Source: Lachnospiraceae bacterium 3-1 (GTDB lineage Bacteria > Bacillota > Clostridia > Lachnospirales > Lachnospiraceae). Taken from it: 64,000 bases of DNA. The notes below the pieces were generated by a model. The model had not been told where the DNA came from and ran no database searches. It worked only from the letters and a program-made list of their open reading frames with translations. Position 1 is the first letter of the stretch, and the number at the start of each line of letters is the position of its first letter. This document shows positions 1-64,000 of this stretch, piece by piece. The stretch is taken from NCBI GenBank assembly GCA_000403255.2, contig KE159591.1:493216-557215 (forward strand), written 5' to 3'. The translations under genes and the position numbers were made by a program.

Positions 1-51
1 TAACATTATTAACTCTTAATACACAATTCATATTTTCACCTCTCACTCCTA

Positions 52-3000
52 TTAGTCAAGCTCCAAAATAGATGGAACATCCTGTGATAATGCAACAAGC
101 AAGGAATAGCCAATCCCGCTCATGCCTAACATGAGGCCATATGGCAGCAATGGCCTTTCCTTTATGTAATCTGGAAATTTCAAAGCAAGCTTCTGGTAAG
201 TACACTCACATTCCCTTTTTAATCCTTCATCCTCCAATATCCCTCCAATGCGCCCAATTAGCTCAATATTTCCAATGTCTCCATGGCAATAACAAATATT
301 GTTTCCAAGTGCATGGCGTTTCATATTTTTTAAATTTTGTAACAACTCTTCTTTTTCTTTCTCAACGCCACCTCTGCTCTTCCACTGTTTTATCTGACTA
401 TACAAAATTCCTGGTGCGCCATGGCACCATCCGTAGGAATAATCATTCCTTCCCAAAACCGTTTTCCAGTTATGTTTTTCCTTGACATACATTTTTTTCA
501 CAAAAGCATGGGAACGATCCAATACCTCTTTTAGCTCATCTGAAGGATACCTTTCATACACACTTGTCAATGCTTCTTCTATCCCACAACTACCATGGGC
601 ATATCCTGAATAAACATGATCATTCAAACCACTATACCATGCAATACTCCCATCCTTCCACACTTTCTTTTGGGCAATCAAATGACTTGTCAGCAACTGT
701 ATCATTTCCTTTGCCAAGTCTTTGACTCTCCCTTGAAAACGCTTCTGCAAACTAATACATACCTTAATGGCTCCCGCCGAACCGCTGATAATGTCATAGT
801 TTCTATCCCGGTGATAGATTTTTTTCATTCGTAATAAGCCTTCCTCCACAAGCCCCAGCATGTTCTCATCTTTTGCTTCCAGATAAAACTTGCTAAACAC
901 ATAGATATAGCCGCTTAACCCATTGAACGGACCAATTAAATAAGAAGAATACTCATCGATTTTTTGCATTCTGTGAATCACGCCATGCACACATGCATAC
1001 GCCGCATCTAAGTATGTCTTTTTTCCAGAAGCTTTCCATAAATATAGGAAAAACAATCCAATGCCAGACGTCCCGCTATATAAATCACCTTCTACTGGCA
1101 ATAACTCATAATTAATGTGGTCGTCCCCTACAGGCATAAAATTTATCCAGGATAACTGCCATTCTCCATGAACCCGTGCTTCCTTCGCTTCCCTTAACAA
1201 TTTTTTCCCAATTGCCTCCGCCATCTGTAAATATGGAATACTGACTTCAGGGCTTTTGCTCCACTTGGAATTTGTCAACCAAATACGCCTATAGTCTTCC
1301 ACATTCTTGGATAAAAAAGCATGATCAATGATATCCTTTTGCTTTTGTAAATCATCCATACTAAAATGATTTATTTTTTCCTCTACCAACTCATATGGTG
1401 TTTTCTGAAAAAAAAGAGGAAGCGCTTCTTGGGCAGAATTCCTCATAACGCCAGTATGGATATTCACCTCAAAAAAAGGGACATCTCCAATCATCATATC
1501 TTTGATTTCAGATACAACAATCTGATTTTCCTGCTTTTTTACTTTGTATGCCATTCGATGCAGCAAAACATATCTATGGGCTTTCACTCTCATAAAATCT
1601 GGATGACTGCTGGTAAACATTAATTTTGTATACAAATAGGTAGGTCTGTAAATAACCCTTGTATTTACACCACCGAACCATTCTTTTATGGACGCCGCCA
1701 GATCTTTTTTATTCTTCATAATGAAACGATAAGCATCCTCAAATCCCTGCATAATAAAATCGCGGTAATCTGAGGCATTGGCAGCCACACCGTGATACTT
1801 CGCAACATTCTTCTGTGGCTGAATCATATAATCAGATTTTTCCAAACATATCTCATCTGTCTCTTTGTTTTGTATCATTAAAATCTTAAATGGCGAAACC
1901 TGCTGCTTTTCTCCGCCAAATCCACTAATATCCACAGAACTGCTTCCCTTATCATATGGGTTGGTCAAATGCATTGGCAGCAGCCCGATGGAATAAACAG
2001 AATCATTAATACTGTCCAATGCTGCCTCATATGCTGTTTTTTCATTTTCAATATTCTTATGCTCTAATTTGGAGTGAAATAATGCTTCTAGATCTATCAT
2101 AACCGGATATTCCCCATGGGCAATCAAATTCTCATGATGGATATCTTTCCCATTCAGGGAATATAACATTGCCATTAGCACGCCTGAGCGATAATAGTAT
2201 CGCTCAAGCTGCTGTTCCTCTTCACATTCCTTCTGGGATATATACTCAATAAATCCATATTCTCCAAAATCAAGCAATTTCGCTTCATACAACGCCTTCT
2301 CTTTCAGAGATATTCCTGCATTCATTGCTTTGGAATAACGTAAAAATCCAATTTCCACACCCATGTTTCTTGGTTTATAGATTAACTTCTTACCATTCGT
2401 GAATGTAATAGAAGCAACCGTCCTTCCCCCTCGATGGGAATCTCCCAGCCCAAGCTGAATATTTTCAATAAGAACATTCCGCTCTTCCCCAAAAAACTTT
2501 TTCATGAGTTCTGGATAATTCATCTGAATACGTTCTATCATTTCCACAATTGCAAAAACAGTATGTTTGAGAACTTCCATTTGCATATCCAACAATTCCT
2601 GATATTCTGAATAAAATTTTTTTATATAAGATTTTGACCTCCATCTTCGATCCGTATAATCGATATAACGTTTTCTTTTATCATCCCCTTTTAGTCGTTT
2701 TTCCGTCTTTTCCACATGGATTTCAGTGATAAAAGTTCTAATTGAGATTTCCCTTAGCCTTAAACATATTTCCTCCATGAGAGATTTTAAAATGCTTTCC
2801 TCATTTCCATATATCCGGCTGCTCTTTACGGCCTCTAGCAATCGTTTGATTTGGTCTTTTTTATATAAGAGAAGGGGGTAAAACATATTATCCATATGAT
2901 TACCTTCAATAAATCTATCCCATTTTTCTGAAGAACAAATGAATTCTTCCTGTTGGGACAACCAAACCATAAACTCCCGATGATTTCCCTTATGTTCATT

Positions 3001-3144
3001 CCAAAACTTAGCGATTTCCTTCTCGTTAAATGACCCGCATACATTTAACATGTCCCTAAGTTCCTCTTCTTTTTTTACCTCTGGAAATAGTGATTTCCAA
3101 TAGTTCCAGACATCTGCTTCTGAAACTTTGTCATATAATAGCAT
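52..3144 (-). CDS. lanM: Class II lanthipeptide synthetase LanM (copy 1)
   Basis: Bifunctional enzyme of 1030 aa that would dehydrate Ser/Thr in a precursor peptide and close thioether rings. The N-terminal dehydratase (DUF4135) region carries GDSH near residue 234, YKPR near 256, HHEN near 336 and a DLE near 351. The C-terminal cyclase (LanC-like) region keeps both zinc-ligand motifs, WCHG (Cys about 907) and YCHG (Cys about 953), so it looks catalytically complete. Length is normal for LanM. The start has GGAGG six bases upstream. It lies 17 bp after an AgrD-like peptide gene and is probably co-transcribed with it from the direct-repeat promoter at 3391-3455. No cysteine-rich precursor is seen beside it; its substrate may lie left of the window. 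Confidence 0.95.
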   Translation of the reverse strand: MLLYDKVSEADVWNYWKSLFPEVKKEEELRDMLNVCGSFNEKEIAKFWNEHKGNHREFMVWLSQQEEFICSSEKWDRFIEGNHMDNMFYPLLLYKKDQIKRLLEAVKSSRIYGNEESILKSLMEEICLRLREISIRTFITEIHVEKTEKRLKGDDKRKRYIDYTDRRWRSKSYIKKFYSEYQELLDMQMEVLKHTVFAIVEMIERIQMNYPELMKKFFGEERNVLIENIQLGLGDSHRGGRTVASITFTNGKKLIYKPRNMGVEIGFLRYSKAMNAGISLKEKALYEAKLLDFGEYGFIEYISQKECEEEQQLERYYYRSGVLMAMLYSLNGKDIHHENLIAHGEYPVMIDLEALFHSKLEHKNIENEKTAYEAALDSINDSVYSIGLLPMHLTNPYDKGSSSVDISGFGGEKQQVSPFKILMIQNKETDEICLEKSDYMIQPQKNVAKYHGVAANASDYRDFIMQGFEDAYRFIMKNKKDLAASIKEWFGGVNTRVIYRPTYLYTKLMFTSSHPDFMRVKAHRYVLLHRMAYKVKKQENQIVVSEIKDMMIGDVPFFEVNIHTGVMRNSAQEALPLFFQKTPYELVEEKINHFSMDDLQKQKDIIDHAFLSKNVEDYRRIWLTNSKWSKSPEVSIPYLQMAEAIGKKLLREAKEARVHGEWQLSWINFMPVGDDHINYELLPVEGDLYSGTSGIGLFFLYLWKASGKKTYLDAAYACVHGVIHRMQKIDEYSSYLIGPFNGLSGYIYVFSKFYLEAKDENMLGLVEEGLLRMKKIYHRDRNYDIISGSAGAIKVCISLQKRFQGRVKDLAKEMIQLLTSHLIAQKKVWKDGSIAWYSGLNDHVYSGYAHGSCGIEEALTSVYERYPSDELKEVLDRSHAFVKKMYVKEKHNWKTVLGRNDYSYGWCHGAPGILYSQIKQWKSRGGVEKEKEELLQNLKNMKRHALGNNICYCHGDIGNIELIGRIGGILEDEGLKRECECTYQKLALKFPDYIKERPLLPYGLMLGMSGIGYSLLVALSQDVPSILELD

Positions 3145-3161
3145 TGCAATCCTCCAATCAC

Positions 3162-3341
3162 CTAGGAATGGTCATTTTTCTTTTGTGTCTCCTCATGCAT
3201 TCTTTCTTGAGCAAGACGTTTTAGGCATCCTGGCTTTTCTACTTCATGCATACCAAATGATAATGAACGAGATGCGGCTCCATACCGTTCTGCATATTTA
3301 ATTAACTTATCTCCAAGCTTTTTTACTATCTTTTTTCTCAC
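3162..3341 (-). CDS. agrD: AgrD-like autoinducing peptide precursor
   Basis: Peptide of 59 aa starting at GTG, with AGGAGAGG eight bases upstream; a longer frame upstream has no ribosome site. It has a basic amphipathic N-terminus (RKKIVKKLGDKLIKYAERYG), a short small-residue stretch (AASRSLSFGM), then HEVEKPGCLKRL. This last part aligns by eye with the DEVEVPKELTQL tail that follows the autoinducer in staphylococcal AgrD. The expected ring region has serines and no cysteine, so a lactone rather than a thiolactone is inferred. The single Cys lies in the C-terminal recognition tail. It is the first gene of an operon with lanM1, divergent from the AgrC-type kinase. The alternative, that it is a LanM substrate, cannot be excluded. 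Confidence 0.7.
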   Translation of the reverse strand: MRKKIVKKLGDKLIKYAERYGAASRSLSFGMHEVEKPGCLKRLAQERMHEETQKKNDHS

Positions 3342-3390
3342 GATATACACCTCTCCTGTTTTTCTTTTTCTTCTGGAATATAACAATTTT

Positions 3391-3455
3391 ATTATATAAT
3401 AAAAATCACTATTTTATCTTTTTTGTCGTAAATGTGCGTTTTTGAATCGTAAATG
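3391..3455 (-). promoter_or_regulatory. LytTR/AgrA-type direct repeats and promoter of agrD-lanM1
   Basis: Read on the minus strand: CATTTACGA (3447-3455), 12 bp, then a second identical CATTTACGA (3426-3434), then 29 bp, then TATAAT (3391-3396). Two 9-bp direct repeats 21 bp apart are the known binding format of AgrA-like LytTR regulators. There is no good -35 box, as expected for an activated promoter. Transcription would begin about 40 bp before the agrD GTG. The same layout recurs at 13548-13612. Confidence 0.75.
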
Positions 3456-3464
3456 ATATTTTTC

Positions 3465-3493
3465 TTGCCATTTTACTCACAAAAGATTATAAT
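3465..3493 (+). promoter_or_regulatory. Sigma-A promoter of the agrC-like gene
   Basis: TTGCCA (3465-3470), 17-bp spacer, TATAAT (3488-3493), ending 29 bp before the kinase ATG. It is divergent from the agrD-lanM1 promoter, and the regulator repeats lie between the two. It is near consensus, so expression is probably constitutive. Confidence 0.75.
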
Positions 3494-3522
3494 GAAGTTA
3501 TATGACTTTAAGGAGTTCTTTT

Positions 3523-4827
3523 ATGATTACAATATATTTGATTGCTTCAATATTTATTGCGTTTATGTTAACTTGTGATATTTTTATATTGACCCATCCA
3601 CATCTTTCCATAAAGAAATACCCTATTTTCTTTTTATCCTTTTCAGTACTTTTTTTTATACAAGCGTATCTAAACTTTTCCCCTCTGTTATTTATTATAC
3701 TAGTGGCGAACTCTATCCTGTTAGTGAAATTCACTAAGCAATTATATTCGTTTTTTTATATTCCAATTGGTTATATTTTAAACTGCGTTTTAATCAATTT
3801 AATGGGATTTGCAGCACATATACTATGGGGTCTCTCCATTGAAGAATTAAATGCTGATAAATTTTCTCTTATAACACTTGACACCTGTACAATAGCAGCG
3901 TCTTGTCCCGTCCTTTATTTAATCAGACGATTGCTTGAGCGATACCTTATCCATACGTTTGAAAAAATGAACAAAAAATTGCTTGCTTTAATCTCTTCAA
4001 CCCTTTTGCTTTGTGCCTTTATGAGTTTCACGATGGCTTCTTTTTTTGATACACTGGAAATTACACGCAGAGAGTTCTTTTTAATGGTTGCTTCCCTTAT
4101 CCTTTATTTTCTGTTTACCATAAGTATGATCCTTATTGTACTGCACACAGCCAAAAAGAATTACGAAGCCCAGAAAAAAGTGGAGTATCTGGAAAACTTA
4201 AATGAGTATACCAAGAACCTGGAAATGGTATACAATAACCTGCGTTCCTTCAAGCATGATTATGTCAATATTATGGCTTCCCTAGCTGCATATATTGATG
4301 AGAAAAAATATGAGGAGCTGGGAACCTTTTTCTATGAACATATTTTACCAATGCAAAAAAACCTGACACAGAAAAATGGAGCATTGAACAACTTATTACA
4401 TGTGAAAATCTTGGAGCTGAAAAGTATTTTATATACCAAATTGCTCTTAGCTGTCAACCAGGATATCGAAGTGAATATCGATATCCCAGATGAAATTGAT
4501 TCTGTTCACATGGATCCCGTTGATTTGACCAGAATGCTTGGCATATTCCTGGATAACGCCATAGATGCATGTCTGGAAACCGAACATCCAGTCATTAATT
4601 TTCATCTGGGTAAAATGAATGAAGATATCGTATTTATAATATCAAATACATATCTTGACAAAGGGCTTTCCGTCGCACAGATGCATAAAAAGGAAGCAAC
4701 CACAAAGGGGGACGGCCATGGCATCGGCCTATACAATGTGTCTGAAATATTGAACCGCTATGATAATATTTATCATGAGACCTTAACGGAAGATGGCTTG
4801 TTCATACAACAAGTCCAGATATCATAA
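3523..4827 (+). CDS. agrC: AgrC-type sensor histidine kinase (GHKL family)
   Basis: Membrane kinase of 434 aa. About six hydrophobic segments fill residues 1-210, followed by a coiled linker. The phospho-acceptor is in FKHDY (His about 245). The ATP-binding GHKL domain shows an N-box FLDNAIDAC (Asn about 345) and a G-box GDGHGIGL (about 397-403). This matches peptide-pheromone receptor kinases of the AgrC/ComD class. ATG at 3523 is chosen over an ATG 21 bp earlier because AGGAG lies seven bases upstream of it. It is transcribed divergently from agrD-lanM1 and sits between agrD and agrB, so it probably senses the processed AgrD peptide. No response regulator gene is present in the window. Confidence 0.9.
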   Translation: MITIYLIASIFIAFMLTCDIFILTHPHLSIKKYPIFFLSFSVLFFIQAYLNFSPLLFIILVANSILLVKFTKQLYSFFYIPIGYILNCVLINLMGFAAHILWGLSIEELNADKFSLITLDTCTIAASCPVLYLIRRLLERYLIHTFEKMNKKLLALISSTLLLCAFMSFTMASFFDTLEITRREFFLMVASLILYFLFTISMILIVLHTAKKNYEAQKKVEYLENLNEYTKNLEMVYNNLRSFKHDYVNIMASLAAYIDEKKYEELGTFFYEHILPMQKNLTQKNGALNNLLHVKILELKSILYTKLLLAVNQDIEVNIDIPDEIDSVHMDPVDLTRMLGIFLDNAIDACLETEHPVINFHLGKMNEDIVFIISNTYLDKGLSVAQMHKKEATTKGDGHGIGLYNVSEILNRYDNIYHETLTEDGLFIQQVQIS

Positions 4828-4924
4828 GGGCTGTCGCACTAAACACAACATATACAAGATATAGTATAGAAGAAAGTTCTAAACTAACTATATCTTGTAT
4901 CATTTTTCTTAATGCGACAGCCCC
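4828..4924. terminator. Large bidirectional terminator between agrC and agrB
   Basis: Two nested inverted repeats separate these convergent genes. The outer arms are GGGCTGTCGCA (from 4828) and TGCGACAGCCC (to 4923). The inner arms are TATACAAGATATAGT (from 4851) and its near-complement ending at 4900. T/A-rich stretches flank the arms. Confidence 0.7.
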
Positions 4925-4925
4925 T

Positions 4926-5486
4926 TTACAAATTACTCGTTTTATTAAAAATTGGGAAAATTGTAATCGTACCTAAGCTTGCCCCTGCTGCAAGTCCCTT
5001 TGCCCAATCATTTGCAAGAAATATAGATACAGCAATATAGATACAGACAATTACCATACTCTCCCATTTTCTTACTTTTAAGTATTTCGGATTTACAGGA
5101 TTATTTACTGTCCCCTGGGGCGCGAATAACCCTACCAAAACAAGATCAACCATCAGCAAAAGAATACATGCCGGAAGAGGCATATTTACATGATGGACGA
5201 ATACCCCTCCTCCAATTGCAATCGAGCTTGTAGCCAGAAAACACGCCAATCTTGTCTTCATATGGAATCCCCCTGCAAATAAACGCAATACCATGCATCC
5301 AATAAAACAAATGAATGATTCTTTCAAATAACCAACGATCACACATAGAACAAAAACAACAGACAGAATCATAATCTGATCCAATATCACTTCCAGCATA
5401 TATTCCATCTTGATGCATTCTTCTTCCGTTCGGGCATATATCCCGTTCATTTTTTCAACAATCTTATGACAAATCTTCTTTATCAT
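4926..5486 (-). CDS. agrB: AgrB-type accessory gene regulator protease
   Basis: Membrane cysteine endopeptidase of 186 aa that cleaves and cyclises AgrD. The family signature RLFAGGFH contains the catalytic His (about 75), and the catalytic Cys is about residue 82 in RLACFLA. A later APQGTVNNP segment matches the family's conserved APxxxxxxP motif. Four or more hydrophobic helices follow, and the length is typical. A GGAG ribosome site precedes the ATG. It is the last gene of the permease-lanT2-precursor-lanM2-lanT1-agrB operon, not beside agrD, which lies 1.6 kb away beyond agrC. Its product must therefore act on a peptide made from another transcript. Confidence 0.92.
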   Translation of the reverse strand: MIKKICHKIVEKMNGIYARTEEECIKMEYMLEVILDQIMILSVVFVLCVIVGYLKESFICFIGCMVLRLFAGGFHMKTRLACFLATSSIAIGGGVFVHHVNMPLPACILLLMVDLVLVGLFAPQGTVNNPVNPKYLKVRKWESMVIVCIYIAVSIFLANDWAKGLAAGASLGTITIFPIFNKTSNL

Positions 5487-5504
5487 CGTCTCTTCACTCC
5501 ATCC

Positions 5505-7634
5505 CTATGCACTTTTTTTCCGGGCATGGTAGAGTTTTGCATAAGCTCCGTCATGCTTCATTAATTCCTCATGTCTCCCCACCTCCTGGATCTTGCCATG
5601 ATCCAGGACAATAATCTTATCTGCGTCTATAATCGTAGATAACCTATGGGCAATGACAATTCGGGTACAGTCTTTCTCACCCAGATAATCACTGATTTTC
5701 CTCTCATTTTCATAATCAAGGGCGCTGGTTGCCTCATCCAATATAACCAAATCATTCTTATGAATAATCGCTCTTGCCAAAGCAATTCTCTGACGTTGGC
5801 CACCGGATAAATTCATTCCCATATCAGAAATCATGGTGTAGTATTTCATAGGCATTTGCTCAATTTCTCTCTGAATTTGAGCCACCTCAGCAGCCTTCTT
5901 CACTTCGTCTAATCCAAGCTCTTCCTGGTTCATTCTGATATTTTCATAAATGCTTTGATTAAATAATGTCATATCCTGGGGTACCACGCCAATTTGTTTG
6001 CGAAGCTCACTTTTATTAATCTGGCTGATGCTTACCCCGTCATATAATATATCACCATTTGTTGGCTCATATAACCCTAAAATGAGTTTTGCAAGGGTAC
6101 TTTTTCCAGAACCTGACGCCCCAACAATTGCTACTTTTTCTCCTTTTTTGATATGAAGATCAATATCTGTTAATACATTTTCAGATGTTCTCGTATAAGC
6201 GAAGGAAACATGATCAATATCTACATCTCCTGATACCTTGACGGTCACTGGTTTCTGCGGATTTTTCTCATTCTCAGAATCTATAATATCGTGAAGTCTT
6301 TCCATATAGGCGCTTGCTACTACAAAATCATTCCAGAAATTGTAAAGTGAAATTCCTGTTGTAAAAAAGCTTCCTGCCAGGGAATAAATTGCCATACTTT
6401 CTCCCAGCGTCATTTTCCCTTGCATGGCTCCATAAATACCTAATCCAAGTAAAAAAATCGGTGCAATGTTTTGCACAAAGGATAATACCGATGTATAAAT
6501 ATTGATCACACAACTTTTTTTCCCATAAGAATTCAAACATCTTTCATATGCTTTTTTCCAATTTTTCCAGGTTTCATCTTCCATCCCCGATGTTTTAATT
6601 GCAAACATAGAGTAAATAGTTTCTACTTGAACAGTCTGCAGCATTGTGTTTTTCATCATATCATCCTGGTTCACTTCAGAAATCAATGTTTTCATAGAAA
6701 TAATAAACACACCTGTAATTATGAAGAGCACGGTTGCCACCAACGTAATGGATGCAGATTTCATAAACATATATACAAATATGAAAACCAGCGCCCCTGC
6801 CTGCATAACCGTTTGAACAAGTTGTTCTGACAGCAGATCTCTAATACTTGTAATACTACTCATTCGGAAGAGAATATCTCCAGGCGTTCTTCCTTCAAAA
6901 TATTTATAAGGAAGCATTAGGATTTTCGAGAAAACTGACTTAGATAAATGAAAATCCGTTTCTATTTGCAGTATAATCAATTTTTTTCCTCGAAAGAAAT
7001 TGATGATCCCCAAAAGCATTGCCAGCCCAATCACAACAAATCCATAATTATGAATCGACTCTGAATCAATAATCTTTTGAATCATAATAGGAACACTCAT
7101 CTGTAAAGCATATGAAACAATAGACATCCATACAATCACAAGCATTGCTTTTTTTCTCTTTTTCATATGCTCAAGCACAATATTCCAATTGTTGGATTTT
7201 TCCTTGATTGGTTTATAGTTTTCAGTAGGCTGAACCACCATAACAACATTACAATAACTTTGCTCCATGGTTTCTCTGTCAACTTTCCTTCTGCCAAAAG
7301 CCGGATCCACAATATAGTTAATATCATTTTTTATCTTTTCCAGTACAACAAAATGTTCGTTATTCCAAAAGATAATGGCAGGAAGCGGCAGTTTGTCAAG
7401 GGCAGAAATATCTGCTTTATAAATCCTTGTTTCCATACCTCTTTTTCTTAAATAATCTGCAATATACGACAGCTTTAATCCATCCCGGCCAGCCTCTAAT
7501 GTTTCTCGTATTTTGGTAACCCTATCCTGACCCTTATAATATCTTAATATCATTGTAGCGCAGCAAAGCCCGCATTCTGTTTGCTGCATCTGCTCCACAT
7601 ATGGTACCTTTCTTTTATGTATCATATTTCTCAT
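5505..7634 (-). CDS. lanT: Peptidase-containing ABC exporter LanT (copy 1)
   Basis: Bacteriocin/lanthipeptide exporter of 709 aa that removes the leader at a double-glycine-type site and pumps the core out. The N-terminal C39 peptidase has Cys21 (QTECGLCC), His94 (EHFVVLEK) and Asp110 (IVDPAFG), so the triad is intact. Five or six membrane helices lie at about 160-440. The ATPase has Walker A GASGSGKST, signature LSGGQRQR and Walker B VILDEATSALD. It lies between lanM2 and agrB with short gaps, in one operon. It is clearly related to the second exporter at 10621-12780, so a duplication is likely. Confidence 0.93.
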   Translation of the reverse strand: MRNMIHKRKVPYVEQMQQTECGLCCATMILRYYKGQDRVTKIRETLEAGRDGLKLSYIADYLRKRGMETRIYKADISALDKLPLPAIIFWNNEHFVVLEKIKNDINYIVDPAFGRRKVDRETMEQSYCNVVMVVQPTENYKPIKEKSNNWNIVLEHMKKRKKAMLVIVWMSIVSYALQMSVPIMIQKIIDSESIHNYGFVVIGLAMLLGIINFFRGKKLIILQIETDFHLSKSVFSKILMLPYKYFEGRTPGDILFRMSSITSIRDLLSEQLVQTVMQAGALVFIFVYMFMKSASITLVATVLFIITGVFIISMKTLISEVNQDDMMKNTMLQTVQVETIYSMFAIKTSGMEDETWKNWKKAYERCLNSYGKKSCVINIYTSVLSFVQNIAPIFLLGLGIYGAMQGKMTLGESMAIYSLAGSFFTTGISLYNFWNDFVVASAYMERLHDIIDSENEKNPQKPVTVKVSGDVDIDHVSFAYTRTSENVLTDIDLHIKKGEKVAIVGASGSGKSTLAKLILGLYEPTNGDILYDGVSISQINKSELRKQIGVVPQDMTLFNQSIYENIRMNQEELGLDEVKKAAEVAQIQREIEQMPMKYYTMISDMGMNLSGGQRQRIALARAIIHKNDLVILDEATSALDYENERKISDYLGEKDCTRIVIAHRLSTIIDADKIIVLDHGKIQEVGRHEELMKHDGAYAKLYHARKKSA

Positions 7635-7658
7635 ATTCCCTCGCTCTCAACTTGTTGC

Positions 7659-10412
7659 CTACATCACTTCCAGCCCCAGTACGGATGGAAGCTCTTTCCA
7701 TTTCATTCGTAATAAACCATATCCTATGCCTGGCAAGCCAACCATAAATGACATAAGTCCTTTTAATTGAGGAATTCCATACTCTACGCCATCCTGTTTG
7801 ATTTTTTCTTCTTCCTCAAAATACCATTTTTCCACTAACTGTTGTAAATCATTATTCTTCGTATTTCTTGCAATCACATGTAATATCTCAAGATTCCCGA
7901 CTCTTCCATGACATAAACTATCATTGAAACCATCTTGCTTTTTTACTTGCATACTTTGAATCATTTCATCCAAAGAATTTTGATATTTTGAGTAAAATCT
8001 ATTTTGTTTCATATAATAACTTCTTCCCAGCAAAATTCCCGGTGCACCGTGACACCAAAACAAACAACAATTTTGTTTTTCCTCTCGCAAATCCAACCAA
8101 TTATTTTTCTCTTTTGAATAATAAAAATTTTCTTTTTGTTCCAGTAATTTTGCAAATTCAAGATATTCCATGTTTCCTGTAACAGCATATGCCTTCATAA
8201 AAGCAAACTGAAACCCGGCGTATCCATGGGAAAATCCCGTCCAAAATTGATTATCTGAAATACCCTTTCTTAAAAAACAACAATACTGATTGATCAGTTC
8301 CTGTATTTTTTCATCCTTCTCATATTCGTAAATATTTGCCAAAACTGCAACTGCTCCAGAAGCGCCTGCAATCACATCATAAACTTTCTCGTTACTACAG
8401 TCATATATTGCAATACGTTCCATTCCTTTCTGATACCGCTCATAATATTTCTGATTACCAGTCATTCGATACAAGTTGTAATAGAGATAAATATATCCAT
8501 AAAATCCGCTAAAAACACCCGTAGATAAACTAGCCTTTTCCATTGGACTAATCTCATCCATTCCAGCCAAAGCTGCCTCTGCAAAATCCTTATCTTCCTT
8601 TCCCTGAGTAAACTGCGCATAGGCAAATAAAAATAAAATCATACCGATTCCATCATACAAAGAATAGGAAATACTTCCTAAGACAGGTCGTTTTCCACCT
8701 ATATTTACATCAATAAATGTGCATGCTGTTCTATCTTCCTTCCATATGGCATAGCTTCTAATTGTATTTACAATACCTTCCAAAACAGTGGCGTTGCCCT
8801 TTTTTGTTTTTATTTTTTCTGAAAATGAGCCGTTTTCTTTCATAATATCATTTTTTGCCAACATAGTGGCGTTTCGTATGAAAGCAAGCTGTCTTTCCCG
8901 ATCTTCCTCACTTAATTCTAAAACATTTTTGGTGACTTTCTCACGCAAAGTTTCTGCAAAAAAATCCTCTTCGATCAGTTTCGTTTTCGTGTATAAACCC
9001 TTCCCATCAAATTGTGCACAAAAGTAAGGAACGTCGTGTTCTAGCATCTGTTCTACTTCCACCTTACCCTGTTGATTATTTCTTACATTAATTTTATGAA
9101 GAAGACTTTCAGCCTTCTTTTTGGAACCACAGTAATTTGGATGCAGGGAAGCTGCCAAAAATCTTTCGTAGACAAAAGTTCCCCTCAGAACCTGTCTATA
9201 AATACTATTTTCAAAATAACTTAACATATGGGATATCACATATTCTCGATTCTCTAATAAAACATCATAAGTCTCTGTAAATCCAGCTTCAATGTCTGCC
9301 ACATAATCAATGTAGTCTACTATTTCCCCATTAACTCTGACAATATTGTCCATTTCATCCGTTACAAAATACACCTCATCAAAATGAATCTTGGTAGTTC
9401 CTTTTTCAACCAGTTGAAGACATTTTAACTTGTTAGATTTCTGGCCCCCCACAGCGCCTAAGCCGCTAATATCTATGTCCAAAATAGAATCCTTAAAAAC
9501 AGAAGGCAGCAAACTTGTTGCAAACACAGAATGGGAAAAAACATCTCCCATACGAAAAGTCAAATCACTTGATTTTTCCTTCCTTTTTCGCGCCGTTAAT
9601 AAAGTTTCTAAATCAATAAACATTGGATATTCCCCACAAGGGATAATATTCTCTCCATGAAGATCCGACGTATCAAAAATATAGAATAACGCCATTGCTC
9701 TCCCCACTCTGTGATAATAATGTTTCACTTCCTCTTTAGAATGACATTCATGCCCTTTCACAAACTCCTGAAAGCCATAATCTCCCTTTGTTACAACCCT
9801 TGGATTAATGAGTTCATAGCCGTCCAATTGTTCATTTAGCCATTGGCAGTATTTTGTAAAAGCTATTTCAGGACACATATTTCTTGGTTTATAAACCAGC
9901 TTCTGCCCCTCTGCAAAAGATAATACAGAAACTGTTTTCCCATGATTGTGCGTATCCCCTTGGCCAAATTCAATTCCCTCTAGAGAATTCACATCAATTT
10001 GAAATACCCCTTTGATCTCATTCTTACATTCCTGTAGCCGTGTATAGATTTCCCACACATTATCCTCAATGGTTATCATTTTCATGTCCATTTTTATTTT
10101 TAAAATTGGGTATTTTCTATAAATCTCCTCTGGATTTTTGTCCATGTGATCACAAAAAACATCATATTCTAATTTTTTCTGATTCAATTCGAAAATCATG
10201 GTTCTGGAAGAATATTCAATCAGACAACCTTTTGCGTAATGCAAAATATCCCTTCTAATAGATTCTGAAACAGGCTGCCCGATTTTTCTTTCAACTTCAT
10301 CTATTTTTTCTTCCAATCTTTGCAAAAATGGATGACAAAACTCATCAAACACGCCTTCATTTCCCAACTGTTCTATTATCTTCTCTTTCTTTTTTTCTGA
10401 GTTCGTTATCAT
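7659..10412 (-). CDS. lanM: Class II lanthipeptide synthetase LanM (copy 2)
   Basis: A 917-aa LanM, diverged from copy 1. The dehydratase motifs are GDTH (about 152), YKPR (about 174), HGEN (about 252) and DLE (about 267). The cyclase zinc motifs are WCHG (Cys about 787) and LCHG (Cys about 834). All expected catalytic landmarks are present. The start is supported by GGGAAAGGGAG just upstream. It lies 33 bp downstream of the leader-bearing precursor gene 10446-10628, the natural substrate candidate, although that peptide has no Cys for ring closure. Confidence 0.95.
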   Translation of the reverse strand: MITNSEKKKEKIIEQLGNEGVFDEFCHPFLQRLEEKIDEVERKIGQPVSESIRRDILHYAKGCLIEYSSRTMIFELNQKKLEYDVFCDHMDKNPEEIYRKYPILKIKMDMKMITIEDNVWEIYTRLQECKNEIKGVFQIDVNSLEGIEFGQGDTHNHGKTVSVLSFAEGQKLVYKPRNMCPEIAFTKYCQWLNEQLDGYELINPRVVTKGDYGFQEFVKGHECHSKEEVKHYYHRVGRAMALFYIFDTSDLHGENIIPCGEYPMFIDLETLLTARKRKEKSSDLTFRMGDVFSHSVFATSLLPSVFKDSILDIDISGLGAVGGQKSNKLKCLQLVEKGTTKIHFDEVYFVTDEMDNIVRVNGEIVDYIDYVADIEAGFTETYDVLLENREYVISHMLSYFENSIYRQVLRGTFVYERFLAASLHPNYCGSKKKAESLLHKINVRNNQQGKVEVEQMLEHDVPYFCAQFDGKGLYTKTKLIEEDFFAETLREKVTKNVLELSEEDRERQLAFIRNATMLAKNDIMKENGSFSEKIKTKKGNATVLEGIVNTIRSYAIWKEDRTACTFIDVNIGGKRPVLGSISYSLYDGIGMILFLFAYAQFTQGKEDKDFAEAALAGMDEISPMEKASLSTGVFSGFYGYIYLYYNLYRMTGNQKYYERYQKGMERIAIYDCSNEKVYDVIAGASGAVAVLANIYEYEKDEKIQELINQYCCFLRKGISDNQFWTGFSHGYAGFQFAFMKAYAVTGNMEYLEFAKLLEQKENFYYSKEKNNWLDLREEKQNCCLFWCHGAPGILLGRSYYMKQNRFYSKYQNSLDEMIQSMQVKKQDGFNDSLCHGRVGNLEILHVIARNTKNNDLQQLVEKWYFEEEEKIKQDGVEYGIPQLKGLMSFMVGLPGIGYGLLRMKWKELPSVLGLEVM

Positions 10413-10445
10413 TTCATACTCCCTTTCCCAAAGGATTTACGCTTT

Positions 10446-10628
10446 TTAAAAGTCTAAATGCAGCATTTTTATAATAGATCTTGTCTCTTTTAATTTTACA
10501 TCATACTCTGTGTCCCAAACTTGCTTTGATGTATAGAAACCTGTAGCTGCTATCTTATCAATTTCCTCGAAGGACATCTCACGGATTCCCTCAACTTTAT
10601 CCAAATCAATGTTTTTTTTCTTACGCAT
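10446..10628 (-). CDS. Cysteine-free LanM/LanT precursor peptide
   Basis: A 60-aa peptide starting at an ATG inside the end of lanT2 (8-bp overlap), with AAAAGGGG upstream. The N-terminal part resembles class II leaders: EMSFEEIDKIAA fits the E-(L/V)-S-x-E-E-(L/I)-D-x-(I/V)-G-G pattern, with Ala-Ala in place of Gly-Gly. The inferred core after it, TGFYTSKQVWDTEYDVK onward (about 32 aa), has six Ser/Thr but no cysteine at all. A normal lanthionine cannot form in it. It may be dehydrated only, be cross-linked to another residue or peptide, or serve as a decayed or signalling substrate. Its position between exporter and LanM is exactly that of a lanA gene. Confidence 0.7.
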   Translation of the reverse strand: MRKKKNIDLDKVEGIREMSFEEIDKIAATGFYTSKQVWDTEYDVKLKETRSIIKMLHLDF

Positions 10629-12780
10629 ATGCTTTCCCCTTTTCATTTTTGTTTCGATATAGATCTGCATAAGCCCTATTTTGACTTAACAACAATTCAT
10701 GTGTCCCTTCTTCAACAATTTCACCATCATCTAACACTATAATTCTATCCGCATCTTGAATTGTTGAAAGACGGTGAGCCACAATTACTTGTGTACAACC
10801 ATTTCGTGCAAAATAATCTGAAACTTTTCTCTCATTAATATTATCCAAAGAGCTAGTCGCCTCATCCAAAATCATGAATTTGTTTCTTGATACAATGGCC
10901 CTTGCCAATGCAATCCTTTGTCTTTGTCCACCAGAAAGGTTCATACCCATATTGGAAACAACCGTATGGTACTTCATTGGCATTTGCTCAATTTCATCAT
11001 GGATCTGTGATATTTTTGCGGCTTCCATCACTTCTTCCAGAGAAATATCTTCATTATTCATTCGAATATTTTCCAGAATGGATTTATTGAATAAGTAAAT
11101 ATCCTGTGGTACGATACTAATATTTTTACGAAAATTTACTTTTTTAATATCATTTAAGTTCAATCCATTTACCAGAATATCCCCTTCGCTGGGCCTGTAT
11201 AAACCAAGCATCAATTTAATCAAGCTGCTCTTCCCAGAACCGGATTTCCCAACAATCGCAATTTTTTCGCCTGGCTTGATTTTCAGATTAATATTCTTTA
11301 ATATAGCTGGCGTACTCTTTGAATAGGCCATAGAAACATTTTTAAACTCTAAGGTATTCACTTCATGGATGGTCAACTGATTTTCTTCCTCTTTTTCTTC
11401 TTCTGCATGTAAGATATCATTCACACGATCCAAATACGAAGTAGCGATTACAGAATCATTCCACATATGAAATAACGCCACCGCTGATCCAAAAAATGTA
11501 TTTGCCAAAGAATAACATGCAATTGCCTGACCCATGGTCATTACATTGTCCCCTGATAAGGATAATCCAGCCCATAGAACCAAAAACGGCCCTAGCATTT
11601 GAAATAGTGATAAAACTGTTGTATAAATATTGAAAAACTTGTTCTTTATCTGATAAGCCTTCATTCCTCTACAATATTTGTTCAGCCAATTTGAGAAAAA
11701 CTGCTGTTCAATGCCAGCTGTTTTAATATTAAAAATGGATTGCACTGTTTCCACTTGTAAAGATTGCAGTTTTGTGTTTTCAATAATCTGAATCTGACTC
11801 GCTTCAATGATTTTCTTACGCATCAAAACTATGAACAAACCATTTAGTAAGAAGGCGCCTAACGCTGTTAAAGTCAAAAGTATAGAATGTAAAGACATGT
11901 ATACTAAAATAACCAAAATGAATCCAAGTTGAATCAGGCCATTCATTACACTATCCGCTAACAAATCCCGAATCACAGGTAAACAATTCAACCGGAAAAG
12001 CAAATCTCCATTGGACCTTCTTTCAAAAAACTGATACGGAAGCTTTAACATCTTCTGAAAGGTACTCTCTGTCAAATGTCTATCAATGATTAATTGCAAT
12101 CGAATCTGACTTTGCTTTCGTATAAAGGTAGTAAGGGAAAAAACAACACCTACCCCTAAAATAATTGCCAAATATACTTCCAATCCAGAAATTTTTGAAG
12201 CAGTCACACCATTATCAAAAATTTTCTGAACAATGACGGATAATAAAAGCTGCAGTCCATGGGAAAGAAAGGTAATCAAAAATGTGATATAAAACAGTTT
12301 TCTTTTTAATACGGTTTCCTTTAACACCCTATCCCATATATGCCTTTTTTCTCTCTTTGCTTGAAATTCCTCTGTTGGAACAATAATCATTACAACATTA
12401 GAGTATCCTTCCGCAAAATCCTCATAAGACAGGGCTGCTCTTCCAGTTGCAGGATCTACAATTGTAATTTTATGATCTGTGACCTTTTCAAGAATCACAT
12501 AATGCTGATTATTCCAAAATATAATTGCAGGCAGCGGCAATTCTTTCAATCCGCTCATTCCGCAAGAAAACACTTTAGAAAACAATTTCCTATTCTTTGC
12601 ATAGGTATACATCTGAGATAATTTTAAACCATCACGTCCTACATCCAACTCTTCTCGTATTTCAGCCAATGTTTCCTGGCTTTTATAATACTGCAAGATC
12701 ATGGCCAAACAGCATAACCCGCACTCTGTCTGCTGCATTTGTTCAATGTAGGGCACTTTAGACAAATGTGAACTCGCCAA
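10621..12780 (-). CDS. lanT: Peptidase-containing ABC exporter LanT (copy 2)
   Basis: A 719-aa exporter with the same architecture as copy 1. The C39 peptidase has Cys20 (QTECGLCC), His93 (QHYVILEK) and Asp109 (IVDPATG). A transmembrane domain follows, then an ATPase with Walker A GKSGSGKSS, signature LSGGQRQR and Walker B MILDEATSSLD. The start is a TTG with AAGGAGG seven bases upstream, and I see no better ATG. It is the second gene of its operon and overlaps the precursor gene by 8 bp. It probably exports and trims the 60-aa peptide, while copy 1 may serve a different substrate. Confidence 0.92.
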   Translation of the reverse strand: MASSHLSKVPYIEQMQQTECGLCCLAMILQYYKSQETLAEIREELDVGRDGLKLSQMYTYAKNRKLFSKVFSCGMSGLKELPLPAIIFWNNQHYVILEKVTDHKITIVDPATGRAALSYEDFAEGYSNVVMIIVPTEEFQAKREKRHIWDRVLKETVLKRKLFYITFLITFLSHGLQLLLSVIVQKIFDNGVTASKISGLEVYLAIILGVGVVFSLTTFIRKQSQIRLQLIIDRHLTESTFQKMLKLPYQFFERRSNGDLLFRLNCLPVIRDLLADSVMNGLIQLGFILVILVYMSLHSILLTLTALGAFLLNGLFIVLMRKKIIEASQIQIIENTKLQSLQVETVQSIFNIKTAGIEQQFFSNWLNKYCRGMKAYQIKNKFFNIYTTVLSLFQMLGPFLVLWAGLSLSGDNVMTMGQAIACYSLANTFFGSAVALFHMWNDSVIATSYLDRVNDILHAEEEKEEENQLTIHEVNTLEFKNVSMAYSKSTPAILKNINLKIKPGEKIAIVGKSGSGKSSLIKLMLGLYRPSEGDILVNGLNLNDIKKVNFRKNISIVPQDIYLFNKSILENIRMNNEDISLEEVMEAAKISQIHDEIEQMPMKYHTVVSNMGMNLSGGQRQRIALARAIVSRNKFMILDEATSSLDNINERKVSDYFARNGCTQVIVAHRLSTIQDADRIIVLDDGEIVEEGTHELLLSQNRAYADLYRNKNEKGKAYA

Positions 12781-12792
12781 AACTTTTCCTCC

Positions 12793-13518
12793 TTATAAAT
12801 CCTTTTTTTCAAAAATGGTTATGCCAACAATAGAAAATGCTATCCCTGTAACAATAAATACTATGATATTTTTGACACTCCAGTCTTGATACATCAGGAA
12901 TTGGTCTGATATGCAAAACAACACATAATCCATTGCTTTTTGCAAGCCCGTTATTTTCTGAGCCATCATTTGCAACATACTTGGCATAATCCAAAACAAT
13001 ACAATCAAATAAATAAAAGGTGTAATGGTTGTATGATGAAAGCATGTAATCATCACTGCTGTTGCTCCTATGGCAAAACCATAAATCATATAAATCATGA
13101 TTTCTTTTCCAATAGTCCCAACTAACATAGGCACTGTCCATGGCTGTTTGCAAATAATCAATGCAACGTCATATAAAATTCCGCCACATAAGCCAATAAC
13201 CATATTTGCAAGGGCTACACTCAAAATTTTTGCCGCAAGAATTTGGCCTCTGCTGCTTCTTGATGTAAAAACAAATGTTACTGTTCTTAAATCAAATTCT
13301 TCCCCCAAACTCTTTGCTGCCAAAAACATAATTAAAATACTGGCAAAATTCCCAAAAAATGCAATTACATTGTGTACCCCAAAACTTGTAGGAAACACAT
13401 ACGCGCCATACGTGATTCCTCCACCCATGACCAGTATCATAATTAGTCCCAACAAAAACTCTCTCTTTTTCAATAATTTTCTGACTTCCAACATTGCAAT
13501 GTTTATTGTCCTATTCAT
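12793..13518 (-). CDS. ABC-2 type permease subunit without an ATPase partner
   Basis: A 241-aa integral membrane protein with six predicted helices (first about residues 20-40, last about 215-235), of the ABC-2 permease type that in lantibiotic loci forms the LanEG immunity pump. It is first in the operon, directly behind the direct-repeat promoter, with GAAAGGAGAG before its ATG. No LanF-like ATPase lies beside it or elsewhere in the locus, so the pump is either incomplete or borrows an ATPase. The family assignment rests on hydropathy and overall pattern; an immunity role is inferred from context. Confidence 0.7.
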   Translation of the reverse strand: MNRTINIAMLEVRKLLKKREFLLGLIMILVMGGGITYGAYVFPTSFGVHNVIAFFGNFASILIMFLAAKSLGEEFDLRTVTFVFTSRSSRGQILAAKILSVALANMVIGLCGGILYDVALIICKQPWTVPMLVGTIGKEIMIYMIYGFAIGATAVMITCFHHTTITPFIYLIVLFWIMPSMLQMMAQKITGLQKAMDYVLFCISDQFLMYQDWSVKNIIVFIVTGIAFSIVGITIFEKKDL

Positions 13519-13547
13519 ATCTGTAACTCTCCTTTCTCTTTCATCAC

Positions 13548-13612
13548 ATTATAAACATTTTTGACTCATATTCTCATTTTTTTCTTAAGTGGGGATAAAT
13601 CTGTCGTAAACG
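13548..13612 (-). promoter_or_regulatory. LytTR/AgrA-type direct repeats and promoter of the lanT2-lanM2-agrB operon
   Basis: On the minus strand: CGTTTACGA (13604-13612), 12 bp, CACTTAAGA (13583-13591), 29 bp, TATAAT (13548-13553). Repeat period (21 bp) and distance to the -10 box (29 bp) equal those upstream of agrD-lanM1. The second half-site differs from CATTTACGA at two positions. There is no recognisable -35 box. The first gene starts about 30 bp downstream of the -10 box. Confidence 0.7.
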
Positions 13613-13698
13613 TAAAAGTATATAGAGCAATTGTCCTCATAGACCATCGGAAATCGATTCTAACATATCTGTACTATTCCTGATGCCTGGTATCTCAA

Positions 13699-13727
13699 TT
13701 GACGGATTATCTTTCACTTGATATAAT
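13699..13727 (+). promoter_or_regulatory. Sigma-A promoter of the restriction-modification-like gene
   Basis: TTGACG (13699-13704), 17 bp, TATAAT (13722-13727). It fixes the transcription start near 13734 and so excludes the TTG at 13730 as the translation start of the downstream gene. Confidence 0.75.
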
Positions 13728-13795
13728 GATTGCAATTCAGTCAAGTCAAATCCTTTGATGGAATATCAATTGTAATAAATCGCGAGGCAGAGAAA

Positions 13796-15892
13796 ATGAT
13801 TCGAAAAGATAATCTTGAGTCTATGATACAAGCAATCGGCTATCAAAAAAGTGAGAAAGCAAACATATATGAAAAGAAATACGTACAATATGATTGTACT
13901 ATTATCGTGGATTTTAATGGTTCCGGTTCTATTATTTATCCTGAAGAGAAGGGAATGCGTATTACAAGGAAAACCACATGTAATTTTTCAGAACCTGAAA
14001 ATTTTGTAGTATTAGAATGTATTACAAGATTAATGGATAAAGGATACCGCCCAGAACACATTGAATTGGAAAAAGAATGGCCTCTTGGTCATAAAAAGAA
14101 AAGTGGTTTTGCAGATATTCTTGTAAAAGATGAAGAGGGAAAAACACTATTTATTGTAGAATGTAAAACCAGTGGCAATGAATATAAAAAGGAATATAAC
14201 AGTACCCTCAATGATGGCGGACAATTGTTTTCATATTGGCGGCAAGAAGGTAATTGTAAATGGCTTTCTTTGTATGCTTCTGATTTTGATGGAACCAAAG
14301 TATTCTATACAACGGAAACCATTGACTGTAGCGATGACGCCAATATCCTTGTATCCGCTAAAAAAGACAGTACCATCCAGTTATATAAAAATGCCCACAC
14401 TGCTGAGGAATTATATGCTGTGTGGAATGAAACCTATGATAAGCGTTTGTGCGGAGATGTTATTTTCCGAGAAGATTCACAAGCATATCAGATTGGCGTT
14501 AAGCCTCTTCGAAAGGCGGACCTTAAGGACTTTAGTGAAAACGATATTCAAATGTTGGGAGATTTATTTGAACAGTTACTGAACAAAGGATTCAAACAAA
14601 ATGAAGGACAGTTTTTTACTCCTATCCCCATTACACGATTTATCTGGGACAGTTTACCAGTAACACGCATAATCAAAAAGGCTGACGGCATAGAATTTCC
14701 CAAAATAATAGATTACGCTTGCGGCGCTGGGCATTTCCTTACACAAGGTTTTGAAGCGGTAAACGCAGCTATTTTATCCCTAGACCCGTCCTACCCTATT
14801 GACTATTCTTGGACAGAGCATAACATATTTGGTGTAGAAAAGGATTATCGTCTGGCTCGTGTTTCAAAAATATCACTCTTTATGCATGGCGCTGGGGATG
14901 GAAATATTGTCTTTGGAGACGGTCTTGAAAATTATCCAGACAAGGATATTTTACCTGAGTCCTTTGACATCTTAGTTGCTAATCCACCATACTCCGTAAA
15001 AGCATTTAAGCCTCATTTAAAATTAAAAAATAACAACCTTAAAATACTAGATAAAATTTCAAATGATGGTTCTGAAATCGAAACCTTGTTTGTAGAAAGA
15101 ATATCCCAACTTGTAAAACATGAAAAAAATTACTATGAATGGCAAGAGGATGAATATTTTAAAATGTACTATGATGCATTTGTTTCCTCTGCTGAATATG
15201 GAAATAAATCTAAGCAAAAAAATTTTAGAAAGCTTTCAAAAACAGAGCAATTAGCATGGTACAATGAGCATTTCTATAACTATGCACATACCATTGAAAA
15301 AGAAAAACTTACGTATTTTGCTCTTATCTATCAACAAACAACACTTATTATTACTGCACCTGATGATAACAAAGCACAAGAAAAGTTTTTAGGTTACAAA
15401 TGGAGTAACCGCAAGGGACAGGAAGGAATTCAGATCATTACACCAGGTGGTATGTTATATTCTGAAGATGATAGAAATACTGATCAGAAAGTTTGCGGAT
15501 TAATCCGAAGTTCTTTTTCTGATAAAAAGCATTTACCCCCTGAGCTTGATGCATATGCGTACTATCTGAATCTGAAAGATATGATAGACTTTAGTTCCCT
15601 TTCTTTTGGTACTTTTATGACTATTATTCGTTCAAAGTATCACCGCTATCTTTGGGCATACCTACAAAGTGATGATTTCAGAAATCAAATTACCAACGGA
15701 AAGACCATGTCTATCAACCAAATAACTACTAAAATGCTTGATAAAATCATGGTTCCTTTGCCAGATAAAGTAACCATCGATACATTCACAAAATTCGTAA
15801 TGGATATAGAAAAGAAAATAGATAGCTCTCAAACTATCATTGTTTCATTAAAAGAACAACAACAGGTGGTAATGAATAAGCATTTTTGTTAA
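13796..15892 (+). CDS. Restriction-modification polypeptide (HsdR_N-like + N6-MTase + TRD end), internally deleted
   Basis: A 698-aa reading frame. The ATG at 13796 has GAGG eight bases upstream; an earlier TTG lies inside the promoter. Residues about 60-150 resemble the HsdR N-terminal nuclease-like domain (GFADILV...FIVECKTSG, a D-ExK pattern). Then come the class I N6-adenine MTase motifs DYACGAGHFL and VANPPYS. In relatives, the stretch after ETLFVERISQLVK continues through the rest of the MTase (a ...VLPSS... strand). Here it jumps to a region normally found about 100 aa later, and the C-terminal specificity part is also shortened, joining an S-subunit-like tail. The frame is open, but activity is doubtful. 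The deletion call relies on my memory of the family. Confidence 0.7.
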   Translation: MIRKDNLESMIQAIGYQKSEKANIYEKKYVQYDCTIIVDFNGSGSIIYPEEKGMRITRKTTCNFSEPENFVVLECITRLMDKGYRPEHIELEKEWPLGHKKKSGFADILVKDEEGKTLFIVECKTSGNEYKKEYNSTLNDGGQLFSYWRQEGNCKWLSLYASDFDGTKVFYTTETIDCSDDANILVSAKKDSTIQLYKNAHTAEELYAVWNETYDKRLCGDVIFREDSQAYQIGVKPLRKADLKDFSENDIQMLGDLFEQLLNKGFKQNEGQFFTPIPITRFIWDSLPVTRIIKKADGIEFPKIIDYACGAGHFLTQGFEAVNAAILSLDPSYPIDYSWTEHNIFGVEKDYRLARVSKISLFMHGAGDGNIVFGDGLENYPDKDILPESFDILVANPPYSVKAFKPHLKLKNNNLKILDKISNDGSEIETLFVERISQLVKHEKNYYEWQEDEYFKMYYDAFVSSAEYGNKSKQKNFRKLSKTEQLAWYNEHFYNYAHTIEKEKLTYFALIYQQTTLIITAPDDNKAQEKFLGYKWSNRKGQEGIQIITPGGMLYSEDDRNTDQKVCGLIRSSFSDKKHLPPELDAYAYYLNLKDMIDFSSLSFGTFMTIIRSKYHRYLWAYLQSDDFRNQITNGKTMSINQITTKMLDKIMVPLPDKVTIDTFTKFVMDIEKKIDSSQTIIVSLKEQQQVVMNKHFC

Positions 15893-15997
15893 TATTTATT
15901 TACCAATGCTATCCCCATAGCTTCACTCCAGACAAATCTAGAAAAGCTGTCGGGATGTGCTAAAGTATAAAATCTATCATAATAGGAGCGTTTTCAA

Positions 15998-16957
15998 ATG
16001 AATCTTTCTCTTCCTGCTTACAGCGTTGGTCCATTGCTCTATTGTCCTGCCAACAATGAAAGTATTGTAAATTCACTAGTCAACGAAAAATTTGGCAAAC
16101 AATTTTCTCTGGCATTATGTTTAGAGGACACCATACAGGATGATTGTGTCGCCGACGCAGAACAGAAGCTGATTACCTCTCTTAAGTCCTTACATATGCA
16201 CCAATCTGACAAATCATTTTTTCTGCCAAAAATATTTATCCGGGTCAGAAATCCAGGTCAGATTCACCGCCTGCTGGACGAACTGGGAGATTCCCGAACC
16301 CTTATCACAGGCTTTAATCTCCCGAAATTTTCTCTGGCGAATGCAGACGACTATATTCAGGTGATTCAGACCATCAATCTACACGGAGATAGACCTTACT
16401 ATATAATGCCCATTCTGGAAAGTCCTGACATGCTTCATCTGAAACACAGGTCAAACATTTTATATGCCCTCAAGGACAAATTAGACCATGTTTCCTCGTA
16501 TGTCCTCAATATTCGGGTAGGTGGTAATGACCTATGCCATATATTTGGCTTCCGCAGACATAGCAATGAATCCATTTACAAAATCCGGCCTGTTGCCAAC
16601 CTTTTTTCTGACATTGTTACCGTATTCGGCATGGATTATGTAATCTCTGGTCCTGTCTGGGAATATTACAATGGAAACAATTGGGACATTGGATTAAGAA
16701 AAGAATTAAATGATGACAGATTATGCGGTTTTATTGGAAAAACGGTGATTCATCCAAAACAAATCCCACTGGTAAATGAATCCTACCAGGTACCACTGAA
16801 AGATTATAACGACGCAAAATCTATTTTAAGCTGGGATACTACTTCCCCCTCACTGGTTTCTGGAAGTATTGTGAAAGAACGGATGAATGAATACAAGACC
16901 CATTACAACTGGGCCCTGCGTACGCTTCTGCTGGCAGAAGCATATGGTTTGAAATAG
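15998..16957 (+). CDS. HpcH/HpaI aldolase / CitE-like lyase family protein
   Basis: A 319-aa protein of the CitE-like TIM-barrel family. Family-type stretches are LYCPANNES near the start, SLALCLEDTIQDD (acidic metal-binding region), FIRVRNP, and a C-terminal GFIGKTVIHPKQIPLVN that matches the family's G..GK..IHP.QI signature. A GGAG site precedes the ATG. It faces the two PRTase-like genes at 17020-19264. CitE-like, StiP-like and TRSP-type PRTase genes are known companions in Ter-associated stress and biosynthesis modules, so a shared pathway is inferred; the substrate is unknown. Confidence 0.8.
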   Translation: MNLSLPAYSVGPLLYCPANNESIVNSLVNEKFGKQFSLALCLEDTIQDDCVADAEQKLITSLKSLHMHQSDKSFFLPKIFIRVRNPGQIHRLLDELGDSRTLITGFNLPKFSLANADDYIQVIQTINLHGDRPYYIMPILESPDMLHLKHRSNILYALKDKLDHVSSYVLNIRVGGNDLCHIFGFRRHSNESIYKIRPVANLFSDIVTVFGMDYVISGPVWEYYNGNNWDIGLRKELNDDRLCGFIGKTVIHPKQIPLVNESYQVPLKDYNDAKSILSWDTTSPSLVSGSIVKERMNEYKTHYNWALRTLLLAEAYGLK

Positions 16958-16974
16958 TTCATATTACAGAGAAT

Positions 16975-17016
16975 GCCGCGAGCACGTCTGCTTGGCTCAT
17001 TGCTCGCGGGACTAAA
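16975..17016. repeat. Hairpin with an intergenic repeat segment (copy 1)
   Basis: The inverted arms CCGCGAGCA (16976-16984) and TGCTCGCGG (17001-17009) lie between two convergent genes. The segment 16988-17016 matches 23058-23086 at 26 of 29 positions (common part TGGCTCATTGCTCG). There is no U-tract, so this is more a dispersed repeat than a clear terminator. Confidence 0.6.
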
Positions 17017-17019
17017 GTA

Positions 17020-18111
17020 TTATGCATCCGCCAGTTTTTTGATAATTCCACAGGATTTATAATGCTTGAGTGGATAGTATGCCACGGGGATAGCTTTTTC
17101 CTCTGCCAAACGGAGAATATGGGCCAATGCTCTGTCATCCTTACAATCCTGACGAATCAGCACCTTCCACGGGATACGCCGCAGCAAGACCCTGGTTGTC
17201 TCTCCAATTCCAGGCTTTACCAAGTTGATATCTGATATGCCAAATTCCTGGGCAATCTTTTTTACCTCGTCCAGTCCCGTTCCCTCAGCGATTCCTTCCT
17301 CTCCTTTTTTTCCTGGCTCTTGAAAGGATGGTTCCATCACCTGAAAATTCCTGGAAAATTCAAAATTTTTTTCAATTGCATCAATGAACGCATAGGATAA
17401 ATCCGCATCTTTCATTTCCCCATAATAAACTGCACCATGAAAATCGTCTCTGCCAATAATATCTGACCGCAAAAATGTCCGGCTTACCAGCCCAGATACC
17501 GTACAATTCAAACAAGAGCTTGGAATTAGAATGTCCTCATGAGTTCCACATAATTCCGTCATTTTTGCCGGATCTGCCACTACTGCAAGGTCAGCAGATA
17601 CTCCTGGGTAAGATGCTACAGCCTTTTTCAGTTCTCCAAGAATTGCTCCCTTTCCAATCCATCCATCTACAAAAAGCAGCACTTGCGCCTGATATTTTCC
17701 CAGAAGAAATTTCATTGCATTATCATCGATTCCCCTGCCCCGAATAATAGAAATGGAATAATGCTTCACAGCCAGATGGTATTTTCGGGCAATATACCGT
17801 TTCAGCAAAATCCCAATGGGCGTTCCTGCCCTTGCCAATGATACAAGCACCACATGCTCGCCTTTTTTCTGTATAATTTTGTCCGCAAGCGCTCCCACCG
17901 CCAACGCCATTGGCTTTCCATAATTTTCTAGAGCTTCCTGATACACTTCCATATATTTTTCACTTGGCACATATTCTATGGGAAGCATTTCACAATAATG
18001 ACGTCCTGTCTGTATTTCTTTCTCCCGTTCCTCGCTAGGCTTTGGCTCTACCAATCCTGTAATATCTTTTAAGAGGAACACCACATCGCTTTCCCTATAA
18101 GAGCTTCTCAT
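17020..18111 (-). CDS. StiP-like PRTase with C-terminal PELOTA-type RNA-binding domain
   Basis: A 363-aa protein. The N-terminal two thirds resemble the StiP (PRTase-fold, annotated cysteine-protease) family, with VSLARAGTPIGILLKRY as the phosphate-binding region and a VLLFVDGWIGKG loop. The last 75 residues (NLVKPGIGETTRVLLRRIP...) match a PELOTA-type RNA-binding domain. ATG at 18111 is chosen because AGGTGG lies upstream and the gene then overlaps the preceding gene by only 17 bp. It is co-transcribed with the TRSP PRTase gene. Known as a component of Ter-linked modules; the reaction has not been established. Confidence 0.78.
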   Translation of the reverse strand: MRSSYRESDVVFLLKDITGLVEPKPSEEREKEIQTGRHYCEMLPIEYVPSEKYMEVYQEALENYGKPMALAVGALADKIIQKKGEHVVLVSLARAGTPIGILLKRYIARKYHLAVKHYSISIIRGRGIDDNAMKFLLGKYQAQVLLFVDGWIGKGAILGELKKAVASYPGVSADLAVVADPAKMTELCGTHEDILIPSSCLNCTVSGLVSRTFLRSDIIGRDDFHGAVYYGEMKDADLSYAFIDAIEKNFEFSRNFQVMEPSFQEPGKKGEEGIAEGTGLDEVKKIAQEFGISDINLVKPGIGETTRVLLRRIPWKVLIRQDCKDDRALAHILRLAEEKAIPVAYYPLKHYKSCGIIKKLADA

Positions 18112-19264
18112 TCTCACACCACCTAACCAGATAAATTTCTTCATTGCCCCATGCTGCAAGGGCACGTCCTAAGGAGGCCACTCCCCATTCTTTCCCTGGC
18201 TTTGCGTCTGTAAGAATCAAGACCAAATCATAATGTGCTAAGTCATACAGATAAGTGGTGCGGTCATCCTCATACAGACTTATCAGTTCATATCTCTCAT
18301 GAAGTGGATACTTAGGATTTTGGCTAACCACAATGGGGCTTCTAGTGGTTGCATGACATTTCACCCTATTTCCCAATCCTTCCACCCTCCAGGCGGTATA
18401 CAACGCAGGATACATAAATTCCTCCGTACCCAAAATAAGGATATTCTTGTCTGTACCAAAAGGAATTCTTGCATCAATTTCCTGCCATAGCTTCTCACAG
18501 GCAGCCTGGTAATCTGTCCCTTGATGGAGGCGTCTGGCATTGATAAAGCCTGATGCTGAGATCTCTTTGATTTCTGGTATAGATTTTTGGGGGTTGATAT
18601 CTGCAAACTCCACAGAACCACAAACTGGATATGATTGAAATTTACTGTGATACCTGCCATCATTGGAGCATTTCTCTGCAATCTCTGGATATCTGCTATG
18701 GTCTGTTTTTATTAGATAAATCATGTCGATCTGCTCTTTTTGGTATCTCTCCCTGGCTTCTTCATCCATCCCATTCAACAGAGAAGCCACAGAAAAAAGA
18801 AGCTTCTTTTGATAGGTCTGCCGAATCAAATGAACAATCTTTCCAATGGTATTTCCGGTGGTTACCTCATCTTCCACAAAGATAATTCTGTCTATCCTTC
18901 CGATCACAGCATCCAAATCATTTTTTATCACTTTCTGCTCCGTTGCATGGCTGTGGGATTCTGAAAAATAAAAATACTCCACATCCTCTATCTTTTCTCT
19001 GGTGGTCTGCATATAGTCTGTGCCAAGGTGTATCGCCAACGTCTCACCGATTGCAGTTGCAGTCTCCGCAAAGCCAATCAGAAGCAATTGTTCCTTCTGA
19101 TACCGTTTGGAAACCTCCTCTGCCAGCTCTGAAAACATTTTCAATGGTCGCTCAGGGCTTACAGGAACATGTTTCCCCTGGCATTTGTTTACAACCAGAT
19201 AGTTCCGTTTTGTATTATTTTCTCTTTTTGCAATGCCGATGATTTCCTCTATTCTCTCCATCAA
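18095..19264 (-). CDS. Phosphoribosyltransferase-fold protein with TRSP C-terminal domain
   Basis: A 389-aa protein. An N-terminal PRTase-like domain shows LLIGFAETATAIG and the PRPP-type loop IIFVEDEVTTGNTIG (about 130-145). The C-terminal third, from about residue 265 (ILILGTEEFMYPALYTA...), matches the TRSP domain found with such PRTases. A GGAG site precedes the ATG. It lies directly upstream of, and overlaps, the StiP-like gene, indicating translational coupling. It probably makes a ribosylated small molecule together with the StiP and CitE-like proteins. No TerD or TerC gene is nearby. Confidence 0.78.
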   Translation of the reverse strand: MMERIEEIIGIAKRENNTKRNYLVVNKCQGKHVPVSPERPLKMFSELAEEVSKRYQKEQLLLIGFAETATAIGETLAIHLGTDYMQTTREKIEDVEYFYFSESHSHATEQKVIKNDLDAVIGRIDRIIFVEDEVTTGNTIGKIVHLIRQTYQKKLLFSVASLLNGMDEEARERYQKEQIDMIYLIKTDHSRYPEIAEKCSNDGRYHSKFQSYPVCGSVEFADINPQKSIPEIKEISASGFINARRLHQGTDYQAACEKLWQEIDARIPFGTDKNILILGTEEFMYPALYTAWRVEGLGNRVKCHATTRSPIVVSQNPKYPLHERYELISLYEDDRTTYLYDLAHYDLVLILTDAKPGKEWGVASLGRALAAWGNEEIYLVRWCENEKLL

Positions 19265-19307
19265 AAAACTCCTTTTTTAATACTTGATAAAATCAAGTTT
19301 AAAAATG

Positions 19308-20251
19308 TCAACTTTTTGCTGAACAACATGCAGCATGACTTAATAACGATAAATTTTTTGTCTCTGTTTGAATTTGAAATGCAGTATCCGTTATGATAAT
19401 CTCTATATCACCATAGCATTTTCTATCAAATTCATCTATATTACAGTGGCACAAGCTCGTAAACTCTGTGCAGTAAATTTTTATCTTCTTCTCTCGCAAA
19501 AGCTCAATCGTCTGCCCTCCGGGATGCTTATATTTTCGATGATTTCCAGATGATATAATTACTGCCTGAGGATCCACGGTCTCTAATATCCCTTGTAAAC
19601 CCATACCATTTTTTTCATCATAAAAAGCTCCATGGTGTGGCATCTTTAATATATTACATCTCAATTCAGGCATCCGTTCCAATAACTTTTCCCATCCATC
19701 CTCTTGTAAATCTCCAGTAAAAAGAACATTACAAACCTTATTCTCTAATAAACATACGATTGATGTATTATTGGTATCAGCTTTTAAATATGCCTCTGTA
19801 TACTCGGCCTTATTGGGATATATCAAAAATAATTTTGACTTATCATTTGAAATCAATTCTTTTTTTGAATTGAAGTATCAATATCCCCAGTCAATAATTC
19901 AACTTTTTTCTTTCGATGTATTTCTAAAAACTTTTTAAAAAAAAGCCTCATTACTTGGGTTAGCTGCCTTTTATCCAGATTGAAGCATATACTCTTCACA
20001 TTACCTGTTACCATAAATTTTTCTAAGAAATCATTTACACCTCTGCAATGATCTATATCTGAATGAGATATGATTATTAAATCAATCACATTTATTTCAT
20101 GACTTTTTAACTCTATTAATAGCTTATCTGAATCTACAATATCTACAATAATTACATTCTCATTCCCCGATTGACCATTTTTCAAATATATAACCGAACT
20201 ATCCCCATGACCAACATCCAGAAATTTCACTTTTTGACACATTTCACCCAT
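19308..20251 (-). pseudogene. Metallo-beta-lactamase-fold hydrolase split by a frameshift
   Basis: Two consecutive frames together form one MBL-fold protein of about 310 aa, related to the ComEC C-terminal / nuclease-like group. The first (19853-20251, 132 aa) has VGHGDSS and the metal motif SHSDIDH; the second (19308-19856, 182 aa) has LFTGDL, MPHHG and an SSGNHRKYKHP end. They meet at a run of seven A on the minus strand (19860-19866); eight A would fuse them as ...SIQKKELISND. The break may be mutational, phase-variable, rescued by slippage, or a sequencing error. It starts 17 bp after the DNA methyltransferase gene and is probably in its operon, suggesting a defence pair. Confidence 0.75.
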
Positions 20252-20268
20252 TATTTCTTCCCTCCCCT

Positions 20269-22905
20269 TTATTTAAAAAATCCATTGCTCAATTGTGCAA
20301 TAAGCTCATCATCATCAAGATATGAATACACTAATGGCTTAATATCAAAAAGTTTCCCTGCATGATATTTCGCTGAAAATTCTGCTCCTTTCCGCAGGAA
20401 CCATCCTGGCATTGTTTTTTCAATTTTTATCTCTTGTTCTCCAAGTTCCACCAAAAAAACATGACAAATCATTCCTCCAATATCAATTTCTTCTACCTGC
20501 CCAGAAACATTTTGATACTCAACAAATTTTGCATTCGACGATGGAATAGAATCTTCCTCCCTTGTATACACATAAAATAATTTTCTCACTTTTTCACGTT
20601 CATTTTGGGTTAATTCAAAAGCATCAAAAATGATATCATCCATCTTTTCTTGGATTTCCTCTATCTTTTTCTCATCATTTAAGGCACACGCCTCTTTTAT
20701 ATTCAGAAAATATTGTTCAATCTTCTCAATTTGCTCATCACAAAATCTGGGTACTGGTATACTTTTCACTGCATCCGTTGTAAGAGTTCTTTTCACACAT
20801 TCTCTACGTACAAATGCATTCATCAATTTACTGTTTATCAATGTACAAAGAACATAATTTGATATTTTCGGCTCTTTCGAAATCAAAACATAAAAAGAAT
20901 ATCCTGGGTAATATCCGTCTTCTTCCACAAATGCACTAATACAGTTTATTTCTCCTGGCGTCGAAGACATTTTTACTAACACTTTATTGGTAGCTGAATA
21001 AAGCCTCTCATAATCTTTACGCAGCCTAATTCGGTCATTATCTTGTTTTATTTTCTTTTCCTCATCTTCTGACATATGATAATTGAAAAACTTTACATTC
21101 TCCAGCATCCTTTTGGAAATTACATACCTCCTAAAATGTTTAGCATTGGCAATATATGGAACCCATCCGTCCATCGAACTTTCTGAGGATGCATAGTCTG
21201 AAGGAAGTTTTATCCCCATGATTTTGTCTGTAATATTCCCTACTGTTTGTGTTACTTTCATAACCTTTTGAAGAACATCTTCCACCGGAGAAACACTAAT
21301 TTCAAATTTTCTTTTCTTTTTCCAAACCTTTTGCATATTAACAAAAAATTCAAAATCCCACTTCCACCGTTTAAAATAATTTCCAATTGAATTCTTATTT
21401 TTTACCAAAACTTTAATTTTTGTTAGATTTTCCTCTCTTGCCTTGCTTTTTTGCGCTATAATAACAATTGTAGAACAGTTATTTTCAAATATTTTTCCTG
21501 GCAGCATCCAAAGTTCTATTATATCAAATTCATTCAGCAATTTCTCTCTTTGTAATACAGAACTACCATTTTGTAAAAAACTTTCCGGCAAAATAATTCC
21601 TATATACCCTTTATCATGTAACCAATCAAGATATCTATCCAAAAAAGCTGTTGCCCTCTGAATTCTTTTCCCTTTTTCCTTGATTTCTTTATATAGCGGA
21701 TTTCCTAATATAATATATGGAACCTGCACCTTACTTTCACACAATTGCAATAAATCGCCTGAATAAATATTCCACTTATTCCCATATGGCAAGCTATATA
21801 AAAGCAGAGATAACCTTGCAACCTCTGATGCAAATTTATCGATATCATAACCTTCTATCATCTTTGACAGATACTCATATTTATCCAATCCTGTCTTGTC
21901 ATAACCCACTAAATCTTCTAATCTTTTACATGCACTTAAAAGCAAGCTCCCAGAACCACATGTTCCATCCAGTACATATCTCTCATCAACAGGGATACTC
22001 TCAAAGGGAATACTTAAAACAATTTCTTGACTTAGTATCCTTGGAGTATAATATATTCCAAATTCCTTTCTAATATTTTCCGCCTTTGTTTCGCTAAGTT
22101 GTAACAAAGTAGATTCATAAAAATATCCTAATAGTTCATGATCAACACTCTGATAATTTATACTCGGATTCAATTCTTCATATATTTCAGCAAGCAGCTC
22201 TTTTCCGTACTTAAACATCAACTTATCACTAAAATATTCTTTATACGTTTGTGATAAGTTAATCAGTAACCCAAAGATATCTGGTATTTTTTCATCAGAC
22301 TTTATCTTACTGTTCATAATTAATGCGGCAATCACATGTATCGTAATACTCGTAATATTATTTAAATCCTCACTATTATTTCTTTTTCTCTTTTTTAAAT
22401 ATCTTTTTGCCGCAATTAAACCCTTTTCAAATTCCTCACTTAATATTTTACAAGTTGCCTGTCTCGAAAAATCAATCAATCCCGATGTTTCGAAAATATC
22501 CAATTGCTTATATCCCATTTTGGCATCTATCAAATTCTCTGGCATAAATTCAAATCTATTTTTTGTAAAATATAAATGAATAATATCTTCTTCATTCTCC
22601 TTTAAAAGCGTTGCTTTTTGAGGCATTATATTCCAAACACGTACATGCCTGTTTTTAAAAATAATAACAATAGGCGTTGCTAAATATTTAGCTCCCTGCA
22701 AATATTCAGTTTCTTCCTCATCATTTATCACCTCTTGAACAGCTATACAAGAAGTTGAAACATCTTTTAGCTCTCTATCGCTAAACGCAACATATTCAAA
22801 TTTAATAGCGGAGGTACCATCAATTTGCACAGAATAATTTTCAGAAAGCTGCTCATCGCTATATCCCAATATTCCAAGCATATCTTTTTTACAAACACTT
22901 TTCAT
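20269..22905 (-). CDS. N6-adenine DNA methyltransferase, type IIG-like, with NPLY motif
   Basis: An 878-aa protein; the ATG at 22905 has AAGGAGGG upstream. Motif I is DGTCGSGSLLL (about 315). Motif IV reads GNPLYKE instead of NPPY, so the second catalytic-loop proline is Leu (codon CTA; CCA would give Pro). A TaqI-like target-recognition region follows at about 590-740, and a charged C-terminal 120 residues are unique to it. The N-terminal 200 aa could hold a nuclease-like fold, but I cannot identify a PD-(D/E)xK motif with confidence. An extended -10 promoter (TGTTATAAT, -10 at 22958-22963) lies upstream. Downstream is the frameshifted MBL gene. Confidence 0.8.
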   Translation of the reverse strand: MKSVCKKDMLGILGYSDEQLSENYSVQIDGTSAIKFEYVAFSDRELKDVSTSCIAVQEVINDEEETEYLQGAKYLATPIVIIFKNRHVRVWNIMPQKATLLKENEEDIIHLYFTKNRFEFMPENLIDAKMGYKQLDIFETSGLIDFSRQATCKILSEEFEKGLIAAKRYLKKRKRNNSEDLNNITSITIHVIAALIMNSKIKSDEKIPDIFGLLINLSQTYKEYFSDKLMFKYGKELLAEIYEELNPSINYQSVDHELLGYFYESTLLQLSETKAENIRKEFGIYYTPRILSQEIVLSIPFESIPVDERYVLDGTCGSGSLLLSACKRLEDLVGYDKTGLDKYEYLSKMIEGYDIDKFASEVARLSLLLYSLPYGNKWNIYSGDLLQLCESKVQVPYIILGNPLYKEIKEKGKRIQRATAFLDRYLDWLHDKGYIGIILPESFLQNGSSVLQREKLLNEFDIIELWMLPGKIFENNCSTIVIIAQKSKAREENLTKIKVLVKNKNSIGNYFKRWKWDFEFFVNMQKVWKKKRKFEISVSPVEDVLQKVMKVTQTVGNITDKIMGIKLPSDYASSESSMDGWVPYIANAKHFRRYVISKRMLENVKFFNYHMSEDEEKKIKQDNDRIRLRKDYERLYSATNKVLVKMSSTPGEINCISAFVEEDGYYPGYSFYVLISKEPKISNYVLCTLINSKLMNAFVRRECVKRTLTTDAVKSIPVPRFCDEQIEKIEQYFLNIKEACALNDEKKIEEIQEKMDDIIFDAFELTQNEREKVRKLFYVYTREEDSIPSSNAKFVEYQNVSGQVEEIDIGGMICHVFLVELGEQEIKIEKTMPGWFLRKGAEFSAKYHAGKLFDIKPLVYSYLDDDELIAQLSNGFFK

Positions 22906-22957
22906 TATTGTACCCTCCTTAAAATTTGAATTGAAAACACATTTTACCATGTATTTT

Positions 22958-22963
22958 ATTATA
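22958..22963 (-). promoter_or_regulatory. Extended -10 promoter of the methyltransferase-MBL operon
   Basis: TATAAT on the minus strand preceded by TGT (extended -10); no convincing -35 hexamer. It is about 50 bp upstream of the ATG at 22905. Confidence 0.5.
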
Positions 22964-23040
22964 ACATACCCCTATCATCAAATCTATTCTTTTTACGGGG
23001 CATTTGCACCCGCAGCGTTACCCTCTCAGCATTCGCCAAA

Positions 23041-23086
23041 TATCCGCGTAAACGCGGCTGCCTGGCTCATTGCTCGTGGGAATAAA
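23041..23086. repeat. Intergenic repeat segment (copy 2)
   Basis: 23058-23086 repeats 16988-17016 with three mismatches in 29 bases. It sits in the 310-bp gap between the methyltransferase and transketolase genes, beside another short inverted repeat (CCGCGT...ACGCGG, 23044-23057). The rest of this gap holds no gene I can support. Confidence 0.55.
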
Positions 23087-23099
23087 ACTGTACTAAAAT

Positions 23100-23135
23100 G
23101 AGAGGGAACCACCAAGTCCCCTCCCTTTTTAGAAT
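23100..23135 (-). terminator. Terminator of the transaldolase-transketolase operon
   Basis: On the minus strand, a roughly 9-bp stem (GGGAGGGGA paired with TTCCCTCTC, two GU pairs) is followed by ATTTT. It lies about 90 bp after the stop of the last transketolase gene. Confidence 0.5.
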
Positions 23136-23219
23136 ATTTTTCTATCCATTGGAAAATACAAACCACTTAATCCTCTCTCTATAGTTCCAGTACTTAGCCG
23201 TTTGCATTTTTCTTTCAGA

Positions 23220-24161
23220 TTATTTTACAAAACTTTTTACCTTTTCATAAACACCCTTGCCATCCAGACCGTACTTTTCCAGCAGTTCTACTGCTGGACC
23301 AGATTCCCCGAACACATCATAGATACCAATTTTACATACAGGTGTAGGCGCATGTTCGCAAAGACAATCACACACTGCGCTGCCAAGACCTCCAATCACA
23401 GAATGTTCTTCTACCGTAACCACTTTTCCCGTTTTCTTTGCAGAATTTACAATCATTTCTGTATCCAAAGGCTTAATGGTATGAATATTGATAACTTCTG
23501 CACAAATGCCATCTGCCGCAAGTTTTTCCGCTGCTTCCAGGGCAGAAGCTACGCACAGCCCCGTTGCTGCAATGGTAACGTCTGTTCCTTCTCTTAACAT
23601 TACGCCCTTTCCAACTTCAAAATGATAATCCGGCCTGTCATTGACGATTGGAACCGCAAGCCTTCCAAATCTCAAATACACTGGACCATCTATCTCATAT
23701 GCTGCCCGCACCGCTGCCCGGGCTTCGATATAATCTGACGGATTGATAATGGTCATCCCAGGAATGATCCGCATCAATGCAATGTCTTCACAGCACTGAT
23801 GGGACGCACCATCCTCCCCCACAGAAATTCCGGCATGAGATGCACCGATTTTTACATTCAAATGAGGATACCCAATAGAATTTCTTACCTGTTCAAAAGC
23901 TCTTCCTGTTGCAAACATAGCAAAGGAGCTTGCAAAAGGCACCTTTCCAGTAGCCGCAAGTCCTGCTGCAATTCCCATCATGTTGCACTCTGCAATTCCA
24001 CAGTCAATATGACGTTCTGGAAATTCTTTTTGAAACATGCTTGTCTTAGTCGCAGCGGCAAGGTCCGCATCCAGCACCACCAGATTATCATGCTCTTTTC
24101 CAAGCTCTACCAACATTTCTCCATAGCCTTCTCTGGTTGCGATTTTCTTTACTTCTGGCAT
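23220..24161 (-). CDS. tktB: Transketolase, C-terminal subunit
   Basis: A 313-aa protein carrying the pyrimidine-binding and C-terminal domains of a split transketolase, which moves two-carbon units between sugar phosphates in the pentose phosphate pathway. Visible landmarks are DADLAAATKTSMFQ, FPERHIDCGIAECNMMGIAAGLA (catalytic Glu in the IAE context) and the SVGEDGASHQ loop. The C-terminal domain follows from about residue 190. It overlaps the N-terminal subunit gene by 13 bp, so the two are translationally coupled; the pair replaces a single full-length enzyme. Confidence 0.95.
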   Translation of the reverse strand: MPEVKKIATREGYGEMLVELGKEHDNLVVLDADLAAATKTSMFQKEFPERHIDCGIAECNMMGIAAGLAATGKVPFASSFAMFATGRAFEQVRNSIGYPHLNVKIGASHAGISVGEDGASHQCCEDIALMRIIPGMTIINPSDYIEARAAVRAAYEIDGPVYLRFGRLAVPIVNDRPDYHFEVGKGVMLREGTDVTIAATGLCVASALEAAEKLAADGICAEVINIHTIKPLDTEMIVNSAKKTGKVVTVEEHSVIGGLGSAVCDCLCEHAPTPVCKIGIYDVFGESGPAVELLEKYGLDGKGVYEKVKSFVK

Positions 24162-24988
24162 AATGCTTCACCTGCTTTCTCCAATTCTTCCATGGCAATT
24201 TTGTACTGTTCATCATTTGGGGCCTTACCATGCCATTCGGCCTGATTTTCCATATAAGAAACGCCTTTCCCTTTGACCGTTTTCAACACCAAGGCTGTTG
24301 GCATGCCTTTGATTTCCCTAGCTTCTTTAAATGCCCCGCGCAGAGCGTCAAAATCATTGCCGTCTTCCACATTGATCACATGGAAGTTAAATGCTCGAAA
24401 CTTCTCATCAATAGGATATGGGGAACAAACGTCATCAATGTTCCCGTCAATCTGCAACCCGTTATTGTCAATAATCACGATAAGGTTGTCCAAGTTCCGG
24501 TGGCCTGCAAACATAGCTGCCTCCCAAACCTGTCCTTCTTGTATCTCACCGTCACCCAAAAGAGTATATACCCGATAACTGTCATTGCTCAGCTTTGCAG
24601 ACATTGCCATACCCACTGCTGCCGAAATTCCCTGCCCCAGGGAACCGCTTGACATATCAACACCTGGCGTATGCTGTAGGCAGGGATGTCCCTGTAAATG
24701 GGAGCCAATCTTGCGCAGCGTCTTCAAATCCTCCACTGGAAAAAAACCACGATTGGCAAGGGCAGCATACAGCCCCGGAGCCGTATGCCCCTTGGATAAG
24801 ACGAAGCGGTCTCGGTCTGCTTTCCCCGGATCTTTGGGGTCAATATTCATTTCTTCAAAATACAGATACGTAAATACATCCGCCGCGGACAGCGAGCCGC
24901 CGGGATGCCCTGCTTTGGCTGCATGCACAGAAGTAATGATTCCCTTACGGACTTCATTGGCCACTTTTTGAAGTTCTAAATTTTCCAT
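24149..24988 (-). CDS. tktA: Transketolase, N-terminal (thiamine diphosphate) subunit
   Basis: A 279-aa protein with the ThDP-binding half of split transketolase. The landmarks are AAKAGHPGGSLSAADV, SKGHTAPGLYAAL, SGSLGQGISAAVGMA and the ThDP motif GDGEIQEGQVWEA...NLDNLIVIIDNN. The split form is usual in Clostridia. It lies downstream of the transaldolase gene and overlaps the C-terminal subunit gene; the three form a non-oxidative pentose phosphate unit. Confidence 0.95.
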   Translation of the reverse strand: MENLELQKVANEVRKGIITSVHAAKAGHPGGSLSAADVFTYLYFEEMNIDPKDPGKADRDRFVLSKGHTAPGLYAALANRGFFPVEDLKTLRKIGSHLQGHPCLQHTPGVDMSSGSLGQGISAAVGMAMSAKLSNDSYRVYTLLGDGEIQEGQVWEAAMFAGHRNLDNLIVIIDNNGLQIDGNIDDVCSPYPIDEKFRAFNFHVINVEDGNDFDALRGAFKEAREIKGMPTALVLKTVKGKGVSYMENQAEWHGKAPNDEQYKIAMEELEKAGEALCQK

Positions 24989-25121
24989 GTAACTATCTCC
25001 TTTTTCTATTATATGAATATGTCACGCCAGTTCCTTTACAAACAAAGTAAACCAGATTACATCAGCTCCCTGCTCCCAGGAAGATCTCAGACATTTTGCA
25101 TGTGGACATGCTTCGGACTCC

Positions 25122-25775
25122 TCATTCACCAAAAACTGCTTTGTAATCCTTCTGGAATTTCTCGATTCCCTGATCTGTCAGGGGATGTTTTGTCATCTGC
25201 TCAATCACACTATAAGGTACTGTTGCAATATCTGCTCCTGCAAGGGCACAGTCATTTACATGAATGGCATTGCGGATGCTGGCTGCAATAATCTCTGTCT
25301 CTAACCCATAATTTTCAAAAATGGTTACAATATCCTCAATTAAATTGATTCCTGGCTGGCTGATATCATCCAAGCGTCCCAGGAATGGAGACACATAAGT
25401 TGCGCCCGCCCTTGCTGCCAAAAGCGCCTGGTTCGCAGTAAAAATCAACGTTACGTTTGTCTTAATGCCTTCTGCGGAAAGAACTTTTACCGCCTTTAAT
25501 CCCTCGATAGTCATTGGAATTTTGACAATCATATTGGGATGAATAGCTGCAATTTCACGTCCCTCTTTTATCATACCCTCTGCATCTACTGTGGTTGCCT
25601 TTACTTCACCACTGATTGGGCCATCTACAAGAGCAGTAATCTCTTTGATTACCTCATTGAAATCTCTACCTTCCTTTGCAATCAGAGATGGGTTGGTAGT
25701 TACTCCGCAGATCACTCCCATGTCATTGGCTTTACGGATATCTTCTACATTGGCCGTGTCAATAAATAATTTCAT
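25122..25775 (-). CDS. tal: Transaldolase / fructose-6-phosphate aldolase-like, small type
   Basis: A 217-aa TIM-barrel protein of the short transaldolase (TalC/FSA) class. It has [10 protein letters not shown] at the start, [13 protein letters not shown], the Schiff-base Lys at about 85 in NMIVKIPMT, and [13 protein letters not shown]. It transfers a dihydroxyacetone unit between sugar phosphates. GAGGAGG precedes the ATG. It lies upstream of tktA and tktB, which fits a pentose phosphate operon. Sequence alone does not distinguish transaldolase from fructose-6-phosphate aldolase; the transketolase neighbours favour transaldolase. Confidence 0.92.
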
Positions 25776-26139
25776 GGCTTCCTCCTCTTGTTTACATGTT
25801 CACAGCATTTCTCATTTTATACGATCTAAATTATAAAATATAGACTGCCTTTTCAGTTTCCTTTTATACATCCATGAATTCCCATGATTGTATAGCTCCT
25901 ACCTCCGCTTTTCATATGCAGTATTGCGAAGCATCAAATGTCTCTCAGATGCTTCACGGTTTTATTTTACAGGAAATTTACGATTTCGACAAGCAAAAGA
26001 AAAAATTTTATTTTTCTAGCCTCTCCTCTTGGAAATTTGAGACCAGCTCTCTCTACTTCACCTGCCATTTCCCCAGAAGCATTCATATAACAAAGAACAA
26101 CCGAATTAGCCATACGGTCTGTCCTACCCTCTACGATTC
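25776..26139. other. Intergenic region upstream of tal with one hairpin
   Basis: No gene is recognised in these 364 bp. A hairpin (GAAGCATC 25928-25935 / GATGCTTC 25948-25955), followed by GGTTTTATTTT on the plus strand, looks like a plus-strand intrinsic terminator, although no plus-strand gene precedes it. A TATAAT on the minus strand (25830-25835) is a candidate tal -10 box with a poor -35. Confidence 0.45.
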
Positions 26140-27375
26140 CTAAACCGAAAAATCCCTCACCAAAATATCGCTCTTTTCCAAAAATTCTTCAATTGTACGA
26201 TATCCTAACCGGGCTAATAATTCTGGCACAAAAGGATTTTCCAACGGCGTCTTATACTCCGCCTCCTCCCCATACTGTTCCACATATTTTCTCCCTTCCG
26301 CTTTTCCTATGATAATTTTAGGTCCGCCCACACAGCCTCCAGGACATCCCATGCCCTCAAAAAAATTTGCCTTTGTTTCCCCTTTTCTTAACCGTTCAAT
26401 CATTTCTCGGCAAGCCGGAACACCATCTGCTTGTTCTGCTTGTACCTTTATTTTCCGATCTGGATGTAATTGCTTTACCGTAGTTGTTACCGCCTCACTA
26501 ACCCCTCCTGTTCTGGCATAAATCCGCCCAGCTCTGGAAGAATGCTCTTTTTCATCCTCTCCTAATACCTCTGGATGAATATCTGCTGCTTCAAACATAT
26601 CCTGCACTTCCTGAAAGGTCAGCACATAATCTACGGCATCTGCAATATCCGCCTCCCTCGCCTCTTTCTTTTTTGCCATACAGGGCCCTACAAATACTGT
26701 AACTGCATCTGGATGCAGCCGTTTGACTACTCTGCCTGCTGCAATCATTGGAGATACTGCACCTGGCACATGGGGCATTAATTCCTGATAAACCTTTCGA
26801 ATCATAGCAATCCACACCGGACAGCAACAACTGGTAAGCTGAAAATCCTGCTCTTCCTTAATATTCGCATCGAATTCCAACGCTTCCTTTAAGGTTAAAA
26901 TATCTGCAAACACCGCGACCTCGATTAGTCCATGAAAGCCTATGGCCTTAAATGCTGCCCGCAGCTTACCCGTAGTAACCTCTTTGCCGAACTGTCCCAA
27001 AAAAGCAGGAGCGACAAGAGCATATACCTCACGTTCCTTTCCCCTGACCGCCCGAAGAACTGGAACCACATCCTTGTTAGCAGCTAACTTTTCTAATTTG
27101 CAAGCTTCCACACAAGCTCCACAGCCCGTACATTTTTCTTTATTAATATGAACCTTTCCCGTTTTATCCTGCTCAAAGGCATCAAAAATGCAGCTCCGCT
27201 CGCAGGCCCGATCAAACGCACACTGTTTACATTCCTCCGCAAAAACTACAGGTGCATGACGTTCTGGATGAAGCAGGCAATCCATATGGTAAGGATTATA
27301 GTCTTCCTCCAATACGCGTCCTCGTCCAGCTTCCTGTTCTAAAATATCAAGATACAATTGGTGAAATGTTTTCAT
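26140..27375 (-). CDS. FeFe-hydrogenase-like iron-sulfur protein
   Basis: A 411-aa protein; ATG at 27375 is preferred over a GTG four codons earlier because GAGGG lies five bases upstream. The N-terminal part has two cysteine sets, CKQCAFDRACERSC (about 50-63) and CTGCGACVEAC (about 83-93), for Fe-S clusters. The H-cluster domain shows L1 as SCCCPVW, L2 as VGPCMAKKKEA and L3 as EGMGCPGGCVGGP. Relative to the common TSCCPxW and MPCxxKxxE, L1 has an extra Cys and L2 has Gly for Met, as in divergent (group B-like) hydrogenases. It stands alone, without maturases or an electron-transfer partner, so activity (H2 metabolism or sensing) is unproven. Confidence 0.85.
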   Translation of the reverse strand: MKTFHQLYLDILEQEAGRGRVLEEDYNPYHMDCLLHPERHAPVVFAEECKQCAFDRACERSCIFDAFEQDKTGKVHINKEKCTGCGACVEACKLEKLAANKDVVPVLRAVRGKEREVYALVAPAFLGQFGKEVTTGKLRAAFKAIGFHGLIEVAVFADILTLKEALEFDANIKEEQDFQLTSCCCPVWIAMIRKVYQELMPHVPGAVSPMIAAGRVVKRLHPDAVTVFVGPCMAKKKEAREADIADAVDYVLTFQEVQDMFEAADIHPEVLGEDEKEHSSRAGRIYARTGGVSEAVTTTVKQLHPDRKIKVQAEQADGVPACREMIERLRKGETKANFFEGMGCPGGCVGGPKIIIGKAEGRKYVEQYGEEAEYKTPLENPFVPELLARLGYRTIEEFLEKSDILVRDFSV

Positions 27376-27483
27376 TTTTTCCCTCACTTCTGTTTTTTTA
27401 TAGTATTAACCAAAATGATAGGAAAAATTTTTTGGAATAAATTTTTATGGATATTACTCTCTAGAGGATGGAAGATTCATTTT

Positions 27484-27900
27484 TTATGCATTGTGATATT
27501 TTTTTCGTTTTGTCACAAAGAACCCTGCGGTAACTGTAATAGCTGCTGAAACTACGCCGTTGCCCAATACAGTAAAAAATGCAGAACCAAAGACATTGAT
27601 GCCCATTGTCAGAAAAGCAATGGCATATCCCAAATAGCTTCCACCAGCTTTCCTTCTCCCAAAGTCTTTGATACCACTGCGCTTCCGCCAGTTCCGATCA
27701 TAATTCCGATTGTTCCAAACGCCATGCATACTGGCATCACTAGATTTACCACTGCAAAGGACGTTTTTCCTACATAATTAGACACAAAAAAATCCATCCA
27801 CAATACCATACAGGGAAGTGCAAATCATCATCAGTATGGAGGATATCACAAAACGCAGCAGCCTCCCGTAAGAAAAATGGTCTGATAATTGAATTCTCAT
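27484..27900 (-). pseudogene. Decayed MATE-family efflux transporter
   Basis: Pieces of a MATE transporter in order. The start (MRIQLSDHFSYGRLLRFV...GIVDGFF) begins at ATG 27900. A +1 shift in a T7 run on the minus strand (27786-27792) follows. Then come FVSNYVGKTSFAVVNLVMP and GFMIGTGGSAVVSKTLGEGK-like residues, then a large deletion. Fragments GYAIAFLTMGINVFGSAFFTVLGNG and FVTKRKKY from near the C-terminus end the gene. The intact family has about 450 aa, so roughly 300 residues are missing. Several lesions make this a true pseudogene, not a single base-call problem. Confidence 0.85.
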
Positions 27901-28025
27901 GACGTTCTCCTTTTCTCTTTACTCTTCCGCTCTCTTTTTGAATTTTCTAACATATCCATCAGAAGCTGTTTCCCTTCCTTGGTCAAAATCCCCGATTCAA
28001 TCTCCTTCTCTGCAATTTCTTCCAT
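27897..28025 (-). CDS. Short open frame (42 aa) overlapping the methylase end, possible truncated regulator
   Basis: An ATG-initiated frame, rich in Lys/Glu (MEEIAEKEIESGILTKEG...), whose TGA overlaps the MATE pseudogene ATG (ATGA coupling) and whose start lies inside the methyltransferase 3' end in another frame. MATE genes often follow small regulator genes, so this could be the stump of one cut off when the restriction genes arrived. No family is recognised and it may not be expressed. Confidence 0.3.
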   Translation of the reverse strand: MEEIAEKEIESGILTKEGKQLLMDMLENSKRERKSKEKRRTS

Positions 28026-29614
28026 ATATGCCTTGCGTCAATGCATATTTTTTCCTCCAATCCAAGAACTTCTACTAATATTTTTTTATCCACAATATCC
28101 AATGCATCCTCAATGTTTCCTTTGCTTCTTATAATGGCATCAATCTGCTCCAACAATTCTCTTACTTCTTCCATTGAAACCTCATCCAGCTTAGGCAAAT
28201 AAATATTGCCTACTTCTCCTGGGAGAATTTCCAGCACTCCTCCTCCATAACTTCTTCCACAAAGTTCGGTAAAAGCAAAGGAAATACTGTTATAATAAGA
28301 CAAAATTACTCGTTCTGGTTCAATCTTCTCATTAAATTTAATTCTATGCATTGTATCTGTGGACACGGCATTGCATCGATTTAACACGAACTTAGGATAC
28401 AAATTACTCCTTCGCAAAAAGAATGCATCTGGCACCCATACGGATGGAATGCGATACCACCGTTCTCGAATGGAACATTTATATCCTTTATTTTCACCTT
28501 TTTTTTCACCTTCCCTGATATATTGCTTATGCTTTTTGGGATAGTGCTTATACTCAATCTCAGGAAAATCAATCAAATAAGCTGCTTTGTTATTCCTTAC
28601 ATTATGCAGCCAATCCTCCCGCTTAAAATATATACTGTTTGCATGGGAGCTCCGTCCAATCAATGGCCTTACAATCTCCTGCATCTGATATTTTTCGACT
28701 GTTTTTTGTTCCACAGAAAAATATTTGTTATTGCCTGTTGTTATGCCAACATTAATTAATGCAAGATCTGATAACTTTTGAAAACGCATATCTTCTCTGA
28801 TTTGTTTCACTAATGCATTCTCTTCTGCATTGGTAAAATACTTTGTCCATTTTTCATGAACATGCTGCAATTTTTGAAAACTATTCTCTTCAACATGAAA
28901 GGACTTTAAATCCTCTAAATTATTCAGTTCTACAATTCTGATTCCTTTTTCCTCACCAGCCTTTTCTCCAATCAAAACAACAATTTCCTGCTCAATATCA
29001 GGAAAAACCAGCTCTTCAAATGTAATCAGGGTGATTTTGGAAAGGTGATTGGACAAAAAAAGCCGCAAATCTTCTGCATACGCAACCTGCATAATCTCAG
29101 CCGGAATTACAAAGGCAATTTTCCCATTCTTGCTCAGCAGATTCACACATGAAACAAGAAAACCAACCCATGTATTGACAAGCTTATTTGCTTTCATTCC
29201 TTGAGATGTCAATATCTCAGCCATTAATTCCCGTTGATTCTCTTCCAAATATTGATATCTGATATATGGCGGATTTCCTAAAATTAAATCATACGAAACC
29301 GAACCCTGATTTCCTTTATAAAAATCAAAAAAATCCTGATTTACCACTTTCACATTCTTATAAGGCTTCATCCTTTCTTTGACTTTTTCTGCCTCTGTTT
29401 TGTCAATCTCCACTGCATCAATACTTTTGTATGAATCAATCATATCCGCTGCAATCAATGCTTCTAAAAACACGCCATCCCCACAGCTTGGTTCCAAAAC
29501 ACGGCCACAACCTGTTCCCCTTACAGTCAAGGTAACCATCATCTCTGCCAAAGGCAATGGCGTATAATAGGCGCCCCTAAGCTTCTGTGTGGAACTATCT
29601 TCTTTCAACCTCAT
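27983..29614 (-). CDS. Eco57I-family N6-adenine DNA methyltransferase (companion methylase)
   Basis: A 543-aa stand-alone class I adenine MTase. Motif X/start is KLRGAYYTPLPLAEMM, motif I VLEPSCGDGVFLEALI (about 40-55), motif IV ILGNPPYIRYQYLE (about 112-125). A C-terminal recognition region is followed by a helical tail. Modifying DNA is its clear activity; the target is unknown. It lies 8 bp downstream of the large type IIG-like gene. Eco57I itself pairs a restriction-methylation polypeptide with a separate methylase, so this is best read as the protective partner. Its end runs into the remains of a MATE locus. Confidence 0.9.
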   Translation of the reverse strand: MRLKEDSSTQKLRGAYYTPLPLAEMMVTLTVRGTGCGRVLEPSCGDGVFLEALIAADMIDSYKSIDAVEIDKTEAEKVKERMKPYKNVKVVNQDFFDFYKGNQGSVSYDLILGNPPYIRYQYLEENQRELMAEILTSQGMKANKLVNTWVGFLVSCVNLLSKNGKIAFVIPAEIMQVAYAEDLRLFLSNHLSKITLITFEELVFPDIEQEIVVLIGEKAGEEKGIRIVELNNLEDLKSFHVEENSFQKLQHVHEKWTKYFTNAEENALVKQIREDMRFQKLSDLALINVGITTGNNKYFSVEQKTVEKYQMQEIVRPLIGRSSHANSIYFKREDWLHNVRNNKAAYLIDFPEIEYKHYPKKHKQYIREGEKKGENKGYKCSIRERWYRIPSVWVPDAFFLRRSNLYPKFVLNRCNAVSTDTMHRIKFNEKIEPERVILSYYNSISFAFTELCGRSYGGGVLEILPGEVGNIYLPKLDEVSMEEVRELLEQIDAIIRSKGNIEDALDIVDKKILVEVLGLEEKICIDARHIWKKLQRRRLNRGF

Positions 29615-29622
29615 ACAATCAC

Positions 29623-32600
29623 CTAAAAATCCTGCTGGTAAACTTTAGTTATCATTTTTTCTCTCTTCTTTACCAACCTGCTCTTTTCCTTTTCCAATAC
29701 ATTTCGTGTCCCTTTATCGGTCTTTCGTAATAATTCCTCATTCAGTCTGCTAATCTGTTTTGTATCATCTACAACCTGATCATACAATTTCTTTTGCCTG
29801 CTATCCGAAAAGTCCAACTGAATAAAAGGAACCATTGGCAAAGTATAGGTTCCCCTTGCAATAAACCCTCCCTCAAAATCACTGCCAATCAATTGTAAAT
29901 ACAAGTCCGTCCATGGGTGGGACAACCATGCATGGAGATATTCCAGTTGGTACTGGCTATCTTCTTTTAAAGATATTCCCACATAACCTGCGGTTCCCCC
30001 AGAAGCAATTAAATAATGCTTTTGATCCAGAAGATATAGTGGATTATCTTTTTTGCGATTCACCCCAACAATTATTTTATCTTTGTTATTCAGACTAGTA
30101 ATGGCCTGACTTCTCCCATAGCGATACCATTCATCCTCTTTAATCACTGCCGGCTGTACATCCCTGCTCCCACCCAATGACTTTGGCAGCAGCCTGTCTT
30201 TGTGTTCTGATAAATACGCCCAGGCAGATGGATATTCTTTTTCCATGATTTCTCTTGTAATAAAATTGCCGTTTGAATCATATGGAAAAATATTATAATT
30301 TATTTTCACTTGATTGATATCGCTGAAAGTATCCAGCATCCCCTGTTCCCCTTTGGAAGGTTTAAAATATAATCTCAAAATTCCTCTCTCAATGATAGAT
30401 TCCTTGTCTTTTATTCGGAACCTCACATAGCTCTCATCTTCCGATACGATTGTTTTTCCCGGAATGTGATATATTTTTTCCGCACTGGTCTGAATTCCAT
30501 TATATATTTCTGCGATATCAGACAATGGAACTATTTTATCTCCTACATTTTTCATCATTTCTATATACCCATGATCATGGGATAAAAGCCATGGCGAACC
30601 ATCATTATGAATTGCGGTTTCCTTCCATGGCATAGAATTCAGATTTTTCTTAGAAATAAAACTGTATTCTTCCGCCCTCTCATTCCACAGATACGCCATC
30701 TTATCAATGGTCCTATATGCCAAATGCTCTACATCCGCTGCGCCTATGGTAACAATGGAACTATATATTGTTTTGTCTTTAAATAACTGTGCAGCTCCAA
30801 AATCATCCAACTTAACAATCTTACTCTTTATCATAATCCGAAGCTTCTCTGCGGATTCCGTATGCAAAAATTTATTTGGCACAATGTAACAAAGCAGGCC
30901 GTTCTCATTTATCAAATCCAACCCTTTCTCAATAAACAAATAGTACTTATCGTATTGCTTATGGGAACTTTTATATCTCTTATAAACTGCGGTCTCTTCC
31001 TTTGTATGAAGTTTTTTAATATCTTCCGTCTTAACATAAGGCGGATTGCCAATGATTACGTCAAACTTATTGCCTCCATTTATTTCCTGCCAATGAAAGG
31101 GAGCAATATGGATGAGGGTTTCCGCTGAAATTCCCTGTCCCTCCATATCTTCACTTGTTACCAGGGAATTGCCATACTTGATATTATCCCCTAACTCCAA
31201 CAAGATGGGTTTACTGCTCTTAACCGATGGTTCGGTCTCATCCTCAATCAATTTTAGTAACAAAGAGAATTTGCTAACTTCTACAGCATGAACATCAATA
31301 TCTACCCCATAAATACATTTTGACAATATTTCTTTCTTATCTTCCAACGGCAATTTTTCAACGCCATGCTCCACGGTCAGCAAATGTTCTTTTTCATTTT
31401 CCTGATACCATTCCGTACAATAGTCAACCAAATATTGATATGCTTCCTGTAAAAACACACCGGAGCCACATGCTATGTCAGCAATTTTTAAAAGTAAAAT
31501 TTCACTTGGAGACTTCCCATTACATAATGGCTCTAAGGTATTCTTTACCATATACCGGACGATTTCTACCGGTGTGCTGACTACCGATTTGTAGATATAT
31601 TCCTTTTTATGCGCCAGGGTAATTTTCCCCTCTTCTAAGACAAGGCTTTCTGCCAAAAAGGATTCATATATTTTTCCTAAAATACTAGGTTCTATCATTG
31701 TGAACATATAGGGTGTTTTGGGATAATACAATGACTCTATCATTTCAAAGATAAGGTTACAGCTCAAATCAAAAATTGGACTGTCATTTTTGAACAAACC
31801 TGAATTATACCTCTTATCCGCTTCCTGAAAAACAATCGTTAATTCCCTCTGCAATAGCTCCCGTTCTTGCACTGTTTCATACAATTTCATATACAAGGGT
31901 AACTTTCTGTCTTCACAAATTCGCAAGAAAATTATTTGATTAATAAAATCCTGAACGGTATCATTCAGTACTTTCAGATTCCTGTACTCTTCTTTATTTT
32001 CATACAAATAGCTTCCAATTTCAAGCCGCCATTTATTAATTTGTTTTAAAAATGTTTCGTCAATTTCCGTACTAAATCTTTTGCCATTCTGGAAATTTGT
32101 CTTTACAAATTCATCGTATTGTCCCGAATATACTCGCTCCCTGGAAATCAGCTCTGCGATTTCTTCATACTTTTCTACATATTCTTCATAGTTATATTTT
32201 CGATATAAAGAGGTCTTTGCATCTTCCCCCTCCTTGGGCTGATTCGATGTATCATAAATCAGAAGATTTTCAAAATTTGTCAGTACTGTCAATGGATGAT
32301 TTGCATTCCATCCATATTTTCTAGCCTGCATTGCTGGTTCAGGCTCAACCGTGATATCTACACTTGGTTTCTTTGCCTCCACAAAAAACTTGGACACACC
32401 ATTCAAGGTCAATGTATAATCGGGTCTCTCCAAACGACTGGAGAACCTTTCCACTACAACCTCTTTATATTGTGGTAATTTTCCTTTTGCATTATGTACA
32501 TCCCATCCGAAGCATTCCAACAGAGGACTAATATATTCATCTCGGCATTCTGTTTCGTTATATGCATTTCTTGAATCATGATAATAACTCATGCTTTTTT

Positions 32601-32640
32601 TATACTGCAGTACTAATTGCTTTAACCTATCCATGCCCAT
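29623..32640 (-). CDS. Type IIG restriction-modification enzyme (Eco57I-like)
   Basis: A 1005-aa protein. The N-terminal nuclease region has a PD-(D/E)xK arrangement, RPDYTLTLNG...KFFVEAKKP (about 75-95). A helical connector follows. The N6-adenine MTase has motif I IADIACGSGVFLQEA (about 385-400) and motif IV VIIGNPPYVKTED (about 525). From about residue 690 there is a TaqI-like target-recognition domain with PLSDIAEIYNGIQT and ASGGTAGYVGISL. The last 50 residues are a coiled coil. All catalytic motifs are intact and the frame is unbroken, in contrast to the neighbouring systems. The downstream methylase (27983-29614) completes the system. The recognition sequence cannot be read by eye. Confidence 0.9.
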   Translation of the reverse strand: MGMDRLKQLVLQYKKSMSYYHDSRNAYNETECRDEYISPLLECFGWDVHNAKGKLPQYKEVVVERFSSRLERPDYTLTLNGVSKFFVEAKKPSVDITVEPEPAMQARKYGWNANHPLTVLTNFENLLIYDTSNQPKEGEDAKTSLYRKYNYEEYVEKYEEIAELISRERVYSGQYDEFVKTNFQNGKRFSTEIDETFLKQINKWRLEIGSYLYENKEEYRNLKVLNDTVQDFINQIIFLRICEDRKLPLYMKLYETVQERELLQRELTIVFQEADKRYNSGLFKNDSPIFDLSCNLIFEMIESLYYPKTPYMFTMIEPSILGKIYESFLAESLVLEEGKITLAHKKEYIYKSVVSTPVEIVRYMVKNTLEPLCNGKSPSEILLLKIADIACGSGVFLQEAYQYLVDYCTEWYQENEKEHLLTVEHGVEKLPLEDKKEILSKCIYGVDIDVHAVEVSKFSLLLKLIEDETEPSVKSSKPILLELGDNIKYGNSLVTSEDMEGQGISAETLIHIAPFHWQEINGGNKFDVIIGNPPYVKTEDIKKLHTKEETAVYKRYKSSHKQYDKYYLFIEKGLDLINENGLLCYIVPNKFLHTESAEKLRIMIKSKIVKLDDFGAAQLFKDKTIYSSIVTIGAADVEHLAYRTIDKMAYLWNERAEEYSFISKKNLNSMPWKETAIHNDGSPWLLSHDHGYIEMMKNVGDKIVPLSDIAEIYNGIQTSAEKIYHIPGKTIVSEDESYVRFRIKDKESIIERGILRLYFKPSKGEQGMLDTFSDINQVKINYNIFPYDSNGNFITREIMEKEYPSAWAYLSEHKDRLLPKSLGGSRDVQPAVIKEDEWYRYGRSQAITSLNNKDKIIVGVNRKKDNPLYLLDQKHYLIASGGTAGYVGISLKEDSQYQLEYLHAWLSHPWTDLYLQLIGSDFEGGFIARGTYTLPMVPFIQLDFSDSRQKKLYDQVVDDTKQISRLNEELLRKTDKGTRNVLEKEKSRLVKKREKMITKVYQQDF

Positions 32641-32816
32641 CTGATGATTTCCTCCTGGTTCTGCTATCCCTTATAACACTATCAAAAGTATATAATATAG
32701 ATGCTCTGTTTTCCATTATTCTCTTAAAAAAGTCTAAGGACCTTCCGAATTTTTTATTTACAAATAACTGTTTATCTTTTTCCAAATTTATGCTCTATGA
32801 TATAATCATATATCTT

Positions 32817-33949
32817 TTATTCTTCCATATAATCAAATATGGGTAAAGTATTGCATAGTTTCCTTAGCTCCTTAACTGATAATTGATATCGTACAAGTCT
32901 ATTTTTTCTGACATGATAAGCATCTAATTTCTCAGATAATTGTGGGTGATACTCATCATCTGACATAATTACCATGTATAAAAATGTTCTTACCGCAATT
33001 TTAACAAATACACCAATAGGTCGTCCGTTGTCGGGATACAAAGTACCCTGTGGTGGAGTTAATTCAAAGCAATAATTGATACTTTTTTAGAGATAACTGG
33101 TCTTTTTTCAATATCTAAAATAATTCCCTCTTTAGTAACACACCTTAATATTATCTCATATTTGGCATTAGGTGTCGTTTCGAAATAACTTTTCAATGTC
33201 TCAACATCAAAATTTGCCTGACACCATTTTTTTGACTTTCTATCTCTTCCAATCGGAATCTCGGCAAGTAAAGCTAAAGAATCATTCGTAATTTCCCATG
33301 CACCACTTTCATCCTCATATTCTATCATTTCTCTCTTCGCATATAAATGTTCATCTCCTTTGCTTTTCTTTTTGTTTGTACATCTACCCTTTGTTCTTTC
33401 CATAACTCTCTTTTTATTCTCTTTGGCTTTTTCAAGAACCTTTTTATCATTGATATCAAAAAGATAACTTTCCAAGCTCTTTATCCACCTATTCCACTCT
33501 GCTTCAATACTTTTAATCTGATCGTTTGTCACCTTCTCCAGAACATATGCTTCTCTATTCTTTCTTAAACCTTTTTGCGTTAGATTTCCTGATCCAGTTA
33601 CAAGATAACCCCCTTCCCTCGTTTTAAACCAACTAAATTTAGGGTGATAAATTGAAGCCTTTGTTGTATGAACAAAAGCTTTGACAGATAAGTTCGAATG
33701 TACATTTTTATATTCTGTTATTGCATTTATTGTATTTGTATTGGTTATCTCATCCATTCCAATAACCAGGAAATATTTCCCAGTTTCAATAAATTTTTCA
33801 AAAATAGAATCCTTCATCAACAAATCAATTCCATTAGCAGAAACAAAGGCATATGTCCCTGCTCCATACTCTGCATTCTCACACGCTTCTAGTAAAGCTT
33901 CATTTAAAAGAAATGAATTTTCATATTCTGGATCTTGTATATATAACAT
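32817..33949 (-). pseudogene. PLD-family (BfiI/NgoFVII-like) restriction endonuclease, frameshifted
   Basis: The first part (33059-33949, 296 aa) has a single phospholipase D-type motif HPKFSWFK...LVTGSGNLTQKGL (about 115-140), as in metal-independent BfiI/NgoFVII nucleases, followed by a Lys/Glu-rich linker. It ends ...SKKVSIIALN. If an A were added to the A6 run (33083-33088, minus strand), the frame would read ...SKKSINYCFELTPPQG and continue into the second frame, ending 32817 (...KLCNTLPIFDYMEE). So one gene of about 375 aa is broken by a single base in a homopolymer. It follows two methyltransferase genes, matching the two-methylase BfiI architecture. The nuclease core itself lies upstream of the break. 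Confidence 0.75.
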
Positions 33950-33960
33950 AGTTTTCCCCC

Positions 33961-35073
33961 TTATGCCTGCTTAATCATTTTTCCCATTTCATACTCCAAA
34001 AAATACGTTCCCCCGCCATTCCAATTTACAGCTTTTGAAATTCCTCCTTGTTCTCCTGCAATAACTTTATTGAGTCTAGGAACAACAATATCATTAATAT
34101 GACTTCCAATTTCAATTCCAATATACCTGCGGTTCATTTTATGTGCTGCCGCCGCAGTGGTTCCTGATCCTAAATAAGCATCCAACACAAGATCACCTTC
34201 ATTCGTTGCAATATCTAAAATTCGTTTTATAAGCTCTTCTGGCTTTGCTGTATCAAATAACTCTTCCGACAAATCCATCTGTATTAAATGCTTTTTGGCG
34301 CTCTTAGTAGTCCCCACATCTTTTGCCAGCCATAGTGTTTCAGGTGTAATCCCTAAATTAGCCTCTGCCAAAAATTTCTTTCGGCGAGGCACACCATTTC
34401 CATCCACTCCAAACCAAATATTTCCCTGTGCAATTTCTTTGTTCATTCTCTCCTGATTATATGCCCAACAACGCCCCTTTGGAAGTCTATTAACATGCCC
34501 ATTTGGTGCTATAATATCATAAAACTGACTAGCCACGGCATGACCCGATTGCACATTGAGCGATATAGATTGCCATGGCCCTCTAGGGTCATTATCTGGA
34601 TTCTTGTATCTTTTTAAAACCTCTTTTGACGCTTCAAGTTGATTTCTTGCCAACTTAAATAATAATGGATTTTTCGCATAAACCAATATATATTCATGAT
34701 TGTTTGAAAAAGTTCGTCTATTTTCTCTTGTTGTTCGCTGCTGCCAAATAATAGTAGTTATAAATTTACTTCTTCCAAATAAGTTATCCATTAACACTTT
34801 TAAATAATGAACTTCCTTGTCATCAATAGACACCCATATACTTCCATTTTCTGCCAAAAGACGATATAGTTTTGGTAAAATATTTTTCATATTTTCCAGC
34901 CAATTAGAACTACTGTCCTTATCTGTATAGTGCGCATAATTTTCTCCATTGTTGTATGGCGGATCAATATATATGCACTTTATTTTTCCTTCGTATTGAG
35001 AGCGTAATCTTTCAAGAACCAGTGTGTTGTCCCCTCTAATTATCAAATTTCCTGCATTTTCACCATAATACAC
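33961..35073 (-). CDS. Site-specific DNA methyltransferase, beta class (N4-C or N6-A)
   Basis: A 370-aa intact methyltransferase with circularly ordered motifs: catalytic IYIDPPYNNGENYAHY near residue 37, a middle target-recognition region, and the AdoMet site LDAYLGSGTTAAAAHKM at about 290-305, followed by RRYIGIEIG. The motif order IV...I defines the beta class shared by Mod subunits and DpnA-like enzymes. It lies 11 bp upstream of the PLD nuclease gene and 16 bp downstream of the second methylase, so the three form one operon. Two methylases suggest an asymmetric recognition site with each strand modified separately. Confidence 0.9.
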   Translation of the reverse strand: MYYGENAGNLIIRGDNTLVLERLRSQYEGKIKCIYIDPPYNNGENYAHYTDKDSSSNWLENMKNILPKLYRLLAENGSIWVSIDDKEVHYLKVLMDNLFGRSKFITTIIWQQRTTRENRRTFSNNHEYILVYAKNPLLFKLARNQLEASKEVLKRYKNPDNDPRGPWQSISLNVQSGHAVASQFYDIIAPNGHVNRLPKGRCWAYNQERMNKEIAQGNIWFGVDGNGVPRRKKFLAEANLGITPETLWLAKDVGTTKSAKKHLIQMDLSEELFDTAKPEELIKRILDIATNEGDLVLDAYLGSGTTAAAAHKMNRRYIGIEIGSHINDIVVPRLNKVIAGEQGGISKAVNWNGGGTYFLEYEMGKMIKQA

Positions 35074-35089
35074 TTAAATCCCCCTTTCT

Positions 35090-36422
35090 TTAACAACATA
35101 CTATTAAAATTTCTGCTGGGCAATTTATTTTAAAATTCTTTTCTTTCAAATTAAATTTATTATGAACAATATTGTCTACCGTAATTATTTTTATATCAGA
35201 ATAATATTTTTTAGCTATTTTGCAAATATCATCTATCGGCATCATTCTTGGAGTACTTTGAGATTCTCTCTCAAATGGTGAATAAGATAAAATCAATTTA
35301 AGCTTTTTTTTGCTTAACTCTTGAAACATGATTTCAAATGCTTCGTGAGCTTTACTCTTGATACTAAATGAAGATTGATGCCTTCCTGTTCTGTAAATTC
35401 CTTTACTTATTTTTTCTAGCCCATTGACTTTAACAGTTGATATCTCTGGAAAATCACCTAAAGCAATTGTTTCGAGAACATGATAATATCTACTATAATG
35501 ATACCTTGTATATGGTGGATCAGCATATACAACTTTTACATTTTTATTCAATTTTTTTATTCCTTCATCATAATTATCCCTATAAGTTTCAGAATTTTGA
35601 TATCCACATTCTTTATAATAACTAATCCAATAGATAAAACTATCCCAAAATGATAATTTTCTATCCTTATTTACCATTTTACCAATACTTTTTTTTATTT
35701 CACCTTGGGAATTTCTCGGACAAATTGGCTGTGCAAACTGTTTTCCAACAGTATTAGCAAGATCACTTGCAGCACTAATCACAGCCGCCAAATATTTGTC
35801 CTTTTGTTCGCCTGTTGCATTTTTTTATCCAACAAATTACCATATCAATAGAAATAGTTTGTTCAAATGAAAAATATACTCCACCATACAAATATGAAAT
35901 AATGCCTTCTGTTCCAAACATGCCGGATGTTCTATATTTTACACTACACTCTTTCAAGGTATCTTCCAATTCATCATATGAACTCTCACATTCTCCATTA
36001 TCATATGACACCAACGACGCGTTTTCCAGAAAATCACATAACACCTCATTTTTCTTATCATTCACTGCTAGATTGATACATTTCCTTTCATATTTTGAAA
36101 GTGCACCAAAAATATCTTTTAGTTCGTTATATTCTGGCATTACCAAACATTCATCCAAAATACGGTTTCCTTCTTTTAGATTCTCAATTTTATTTAATAA
36201 AGCAGAACATATTACTCTGGAATACTCCTGTACATCAATTGAGATAACTTCACGCTCCCTAGCTAAATAATTTGAAACAGTTCCAGAACCTGCAAACAAG
36301 TCACAAATGGGACCTTTATCTGGATCTAGTTCATCAATCTGTTTCTTTATTTCATCTAATATTCTTAATTTACTTCCTAAATAATTTATAGGTCTAATCA
36401 TATCTTCCATCTTTACCACCAC
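35090..36422 (-). pseudogene. D12-class (Dam-like) adenine methyltransferase, frameshifted
   Basis: The first frame (35775-36422, 215 aa) carries motif X INYLGSKLRILDEI and motif I CDLFAGSGTVSNYLA. The second (35090-35791) carries the catalytic motif VVYADPPYTRYHYSRYYHV. They join at an A7 run on the minus strand (35820-35826): with six A the reading is ...WIKNATGEQKDKYLAAVISAASDL without a break. The gene thus lacks a continuous frame by one extra base. Total length would be about 440 aa. It is the first gene of the PLD-nuclease system; loss of one methylase together with a nuclease lesion fits a silenced system or phase variation. Confidence 0.78.
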
Positions 36423-36657
36423 TTAATCCCGGAACATTTGTTCTATTTTATCCTATATATTCTTCTTTGTCTAGTACTTTTTACATTTTACCAGATTGCC
36501 CCGCTTTTATCCACTTTCTTTCACTGGAATAATGATATTTTCTCATCTGCTACCTACTATTGAATTTTTGTGTCATTTTCTACTGTCTCATAGGAATTCC
36601 AGAATAGAAAAAAGCGAACAAGTCCGCTGAGTCAGACCCTGTATATACTATTTTTTA

Positions 36658-36710
36658 TTCTATATGAAAGATACCTTCACACAATAAGCGTAGCAAGGTA
36701 TTTTCGATAA
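36658..36710. repeat. Long-hairpin intergenic repeat, copy A
   Basis: A diverged copy of the element at 63786-63839. It shares TTCTATA, GAAAGATAC, TTCACAC, CAAGGT and the mirrored ending. The hairpin is imperfect (GAAAGATACC / GGTATTTTC). Confidence 0.65.
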
Positions 36711-36720
36711 AATAAAAATC

Positions 36721-36748
36721 GGGGCTATCTATTCCGACAGCCCCTTTT
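36721..36748. terminator. Bidirectional terminator
   Basis: GGGGCTATC...GACAGCCCC stem (one mismatch) with TTTT after it on the plus strand and a T-rich stretch after it on the minus strand. On the minus strand it would end transcription from the toxin gene. Confidence 0.65.
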
Positions 36749-36867
36749 CCATATTTTCTGTTTACAAATAACTGCTTATCTCTTACATAGTTCCAAATGC
36801 CTAAAATACAGCATTTTCAAACACTTTGTTAGTTACGTGTCACTTACCCATAAACATTCATATTCAC

Positions 36868-37362
36868 TCACTTTGTTTTATTCAAGCCATTCAAAATATT
36901 ATTTATATCCGTCAAAACAATCCTGATTCCTCTTTTATTTAGCCTGACCACCTTTCTCACAATACCGTTTATTTCTGCTGACAATTTATCATTTATCTTA
37001 ACAGGCACAGTATTGTTTTCAATCATATACTGACAGTCAATATATTCTTCACTCACTGGACAAACATTCTGTATTAAAAAAGCTCTGTACTTTCCATTTA
37101 CATATCCAAATCGTAAACCATCATATTCCTTATATCTCTTTTTCTTCTCCTCATATAATGCCTTATATTTCTCCGTTTTAGATGATATGGGCACCATCCA
37201 AAAATATCCATCCATCTCAAAACAGTAGAAACAGGGTCTCCCATGCACTCCTGCCGCATCACTATCCTTATTTCCCATTAATCCACATTTGGGAAACCTC
37301 TTATAATACTCATCTTTGATAAAATAAAAATTACCCGTATTCAAAATATCTCCTATGTACAA
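36868..37362 (-). CDS. cptN: Type III toxin-antitoxin endoribonuclease toxin, CptN/ToxN-like
   Basis: A 164-aa protein. The segment HGRPCFYCFEMDGYFWMVPISSKTEKY (positions about 39-65) and the later RAFLIQNVCPVSEEYID match the ToxN/AbiQ/CptN fold pattern (an RPC strand, a PISS motif, FLIQN strand), and length fits. These toxins cut mRNA and the antitoxin RNA precursor. Translation starts at a TTG whose GGAG site is the right arm of the upstream terminator hairpin, as in known type III loci. The antitoxin repeats lie immediately upstream. Assignment to CptIN rather than ToxIN is from remembered family features. Confidence 0.8.
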   Translation of the reverse strand: MYIGDILNTGNFYFIKDEYYKRFPKCGLMGNKDSDAAGVHGRPCFYCFEMDGYFWMVPISSKTEKYKALYEEKKKRYKEYDGLRFGYVNGKYRAFLIQNVCPVSEEYIDCQYMIENNTVPVKINDKLSAEINGIVRKVVRLNKRGIRIVLTDINNILNGLNKTK

Positions 37363-37366
37363 AAAT

Positions 37367-37386
37367 GCTCCGCTAAACAGCGGAGC
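37367..37386 (-). terminator. Attenuating terminator between antitoxin RNA and toxin
   Basis: A perfect 7-bp stem, GCTCCGC / GCGGAGC, with a 6-base loop, followed on the minus strand by ATTTTTG. The right arm doubles as the toxin ribosome-binding site. It would let most transcripts stop as antitoxin RNA with limited read-through. Confidence 0.8.
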
Positions 37387-37516
37387 ACAAATATTTGTAT
37401 CCCAGCCATTTATTAGTCGCTCGCTGGGTAGCGAAAAATATTTGTATCTGCACCTTTTCTATAAATGCCGATATGCAGTCCCGGCAGAATAATAAGAGGT
37501 TCATCCGAACTTCTTA
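37387..37516 (-). ncRNA. cptI: Type III antitoxin RNA (CptI-like) with direct repeats
   Basis: On the minus strand, GATACAAATATTT occurs twice, at 37436-37448 and 37389-37401, giving a 47-base repeat unit (one full unit and one partial ending in the terminator). The first unit holds the internal pairing CGCT...AGCG. A TATAAT -10 box lies at 37522-37527. Tandem repeats, then terminator, then toxin is the defining type III arrangement; repeat units of about 40-50 bases are typical of CptI. The exact processed ends are not known from sequence. Confidence 0.7.
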
Positions 37517-37633
37517 TTTATATTATACTCATTTTCTGATAAATATCTACTGGCATTTTATACAAAACCCAGACAAAATCCCCAAAACGCATAAGTTCTG
37601 GGGATTGAAATCCATAATTGATATTCTGTTTGC

Positions 37634-38026
37634 TTACCTCTTAGAGAACTGTGGTGCACGACGTGCTGCCTTCAAACCATACTTCTTTCTTTCCTTCATT
37701 CTCGGATCACGCGTCAAATAACCTGCTGACTTAAGAGTAGGTCTGTAATCACTATCTGCCTGTAATAATGCTCTGGCAATCCCATGTCTGATTGCACCTG
37801 CCTGGCCTGTATAACCGCCACCTCTAACATTTACCTGAACATCAAATTTATCAACAGTATCTGTTGCTACTAACGGCTGGCGAACGATAACCTTCAATGT
37901 CTCCAGTCCCAAATAATCATCAATATCTCTTTTATTAATGGTAACCTTGCCAGTTCCCGGTACTAAATACACTCTGGCAATTGATTTTTTTCTTCTACCT
38001 GTTCCATAATATCTTGCATCTGCCAT
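37634..38026 (-). CDS. rpsI: 30S ribosomal protein S9
   Basis: 130 aa, full length. It begins [26 protein letters not shown] and ends in the conserved basic [24 protein letters not shown] tail that contacts the P-site tRNA. It follows rplM by 18 bp, the usual pair. Confidence 0.98.
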
Positions 38027-38044
38027 CTTTTTTCCGCCTCCTGA

Positions 38045-38476
38045 TTAAAATGTTAAAACTTCTGGTTTCTGAGCTGCATGTTTGTGTTCTGGTCCTGCAT
38101 ATACAAATAATTTCTTGTACATCTGTCTTCCCAATGGTCCTTTGGGGAGCATTCCTCGAACAGCAAGCTCAAGAACTCTTTCCGGTTTCTTTGCTAACAT
38201 CTCTTTTAATGTGGTTTCTTTCATTCCTCCCACATATCCGGAGTGATGGTAATATATTTTCTGTTTCAATTTCTTGCCACTTACTTTAATCTTCTCTGCA
38301 TTCACAACGATGACATAATCACCTGTATCCATATAAGGTGTAAAAATTGGTTTATGCTTTCCTCTTAACACCCTTGCGATTTCTGATGCCAGACGTCCCA
38401 ATGTCTTTCCTTCCGCATCAACTACATACCATTTTCTTTCCACTGCTGCTGCACTGGGTACAAAAGTTTTCATCAA
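38045..38476 (-). CDS. rplM: 50S ribosomal protein L13
   Basis: 143 aa, full length. It has [20 protein letters not shown] near the N-terminus, then [29 protein letters not shown] and [26 protein letters not shown] precedes the ATG. It is the first gene of the rplM-rpsI operon, read from the consensus promoter at 38728-38756 through a long leader. Confidence 0.98.
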
Positions 38477-38722
38477 ATGTTACCTCCTTGAATTTTACAA
38501 TGTTACTCTGATATCCAGATGCCGTCCACTACTATTGGAAAACCCTTGTCCCACAATAGAAATCCGCATGCATCCTGCCTTATAGCAAACAACACATGAG
38601 TGACTTTCGCCGAAATAAGAATTCATCTGTTCTATCATTTTCACACCATTTACATTTTTCTTTGTACATCAAAGCAAAAACGCTTCGCCGGAGAAAGGCT
38701 TGCATTTCTCACTCGCCATACC
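38477..38722 (-). promoter_or_regulatory. Long 5' leader of rplM-rpsI, possible L13 autoregulatory leader
   Basis: About 245 nt separate the promoter from the rplM ATG. Local pairings are visible (CTATTG...CAATAG at 38535-38562 region; GGCGAAGC...GCTTTG near 38672-38692). L13 leaders that feed back on translation are known in Firmicutes. I cannot confirm the covariance-model match by eye. No other gene is present in this 298-bp gap. Confidence 0.45.
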
Positions 38723-38727
38723 TGGAT

Positions 38728-38756
38728 ATTATATTACATCGCTTCCCCAGTGTCAA
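38728..38756 (-). promoter_or_regulatory. Perfect-consensus sigma-A promoter of rplM-rpsI
   Basis: On the minus strand: TTGACA (38751-38756), 17-bp spacer, TATAAT (38728-38733). It is one of the few fully consensus promoters in the window. Confidence 0.9.
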
Positions 38757-38774
38757 TTACTTTCTACTGAAGCT

Positions 38775-40460
38775 TTAAAATTTCCCAACCTTGAACCGCT
38801 GAATCATCCCTCGCAGGGTTTCTGCCTGGGCCGTCATTTCCTCGCTGGACGCTGCGCATGCCTCGGAAGTATCCGTATTGCTCTGCACCACATGGTTAAT
38901 CTGTTCCACGCCCTGATTAATCTGTTCCACTGCTTCTGCCTGCGCTTCTGAAGCCTCCGCAATGCGGTTTATTTTACCAATCACAGTCTGCGCGCCCTTG
39001 ACTACTTTCTGCAACTGGCCCGCAGTTTCATTGGCAATTACCATTCCTTTCTCAACGGCGCGGACAGATTCTTCAATCAGCGTGGTGGATTCCGTTGCCG
39101 CTTCTGCGCTCTGAGATGCTAACAAGGACACCTGATCTGCAACTACTGCAAACCCTCTTCCAGCATCCCCTGCCCGGGCCGCTTCAATGGATGCATTCAG
39201 CGCCAAAAGGTTGGTCTGGGCGGCAATTTCATTAATGGTAGCAATAATTTTGCTGATTTCGTTGGAGGACTGGCTAATACGGTTCATAGATTCCACCATT
39301 TCCTGCATCTTCCCATTGCTCTGCCCCAACTCTTTCCCAAGCTGCTGCACCTCTTTGCTAATCCCGACAGCCTCTGTTGCATTCTGTTCAATCTGCCCTA
39401 AAACATTTTCAATGGCAGCGGAAAGCTCACTGGTTGCCCCGGCCTGTTCTGTTGCCCCCTCTGCAAGATCCAGAGAATTTGTTGCAATCTGCTCTGATGC
39501 TTTCGTTACCTGATTCGCCACCGTCTGGACATTTTTGACCATATCGGACATATTCTTTTCAAAATGCATAAAGGACTCTTCAATGCCCATAAAATCCCCG
39601 TGGTATTCCACCCCAGCCTGTACGTCAAAATTTCCTTCTGCAAACTCATGCATGGCGTGGTCGATATCCTCCACATAGGAGCTAAGGCCCTCTATGGAAC
39701 TGCGAAGAGCGTTGGCCAGCTTCCCGATTTCATCCTCACTTTGGTATGTAACATGGGTATGGAGGTTCCCCTTTGACAGTTCTACGGCTGCCTGTTCAAT
39801 TTCACCCAATGGCTTTAAAATACTTCCCACAATTCGGTTGCCAACCTTTACGGAGGTCACCAAGGCAAGCCCGAGGGAAAGAGCCATCACAATAATGACA
39901 ATGACCAGCGTCCTCTGGTTCACCTGAAGAGACTCTTTTTTCATTTCATTCGTGGCCTGGTTGATATCTTTTGCAATTCCCACTGCCGCCTCCAGCGCCG
40001 GAGAACATTCGGTGATAATCAGTGAAATTCCCTCTTCCCGGTTCCCGGCTTCCAGTTCCTCTACAATCCGGTATCCAAGCTTCATCCAGTTTTCCAAGGC
40101 CGTCTGGTATTCCTGGTTCAATGCATCCTCAACGACGCCTGCCATCTTCAAATCCTCCAGCGCCCCTTCAATGGCCATCATGCTCTCTTCAATCTCTTCT
40201 TTATATCCAGCCAGCTTGTCCTTGTCATCATTCAAAGCCAGCTCGCGTATCTTCCTTGCCGCAATGTTGGACTCAATCCGGCATGTCCTTACCGCAGTAT
40301 CCGCAGCCTGGGCGCCATTGATATAAGAATTCATTTTACCCTGAACAAAGAACAGTCCTGCTGCTGAAAATATGGTAATGACTATCATCAACCCAATCAC
40401 CAGCATATATCCAAACTGAAGCTTCTCTTTCATATTCATTTGGTCCATTTTCTTTAACAT
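38775..40460 (-). CDS. Methyl-accepting chemotaxis protein
   Basis: A 561-aa transmembrane receptor. A first membrane helix lies at about residues 14-38, then a helical (four-helix-bundle) sensing region to about 180, a second helix at about 183-205, a HAMP domain (PLGEIEQAAVELSKGNL), and the signalling tip EIAAQTNLLALNASIEAARAGD at about 415. It passes signals to CheA/CheW. ATG at 40460 has GGAGGG ten bases upstream and begins one base after the truA stop, so it is coupled to truA. Here it stands between truA and rplM, which are often adjacent in relatives. Ligand unknown. Confidence 0.93.
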   Translation of the reverse strand: MLKKMDQMNMKEKLQFGYMLVIGLMIVITIFSAAGLFFVQGKMNSYINGAQAADTAVRTCRIESNIAARKIRELALNDDKDKLAGYKEEIEESMMAIEGALEDLKMAGVVEDALNQEYQTALENWMKLGYRIVEELEAGNREEGISLIITECSPALEAAVGIAKDINQATNEMKKESLQVNQRTLVIVIIVMALSLGLALVTSVKVGNRIVGSILKPLGEIEQAAVELSKGNLHTHVTYQSEDEIGKLANALRSSIEGLSSYVEDIDHAMHEFAEGNFDVQAGVEYHGDFMGIEESFMHFEKNMSDMVKNVQTVANQVTKASEQIATNSLDLAEGATEQAGATSELSAAIENVLGQIEQNATEAVGISKEVQQLGKELGQSNGKMQEMVESMNRISQSSNEISKIIATINEIAAQTNLLALNASIEAARAGDAGRGFAVVADQVSLLASQSAEAATESTTLIEESVRAVEKGMVIANETAGQLQKVVKGAQTVIGKINRIAEASEAQAEAVEQINQGVEQINHVVQSNTDTSEACAASSEEMTAQAETLRGMIQRFKVGKF

Positions 40461-40461
40461 G

Positions 40462-41259
40462 TTAGCGATTCCCTCCTCCGTATTCAATGCCAATCATTGT
40501 AAGCCCGTGTGCCGGCGCTGTGGGGCCTGCCGCGCCACGGTCTTTTTTTTCCAAAATTACCGGCATAAACTCTGGCAGTATCTCACCTACGCCTACGGAA
40601 ATCAAAGTTCCAGCAATAATCCTTACCATATTATATAGAAATCCTGTCCCGGTTACCCGGATGGTAATGATATCTTTGAAGAACTTCTCCACAGTGCAGG
40701 ATAGAATTGTCCTTACCGTATCTTCCACACTGATTCTTACAGAACAAAAACTCTTAAAATCATGTTCCCCCTCCAGAAAAGAAGCCGCCTGCTGCATACG
40801 CTCCAGATTCAGGGGCCGATAATAAAAGTAGGTATCCCGGCGCAAGGTAGGAATGGGAATTTTTCGGTTTAAAATCCGGTATTCATAGGTTTTTTCACTG
40901 TAACAGCGGCGAGGATGGAAATCATCCAGTACCTGACAGGAGCTTTGCACTACAATGTCCTCTGGCAGCCGCTGGTTTAATGCATAGCAAATTTTTTCCG
41001 GCGGAATTCTGGTCTCTGTGTCAAAAACCGCCACATTTCCCAAAGAATGAACCCCAGCGTCTGTCCGACTGGCCCCAACCACCTGGATTTCCTCTCCCAG
41101 AAGCTCTGAGAGGGTTTGGTTTAGTACTGCTTCAATCGTAATCCCATTGGGCTGCAGCTGCCAGCCACAGTATCTTGTTCCCTCATAAGCAACCACTAAT
41201 TTTACTCTTTTCAAAGCCTTTTCCCATGCCTTTCCGCTGCATACGGTAAGATTGCCCAT
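40462..41259 (-). CDS. truA: tRNA pseudouridine(38-40) synthase TruA
   Basis: A 265-aa enzyme converting U38-U40 in tRNA anticodon arms to pseudouridine. Landmarks are VAYEGTRYCGWQLQPN, the catalytic Asp in GASRTDAGVHSLGN (about residue 67), and FLYNMVRIIAGTL. The family usually begins near KRVKLVVAYEG, so a TTG at 41214 is an alternative start; neither start has an ideal ribosome site. It follows the ecf genes as in many Firmicutes. Confidence 0.95.
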   Translation of the reverse strand: MGNLTVCSGKAWEKALKRVKLVVAYEGTRYCGWQLQPNGITIEAVLNQTLSELLGEEIQVVGASRTDAGVHSLGNVAVFDTETRIPPEKICYALNQRLPEDIVVQSSCQVLDDFHPRRCYSEKTYEYRILNRKIPIPTLRRDTYFYYRPLNLERMQQAASFLEGEHDFKSFCSVRISVEDTVRTILSCTVEKFFKDIITIRVTGTGFLYNMVRIIAGTLISVGVGEILPEFMPVILEKKDRGAAGPTAPAHGLTMIGIEYGGGNR

Positions 41260-41346
41260 ACCTTATAACAATACAAACATTATCTGTTTATTATACACCC
41301 GACCACTTTTTTTGTAAAATTATAAACTTAGTATGCATTGTCACCT

Positions 41347-42153
41347 CTATATTTGCACCCACACACGCAGCATGATAATCCCTATAAAATACACCGCAAT
41401 GAAAGAATAGGCTGCTGCATCCCTTCTTGCATATTTCAAAGGTTTCATTTTTGTCCTGCCTTCTCCGCCGTTGTAGCACCTTGCTTCCATTGCCATAGCA
41501 AGATCATTGGCCCGGCGAAATGCAGATATAAATAACGGCACTAACAAAGGCACCATAGATTTTGCCCTTTTTATCAGATTGCCACTTTCAAAATCCGCTC
41601 CTCGTGCAAGCTGAGCTTTCATGATTTTATCTGTTTCCTCCACTAAAATAGGAATAAACCGCAATGCAATCGACATAATCATAGAAACCTCATGCACTGG
41701 AATCCCAATTTTATTTAAGGGCCGCAAAGATTTCTCCATACCGTCTGTCAAGTGATTGGGCGTGGTTGTCAATGTGAGTACCGAACTGCCTAAAATCAGA
41801 TATGTCAGCCGAACCATCATAAAAGCTGCGCTTTTTAATCCCTCCTGGGTAATCCTAAATTTCCAGAATGATACCAGCGGTTTCCCTGGCGTTAAAAACA
41901 AATTAAAGATTGCAGTAATGGCAAGGATCACTACAATAGCTTTTAGACCCTTCACCATATAGCGGAAAGGCACTTTTGAAAACCAAATCAGAACTGCAAG
42001 TCCTATTGTTACTGCTGCAAATCCTGCAATCCCACGAAAAATAAACAAAGACAGCACATACACAAAAGCGCCCATCAATTTTACCCTGGGATCCAGCTTA
42101 TGAATGATAGAATTTGAGGGATAATATTGTCCGATTGTAATATCTCTTATCAT
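41347..42153 (-). CDS. ecfT: Energy-coupling factor transporter transmembrane protein EcfT
   Basis: A 268-aa membrane scaffold of the shared ECF vitamin/metal importer. Five or six helices are visible. The two coupling motifs that contact the ATPases are present: AQLARGADF and AMEARCYNGG. Its start overlaps the ecfA2 stop by 4 bp, so the three-gene unit ecfA1-ecfA2-ecfT is tightly coupled. Confidence 0.96.
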   Translation of the reverse strand: MIRDITIGQYYPSNSIIHKLDPRVKLMGAFVYVLSLFIFRGIAGFAAVTIGLAVLIWFSKVPFRYMVKGLKAIVVILAITAIFNLFLTPGKPLVSFWKFRITQEGLKSAAFMMVRLTYLILGSSVLTLTTTPNHLTDGMEKSLRPLNKIGIPVHEVSMIMSIALRFIPILVEETDKIMKAQLARGADFESGNLIKRAKSMVPLLVPLFISAFRRANDLAMAMEARCYNGGEGRTKMKPLKYARRDAAAYSFIAVYFIGIIMLRVWVQI

Positions 42154-43040
42154 AACATCTCCTGTTTTGTTCCCTGCTTCTGATTCTTACCCCGTCCTTC
42201 AAATACCTGCAAAATAGATGCTTTGGCTTCTTCCAATGTGGTAACCTCTGCCTCTATGGGAATTCCATTCTTCTTTAACTCATGGATGAGATAAGTAACC
42301 TGTGGAGCTGCAAGCCCTACTGCCTCCAATTCCTGATAACGTCCAAACACTTCCCTGGGCGTACCATCCATCATAACGCTGCCTTGATTCATAACAATAA
42401 TCCGCCCCACATAATTTGCCACATCCTCCATACTGTGGGAGACCAGAAGAATCGTCATATTTAACTCCTGATGCATAGCAGCCACCTGTGCTAAAATCTC
42501 ATCCCGGCCCTTCGGGTCCAGTCCAGCAGTAGGTTCGTCTAAAATAAGAACCTCTGGCTTCATGGCAAGGACACCTGCAATGGCTACCCGGCGTTTCTGC
42601 CCGCCAGAAAGCTCAAAGGGAGACTGATACCAATACTCTACTGGAAGCCCTATGCTGCGCAAAGCGCTGAATGCCCGAAGCTCCACTTCTTTTTTCGAAA
42701 GTCCCAAATTTTTCGGTCCAAAACATACATCTTCAAAAATTGTACTTTCAAACAATTGATGTTCTGGATATTGGAACACCAACCCTACCTTGCTGCGCAA
42801 TTCTTTTTTGTTATAATCCTCTTCATAGATATCCCGTCCATTGTAATAGATTCCTCCTGAAGTAGCTTGCATTAATCCGTTCAAATGTTGAATCAATGTG
42901 GATTTTCCAGAGCCTGTATGTCCAATGATACCTATAAATTCTCCATCTTCGATCCGCAAATTAATATTTCTCAAGGCATGGCTTTCATAGGCAGTGCCTT
43001 CACTATAGATATAATTCACTTTATCTAATATAATCGACAT
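42150..43040 (-). CDS. ecfA2: Energy-coupling factor ATPase EcfA2
   Basis: A 296-aa ABC ATPase: Walker A GHTGSGKSTLIQH, Q-loop FQYPEHQLFE, signature LSGGQKRRVAIAG, Walker B VLILDEPTAGLDP and switch His in VSHSMED. It pairs with EcfA1 to drive ECF import. It overlaps both neighbouring genes. Confidence 0.96.
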   Translation of the reverse strand: MSIILDKVNYIYSEGTAYESHALRNINLRIEDGEFIGIIGHTGSGKSTLIQHLNGLMQATSGGIYYNGRDIYEEDYNKKELRSKVGLVFQYPEHQLFESTIFEDVCFGPKNLGLSKKEVELRAFSALRSIGLPVEYWYQSPFELSGGQKRRVAIAGVLAMKPEVLILDEPTAGLDPKGRDEILAQVAAMHQELNMTILLVSHSMEDVANYVGRIIVMNQGSVMMDGTPREVFGRYQELEAVGLAAPQVTYLIHELKKNGIPIEAEVTTLEEAKASILQVFEGRGKNQKQGTKQEML

Positions 43041-43876
43041 AACGCTTCCACCAGTTCCTCCCTTGTAAGAATTCCCTCTGGCACATCCAGTCCCGCTTTT
43101 TGCAGCTCATATGCAAGGAGGGTAATCTGAGGTACATCCAAACGATAGGATTTTAGGACATCCACTTGAGAAAACACCTGCCTTGGCGTTCCCTGCATCA
43201 CCACTTTCCCATGATCCATCACATAGACCTTATCCGCCCGGATCACCTCTTCCATATAGTGAGTAATGAAAATAACAGTAACACCTTTTTCCCGATTCAG
43301 CGCTTCCACTGCATCCAGCACTTCTTTTCTTCCATTGGGGTCAAGCATCGCCGTAGGCTCGTCCAACACAATACACTTTGGCTCCATAGCCATTACTCCT
43401 GCAATGGCAACCCTCTGTTTCTGCCCACCAGAAAGTTTGTTGGGAGAATGACCACGATATTGCAGCATCCTCACCGATTTCAGACTTTTTTCCACCCGTT
43501 TCCAAATTTCATCTGTTGGAACGCCTATATTTTCCGGACCAAATGCCACATCCTCTTCCACCACGCTGGCAATAATCTGATTATCTGGATTCTGGAACAC
43601 CATCCCTGCATTTCGCCTGATCTCCCAAAGAGATTTTTCATCCATGGCATCCTTTCCATCAATCCAAAGGGTTCCTTCACTCCCACGCAGCAACACATTT
43701 AAGTGCTTGGCAAGAGTGGATTTTCCAGAACCATTGTGTCCCAAAATCGCTACAAATTCTCCTGGCTTTACATGTAAATCCACGCCGTCCAAAGCAGTAA
43801 CTATTCCTTCCACATTTCCTTCTTCGTCACGTCTGAAATATTCATGCACTAATTTCCTGGCTTCAATAATATTCAT
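43025..43876 (-). CDS. ecfA1: Energy-coupling factor ATPase EcfA1
   Basis: A 283-aa ABC ATPase: Walker A GHNGSGKSTLAKH, Q-loop FQNPDNQIIA, signature LSGGQKQRVAIAG, Walker B CIVLDEPTAMLDP and switch ITHYMEE. ATG at 43876 is chosen because GGGAGG lies nine bases upstream; another ATG three codons earlier abuts that site. It is the first gene of the ecf group. Confidence 0.96.
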   Translation of the reverse strand: MNIIEARKLVHEYFRRDEEGNVEGIVTALDGVDLHVKPGEFVAILGHNGSGKSTLAKHLNVLLRGSEGTLWIDGKDAMDEKSLWEIRRNAGMVFQNPDNQIIASVVEEDVAFGPENIGVPTDEIWKRVEKSLKSVRMLQYRGHSPNKLSGGQKQRVAIAGVMAMEPKCIVLDEPTAMLDPNGRKEVLDAVEALNREKGVTVIFITHYMEEVIRADKVYVMDHGKVVMQGTPRQVFSQVDVLKSYRLDVPQITLLAYELQKAGLDVPEGILTREELVEALCRLY

Positions 43877-43927
43877 GAATTTCATCCTCCCAGTTTAAGG
43901 TTAACCAATGGAACTGCTTCTTGGGCT

Positions 43928-44431
43928 TCAATCCTCCCAACTCAACTGATGGAGCTGCCCTTCTAATTTCATATCAGCAAACTGGTTTTGACGCAGCGCC
44001 TCATATAAAACAATTGCCGCCGCATTTGAAAGATTCAAAGAACGTTTCTCTTCCACCATGGGAATCCTGATACATGCTTCTGGATATTCCTTTAAAATTT
44101 CCTCAGGAATTCCTGCACTTTCCTTTCCAAACATCAAATAGCAATCTGGTTCATACAAAACCTCCGTATACAGCCGGCGCCCCTTTGTGGTAGCCATATA
44201 AATCTTCGCTCCCGGATTTTTCTCAAGAAAATCCTGCCAATTGATATACCGGGTGACATCTACATCCTTCCAGTAATCCATACCAGCACGTTTTACCGCC
44301 TTGTCCGTCAACTGAAATTTCAAGGGCTCAATCAAATGAAGCCTCGTTCCTGTAGCCACGCAAGTACGCCCAATATTTCCTGTATTGTCTGGGATTTCTG
44401 GCTCATAGAGCACAATATTTAAGTTTGCCAT
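43928..44431 (-). CDS. trmL: tRNA (cytidine/uridine-34-2'-O)-methyltransferase TrmL
   Basis: A 167-aa SPOUT enzyme that methylates the wobble ribose of tRNA-Leu. It shows NIVLYEPEIPDNTGNIGRTC, the knot loop LMFGKESAGIPEE, and the C-terminal IPMVEEKRSLNLSNAAAIVLYEALRQ. It directly abuts the aminotransferase gene stop. Length is typical. Confidence 0.95.
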   Translation of the reverse strand: MANLNIVLYEPEIPDNTGNIGRTCVATGTRLHLIEPLKFQLTDKAVKRAGMDYWKDVDVTRYINWQDFLEKNPGAKIYMATTKGRRLYTEVLYEPDCYLMFGKESAGIPEEILKEYPEACIRIPMVEEKRSLNLSNAAAIVLYEALRQNQFADMKLEGQLHQLSWED

Positions 44432-45601
44432 TTAACACCTCATTTTCTGGATAAAAGATTCCATCCGATCCAACGCCTCTTTCAAGCTCTCGAGAGAATA
44501 TGCATAAGAAATCCGCAAAAATCCTTCCCCACAATCTCCAAAAGCCGTACCAGGCACCACAACCACCTTTTCTTCCTGAAGCATCCTGGTGGCAAATTCC
44601 TCAGAGGTCATGCCAAATTCCTGGATACAGGGAAACGCATAGAAGGCTCCATAAGGCTCGAAGCATTTCAACTGCATCTCCCGGAACCGATGCATCAGAT
44701 ACCTCCGTCTTCCATTATACTCTTCCCGCATTCCTGCCACATCTACATCTCCATTACGCACCGCTTCCACGGCCGCATATTGACTGGTGGTAGGTGCACA
44801 CATAATTGCATACTGATGAATCTTTAACATCTGTTCCAAAATGACTTTTGGCGCACAGGCATATCCCAAACGCCATCCTGTCATGGCATATGCCTTGGAA
44901 AATCCATTAATTAAAACCGTACGTTCCCGCATCCCTGGCAGAGAAGCAATGGTCACATGATCCTGACCTTCTAAGTATGTAAGCTCCGCATAAATTTCGT
45001 CGCTTAGCACAAACAAATCATGTTTTCTTATCACTTCTGCAATTGCTTCTAAATCTTTTCTCTCCATCACCGCTCCCGTAGGATTATTTGGAAACGGCAG
45101 CACCAAAAGCTTAGTTTTGGGAGTGATGGCCTCCTCTAATTCCTGTGCCGTAAGCCGGAATTCATTTTCTTCTTTTAAATTGATAATTACTGGAATTCCA
45201 TTGGCCAACACTGCACAAGGCATATAGGAAACATAGCTCGGCTGGGGAATCAGCACTTCATCCCCTGGGTCTAACATGGCGCGCATTGCCACATCAATGG
45301 CTTCACTGCCTCCCACCGTAATCATCATCTCTGTGTCATAATCATAGGATACCTGAAACCTACGTTCCAGATATTTTGAAATCTCTATTTTTAATTCCTT
45401 TAGTCCTGCATTGGAAGTATAGGCAGTTCTGCCTTTTTCCAGCGAATAAATTCCCTCATCCCGAATATGCCAGGGGGTATCAAAATCTGGTTCCCCTACT
45501 CCAAGGGAAATCACATCCTTCATCTCTGCTGCAATATCAAAAAATTTTCGGATTCCAGAAAAAGGAATCTGGGTAATGCATTGCGATAATGGGTTCCTCA
45601 T
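44432..45601 (-). CDS. PLP-dependent class I/II aminotransferase
   Basis: A 389-aa fold-type I aminotransferase. Visible are VGEPDFDTPWHI, the substrate region TAYTSNAGLKELK, PFPNNPTGAVM, the DEIYAEL strand, and the PLP lysine in INGFSKAYAMTGWRLGY (Lys about 235). Aspartate/aromatic-type specificity is likely but not determined. Its ATG overlaps the stop of the Lrp-type regulator gene upstream, suggesting the regulator controls amino-acid use through this enzyme. Confidence 0.93.
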   Translation of the reverse strand: MRNPLSQCITQIPFSGIRKFFDIAAEMKDVISLGVGEPDFDTPWHIRDEGIYSLEKGRTAYTSNAGLKELKIEISKYLERRFQVSYDYDTEMMITVGGSEAIDVAMRAMLDPGDEVLIPQPSYVSYMPCAVLANGIPVIINLKEENEFRLTAQELEEAITPKTKLLVLPFPNNPTGAVMERKDLEAIAEVIRKHDLFVLSDEIYAELTYLEGQDHVTIASLPGMRERTVLINGFSKAYAMTGWRLGYACAPKVILEQMLKIHQYAIMCAPTTSQYAAVEAVRNGDVDVAGMREEYNGRRRYLMHRFREMQLKCFEPYGAFYAFPCIQEFGMTSEEFATRMLQEEKVVVVPGTAFGDCGEGFLRISYAYSLESLKEALDRMESFIQKMRC

Positions 45602-46080
45602 TAGCTCACCAACATCCTTTCATCTCCTTGTGGTTTTGCAATTACTGTTCCGTGATCCTTGTACTTTTTCAAAATAAAATTTGTCTTTGTACTCAATACC
45701 GATTCCAACGGAGAGAGCTTATCCGATACAAACTGGGCTACTTCCCGCAATGTTTTTCCTTCCAATGTTACCAGAAGATCATATCCGCCTGAAATCAAGT
45801 ATACTGCATTTACCTCAGGGTAATTGTAAATCCTCTCTGCAATACTGTCAAACCCTCTTCCTCTCTGGGGCGTCACACGTACTTCAATCAATGCATTTAC
45901 TTTCTCAATGCTGGTCTTTTCCCAATCAATCAAAGTGTGATATCCACAAATGATTCGCTCCTCTTCCATAGCTGCCAGCTCCTGAGCCACCACTGTTTCT
46001 TCTACTCCTAGCATAATCGCTAATTCTTTCAAATCCACTCTGCTGTTTTTTTCTATAAAGGTTAAAATCTTCTCTCTCAT
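45601..46080 (-). CDS. Lrp/AsnC-family transcriptional regulator
   Basis: A 159-aa protein. An N-terminal winged helix (about 1-60; VDLKELAIMLGVEETVVAQELAAM) is followed by a RAM ligand-binding domain (about 70-150; ALIEVRVTP...YNYPEVNAVYLISGGYDLLVTLEG). It is coupled to the aminotransferase gene, whose expression it may control in response to an amino acid. Confidence 0.93.
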   Translation of the reverse strand: MREKILTFIEKNSRVDLKELAIMLGVEETVVAQELAAMEEERIICGYHTLIDWEKTSIEKVNALIEVRVTPQRGRGFDSIAERIYNYPEVNAVYLISGGYDLLVTLEGKTLREVAQFVSDKLSPLESVLSTKTNFILKKYKDHGTVIAKPQGDERMLVS

Positions 46081-46157
46081 TTCCTTCCTACCTTTCCTTC
46101 CTACGCCAGGTTCTATACATTTTCTTTTCGTATCACATTATGTAAAACAGAAGCTTT

Positions 46158-47141
46158 CTATACCACTTTATAAAGTTCATCGGTTTTTGGCGGTTCCAAA
46201 AATCTTCTCTCTTCCTCATTGAGCAGTACGCGTTCATTGCCATCCACTGCCTTCCCGATTACCACTGCATGAATGCCATCTTTTTCAAGCTCCCGCACCA
46301 GCATATTTCCATCTGACGATGTCATCAGCATACATCCACTAGAAACCAGTTCATAAGGATTAATTCCAAAAAATTCACACACTTCTATGGTTTCCTGTTT
46401 TACAGGTATTTTTTTCAAATCTATTTCCAGCCCAACGCCTGAACTCTCTGCCAGTTCCCAAAGGGCTCCAAAGATTCCGCCTTCTGTTACGTCGTGCATG
46501 GCATTCACACCAAGCTTAACAGCTTTAACAGACTCTGGCAATACAGACAAATATTGATCAAATCCCTGGGCCGTCTTAATCAGAGATAATGGAAAGCGAC
46601 AAGACAGCTCTTCTTCCTTTTCCTTTGCAATAATTGAGGTGCCTTCAAGACCAATCCACTTAGACACCAGAATATCATCTCCCGGCTTCGCTCCGGCTGT
46701 GGACACTAATTTTCCTTCTTTGGCCTTTCCTATCCCACAAACATTCACCAATGGCTGATTCACTGCTCTGGTAACCTCTGTATGTCCACCCATGATTTGT
46801 ACATTTGCCTCTCTGCAGACAACCTCCATTTGTCCCATAATTTTCTTCAAGTCATCTTCGGCGGCGCCTTCTGGCAAAAGTATCGTAAGCATCACCCCAA
46901 CTGGTTCTGCCCCGGCGGAAGCCAAGTCATTTATGGTAATATGAATGGCAAGATTTCCAATATCCGTAGTAGCGCCTGTCACAGGATCTGTGGAGACTAC
47001 AAATATCTCATCCTCTGCAAGCTTTACCGCTGCACAGTCTTCTCCTACTCCTGCTCCCAGTAAAATCTCTTTTCTCTTTGTATGTATCTGCCTTAATACA
47101 GAACGCTTCAACACGCTTTCTGGAACCTTTCCTATTTTCAT
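46158..47141 (-). CDS. AIR synthase-related (HypE-like) protein
   Basis: A 327-aa protein of the PurM/HypE ATP-binding superfamily. It has GAGVGEDCAAVKL near residue 37, VSTDPVTGATTDIGNLAIHITINDLASAGAEPVG (an ATP-binding dimer strand) and MHDVTEGGIFGALWEL. ATG at 47141 is preferred over an earlier start because AGGAGG lies just upstream. No HypF or other hydrogenase-maturation gene is near, so it is probably a general AIR-synthase-like protein of unknown substrate. Confidence 0.85.
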   Translation of the reverse strand: MKIGKVPESVLKRSVLRQIHTKRKEILLGAGVGEDCAAVKLAEDEIFVVSTDPVTGATTDIGNLAIHITINDLASAGAEPVGVMLTILLPEGAAEDDLKKIMGQMEVVCREANVQIMGGHTEVTRAVNQPLVNVCGIGKAKEGKLVSTAGAKPGDDILVSKWIGLEGTSIIAKEKEEELSCRFPLSLIKTAQGFDQYLSVLPESVKAVKLGVNAMHDVTEGGIFGALWELAESSGVGLEIDLKKIPVKQETIEVCEFFGINPYELVSSGCMLMTSSDGNMLVRELEKDGIHAVVIGKAVDGNERVLLNEEERRFLEPPKTDELYKVV

Positions 47142-47245
47142 TCCTTCTATCCTCCTGTATAGAACAAAGTGGGCAAGCCCACTGGGGCTCCCCTCCCCCT
47201 CACTCATGAGGGGCTTGGACACTTTGCTGCGCCGAGTGCGATAAG

Positions 47246-47319
47246 AGCTTTATTATTCTATCGAAAAAATACTTTCACGCGTTATTGTGACAAAGTCTTT
47301 CCAATAGAATAATAAAGCT
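47246..47319. repeat. Long-hairpin intergenic repeat, copy B
   Basis: 74 bp with perfect 16-bp arms (AGCTTTATTATTCTAT, 47246-47261, and its complement 47304-47319). The centre TTTCACGCGTTATTGTGACAA resembles copy C. The left flank GTGCGATAAGAGCTT is also shared with copy C. Confidence 0.8.
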
Positions 47320-47421
47320 GTCTCACTACTGAAACAGCCTTATTACCCACACTTTATATCTACGAGATATTTGACTACTATGCCTTTTTATTCCGTTGCT
47401 CCCTCTGTTGAAATGGAATAT

Positions 47422-49089
47422 TTATTCTTCCTCACCCTCGTCGGGAGCCTCTTCGCCTTCGTCGTCATTATTCTCCTTCTTGCTTTCTCCGTTTTCCTTT
47501 TCCTTCTCTTCTTCCTTCTCTTTTTCTTGCTGCTCTTTTTCTTGTTGTTCTTGCTGCTCTTGCTGTCGTTGCTGTTCCGCTGCCGCCGCTGCTGCCGCTG
47601 CCTCCGCTGCTGCTTGCTCTTGAGCTGCCTGAACTGCTGCATCATTCCACTGAGCCATTGCCGCATTGATGGCTCCTTCATCTTGGGATGCAACTGCTGC
47701 ATTGATAGCATTTACTGCATCTGGATTACCGGAAGCCGTTCCCACTGCAACAATCCTTGGAGAAGCCTTATAAGTACTTTTGTTAAATATCTCCCTGCTT
47801 TGTTCTACGCCATTTACCGTGACTACTTTCCATAATTGAGCCGTATATCCCGTGTGAGAGGACTGAACCTGGCTTATGGAACCAATGGGACTTCCTGGCG
47901 CTGCCTGGTACTGTGTTCCGGGCTCCGTAGTACTCAATGTTTCACTAACGAAGCTTACTTCCCGGTTGGCATCTCTGGTTTCCTCACCAAAAATATTAAA
48001 ATAAATGGATCTTCCAGATGTATACCCTTCAATATAAATAGGCGCCTTCGTATTATTCACAAATTTTAAATCTTTATATGTTCCAGCAATTGCCGCATCT
48101 GCCGAAGGATCTACGTAACCTACAATCATGGAATGATTAAAGCGTTCTGTAACCTCCAGCTCTGCACGAATTACCGCATTGTACAAGGTAGTGGATACCT
48201 GACAGATTCCTCCGCCATAAGTGTCTACCGTAGTTCCATTTTCGTAAGAACCAGCAAGCTCATATCCGTTTTCTGGATTAAAAGGACTCACCGCTTCATA
48301 CACAGAAAAGCTATCCCCTGGATAAATCACTGAACCGTTAATTTTGTTGGCTCCATTTTCCACGTTCTTAGAACGACCTGCTCCAGAAGATGAATAAGAG
48401 GTATTAAATCCGCCCAGCAAATCTTTTACCTTCCCAAGCTCTTCCTCAGTTCCCTTAGGATCTACCACATCTGCAACAATCTCTACGCTGTCGGAACCAC
48501 CTTTCCATTCCAGGGAAAAATATTTCTCTAAAATTTCTGCGGATTCCTCAATATTCACCGTCACACCCTGACTGCCTGGAATCACATTAAACTGGTTATT
48601 CTCTCTGGTAAGCCCTGCATTCACCGCTTCAGTATTTAAAACCTCTGAATTATTCTCCAGCATTTTTGTTACCTTACTTTTGTCTACCTGAAATGCCAGC
48701 TCATAGATTTTATCCTGGTTCTCCAAGTCCTTCATTGCCTTATAACGGGTAATCAGGTTGCCGCTTTTTCCAAGTCCTACAGCCTCTGTAACAATCTCTT
48801 CATTCCCCCAGGAAAGTCCCATTTGCGCCACAGGAACCTGCACCGTATTTTTCCCAGCCTGCAAGGTTATAATCTCACTTTGCAGCCCTTCTACGTATTC
48901 TTCCACAGCAGCTTTCGCTTCTTCCTGAGTCATTCCGCCCACCGAAATATCACCAAAATATACACGCTGGGGAATTGTGTCTGTTTCTTTTGTTTCTGCC
49001 TTTACAGGAATGGTAATCACCGCAACAAATGCCAAAGCCAAAACCGCTCCCGCAACAGAAACATATGTTTTCCATTTTCTCTTCATCAT
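47422..49089 (-). CDS. VanW family cell-wall-associated protein with acidic tail
   Basis: A 555-aa protein. A signal/anchor helix lies at about residues 8-31. Then comes a YoaR-like putative peptidoglycan-binding region (two related stretches, about 40-210), then the VanW domain with SYENGTTVDTYGGGICQVSTTLYNAVIRA (about 275-305). The last 85 residues are low-complexity: an Ala run, then Gln/Glu and Glu/Lys runs, ending strongly acidic. It probably acts at the cell wall; VanW's biochemical role is not established. The tail may be a spacer or wall-interaction segment. Confidence 0.88.
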   Translation of the reverse strand: MMKRKWKTYVSVAGAVLALAFVAVITIPVKAETKETDTIPQRVYFGDISVGGMTQEEAKAAVEEYVEGLQSEIITLQAGKNTVQVPVAQMGLSWGNEEIVTEAVGLGKSGNLITRYKAMKDLENQDKIYELAFQVDKSKVTKMLENNSEVLNTEAVNAGLTRENNQFNVIPGSQGVTVNIEESAEILEKYFSLEWKGGSDSVEIVADVVDPKGTEEELGKVKDLLGGFNTSYSSSGAGRSKNVENGANKINGSVIYPGDSFSVYEAVSPFNPENGYELAGSYENGTTVDTYGGGICQVSTTLYNAVIRAELEVTERFNHSMIVGYVDPSADAAIAGTYKDLKFVNNTKAPIYIEGYTSGRSIYFNIFGEETRDANREVSFVSETLSTTEPGTQYQAAPGSPIGSISQVQSSHTGYTAQLWKVVTVNGVEQSREIFNKSTYKASPRIVAVGTASGNPDAVNAINAAVASQDEGAINAAMAQWNDAAVQAAQEQAAAEAAAAAAAAEQQRQQEQQEQQEKEQQEKEKEEEKEKENGESKKENNDDEGEEAPDEGEEE

Positions 49090-49181
49090 CTATTCTCCTA
49101 CCAATTTTGCCTCGTTTACTTCCTACTCACTCATTTTATCATAAAAAAGCAGTTTTTCAAGATACGAAACCACGAATTTCA

Positions 49182-49210
49182 TTGACATAATATCATAGTT
49201 TCTGTATATT
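49182..49210 (+). promoter_or_regulatory. Strong sigma-A promoter
   Basis: TTGACA (49182-49187), 17 bp, TATATT (49205-49210) on the plus strand. It could drive the 203-aa protein gene at 49408 through a leader of about 190 nt, and the transcript would be antisense to the small ORF at 49231-49338. Confidence 0.75.
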
Positions 49211-49230
49211 ATGAACAGATACCGGCGGGT

Positions 49231-49338
49231 CTAAACAAAGGCAGAGAGAAATACGGATACTACCATGGATGCCACCAGAATTAATGCAATTATGGCAGCG
49301 AATGTTTTCTTCGTCTTTGGATTATGAAAATTGATCAT
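49231..49338 (-). CDS. Small single-helix membrane protein (35 aa)
   Basis: A GGAGGTGA ribosome site lies five bases before the ATG, one of the best in the window. The peptide begins MINFHNPKTKKTFAA and continues with a hydrophobic helix of about 20 residues (IIALILVASMVVSVFL). A basic cytoplasmic start and one helix give an N-in membrane protein. No family is named with confidence; its size and hydropathy would also suit a type I toxin, but a conserved housekeeping small protein is as likely. Confidence 0.6.
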   Translation of the reverse strand: MINFHNPKTKKTFAAIIALILVASMVVSVFLSAFV

Positions 49339-49407
49339 CAGGCTCACCTCCATTTTGTAATAACGATATAGTTGTAATGATAAATTAAAGAAAGGAATCT
49401 GAATGTT

Positions 49408-50019
49408 ATGAAAATCCCTGTACTATTTGGATGGGTTATGATTTTTGTCGTTGTCGTTTCTTACAAACGCCATAAGGCTGACCGCAGCCGTGAAAAGACG
49501 GAGCGGGACTTCTGGGACCGGGAAAATACTGCCAACGCCACTAGAAAACAAGATATTTCCAATCTGGATTATGTGGACTTTACCTCTGTCACACTGCCCT
49601 TTGCCCTATTTTCTGATGACCTTTTACATCAGTGTGAAGAGCAGGCGCTAAAATTAAAAAATGAAAAAATCCTGAACCTGACAGGTATCAGCAACACAGA
49701 TTTAAAATTAGCCTATGGCGCTGCCAACTTACCCCTTTTAACTCAATATGACCAAAACTTTACCCTGCTGGTACGAACATTAAATACTTGGGGGAAACGG
49801 CTTTTTGAACTTTCTCACCCAAAAGAAGCCATGCAGGTACTGGCATTTTCTGTGTCCATTGGAAGTGATATCAAAGCCACTTACCAGCTTCTTGCTGAAT
49901 TGTATCAGCAAGCAGGAGACACGGAGGCTTTCAAACAGCTTTCCCTTTCTGCCTCCCAGCTAAATTCCTTAATGAAAGGGCCGATTTTGGCTATGCTGGA
50001 ACAAATGACTTCTGAATAA
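49408..50019 (+). CDS. Hypothetical membrane-anchored helical protein
   Basis: A 203-aa protein. One N-terminal hydrophobic helix (about residues 5-19) is followed by a charged linker (HKADRSREKTERDFW) and a helical C-terminal domain (about 70-200). The pattern LNTWGKRLFELSHPKEAMQVLAFSV...ATYQLLAELYQQAGDTEAF is TPR-like. I recognise no function. AAAGGA precedes the ATG. It reads from the promoter at 49182-49210 and converges with the exonuclease gene. Confidence 0.75.
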   Translation: MKIPVLFGWVMIFVVVVSYKRHKADRSREKTERDFWDRENTANATRKQDISNLDYVDFTSVTLPFALFSDDLLHQCEEQALKLKNEKILNLTGISNTDLKLAYGAANLPLLTQYDQNFTLLVRTLNTWGKRLFELSHPKEAMQVLAFSVSIGSDIKATYQLLAELYQQAGDTEAFKQLSLSASQLNSLMKGPILAMLEQMTSE

Positions 50020-50025
50020 AAATAA

Positions 50026-50754
50026 TTACATTTTTGGAGACTTCCCATAAGCTGCCCGGATACGGTCTGTGATCCTGGCGGCTTCATTTTTGGTCAGGCT
50101 GTCTATCTCAACATCCAAATCTATTTTATGCCAGTCTGCCAGTTCTTTCAAGCGTTTTTTTTGCCTTGTGGATGCAGGCCCCTGCTTTTTCACCTTATAT
50201 TGCAAAGGCTTTGGCAGAAATGCCTCTGGTTCCTTTTCTTCAAAATGCTCCTGCAAATATTGCAACAGGACAGTGGTAGCTTTCGCATCCTCTAACGCCC
50301 GATGGCTCTGTTCCCGGGGAATCTCAAGCCAAATACACAGATAATCCAATGTTTTCTTCTCTGCCTTTGGCAAGAATTTCCGCGCCAGCTTCAACGTGTC
50401 AATCCCATCCTTTTCGAAGGAGCCCCCATGGTTTACTGCACATTGCTTCAAAAAGCTGTAATCAAAAATAATATTATGCCCCACCAGAGGAAAACCTTCT
50501 GCAAACTTCTGGAAATCTTTTACCGCAGTCCATACTTCACAACCACCCTCTGTCATTTCATCGGTTATTCCCGTCAATTCCATTACCTCTTTGGAAAGTT
50601 TCATATGAGGATTTATCATTCGATGAAAGGCACTCGCACATTTCCCCTGTTCCACCTTCACTGCACCAATTTCCAATATGCGATCCGTTCTTGCATGAAG
50701 TCCGGTCATTTCCAAATCCACCACCACATAATTTTTAAGTATCATCCTGGACAT
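50026..50754 (-). CDS. DnaQ-like 3'-5' exonuclease
   Basis: A 242-aa DEDDh exonuclease. Exo I is VVVDLEMTGL (Asp/Glu about 13-15), Exo II VGHNIIFDYSFL (about 95-106) and Exo III HRALEDA (about 151-157). A basic C-terminal 60 residues (VKKQGPASTRQKKRLKELA) may bind nucleic acid. This is the epsilon-like fold used for proofreading or RNA trimming; the exact role is unknown. Its start overlaps the radical SAM gene end by 20 bp. Confidence 0.92.
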   Translation of the reverse strand: MSRMILKNYVVVDLEMTGLHARTDRILEIGAVKVEQGKCASAFHRMINPHMKLSKEVMELTGITDEMTEGGCEVWTAVKDFQKFAEGFPLVGHNIIFDYSFLKQCAVNHGGSFEKDGIDTLKLARKFLPKAEKKTLDYLCIWLEIPREQSHRALEDAKATTVLLQYLQEHFEEKEPEAFLPKPLQYKVKKQGPASTRQKKRLKELADWHKIDLDVEIDSLTKNEAARITDRIRAAYGKSPKM

Positions 50755-52456
50755 TCTCTACCTTTCTCACCTTTGCCTGCCCGGTCAGAGGATTACGTTC
50801 TTCATACGAAAACAAATAAAATTCTCTGACTGCTCTTTTCTCTGGATAATTGTTCAATTTTTTCTGTTGTATCATTTCTTCCATATCATACCAAAAGGGC
50901 TCTAGATGAGACAGCTTTCCTTTCCTGCAATATGTTCTGGTTTTTTCTTTATATTCTGCCAAATCCGGCGCCCAGGGAGGACGAGTCTTCATATTTTCCC
51001 GATAGTATAAATCAAAAGTCAAGGTCTCCTGGTAAAGCTCCAGATGGGCCAAATCTCTTTTTTTCACAAATTCCAACAAAATTTCACATCGCCGAATCCG
51101 AGAATGGCTCATGGCCAGCCATCCTTCCTTCTCATAAAATTCTCCCAGCTCCAAAAACAATTCGAAGGGATTGTCCGTCGTAAGCTCCAATAATTTTATG
51201 GTCATTTCGACTTGTCCACTATTATAATACACTTCCAGCATTTCCTCCACCAGCTTCATAGAAAGAATCTCTTCATATGTCAGCCAGCTTGTAGACATGA
51301 CTTCATATGGGGGATATTCTTGATATAAAAGACCATATTCCTTTCGATGCTCATACAAAAAGGAACCCTTTAGCACTTTTAGAAATCCAAGCTGCAATTG
51401 CTGAGGCTTCCACCCATATACCTGCCGAAAAGATTCTGCAAAAGAAGCAAAATTTTCTTTGGGAAGCCCTGCAATCAAATCCAGATGCAAATGAACATTT
51501 TCCCCCTGTTGCAGCTCCTTTACTGTTTCTTCCACCCTTTTGATATCCATGGTCCGGTGAATCTCTTGTATCGTGGGCGCATAGGTGGACTGGACGCCAA
51601 TTTCCAACTGAATTAATCCTGGCCGCATGGACGCAATCAAAGAAATTTCTTCTTCTGTCAACAAATCCGCTGATATTTCAAAATGAAAATTGGTAACTCC
51701 ATTGTCATGCTCTTTGATGTACCGCCAGATTTCCATTGCATGAACGTGGCTGCAATTAAAGGTACGGTCAACAAATTTCACCTGGGGCGCCTGATGTTCC
51801 AGAAAAAACTGCAATTCCTTTTTTACCATAGAACAGGAACGAAACCGCAATCCTTTTTCAATGGAGGAAAGACAATAGCTACAGGAAAACGGACATCCCC
51901 GGCTTGTCTCATAATAAATAATTCTGTTTTTAAAATCTTCCAAATGCTCATAACAAAAAGGCAGAGCATCCATGGACAAAGGTTCCCTTCTTCCAGTTCG
52001 TATCCATCCTCCCCCTTCCTTTTGAACTACCAGACCTGGGATTTCTTTTTGTTCCGATACATTTTCGTTCTCCAGATAATGTCTGCACAATTCCCGGAAG
52101 GTTTCTTCTCCTTCCCCCAATATCACGCCAGACACACCAGGATTATTTTTGAGAAAAATTTCCGGTTCATAAGATACCTCTGGCCCTCCAGCCCAGATAG
52201 AGACCCCAGGAAGCAGCTTATGAAGCTCTGTTATCAATTCCTGTACATATCGAAAATTCCAGATATAGCAGGAAAAAAATATAACATCTGGCTTCTGTTT
52301 GTAAATCTGCTGCAAAATATATTCCAACCGATGATTGATCGTATATTCTGAAAGGGCAATATGTTCCTGATATTCCTTTGCATAAGCCTTCAGACTATAA
52401 ACCGCAAGATTAGAATGAATGTATTTTGCATTGATGGCAACTAATAATAAATTCAT
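50735..52456 (-). CDS. B12-binding-domain radical SAM protein (DUF4080-like)
   Basis: A 573-aa protein. ATG at 52456 has AAAGGGAG upstream and starts the family-typical MNLLLVAINAKYIHSNLAVYS. The N-terminal cobalamin-binding-like domain reaches about residue 130 (VFFSCYIWN..., WAGGPEVSYEPE). The radical SAM core has the cluster motif CPFSCSYCLSS (about 185-195) and continues to about 400. A helical C-terminal domain follows. The reaction is unknown; relatives are common in Clostridia. Confidence 0.88.
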   Translation of the reverse strand: MNLLLVAINAKYIHSNLAVYSLKAYAKEYQEHIALSEYTINHRLEYILQQIYKQKPDVIFFSCYIWNFRYVQELITELHKLLPGVSIWAGGPEVSYEPEIFLKNNPGVSGVILGEGEETFRELCRHYLENENVSEQKEIPGLVVQKEGGGWIRTGRREPLSMDALPFCYEHLEDFKNRIIYYETSRGCPFSCSYCLSSIEKGLRFRSCSMVKKELQFFLEHQAPQVKFVDRTFNCSHVHAMEIWRYIKEHDNGVTNFHFEISADLLTEEEISLIASMRPGLIQLEIGVQSTYAPTIQEIHRTMDIKRVEETVKELQQGENVHLHLDLIAGLPKENFASFAESFRQVYGWKPQQLQLGFLKVLKGSFLYEHRKEYGLLYQEYPPYEVMSTSWLTYEEILSMKLVEEMLEVYYNSGQVEMTIKLLELTTDNPFELFLELGEFYEKEGWLAMSHSRIRRCEILLEFVKKRDLAHLELYQETLTFDLYYRENMKTRPPWAPDLAEYKEKTRTYCRKGKLSHLEPFWYDMEEMIQQKKLNNYPEKRAVREFYLFSYEERNPLTGQAKVRKVENVQDDT

Positions 52457-52480
52457 ATTCTCCCTTTCATAAATGCAGAA

Positions 52481-52510
52481 AAACAGGCTGCCGCAATCTA
52501 TGCGGCAGCC
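52481..52510 (-). terminator. Intrinsic terminator of the dhaLMK operon
   Basis: A perfect 10-bp GC-rich stem (GGCTGCCGCA 52486-52495 / TGCGGCAGCC 52501-52510) followed on the minus strand by TGTTTTTC, just after the dhaK stop. Confidence 0.9.
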
Positions 52511-52524
52511 CATATCACTTTATT

Positions 52525-53520
52525 TTATACCTGTACAAATGCAGGGGTATCTGCTGGTGCAGCCAAATATTTCTTCAACTCATCATCAAGCTTTAGCAAT
52601 GATACAGAATATCCAGCCATATCAATAGAAGTCATATAATTACCAACGAATGTCTTAGCAACCGTAATCTTCTTCTCAGCCAATACCTGAGATACTCTCA
52701 AATTTGCCAGATATAATTCCTGTAATGGTGTTCCACCAAGTCCATTTACCATAACTGCTACTTCATCACCTTCGTGATAAATATCTTCTGCAAAAATCTT
52801 TTCTAACAATGTATCTGTGGTTTCACTAACGGTGCGAATCTCTTCTCTGTGTGTTCCAGGCTCACCATGGATTCCCATTCCGATTTCCACTTCATTGTCG
52901 CCCAGCTCAAAGCTTGGCTTTCCTGCTGCTGGAACGGTACAGGGTGCAATTGCCATACCCATCGTACGTACATTTGCGATTACCTTTTCTGCCGCTGCCT
53001 TAACTGTCTGCAAATCTCCGCCTTCTTCTGCGCATGCGCCAGCAATCTTATGTACAAAAATAGTACCTGCAATTCCTCTTCTTCCTGTTGTCCATGTACT
53101 ATTCTCTACTGCAACATCATCATTTACCACTACTTTTTCTACCTGGATGCCTTCATCTGCTGCCATATCTGCTGCCATTTCAAAATTCATTACATCGCCG
53201 GTATAATTCTTAATTACCAGTAACACGCCCTTGCCGCCATCGCATGCCTTAATTGCCTCATATACCTGATCCGGTGTTGGTGAGGTAAACATAGCGCCTG
53301 CAACTGCTGCATCCAGCATTCCTTTTCCAACATAGCCGCCGTGTGCTGGTTCATGTCCGCTTCCTCCGCCGCTAACCAGGGCAACCTTTCCCTGAGAGCC
53401 GCCTGCCCTTACCACTACATCACATCCCTCTACTCTCTTTACATATTCTGGATGTGCAGCTACAATCCCCTGTAGCATTTCTTCTACTACGTCATCTGGT
53501 TTGTTAATCATTTTTTTCAA
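52525..53520 (-). CDS. dhaK: Dihydroxyacetone kinase subunit DhaK
   Basis: A 331-aa subunit that binds dihydroxyacetone covalently. It shows VSGGGSGHEPAHGGYVGKGMLDA and, near residue 215, MGIHGEPGTHR with the substrate-binding His. It starts at TTG with GGAGG eight bases upstream. Phosphate comes from DhaL-ADP, itself recharged by DhaM and the PTS, in glycerol/DHA use. It is the last gene of dhaL-dhaM-dhaK. Confidence 0.96.
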   Translation of the reverse strand: MKKMINKPDDVVEEMLQGIVAAHPEYVKRVEGCDVVVRAGGSQGKVALVSGGGSGHEPAHGGYVGKGMLDAAVAGAMFTSPTPDQVYEAIKACDGGKGVLLVIKNYTGDVMNFEMAADMAADEGIQVEKVVVNDDVAVENSTWTTGRRGIAGTIFVHKIAGACAEEGGDLQTVKAAAEKVIANVRTMGMAIAPCTVPAAGKPSFELGDNEVEIGMGIHGEPGTHREEIRTVSETTDTLLEKIFAEDIYHEGDEVAVMVNGLGGTPLQELYLANLRVSQVLAEKKITVAKTFVGNYMTSIDMAGYSVSLLKLDDELKKYLAAPADTPAFVQV

Positions 53521-53558
53521 AGCAATTTCCTCCTTCTCCTTATGGCTTTGTTATATAC

Positions 53559-53616
53559 TATGAGGTGAAATCCATGCCATTTTTATGTTGGCACAATCAT
53601 AGTATCTCACCTCATA
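53559..53616 (-). promoter_or_regulatory. Inverted repeat between dhaM and dhaK
   Basis: Arms TATGAGGTGA (53559-53568) and TCACCTCATA (53607-53616), 10 bp perfect, lie in the 103-bp gap inside the operon. No T-tract follows on the minus strand, so it is more likely an mRNA structure (processing or stability) or an operator than a terminator. Confidence 0.5.
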
Positions 53617-53623
53617 AGGTTTC

Positions 53624-54010
53624 TTATCTCTTTGAAAGGGTTTTTGCCTGCTCAGCAGCCTCCACTACTTCTGCAAGGGTTCCACCAATGGAAGCCTGTA
53701 CTGCTGCCCCAATTGCACCTTCCAAAATCGGTGCATCGGCAATCACCACCTCAATCTCCTCTTCCAGCAAATCAATTGCTGTCTCAGAGCTTAATACCCC
53801 GCTTCCTAAATCCGCCAGAACTACCACTCCATCCCCATCGTTTGCATCCTGGATTCCCTGAAGGATACGCATAGCATCTGTTCCAATCTCTCCGTCCTCC
53901 ATGCCGCCTACCGGTATCATCCGGTGGTCCTTTCCAGTCATCTGAACTGCAAGTTCAAAAATTCCCTCTGCCACTTTCTTACTGTGGGACACAATCACTA
54001 TTCCTACCAT
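53624..54010 (-). CDS. dhaM: PTS-dependent dihydroxyacetone kinase phosphotransferase subunit DhaM
   Basis: A 128-aa EIIA-mannose-like protein. The phosphorylated His (about 9) is in IVIVSHSKKVAEG. VVVLADLGSGVLSSETA and ADAPILEGAIGAAVQASIG are typical of DhaM. Only the EIIA domain is present, without the HPr/EI-like extension seen in proteobacteria. It carries phosphate from HPr to DhaL-bound ADP. Confidence 0.95.
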   Translation of the reverse strand: MVGIVIVSHSKKVAEGIFELAVQMTGKDHRMIPVGGMEDGEIGTDAMRILQGIQDANDGDGVVVLADLGSGVLSSETAIDLLEEEIEVVIADAPILEGAIGAAVQASIGGTLAEVVEAAEQAKTLSKR

Positions 54011-54017
54011 AACTTCC

Positions 54018-54647
54018 TCACTTTATATTTTCTAAATAGAATGTTTGAATTGCTTCTAATGTAATCAGAGAAGAAGTTGCCCCTGGATCCTGATGGCCAA
54101 TACTTCTGTCTCCAAGATAGCTTGCACGTCCCTTGGTTGCACGGATAGTCTTGGTATATTCCACGCCTTCCTTTGCTGCCTTGCACATATGCGCCAAACA
54201 ATCTTCTGGGGTTTCTCCTGCCTCTAAGCCCTTAGTGAGAGCTTCCATTGCAGGCTCCAATGCATCCAGCATGGTCTTTTCTCCCCGTTCAGCCTTTCCT
54301 CGCATCTTAATGCCGCCAATGACTGCTTCCATCATATTCTTTGCATCTTCTAATGTAATTTCTTTCTTCCCAGCAATCGCGGTAGCTGCTTTCATATATG
54401 CTGTTCCATAAAGAGGCCCAGATGCGCCTCCTACCTTTGACAGCAGCACCATACCTGTCTTCTTTAATACTGCGCTGATATCTTCTTCCTCTTGGGGAAG
54501 CTGCTGTAACACTTCTGTAAATCCTCTTGCCATGTTAATTCCATGGTCAGCGTCACCAATGGCAGAATCTAAGTCCGTCAGGAAATCCTTGTTTGCAATA
54601 ATATCCTCTCCGATTTTCTGCATACATTGATATATCTTGGTTGCCAT
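54018..54647 (-). CDS. dhaL: Dihydroxyacetone kinase subunit DhaL (ADP-binding)
   Basis: A 209-aa helical subunit. The metal-binding aspartates are in LDSAIGDADHGINMARGF (about 28-45), with GGASGPLYGTAY and ATKGRASYLGDRSIGHQDPGA further on. It holds ADP as a fixed cofactor and phosphorylates DhaK-bound dihydroxyacetone. It is the first gene of the operon, downstream of the decayed rpoN gene. Confidence 0.96.
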   Translation of the reverse strand: MATKIYQCMQKIGEDIIANKDFLTDLDSAIGDADHGINMARGFTEVLQQLPQEEEDISAVLKKTGMVLLSKVGGASGPLYGTAYMKAATAIAGKKEITLEDAKNMMEAVIGGIKMRGKAERGEKTMLDALEPAMEALTKGLEAGETPEDCLAHMCKAAKEGVEYTKTIRATKGRASYLGDRSIGHQDPGATSSLITLEAIQTFYLENIK

Positions 54648-54698
54648 AAAAACCCTCCTGTCTCTTGTTTATTCTATATTATTTATAGCAAATAATAA

Positions 54699-55937
54699 TT
54701 AATGGTATTCCTTCCTCAGAAGGACATTGGGTATATGAAGCTGCTCCCGATATTTCACCACAGTTCGCCGGGAAATACCTACTCCCATTTTTTCTAGCTC
54801 CTTTATTTGAAAAGAAATATTTCAACTCAAAAATCCCCCATCGGCATTCCAAATACTTTTCTTTCAGCGCCCTGCTCACGGTAGATTCATGCAAGTCAAC
54901 ATCCGTGGCAATATCTGCAAGCTTCATAGGGCTTAAATACATTTTTCCTTTTTCAAAAAACTCCTGCTGCCGCTTCACAATAGCACAGGCTACGCTGCGT
55001 AAAGTTTCCTCCCGCCGGCCAATATTTTTCAACAGCATTTTTGCATTCCGATATTGTTCCTGCATATATTCATAATCATGTCCAGCCTTTTCCTGGGTTA
55101 AAAGGGGCAGGTATTCCTGATTGATTTTAGGTATGGGAGCTCTTCCTCTATTCAAAAACGCATGATATCTTCCATCCACCCGCCGCACTGTTATATCTGG
55201 ATAAATAAATTCCCCCTGGATTCCCGTTCCGTATCCCCGGCCTGGGACAGGATCTAATTCCTTCACCTTCGAAATCAACGCCAGTACCTTTGTACGGCTC
55301 CATCCAGTGCTTTTACAAATTTTAGGTATCTTATTATGTATAATTTCCTCTATGTAATGTTCTACTAATTGATACAGCTCCTCATCCTCGCCCTTTTTCT
55401 TAATCTGCAAAAGCAGACATTCTCGCAAATCCCTGGCAAATACACCACAGGGTTCTAGCCCTTGCAAAAAACGGATTTCTTCTTCCACTTCCTCTGTCGT
55501 CAGCCCAAGGGCCTTAGAAATCTCCAGGTTGGGCATCTTCAAATACCCATATTCTTTCATACATTCTATGAGATATTTTGCAATCTTCTGCCTCATCTTG
55601 CTTACATTTCCAACACAAAGCTGCATTCTAAGGGAATCCTTCAAGCTTGTTCCACAGCTCTTCTCATCCACCAGGGAATTAATATAGGATTGATAATCTC
55701 CCCGTTCTCCAGATATCTTCCGCATTCCGCTGTATTCAGACATCTCTTCTTCTGGATATTCTTTTTTTCTGTTCCCTGTTCTGGTTCCTCACAGGTCAAC
55801 ATAGGATTGGACAATATTTCATCCGCAATGTACTGTTCCAGCTCCTGGGCGCTCATCTGCAGCATGGAGAGGGATTGCTCCATCTGAGGAGTAAGGGCAA
55901 GCTTCTGGGTCTGCTTCATTGCGATATCCAGTTCCAT
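54699..55937 (-). pseudogene. rpoN: RNA polymerase sigma-54 factor (rpoN), decayed
   Basis: The N-terminal frame (from ATG 55937) has the sigma-54 activator-interacting region (MKQTQKLALTPQMEQSLSMLQ). At an A7 run on the minus strand (55762-55768) the frame shifts; eight A would give ...TEKKEYPEEEMSEYSG and the core-binding domain (54679-55743 frame). Near the end, after CRWGIFELKYFFS, about 25-30 residues are missing and the frame shifts again. The RpoN box survives out of frame as SRRTVVKYREQ, with its natural stop at 54699. Two independent lesions indicate a pseudogene. Confidence 0.85.
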
Positions 55938-56043
55938 TTACATCATCACCTCTAATCTGTATTATAGCACACCTTACCAGGAATTCGCAATGCAACAAAA
56001 AATGGGAACCGTCTATTTTTAAACTTTTTCTACTGTTACCTTT

Positions 56044-56096
56044 ACTGTCATAAATTTTTCTTTTCTTTTGACAGTTTTACTCATCTGTGTTATTTT
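56044..56096 (+). promoter_or_regulatory. Promoter of arsR-like gene with overlapping inverted repeat
   Basis: TTGACA (56068-56073), 17 bp, TATTTT (56091-56096). The 7-bp arms ACTGTCA (56044-56050) and TGACAGT (56069-56075) overlap the -35 box and could be an operator, perhaps for the ArsR-type protein itself. The rest of the gap to rpoN (55938-56153) holds nothing else recognisable. Confidence 0.55.
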
Positions 56097-56153
56097 CTAT
56101 GTATATATTAACTTTCTTACGCTTAGATAGAAAAAGGAAAAGAAGGAATCTTC

Positions 56154-56438
56154 ATGAATCAGAACGAATTTGAAAAACTAGCAGAATTATTTAAAATATT
56201 TGGAACACCTACCCGGCTTCAAATTATGTATGCCCTGGTAGATAAAGAAAAATGCGTCTACGATATTGCGAAGGAGCTTGGAATGTCACAAAGCGCTATC
56301 TCCCATCAGCTCAGCATTCTAAAACAGAACCGCCTCGTGAAAAACCGCAGGGACGGAAAAACCATCTATTATTCCCTGTTGGATTCTCACGTGCTCACTA
56401 TCATTGATCAGGGATTGGAGCATATCCGTGAACAATAA
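56154..56438 (+). CDS. ArsR/SmtB-family transcriptional repressor
   Basis: A 94-aa winged-helix protein: LAELFKIFGTPTRLQIMYAL, recognition helix MSQSAISHQLSILKQNRLV, wing NRRDGKTIYYSL. It has one Cys at the start of alpha-3 (KEKCVYDIA), while classical ArsR has CxC, so the inducer (metal or redox) is open. The last helix HVLTIIDQGLEHIREQ contains His residues of a possible alpha-5 site. It converges with an MntP-like gene, suggesting metal control. Confidence 0.9.
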   Translation: MNQNEFEKLAELFKIFGTPTRLQIMYALVDKEKCVYDIAKELGMSQSAISHQLSILKQNRLVKNRRDGKTIYYSLLDSHVLTIIDQGLEHIREQ

Positions 56439-56464
56439 GCCTTGGCGGAATTCTGTTTTCCTTT

Positions 56465-57052
56465 TCATGATATGAAATTGCAGATATGACCTACAATCAC
56501 ATCTATTCCCCCTGCAACCAGCAAAAAACCACCTGCAAGGTAAGCTTTTATTTTATGTTCAAACCCCAAGCGGTAACCAGTATACACACCCAATACAGTT
56601 ACCAAAACTGTCATCACAGTAAGAAGCAGTACAACCATCCACATACTAGTTTCCAGGAAGCCAAAGGCAAAGCCCGTCAGAAATGTAAAATTACTTGTTC
56701 TTGCATAGAGCTTGATAAATTCCCCCATGTCAAATTTTTCCTCACGATGCTCCACAATTCTTTCATTGCGCCATGCCTTCAAAAAGAGGCGGCCCCCCTG
56801 GGACAAGAAAATAACTGCCGCAGCCACCTGTCCCAGAAACATCTCATTTACCTCTGTCACACCTTCACAGAGGAGCACAGATATAAAGTTTCCAATCCCC
56901 AAGGCAATCACCTGGCCCGCCACCAGAATACTACAGCATACCATGAGCTGTCTCTTTTCCACTTTGGCAACCAGCGAGCCCTGGCACTCCATCACTGCGA
57001 AAATATCCAAAGATATTCCCAATATAATAACAAACTCTTCCATAACATTCAT
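56465..57052 (-). CDS. MntP-like membrane protein
   Basis: A 195-aa protein with six predicted helices. The first helix has ILGISLDIFAV, resembling the MntP/YtaF pattern in which an Asp sits in a helix. A cytoplasmic charged loop lies at about 93-112. The second Asp motif of MntP (SIDA near the middle) is not clearly kept (FGFLETSMW instead), so manganese export is uncertain. It neighbours the ArsR-like regulator. Confidence 0.55.
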   Translation of the reverse strand: MNVMEEFVIILGISLDIFAVMECQGSLVAKVEKRQLMVCCSILVAGQVIALGIGNFISVLLCEGVTEVNEMFLGQVAAAVIFLSQGGRLFLKAWRNERIVEHREEKFDMGEFIKLYARTSNFTFLTGFAFGFLETSMWMVVLLLTVMTVLVTVLGVYTGYRLGFEHKIKAYLAGGFLLVAGGIDVIVGHICNFIS

Positions 57053-57087
57053 ATCTTTACTCCTGTATCCCTTTGACCAGGCTCTCT

Positions 57088-59607
57088 TTATTCTTGTGTT
57101 TCCTCTGCTTTAATTGCTTCGGTACGAAGGATGAATTTTACAGAACCTTTCATTCCATCTGCAACCTTTGTAAATGTCTGGTACTCTTTCCCTGCTTCTA
57201 CCACTGCTTCTAATTTACTTAAAAGATCTTTGACATCCCCATTGTAAGCATCCAAAAGCTTCTGAATTCCCTCTTCATCAAATTCAACCATTCCATCCAT
57301 CAGCTTTTCGGAACCATCTGCCAGCTTATCCACACCATCCCCAATCTGTGTGGTTGCCATTGACAGCTTTCCGGCTCCATCCACCAATGCCCCATTATTG
57401 GAGACAAGGGCTGCTGCTCCATTGGTAAGCTGTGCAATTCCTGTTGTCAAAGCCGGAAGGCTATCATTCATGGTCTGTGTTCCATTGCTCAATGCCTGCA
57501 TGCCGCTTACTAAGCTGTAGCCGCTTGCCTCATCCTCGGTGTTAATGGCCTGAGAAATTTGTGATTTTGTAGCGGAAATTGCTGTCAGTGTTGCCGATTC
57601 TGCTGCTGTCCTGGCTGCTGTCTTAGCGGTATCTGCTACTGCAATGCCTACGGTATCCTTCGCCCCATCCGCAATACCTGTTACAATCTGGGAAGCGGTG
57701 GAATTCATACCTTCCTTTAAGGTTTCATTTCCCATAGCTTCTGCTACGGCTGAGGATGCCAATTGTGCAACAGTGGCTTGAATCTGTGCCTGGCCTTCCC
57801 CAGACTGGATACCTGCATTTACCTGGGCTTCCAGCTCAGCCATTGCCTGATTCGCAACTGCTTCTTTACTGCTATTTACCTTCTCCATAGCGCCTGCATA
57901 AATCTGTTCATTTGTTCCTACTGTTGCAGATGCCTGATCGCAAATACCTTTCAACTGCTGCAATGCCTCCTCCTGACTCATCTGTCCTGTGCTCATTGCC
58001 GCCATTAATTCTGGCAAATGCTCTGACAGTGCAGCATATATTCCATTTGCCGTATACTCTGCCGCCGTCTGCTGTGTTCCAGTTACCACAGACGCCGCCA
58101 CTCCCTCAATTGCCTGTTGAATTGCGACTGGTGTATTGGCTACCATTGCCTGACTCTTTGCCATTTCTGGTACTGCCTGTTGAAACGCCTGATTCAATAC
58201 TGTATTTAGCACTGTCTCTGTGTAAGTATTTAGTCCCGCAGCCACCTGTGCCTTTGCCCCATCATTATTTGCCAGACTATTATAGAATACTGAAGCCGCC
58301 TGTGCTTTTATTGCCTCCGTCCCGTTTTCTTCCTGACGAAATGTTGCGTCAATGGCATCATCCGCCTGCTTAATGAAGGCTTCTCTCTCTTCCTTCGTCA
58401 TTTCGGCTTTCAAGGTTTTATCCAGTTCTGCAACACCGTTGTTTAACGTTGCTGCACTATTATTCAAGGTTCCTACACCCTCTGTCAAGGTTCCAGAAGA
58501 GCTTGCAAGGGTATGGATGCCATCATTCAACTGGGAAGCGCCATTTGTATAGCTTGTGATTCCACCTTTCAAGGTATTTACCCCTGAGGCAAATTCTTTC
58601 ATACTATCCTTTAAAGTTCCTAACCCCTTCGACAGCTCCTTGCTTCCATCCTGCAACTGTTTGGAGGCATCGGTGAGAGTGTCCAAATCCTTCTCCAAAT
58701 CACTCAAATCAAATTTGTCTGCTAGATTTGCCTGGCTTACCAAATCATTCATAATGACAGACATAGACATATCCAGGGAGAAATTCTCCACATCTGCACT
58801 TACCTCTACATATTCTGGAATTTCAAGTTCCCCGTCCAAATCTCCTTCTTCCAGGCCCAAGCTTTCTTTCAGGCCAGGCATCGCCATGCCCACAACAACT
58901 TTTTTACTTCCATCTGAAATCACCTTTCCATTGGTGACTTCTACATTGGTATAATCTTCTGGCAGAATCATTCCTGTCATCACTGTAAAAGGCACATATA
59001 CTTCATGCTCTTCTCCATCAATTACCTGGGTAGTTTTTTCATTGTTGGTATAATCAAAACGGATGGTAGCTTTTCCGCTTTTACCTGCCATTTCCTCTGG
59101 AGGCATTTCCTTGCCATCCATAAAATATGTTACCTTTTCTGTCACTGGAAGGGCCTTATTTGTAGTTCCCTGGTAATAAATGTCTTTGCCCTCTGCCTGC
59201 CAGGTAATCTTATCTCCGCTCTGGGTAAACGTTTCCTCTCCTTTTACATTCTGAATATCCTTTAAGTCAGAAGCGTCTTCTATCGTAGTGGATCCATCCT
59301 TATTTTTCAGCCATTCACTTACAATTACACTTTGGGATGTGCCATCAGGACTTGCTACCACATACACTGTCTCTTCCTTGCCGGCATCCTCATTTTCCTC
59401 TTCTACAGACAAGGCCCTTTCCAATGTCTTTTCTGTCTCTTCTACCGTTTCATCCTGAGCCTCTTTTACAACCTCCTGCTTCTCTGCCTGTACTGGATAA
59501 GCGCTAATTCCTGCACTGGTTCCAATCACTGCCACGGTTACAACTCCTGCTGCTACACGAATCACATATCTATTACGAAAGATTTTCTTTAACTCTACAT
59601 TTTTCAT
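57088..59607 (-). CDS. Secreted heptad-repeat (LxxG) protein partnered with an MMPL transporter
   Basis: An 839-aa protein. The N-terminal signal/anchor helix is at about residues 14-36. A beta-rich part (about 60-280; VNGKVISDGSKKVVVG-like) follows. Then come long coiled stretches with the X-X-X-Leu-X-X-Gly heptad (LQDGSKELSKGLGTL, LTNGAAALVSNNGALVDG, KLADGSEKLMDG) at about 310-400 and 690-790. A central Ala/Gln-rich helical region lies between them. There is no clear second membrane helix. It is 27 bp downstream of the MMPL gene and probably forms an export or envelope complex with it. Confidence 0.8.
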   Translation of the reverse strand: MKNVELKKIFRNRYVIRVAAGVVTVAVIGTSAGISAYPVQAEKQEVVKEAQDETVEETEKTLERALSVEEENEDAGKEETVYVVASPDGTSQSVIVSEWLKNKDGSTTIEDASDLKDIQNVKGEETFTQSGDKITWQAEGKDIYYQGTTNKALPVTEKVTYFMDGKEMPPEEMAGKSGKATIRFDYTNNEKTTQVIDGEEHEVYVPFTVMTGMILPEDYTNVEVTNGKVISDGSKKVVVGMAMPGLKESLGLEEGDLDGELEIPEYVEVSADVENFSLDMSMSVIMNDLVSQANLADKFDLSDLEKDLDTLTDASKQLQDGSKELSKGLGTLKDSMKEFASGVNTLKGGITSYTNGASQLNDGIHTLASSSGTLTEGVGTLNNSAATLNNGVAELDKTLKAEMTKEEREAFIKQADDAIDATFRQEENGTEAIKAQAASVFYNSLANNDGAKAQVAAGLNTYTETVLNTVLNQAFQQAVPEMAKSQAMVANTPVAIQQAIEGVAASVVTGTQQTAAEYTANGIYAALSEHLPELMAAMSTGQMSQEEALQQLKGICDQASATVGTNEQIYAGAMEKVNSSKEAVANQAMAELEAQVNAGIQSGEGQAQIQATVAQLASSAVAEAMGNETLKEGMNSTASQIVTGIADGAKDTVGIAVADTAKTAARTAAESATLTAISATKSQISQAINTEDEASGYSLVSGMQALSNGTQTMNDSLPALTTGIAQLTNGAAALVSNNGALVDGAGKLSMATTQIGDGVDKLADGSEKLMDGMVEFDEEGIQKLLDAYNGDVKDLLSKLEAVVEAGKEYQTFTKVADGMKGSVKFILRTEAIKAEETQE

Positions 59608-59634
59608 TTTAATTTACCTCCTGCATTTTTACCT

Positions 59635-61734
59635 TTACACTGTTTTTACTGTTGCTTTTGGTCCTTTGTTACGACTGCCAAATCCAAGACTTGATTTGCA
59701 GATCATTCTATCAAATACCATAAACATTGCTGGCAGAATGAAGATTACCACAAACATACTAATCAACGCTCCTCTTGCCATCAAAATACATAAAGAACTA
59801 ATCATATCGATATTGGAGTACATACCAACGCCAAAGGTTGCCGCAAAAAAGCTTAATGCACTGACAAATACGGACTGTATGGATGTGGAAAGAGCAATGG
59901 TAACCGAAGTCTTTTTGTCCTCACCTCGGTTCCGTTCTTTCTTGTAACGGTTCGTGATCAGAATTGCATAATCAACCGTTGCCCCTAACTGAATGGTTCC
60001 AATTACGATAGACGCAATAAACGGCAAGGTAGTTCCTGTGTATGCTGGAATACCCATATTGATAAAAATAGCAAATTCAATTACAGATACCAGAATGATT
60101 GGCAGTGAAATAGATTTGAATACCAACAAGATAATAATAAAAATAGCTCCAATCGACACAACGCTTACCGTCTGAAAATCTGTATTGGTAATGGAAATCA
60201 AATCTCTGGTACAAGGCGCTTCACCAATAAGCATCCCCTGTTTATCGTATTTTTTAATGACCTGGTTCAATTCATCAATCTGTGTATTTACTTCATCCGA
60301 TGCTATGGCATATTCAGAGCTTACCAGCATCAACTGATATTTTTCATTCATCAGGGCTTCCTTCATATGATCCGGTATCATTTCTTTTGGAACAGCCGGA
60401 CCAACCATGGAATCTATCCCCATAACCATCTTTACACCGTCTATCCCTTCCATTTCTGCTATCATGGCCGCTGCATCCTTACTGGGAAGGCTGCTGTCTG
60501 CCAGCACCATATGCGTGGAATTCATTTCGTATTTATCTTCCAGCTTATCTTTTGCCTGAATACTTTTCAAATCCTTTGGCAGCGTACCCGCCAAGTCATA
60601 ATACACTTCTGTATGGGTATATCCATAAATGGCCGGCCCTAAAATCAGCAAAAATACTACAATAAAAATCGGGAACCGCTTTGTTACAAAATTTCCAATT
60701 CCACCTAAATCAGGGATAATTGGTTTATGCTTTGTCTTTTCAATCGCTTTATCAAAAATCAAAATCATAGATGGCAGAATCGTTACACAGCCAATTACGC
60801 CAAACACTACTCCTTTCGCCATTACCACTCCAAGGTCCATGCCAAGGGTAAAGCTCATAAAGCACAGCGCCACAAAGCCCGCAACTGTTGTAATGGAGCT
60901 TGCCACTACAGAAGTCAATGTATTAGATACTGCATGTGCCATAGCCCGATTTTTGTCACCTGGATATTTTTCACGGTATTCCTCATAGCTGTGCCACAAG
61001 AAAATGGAGTAGTCCATCGTCACACCCAATTGGAGCACTGCACTCAATGCCTTGGTCACATAAGAAATTTCTCCCAAAAATATATTGCTTCCCAGATTAT
61101 AGAGGATTGCCATTCCTATACTTAAAAGGAAAAATACTGGCGCCAGAAAAGAATCCATGGTTAATGCCAATACCAGGGAGGATAGCAGCACTGCAATCAG
61201 TACATAAATAGGTGTCTCTTTATTGGATAGATTCTTAATATCTGTTACCACTGCTGACATACCGCTGACAAAACATCCTTGATCTGTCAGCCCCCGGATT
61301 TCATCTACCGCATCCATCGTCTCGTCTGCCGACATAGATGTGTCAAATAATACGGCCATCAGCGTTGTTCCTTCTGAATTAAACTTATCCACAACATCTT
61401 CTGGCAGGAACTCCATAGGGATGGATAAATCTGCAATGGAATCATACCAAATAACAGCTTTTACATGATCCACTTCTTCCATCTGCCCTTTCAGCTCCAC
61501 AACCTCTTTGTTTTCCATTCCTTCTATTACACACATGGAAAACGCTCCTGTTCCAAAATCATTTACCAAAATGTCCTGCCCCACCATCGTTTCAATATCC
61601 TTTGGCAGATAAGTCAGGATATCGTAATTAACCCTGGTGTTTATCATACCCAATGCCGATGGAATCAACAGCAGTAAACTGATTATGAAAATCGGTACTC
61701 TTAACTTTACGACTCCTTTTCCAAATTTAATCAT
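59635..61734 (-). CDS. MMPL/RND-family efflux or lipid transporter
   Basis: A 699-aa protein with two repeats, each one helix, a large extracellular loop, then five helices. LQLGVTMDYSIFLWHSYEEYR (about 245-265) and IQLGATVDYAILITNRYK (about 600-617) are the matching charged helix-4 motifs used for proton coupling. ATG at 61734 is chosen, with GAGGAG upstream; the TTG eight codons earlier has no ribosome site. It is controlled probably by the TetR gene upstream, with a palindrome at 61876-61900. Substrate unknown; export of lipids or hydrophobic compounds is common in this family. Confidence 0.92.
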   Translation of the reverse strand: MIKFGKGVVKLRVPIFIISLLLLIPSALGMINTRVNYDILTYLPKDIETMVGQDILVNDFGTGAFSMCVIEGMENKEVVELKGQMEEVDHVKAVIWYDSIADLSIPMEFLPEDVVDKFNSEGTTLMAVLFDTSMSADETMDAVDEIRGLTDQGCFVSGMSAVVTDIKNLSNKETPIYVLIAVLLSSLVLALTMDSFLAPVFFLLSIGMAILYNLGSNIFLGEISYVTKALSAVLQLGVTMDYSIFLWHSYEEYREKYPGDKNRAMAHAVSNTLTSVVASSITTVAGFVALCFMSFTLGMDLGVVMAKGVVFGVIGCVTILPSMILIFDKAIEKTKHKPIIPDLGGIGNFVTKRFPIFIVVFLLILGPAIYGYTHTEVYYDLAGTLPKDLKSIQAKDKLEDKYEMNSTHMVLADSSLPSKDAAAMIAEMEGIDGVKMVMGIDSMVGPAVPKEMIPDHMKEALMNEKYQLMLVSSEYAIASDEVNTQIDELNQVIKKYDKQGMLIGEAPCTRDLISITNTDFQTVSVVSIGAIFIIILLVFKSISLPIILVSVIEFAIFINMGIPAYTGTTLPFIASIVIGTIQLGATVDYAILITNRYKKERNRGEDKKTSVTIALSTSIQSVFVSALSFFAATFGVGMYSNIDMISSLCILMARGALISMFVVIFILPAMFMVFDRMICKSSLGFGSRNKGPKATVKTV

Positions 61735-61784
61735 CTCTATCTCTCGCTCCTCTTTCAATAATTTTTAATTCATTAAGAAGTATA

Positions 61785-61822
61785 AAAAAAGAGATGGAAT
61801 AAATAAATATTCAATCTCTTTT
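61785..61822 (-). terminator. Hairpin with T-run ahead of the MMPL gene
   Basis: On the minus strand: AAAGAGATTGAATA pairs with TATTCCATCTCTTT (one mismatch), followed by seven T. It may end tetR transcription. Because it lies downstream of the 61876-61900 palindrome, it could also attenuate MMPL transcription. Confidence 0.65.
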
Positions 61823-61875
61823 CTCTGTATATTTCTAATATACATTTCCGTGGATTTGTAATTTTAGGAAAACAC

Positions 61876-61900
61876 TTTTATCATATTGTATATGATAAAA
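61876..61900. promoter_or_regulatory. Perfect palindrome, candidate TetR operator
   Basis: Two 11-bp arms (TTTTATCATAT and ATATGATAAAA) around a 3-base centre, in the gap between tetR and the MMPL gene. Size and perfect symmetry fit a TetR-family operator. Confidence 0.65.
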
Positions 61901-61947
61901 ATTTAGAAAAAGGAAAATGTCGGTCTTTCACCACTGGAGTAATGGAA

Positions 61948-62511
61948 TTACAGCTCCTCAATCACCTGGTTCATAGACCGTGTCATCATATAATTGTAAA
62001 GCTCTGTCATCTCCTCTGGTTCCACTGCCATCCCGCTCTGAATCCAACTAATCACCACAAAGCACATAACCTGAGAATAAAATTGTGCAAGATGCTCTGG
62101 GGTCAGCCAGGAATGGGTTTTTTGACGTTTGGGCTTTTTGGTTTGAATGGCCTCCATCAAAATATCTTCGATACACTTTTTAGCAATACTCTCAAAAGAA
62201 TTCTGGCCTTCCAGCCGAACTGCCTTTTCGTAAAATTCTCTTTCTTTTTTCAGAGAGGTAAAAATCAAAATCAATGCTTCGTCAATCATTCCTGCATCAA
62301 TCAGCGGTTTCGTAGGCTCTAAAATCTGGACCCGCATCACCCACTCCAGCAGCTCATATTTATCCTGAAAATGATTGTAAAACGTAGGGCGTATTACACC
62401 AGCCTTATCTGTAATGGCTTTAATTGTAATTTTCTCAATGGGCTGCTGGCAGGCCAGCTCCTTAAAGCTTTCCGCCAGCAGAATATCTATCGTCTCTTTT
62501 TGTCCTGTCAC
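61948..62511 (-). CDS. TetR-family transcriptional regulator
   Basis: A 187-aa protein. The N-terminal helix-turn-helix spans about residues 8-58 (ITIKAITDKAGVIRPTFYNHFQDKYELLEWV, with the FYNHF end of the recognition helix). The ligand-binding C-terminal domain is helical and includes a TetR_C-like YSQVMCFVVISWIQSG. It lies just upstream of the MMPL/heptad-protein operon on the same strand, so it probably represses that exporter and itself. Confidence 0.92.
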   Translation of the reverse strand: MTGQKETIDILLAESFKELACQQPIEKITIKAITDKAGVIRPTFYNHFQDKYELLEWVMRVQILEPTKPLIDAGMIDEALILIFTSLKKEREFYEKAVRLEGQNSFESIAKKCIEDILMEAIQTKKPKRQKTHSWLTPEHLAQFYSQVMCFVVISWIQSGMAVEPEEMTELYNYMMTRSMNQVIEEL

Positions 62512-62525
62512 ACTCTCACTTCCTG

Positions 62526-63569
62526 TTACACAAATAATTCCTGAACCATCAAATCCTTAGCCTCTTCTTGATTCAGATCAATGATTTCCCCATCTGGCAA
62601 TGTCCTAACCTTGGGCCGCAGCATGGATTCTTGATAATTTTCTATTACTATAGCATTTCTTCCATCCGAAAGGGTTACCTCACACCCTACTGGATAAATT
62701 GCAATCTTTTTATCCAACAGCTCTACCAAATCTGGATCAAACTCTACACCTGCATTGGCTAACATGTAATCCATTGCGCCCGACGGGGAAACCGGGTCGT
62801 GATAAGGCAGTTTAGACGTCAATGCATCAAATACATCTGCAACCTTGATAATCCTGGCATAATAAGAAATGTCATATCCAGATCTGCGCATAGGATAACC
62901 ACATCCATTATACCATTCATGATGCTCCAGCACTCCTTTTTCCACTTCTGGCGCAAAATCATAATGCTCTGTTAAAAAATCGTAGCCCAGCTTGGGATGC
63001 TGTTCTACAAGAATCCTTTCCTCCTCCGATAGGGTGCGTTTTGCATTAAGCACATTTGCTTCCACATAACGCCTTCCCACATCATGCAGCAATGCGCAAG
63101 TAGTAAGCATATTCAATTCTTCCAAATCCAGATTGCCAGATGCAATTCCAAGCATCGTAGCCAACACCGCTACATTCACAGAATGAAAAAATGTATAATC
63201 ATCTAAGCTTCTCGTATCTATCATATTATACAGCTTATCTTTTCCTGCAGATATTTCCCTGGTAATTCTTCGGGTAATCTCTAAAATATAATCCTGTTCA
63301 ATCTCCTGGCATCTTTCCTCATCCAATAGATCATATACCAACCGCAAGGCTTCCTGCTTCAAGGTCTCGCTAATCAAAGGAATTACCCTCACCCCTTCAC
63401 TATAGCTATCCTCCACATAAACTCCTGGCAGCCCCATATGTAACAGCTCTTGGGCGTCTTCTTGCTGTAGTATATTCCCTTTCCCAAACAATACTTTTCC
63501 TTCTCCATCATAAATATCCTGCCCCAGTACCATTCCCACTTCTACTTTTATGATAGGTACATAACGCAT
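62526..63569 (-). CDS. HD-GYP domain cyclic-di-GMP phosphodiesterase-like protein
   Basis: A 347-aa protein. The N-terminal 115 residues include YVPIIKVEVGMVLGQDIYDGEGKVL, found before many HD-GYP domains. The HD-GYP domain spans about 120-280, with HSVNVAVLA, the metal pair HDVGRRYV, HHEWYNGCGYP (the GYP motif) and RIIKVADVFDALTS. These are the residues for c-di-GMP hydrolysis. A C-terminal segment (GCEVTLSDGRNAIVI...) resembles a small beta domain. No receiver domain is present. Confidence 0.92.
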   Translation of the reverse strand: MRYVPIIKVEVGMVLGQDIYDGEGKVLFGKGNILQQEDAQELLHMGLPGVYVEDSYSEGVRVIPLISETLKQEALRLVYDLLDEERCQEIEQDYILEITRRITREISAGKDKLYNMIDTRSLDDYTFFHSVNVAVLATMLGIASGNLDLEELNMLTTCALLHDVGRRYVEANVLNAKRTLSEEERILVEQHPKLGYDFLTEHYDFAPEVEKGVLEHHEWYNGCGYPMRRSGYDISYYARIIKVADVFDALTSKLPYHDPVSPSGAMDYMLANAGVEFDPDLVELLDKKIAIYPVGCEVTLSDGRNAIVIENYQESMLRPKVRTLPDGEIIDLNQEEAKDLMVQELFV

Positions 63570-63904
63570 CTGTGAAATACCTCCCTTCGCACATTCTCCA
63601 GACTTTCTACGCCTGTTTCATGGACACAGCTCTTTCTTTGCATATTCTATGGCATCCTGCAAAGTTCTTTCTCTCCGCTTATTAATTCTATATCAAAATC
63701 TTTCACATTCCAAGCCTTTTCCAACAAGTTTCCATGAAAATTAATCTTGTTTCCATCCCGCCGCAGTGCGATAAGAGCTTTTTTATTCTATAGGAAAGAT
63801 ACTTTCACACGTTAGCGTGACAAGGTCTTTCCTATAGAACGAAAAAAAGAACCGCAACCCCTTGGTTTAAAAAAACCTGGAAGCTTACGGCTCTTATCCA
63901 TTAG
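63570..63904. other. Intergenic region between HD-GYP gene and tRNA genes
   Basis: 335 bp containing the long-hairpin repeat copy C (63786-63839, with the shared flank GTGCGATAAGAGC from about 63766) and a short A/T-rich stretch near the tRNA 3' end. No gene is recognised. Confidence 0.6.
63786..63839. repeat. Long-hairpin intergenic repeat, copy C
   Basis: Perfect 14-bp arms TTCTATAGGAAAGA (63786-63799) and its complement (63826-63839) around ACTTTCACACGTTAGCGTGA-like centre with its own small stem. Flanking T6 and A7 runs extend the pairing. This is the best preserved of three copies. Confidence 0.85.
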
Positions 63905-63977
63905 AGCGATAGACGGGGCTCGAACCCGCGGTCTCGACCTTGGCAAGGTCGCGCGTTACCAACTACGCCACTATCGC
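63905..63977 (-). tRNA. tRNA-Gly (anticodon GCC)
   Basis: The minus strand folds as a cloverleaf: acceptor GCGATAG/CTATCGC, D-arm GCGTAGTTGGTAACGC, anticodon stem CGACC/GGTCG with loop TTGCCAA (GCC), and T-arm GCGGG TTCGAGC CCCGT. Discriminator U; CCA is not encoded. Confidence 0.95.
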
Positions 63978-63980
63978 AGA

Positions 63981-64000
63981 AGCGGGTGATGGGAATCGAA
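63981..64000 (-). tRNA. tRNA, 3' end only (probably tRNA-Gly), cut by window end
   Basis: On the minus strand the T-loop TTCGATTCCC and acceptor 3' strand CACCCGC, discriminator U, are visible. The GCGGGTG acceptor complement is typical of tRNA-Gly. The anticodon lies outside the window. It is three bases from the neighbouring tRNA-Gly, indicating a tRNA cluster. Confidence 0.8.

Follow-up and report, generated by a model that had tools for sequence, protein, structure and literature searches.

A two-component lantibiotic locus of Lachnospiraceae bacterium 3-1 with a putative agr-type quorum-sensing circuit of its own

Results

In the 64,000-nucleotide stretch of contig KE159591.1 analysed here (the window) and to its left, a full set of agr genes coding for an AgrB peptidase, an AgrD-like peptide, an AgrC-type kinase and a LytTR regulator is embedded among the genes of a class II lanthipeptide cluster. 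The coordinates given in an initial annotation for lanM1, agrD, agrC, agrB, lanT2, lanM2, lanT1 and a permease gene were all re-found. Features left of the window are given by their positions in L005, from which the window position is obtained by subtracting 15000.

The product of lanM1 (52..3144, minus strand) is a full-length class II lanthipeptide synthetase of 1030 amino acids (TIGR03897, E value 7e-227), whose best PDB match is LicM2 (6st5). It includes the motifs YKPR, DIHHEN and IDLEAL and two CHG motifs. The product of lanM2 (7659..10412, minus strand) is likewise full-length, with 917 amino acids (TIGR03897, E value 1e-205), matches LicM2 (6st5) with an E value of 7e-105, and contains YKPR, DLHGEN, IDLETL and two CHG motifs. 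Having both the zinc and the dehydratase motifs, the two synthetases are predicted to be catalytically complete.

Two ABC exporters with a C39 peptidase domain are encoded on the same strand. LanT2 (5505..7634) contains PF03412, PF00664 and PF00005 together with QMQQTECG, EHFVVL, VDP, Walker A and LSGGQ, and LanT1 (10621..12780) contains QMQQTECG, QHYVIL, VDP, Walker A, LSGGQ and MILDEA. An ABC-2-type permease (12793..13518, minus strand; PF12679, E value 4e-5, below the cut-off) has orthologues of 65% and 66% identity at the equivalent position in the loci of two relatives, and is the first gene of the series permease-lanT1-pepX-lanM2-lanT2-agrB. All of these genes are on the minus strand and are separated by distances between an 8-bp overlap and 33 bp; a single operon, referred to as the agrB arm, is therefore plausible. 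The initial annotation had placed agrB at the end of an operon of lanT2, a precursor, lanM2 and lanT1. The gene order and the terminal position of agrB stand, but the supposed precursor is a peptide without cysteine, PepX, and the true precursors are located left of the window. There, a haloduracin-alpha-like precursor (L005:12019-12231; PF14867, E value 4e-10; NF000539, E value 2e-22) and an LchA2/BrtA2-like beta precursor (L005:11808-11990; NF038161, E value 1e-15) are encoded side by side, as two-component lantibiotics require. The same pair is present in L079, where the alpha and beta precursors are 80% and 73% identical, respectively.

The pepX gene (10446..10628, minus strand) encodes 60 amino acids, with a class-II-like leader that was recognised by eye and ends in Ala-Thr-Gly, and no family match was found in Pfam or NCBIfam. 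Identity is 72% in both L040 and L076 and 44% in L073; Cys is absent from three of these four peptides (window, L040 and L076), while that of L073 has one. PepX accordingly lacks the core of a lanthipeptide precursor, in which Cys plus Ser/Thr would form thioether rings. Matches were found in 3 of 397 genomes of the family (its own, G009 and G082) and in 2 of 392 of the order (its own and G521), the G521 match (E value 1.8e-4) being dropped as it lies inside a 723-residue frame and no lan or agr protein of the window had a match in the 20 kb flanking it. The dN/dS ratio is 0.12 and 0.09 in two pairs, both with high dS. That pepX is a damaged lanthipeptide gene was ruled out, since two close orthologues are also free of cysteine and the gene is slow to change. 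An AlphaFold model (mean pLDDT 67, a single long helix) was not used as evidence. Most probably, PepX is a further peptide that the cell exports.

The AgrD-like signal precursor (3162..3341, minus strand), of 59 amino acids from a GTG start, has a Ser and five further residues followed by HEVEKPGCL. It has no match to any Pfam or NCBIfam model, and its orthologues in L040 and L076 are 57% and 47% identical. In an alignment of 10 AgrD rows the ring Cys or Ser is followed by a conserved acidic tail, and five columns (K25, S26, E33, P37 and L40) show the same residue in 9 or more of the 10 rows, the window sequence having R in place of K25. Only 17 bp separate the gene from lanM1 on the same strand, in keeping with their earlier assignment to one unit; this arm is read here as agrD-lanM1-lanF and following genes. 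The AgrC-type sensor kinase (3502..4827, plus strand; PF14501, E value 4e-18) contains FKHDYVN and DNA motifs and has a likelier start at 3523, in front of which a ribosome binding site was noted by eye; its best NCBIfam model is NF046015, AgrC (E value 3e-55, under the model cut-off with 188 of 500 bits). AgrB (4926..5486, minus strand; PF04647, E value 2.4e-25, over the cut-off) includes His75-x6-Cys82, the spacing of the S. aureus active-site pair given as H77/C84 in PMC10196373, and this pair is kept in seven of seven AgrBs checked. The LytTR response regulator was located where it had been expected, left of the window and downstream of lanM1 (L005:13262-13984), so that both the kinase and the regulator required by an agr system are present.

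As the initial annotation had described, agrC is divergent and lies between the two operons, and agrB and agrD belong to different ones. Adjacent in a typical agr system, the two genes are separated here by agrC, as they also are in L040, L076 and six more loci. The genome has three further AgrB genes, one of which has an AgrD, a kinase and a regulator beside it (L058:22-2849, assigned partly by eye), and these other agr genes could cross-talk with the circuit at the lan locus. A complete agr set elsewhere in the genome had been named as a finding that would count against the initial reading. Such a set exists to the letter, but by itself it is not decisive, because several agr systems can coexist.

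The full layout is also present in G009 (L040, on a contig that stops within lanM1), from a different genus of the same family, Lachnospiraceae, and in G397 (L076/L079), with protein identities of 43-81%. Given this recurrence, the arrangement of the genes is, on comparative grounds, more than chance.

A LytTR/AgrA-type direct repeat with a period of 21 is located in the agrC-agrD intergenic region (3423..3457, minus strand), with TATAAT 29 bp downstream towards agrD, and aligns with sites in L040 and L076. A second repeat of this type, with orthologous sites in L076 and L040, is found in the promoter of the agrB arm (13580..13614, minus strand), again with TATAAT 29 bp downstream. In all three full-layout genomes a repeat of this type is present at each arm and is followed by TATAAT 29-30 bp downstream, and 9 of the 11 sites listed have a perfect TATAAT at 28-30 bp, the two others both being in L043. 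A LytTR/AgrA regulon is characterised by direct repeats that occur in pairs, at a spacing of about 21 bp, just upstream of a promoter. The same 21-bp period and placement are given for LytTR sites in PMC6193735, and S. aureus AgrA is described as binding pairs of direct repeats that precede the promoters under its control (PMC4227749). A sigma-70-like promoter of agrC, TTGCCA-17-TATAAT (3465..3493, plus strand; 11/12 in a consensus scan), lies about 10 bp from the first repeat; the consensus promoter scan was overall not above shuffles (48 found versus 56 expected), and the general promoter and terminator scans gave results close to shuffles.

With a matrix trained on the agrC-agrD sites only (n=4), the second-arm repeats scored 17.5 (window), 22.2 (L076) and 17.0 (L040), and a site upstream of agrB in L043 scored 30.0. 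Random sequence of second order, 4 Mb in all, contained no site scoring at least 17, and four reached 17 in 29 control loci, two at agr promoters and two unexplained. In the 5.08-Mb genome the repeat pattern with at most one mismatch matches two sites only, both at this locus, the pattern having been written after the sites were seen and one mismatch permitted so as to include the second of them. A reversed-pattern control gave 4 matches in G000; it is therefore the place of the genome matches that counts, not their number. The region upstream of the lanA genes is conserved, yet has no repeat pair (best score -2.8), and none was found in front of the regulator gene or at the left ABC genes (matrix threshold 9). 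The induction of the precursors is therefore not explained by the repeats.

These results bear on the AND gate proposed in the initial annotation, according to which agrD and agrB, in two operons with different inputs, would yield a mature signal only when both inputs are on. Making the signal should require both AgrB and AgrD, whose genes belong to separate transcription units flanking agrC, and the lanA region without repeats suggests that parts of the locus may answer to different inputs. Two independent inputs are nevertheless difficult to reconcile with the identical type of repeat and TATAAT distance on both arms of all three layouts, or with the presence of the split in same-clade agr systems that have no LanM nearby, and we consider the AND gate unlikely. 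Because the arms share the repeat and its distance to TATAAT, and are the sole two places matched in the genome with at most one mismatch, the best reading of the sequence is that both would respond to one input as one regulon. The same matches, together with the interleaving of agr and lan genes in three genomes where mere neighbours would lie side by side, make it extremely improbable that the two systems share the locus without a regulatory link. Such a coincidence would be in keeping with three other LanM loci of the genus (L126-L128, 18-20 kb each) that have no tblastn match to the AgrB, AgrC or AgrD of the window at E 1e-3, from which it follows that LanM loci do not need agr.

The order AgrB..AgrC..AgrD marks one AgrB clade (bootstrap 813/1000) in a tree, with long branches, of 25 AgrBs with frames of more than 140 amino acids from the window and 28 chosen loci; the flanks of 27 of the 81 places listed outside the own genome, and of 10 new places from a second listing, were examined. 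Outside the clade, 9 of 14 AgrBs have an adjacent AgrD candidate on the same strand, and for 5 none was recognised. Inside it, AgrD was not visible for 2 of 11 (L042 and L044), and five of the other nine have no LanM in the stretch read. Since these members share it, the split is not specific to the lan locus and is common to a clade also serving operons without LanM. As regards the co-occurrence asked about at the outset, the full layout recurs in G009 and G397, and the separation of AgrB from AgrD occurs independently of lan genes. Of the non-lan members L041, L045, L047, L101 and L105, the first three were scanned; the repeat was found at one arm only in L041 (agrD) and L047 (agrB) and at no agr promoter in L045, which limits the reach of a clade-wide one-regulon reading.

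Discussion

We consider it quite likely that the locus specifies a two-component lantibiotic of the haloduracin/lichenicidin kind and has an agr-type quorum-sensing circuit of its own, which exerts shared positive feedback on both arms. In the proposed circuit, AgrB would cut AgrD and close it into a small cyclic peptide. This peptide, probably a lactone formed through serine with the six residues SLSFGM in its ring, would accumulate outside the cell and activate AgrC. The kinase would then phosphorylate the LytTR regulator encoded downstream of lanM1, and this regulator would bind the direct repeats before both arms. The precursor and the peptidase of the signal, the two synthetases and the two exporters would consequently rise together in one positive-feedback loop. 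We infer that this regulator binds these repeats, that the signal has the structure given above and that induction takes place when cell density is high. The function most likely served is control of peptide production through the signal.

Nisin is a lanthipeptide that acts as the signal for its own production. As lanthipeptides are reported to be capable of this (PMC10301443), the kinase might sense the lantibiotic itself, with agrB and agrD as passengers. This is quite unlikely in view of the intact His-x6-Cys pair of AgrB, the retention of both AgrB and AgrD in all three full-layout loci, and the match of the kinase to AgrC as its best NCBIfam model. It might also be argued from the position of agrD, which adjoins lanM1 in each of the three loci, that LanM1 modifies AgrD to give a lanthionine-containing or dehydrated signal. 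However, no class II leader was seen by eye in AgrD, clade members without LanM have the same AgrD pattern, and the LanM-like neighbour in C. acetobutylicum was shown to be unnecessary for the signal, according to PMC10301443; we regard modification by LanM1 as highly improbable.

The agr-type circuit with shared feedback may have a wider setting, which we put forward tentatively. A distinct Lachnospiraceae agr clade may have evolved as dedicated switches for secreted-peptide operons, with agrB and agrD flanking agrC, each in a cargo operon, and a six-residue serine lactone as signal. LytTR repeats would join the cargo arms, i.e., a lantibiotic here and a circular-bacteriocin-like peptide or a BceAB-like transporter in relatives, into one regulon, and in the lan branch PepX would be a third component or a second signal exported by LanT1/LanT2. 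By means of the AgrB clade, the AgrD pattern and the repeat, further peptide operons switched by agr could be sought in sequence data, and PepX offers a conserved small exported-peptide candidate outside the Pfam and NCBIfam families. The genes for signal, peptidase, sensor and regulator, the repeats and the cargo all lie within a single stretch of about 17 kb, and two relatives allow comparison. If the proposed circuit is real, it would thus be directly testable in Lachnospiraceae whether quorum sensing controls an antibiotic peptide.

The locus shares with the haloduracin/lichenicidin kind the alpha (PF14867, NF000539) and beta (NF038161, LchA2/BrtA2) peptides, two LanMs nearest to LicM2 among solved structures, C39 exporters and ABC genes. 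In haloduracin one LanT exporter serves both peptides, whereas the present locus has two LanT exporters, an additional conserved peptide without cysteine, and an agr circuit embedded in it. AgrB, AgrD, AgrC and the LytTR regulator, their active-site motifs and the LytTR-type repeats are those of agr quorum sensing (agrBDCA), but here agrC separates agrB from agrD, and the predicted Ser-based ring is one residue longer than that of S. aureus AgrD. Serine also replaces the ring cysteine in the agr lactone signal of S. intermedius (cited in PMC10482373), which differs in predicted ring size and gene order.

The initial annotation knew of no described system with exactly this arrangement, and our literature search found nothing on the split agrB/agrD layout, its repeats or pepX. 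The presence of agr genes within lanthipeptide clusters as such is, however, already known from PMC10301443 (Humphreys et al. 2023), which names C. saccharobutylicum and some B. paralicheniformis, and notes that in C. hungatei and C. cellulovorans such clusters are situated near the agr locus. Among the Clostridium associations described there, that of CA_C0082 also has a LanM-type gene next to agr genes and a predicted six-membered signal ring. CA_C0082 is presented as a shortened LanM-like protein without zinc ligands, with agrBD in one operon; in contrast, LanM1 and LanM2 are neither shortened nor devoid of zinc-binding residues, having full length (1030 and 917 amino acids) and two CHG motifs each, and agrB and agrD are apart.

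Gene content of the locus

The genes named in the initial annotation were all recovered in the 5.08 Mb, 27-contig assembly of Lachnospiraceae bacterium 3-1 (G000). In the window, which spans G000:C21:493216-557215, they comprise LanM1 (52-3144), the AgrD-like peptide (3162-3341), the AgrC-type kinase on the forward strand (3502-4827), AgrB (4926-5486), LanT2 (5505-7634), LanM2 (7659-10412), the peptide pepX (10446-10628), LanT1 (10621-12780) and a permease (12793-13518). The lanM1 arm extends leftward beyond the window, where the 15 kb examined (L005) encode a LanF-type ATPase (L005:14162-15046), a LytTR response regulator (L005:13262-13984; PF04397, E value 2e-21; PF00072), an NADPH-FMN-reductase-like protein (L005:12509-13261; PF03358), an alpha precursor (L005:12019-12231; PF14867, E value 4e-10; NF000539, E value 2e-22), a beta precursor (L005:11808-11990; NF038161 (LchA2/BrtA2), E value 1e-15) and a 60-aa membrane peptide (L005:11549-11731). 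Subtracting 15000 converts L005 positions to window positions. The ATPase and the membrane peptide were assigned by sequence, without a library search. By gene content, this is a lantibiotic cluster of the two-component type, like those for haloduracin and lichenicidin, and it includes a complete agr set. The lanM1 arm may form more than one transcript, since gaps of 177 bp and 277 bp precede the regulator and alpha genes, respectively.

Among solved structures, LicM2 (6st5) is the best match of both LanMs, which retain YKPR, DxHxEN, IDLExL and two CHG motifs; both LanTs retain the C39 and ABC motifs. The AgrB of the window contains His75-x6-Cys82, with spacing equal to that of H77 and C84 in the S. 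aureus protein (excerpt of PMC10196373), and the kinase contains FKHDYVN together with an N box that includes the motif DNA.

G000 encodes a third full-length LanM (L060; G000:C3:13011-15656). No AgrB was matched near it; a kinase and a regulator, at a distance of 3-6 kb, match weakly (24% and 29%, respectively). To the right of the lan locus lie DNA methyltransferase/restriction-type genes (window 13730-15892, 20269-22950 and 27983-35791) of the N6_Mtase, Eco57I, M_Eco57I_C, N6_N4_Mtase and D12 families.

Recurrence in other genomes

The order permease-LanT1-pepX-LanM2-LanT2-AgrB, convergent AgrC, divergent AgrD-LanM1 was found again in RUG11200 of the same family (G009; L040/L074, L075), as far as the contig end within lanM1, and in UBA2864 (G397; L076/L079), which additionally has LanF, the regulator, the FMN reductase, alpha, beta and the membrane peptide. 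Protein identities to the window in G009 and G397, respectively, are 79% and 81% for LanT1, 75% and 79% for LanT2, 72% and 72% for pepX, 57% and 55% for LanM2, 57% and 47% for AgrD, and 48% and 47% for AgrB. Within the genus, a close LanM2 is present in one of 29 genomes, G000 itself, the next best being 32% identical; in 18-20 kb at each of three further LanM loci from the genus (L126-L128), nothing matched the AgrB, AgrC, AgrD or pepX of the window. FMN-reductase-like genes do occur in two of these (L127 and L128; G716 and G722), close to small peptides whose single Cys stands at the end, and thus the reductase-like protein may be a tailoring enzyme.

G082 harbours a fourth locus (L043 and L073). 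It has the regulator, AgrB, AgrC and AgrD with agrB and agrD likewise parted by agrC, four similar precursors, of which the one searched matches salivaricin M, and one LanM. Farther along it carries LanT1-pepX-LanT2 without a second LanM.

The split agr layout

Among AgrBs with flanks examined, agrB faces a converging agrC that has agrD on its far side in nine loci (the window, L040, L076, L043, L041, L101, L045, L047 and L105), and L042 and L044 have the convergent agrC with no agrD visible. In a tree of 25 AgrBs with many long end branches, these 11 form one fork with moderate support (81/90; 813 of 1000 bootstraps), corresponding to a single change of layout. The remaining 14 have an adjacent same-strand AgrD candidate in nine cases and none recognised in five. 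The His/Cys pair is present in all seven AgrBs of the split clade that were checked. The layout is independent of the lan genes, because five of the nine split loci have no LanM within about 20 kb, and the tree does not give the order of origin. In the loci lacking LanM, the genes behind agrD encode either small secreted proteins, one of them a DUF2712 protein, or, judged by eye, lipoprotein-like proteins accompanied by ABC transporters.

Predicted signal and pepX

The pattern common to an alignment of ten AgrDs is (K/R)(S/C), followed by exactly five residues and (H/Y/F)(E/D)xxx(P/T); the ring residue is Ser in nine and Cys in one (L045), and Thr replaces Pro in one (L046). Set against S. aureus AgrD, which AgrB cleaves between M32 and D33 (excerpt of PMC10196373), the alignment predicts a six-residue ring, mostly a lactone, which in the window would be SLSFGM. 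Six-membered rings have been predicted for agr systems adjoining CA_C0082 (excerpt of PMC10301443), and a serine lactone signal is reported for S. intermedius (excerpt of PMC10482373).

The initial annotation had called pepX a precursor. By eye, its leader has hydrophobic spacing like that of the alpha precursor (LTEQDMETLAGAG in pepX vs MSFEEIDKIAATG in alpha); cysteine is absent from three of four orthologues. It evolves slowly, with dN/dS of 0.12 and 0.09 in two close pairs whose dS, 1.9 and 2.5, is finite and near saturation, a third pair being saturated. It also remains with two LanTs where no LanM2 is adjacent (L073). We infer that pepX is probably an exported peptide.

LytTR-type repeats and promoters

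The agrC-agrD intergenic region of the window contains an exact direct repeat, ATTTACGA, with a period of 21, and similar pairs occur in L040, L076 and L043 (2, 2 and 3 mismatches). A matrix trained on only these four sites then located the promoter of the other arm in the window (13580-13614; score 17.5), L076 (22.2) and L040 (17.0), and scored 30.0 upstream of agrB in L043. Second-order random sequence (4 Mb) gave no score of at least 17; a scan of 29 further loci (499,523 bases) gave four such sites. Two of these are at agr promoters (L041, L047), and the other two, in L068 and within the regulator gene of L045, are unexplained. A genome-wide pattern allowing at most one mismatch, composed after the sites had been seen, matched twice in G000, both at the two arm promoters, four times in G009 (three on the locus contig), twice in G082 (both in the locus) and six times in G397 (three in the locus), while the reversed-pattern control gave 4, 1, 1 and 1 matches, respectively. 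At nine of 11 listed sites the second repeat is followed, 28-30 bp downstream, by a perfect TATAAT; both exceptions are in L043. LytTR repeats with this period directly upstream of promoters are a known layout (excerpt of PMC6193735).

A near-consensus sigma-70 promoter for agrC begins about 10 bp from the repeat, and another, TTGACA-17-AATAAT, precedes the regulator gene; the sensor and regulator may therefore be produced at a basal rate, individual matches carrying little meaning in scans with 48 found vs 56 expected and 18 vs 13. Upstream of lanA, the sequence conserved between the window locus and L079 includes TTAGGTATAATC, but this region has no repeat pair.

Outside the lan locus of G397, three head-to-tail LytTR-type half-sites (L113:2556-2606; G397:C6) lie upstream of a gene with a product of 546 aa, alongside a 636-aa membrane protein and a response-regulator-like gene on the opposite strand.

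Proposed circuit and comparison with known systems

In the proposed single agr circuit, AgrC and the regulator would be present at basal level, AgrD and AgrB would come from the two different arms, and the signal would feed back to AgrC, whereupon the regulator would raise both arms together, with the synthetases, the exporters and the signal itself. It had been suggested that the signal is matured only if both operons are expressed, as in a two-input AND gate. Although genes of both arms are needed for the signal, both arms bear the same repeat, and so the promoter sequences do not bear out two inputs and double positive feedback is the most likely reading.

In L076, overlapping LytTR-type repeats (3908-3963) precede a BceAB-like ABC transporter (3985-6789; ABC_tran, FtsX) that adjoins the lan locus and is likely a self-protection arm. 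In L074, a repeat at 2767 with TATAAT 30 bp downstream precedes an operon at 2893, directly upstream of the lan locus (region 2767-3099), for a 68-aa hydrophobic peptide followed by membrane and ABC genes; the peptide, unmatched by any Pfam model, resembles a circular bacteriocin, a label of our own. Cross-talk is possible, because G000 has three other AgrB genes (L058:2119-2849, L058:17429-17998 and L059:5554-6195), one of which, in L058, is next to a gene for a 49-aa AgrD of a different type, with a kinase and regulator upstream.

A literature search of open-licence papers, which is weak evidence of absence, found no description of pepX, of agrB and agrD split in this way or of the repeats that go with them, and the term AgrB is absent from the main texts of a Hungate1000 bacteriocin survey (PMC13289728) and an anaerobe RiPP survey (PMC4289311). 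Within that scope, the earlier statement that no such system had been described holds for the exact layout. It does not extend to the agr-lanthipeptide link, since agr genes inside or beside lanthipeptide clusters are already in print (excerpt of PMC10301443).
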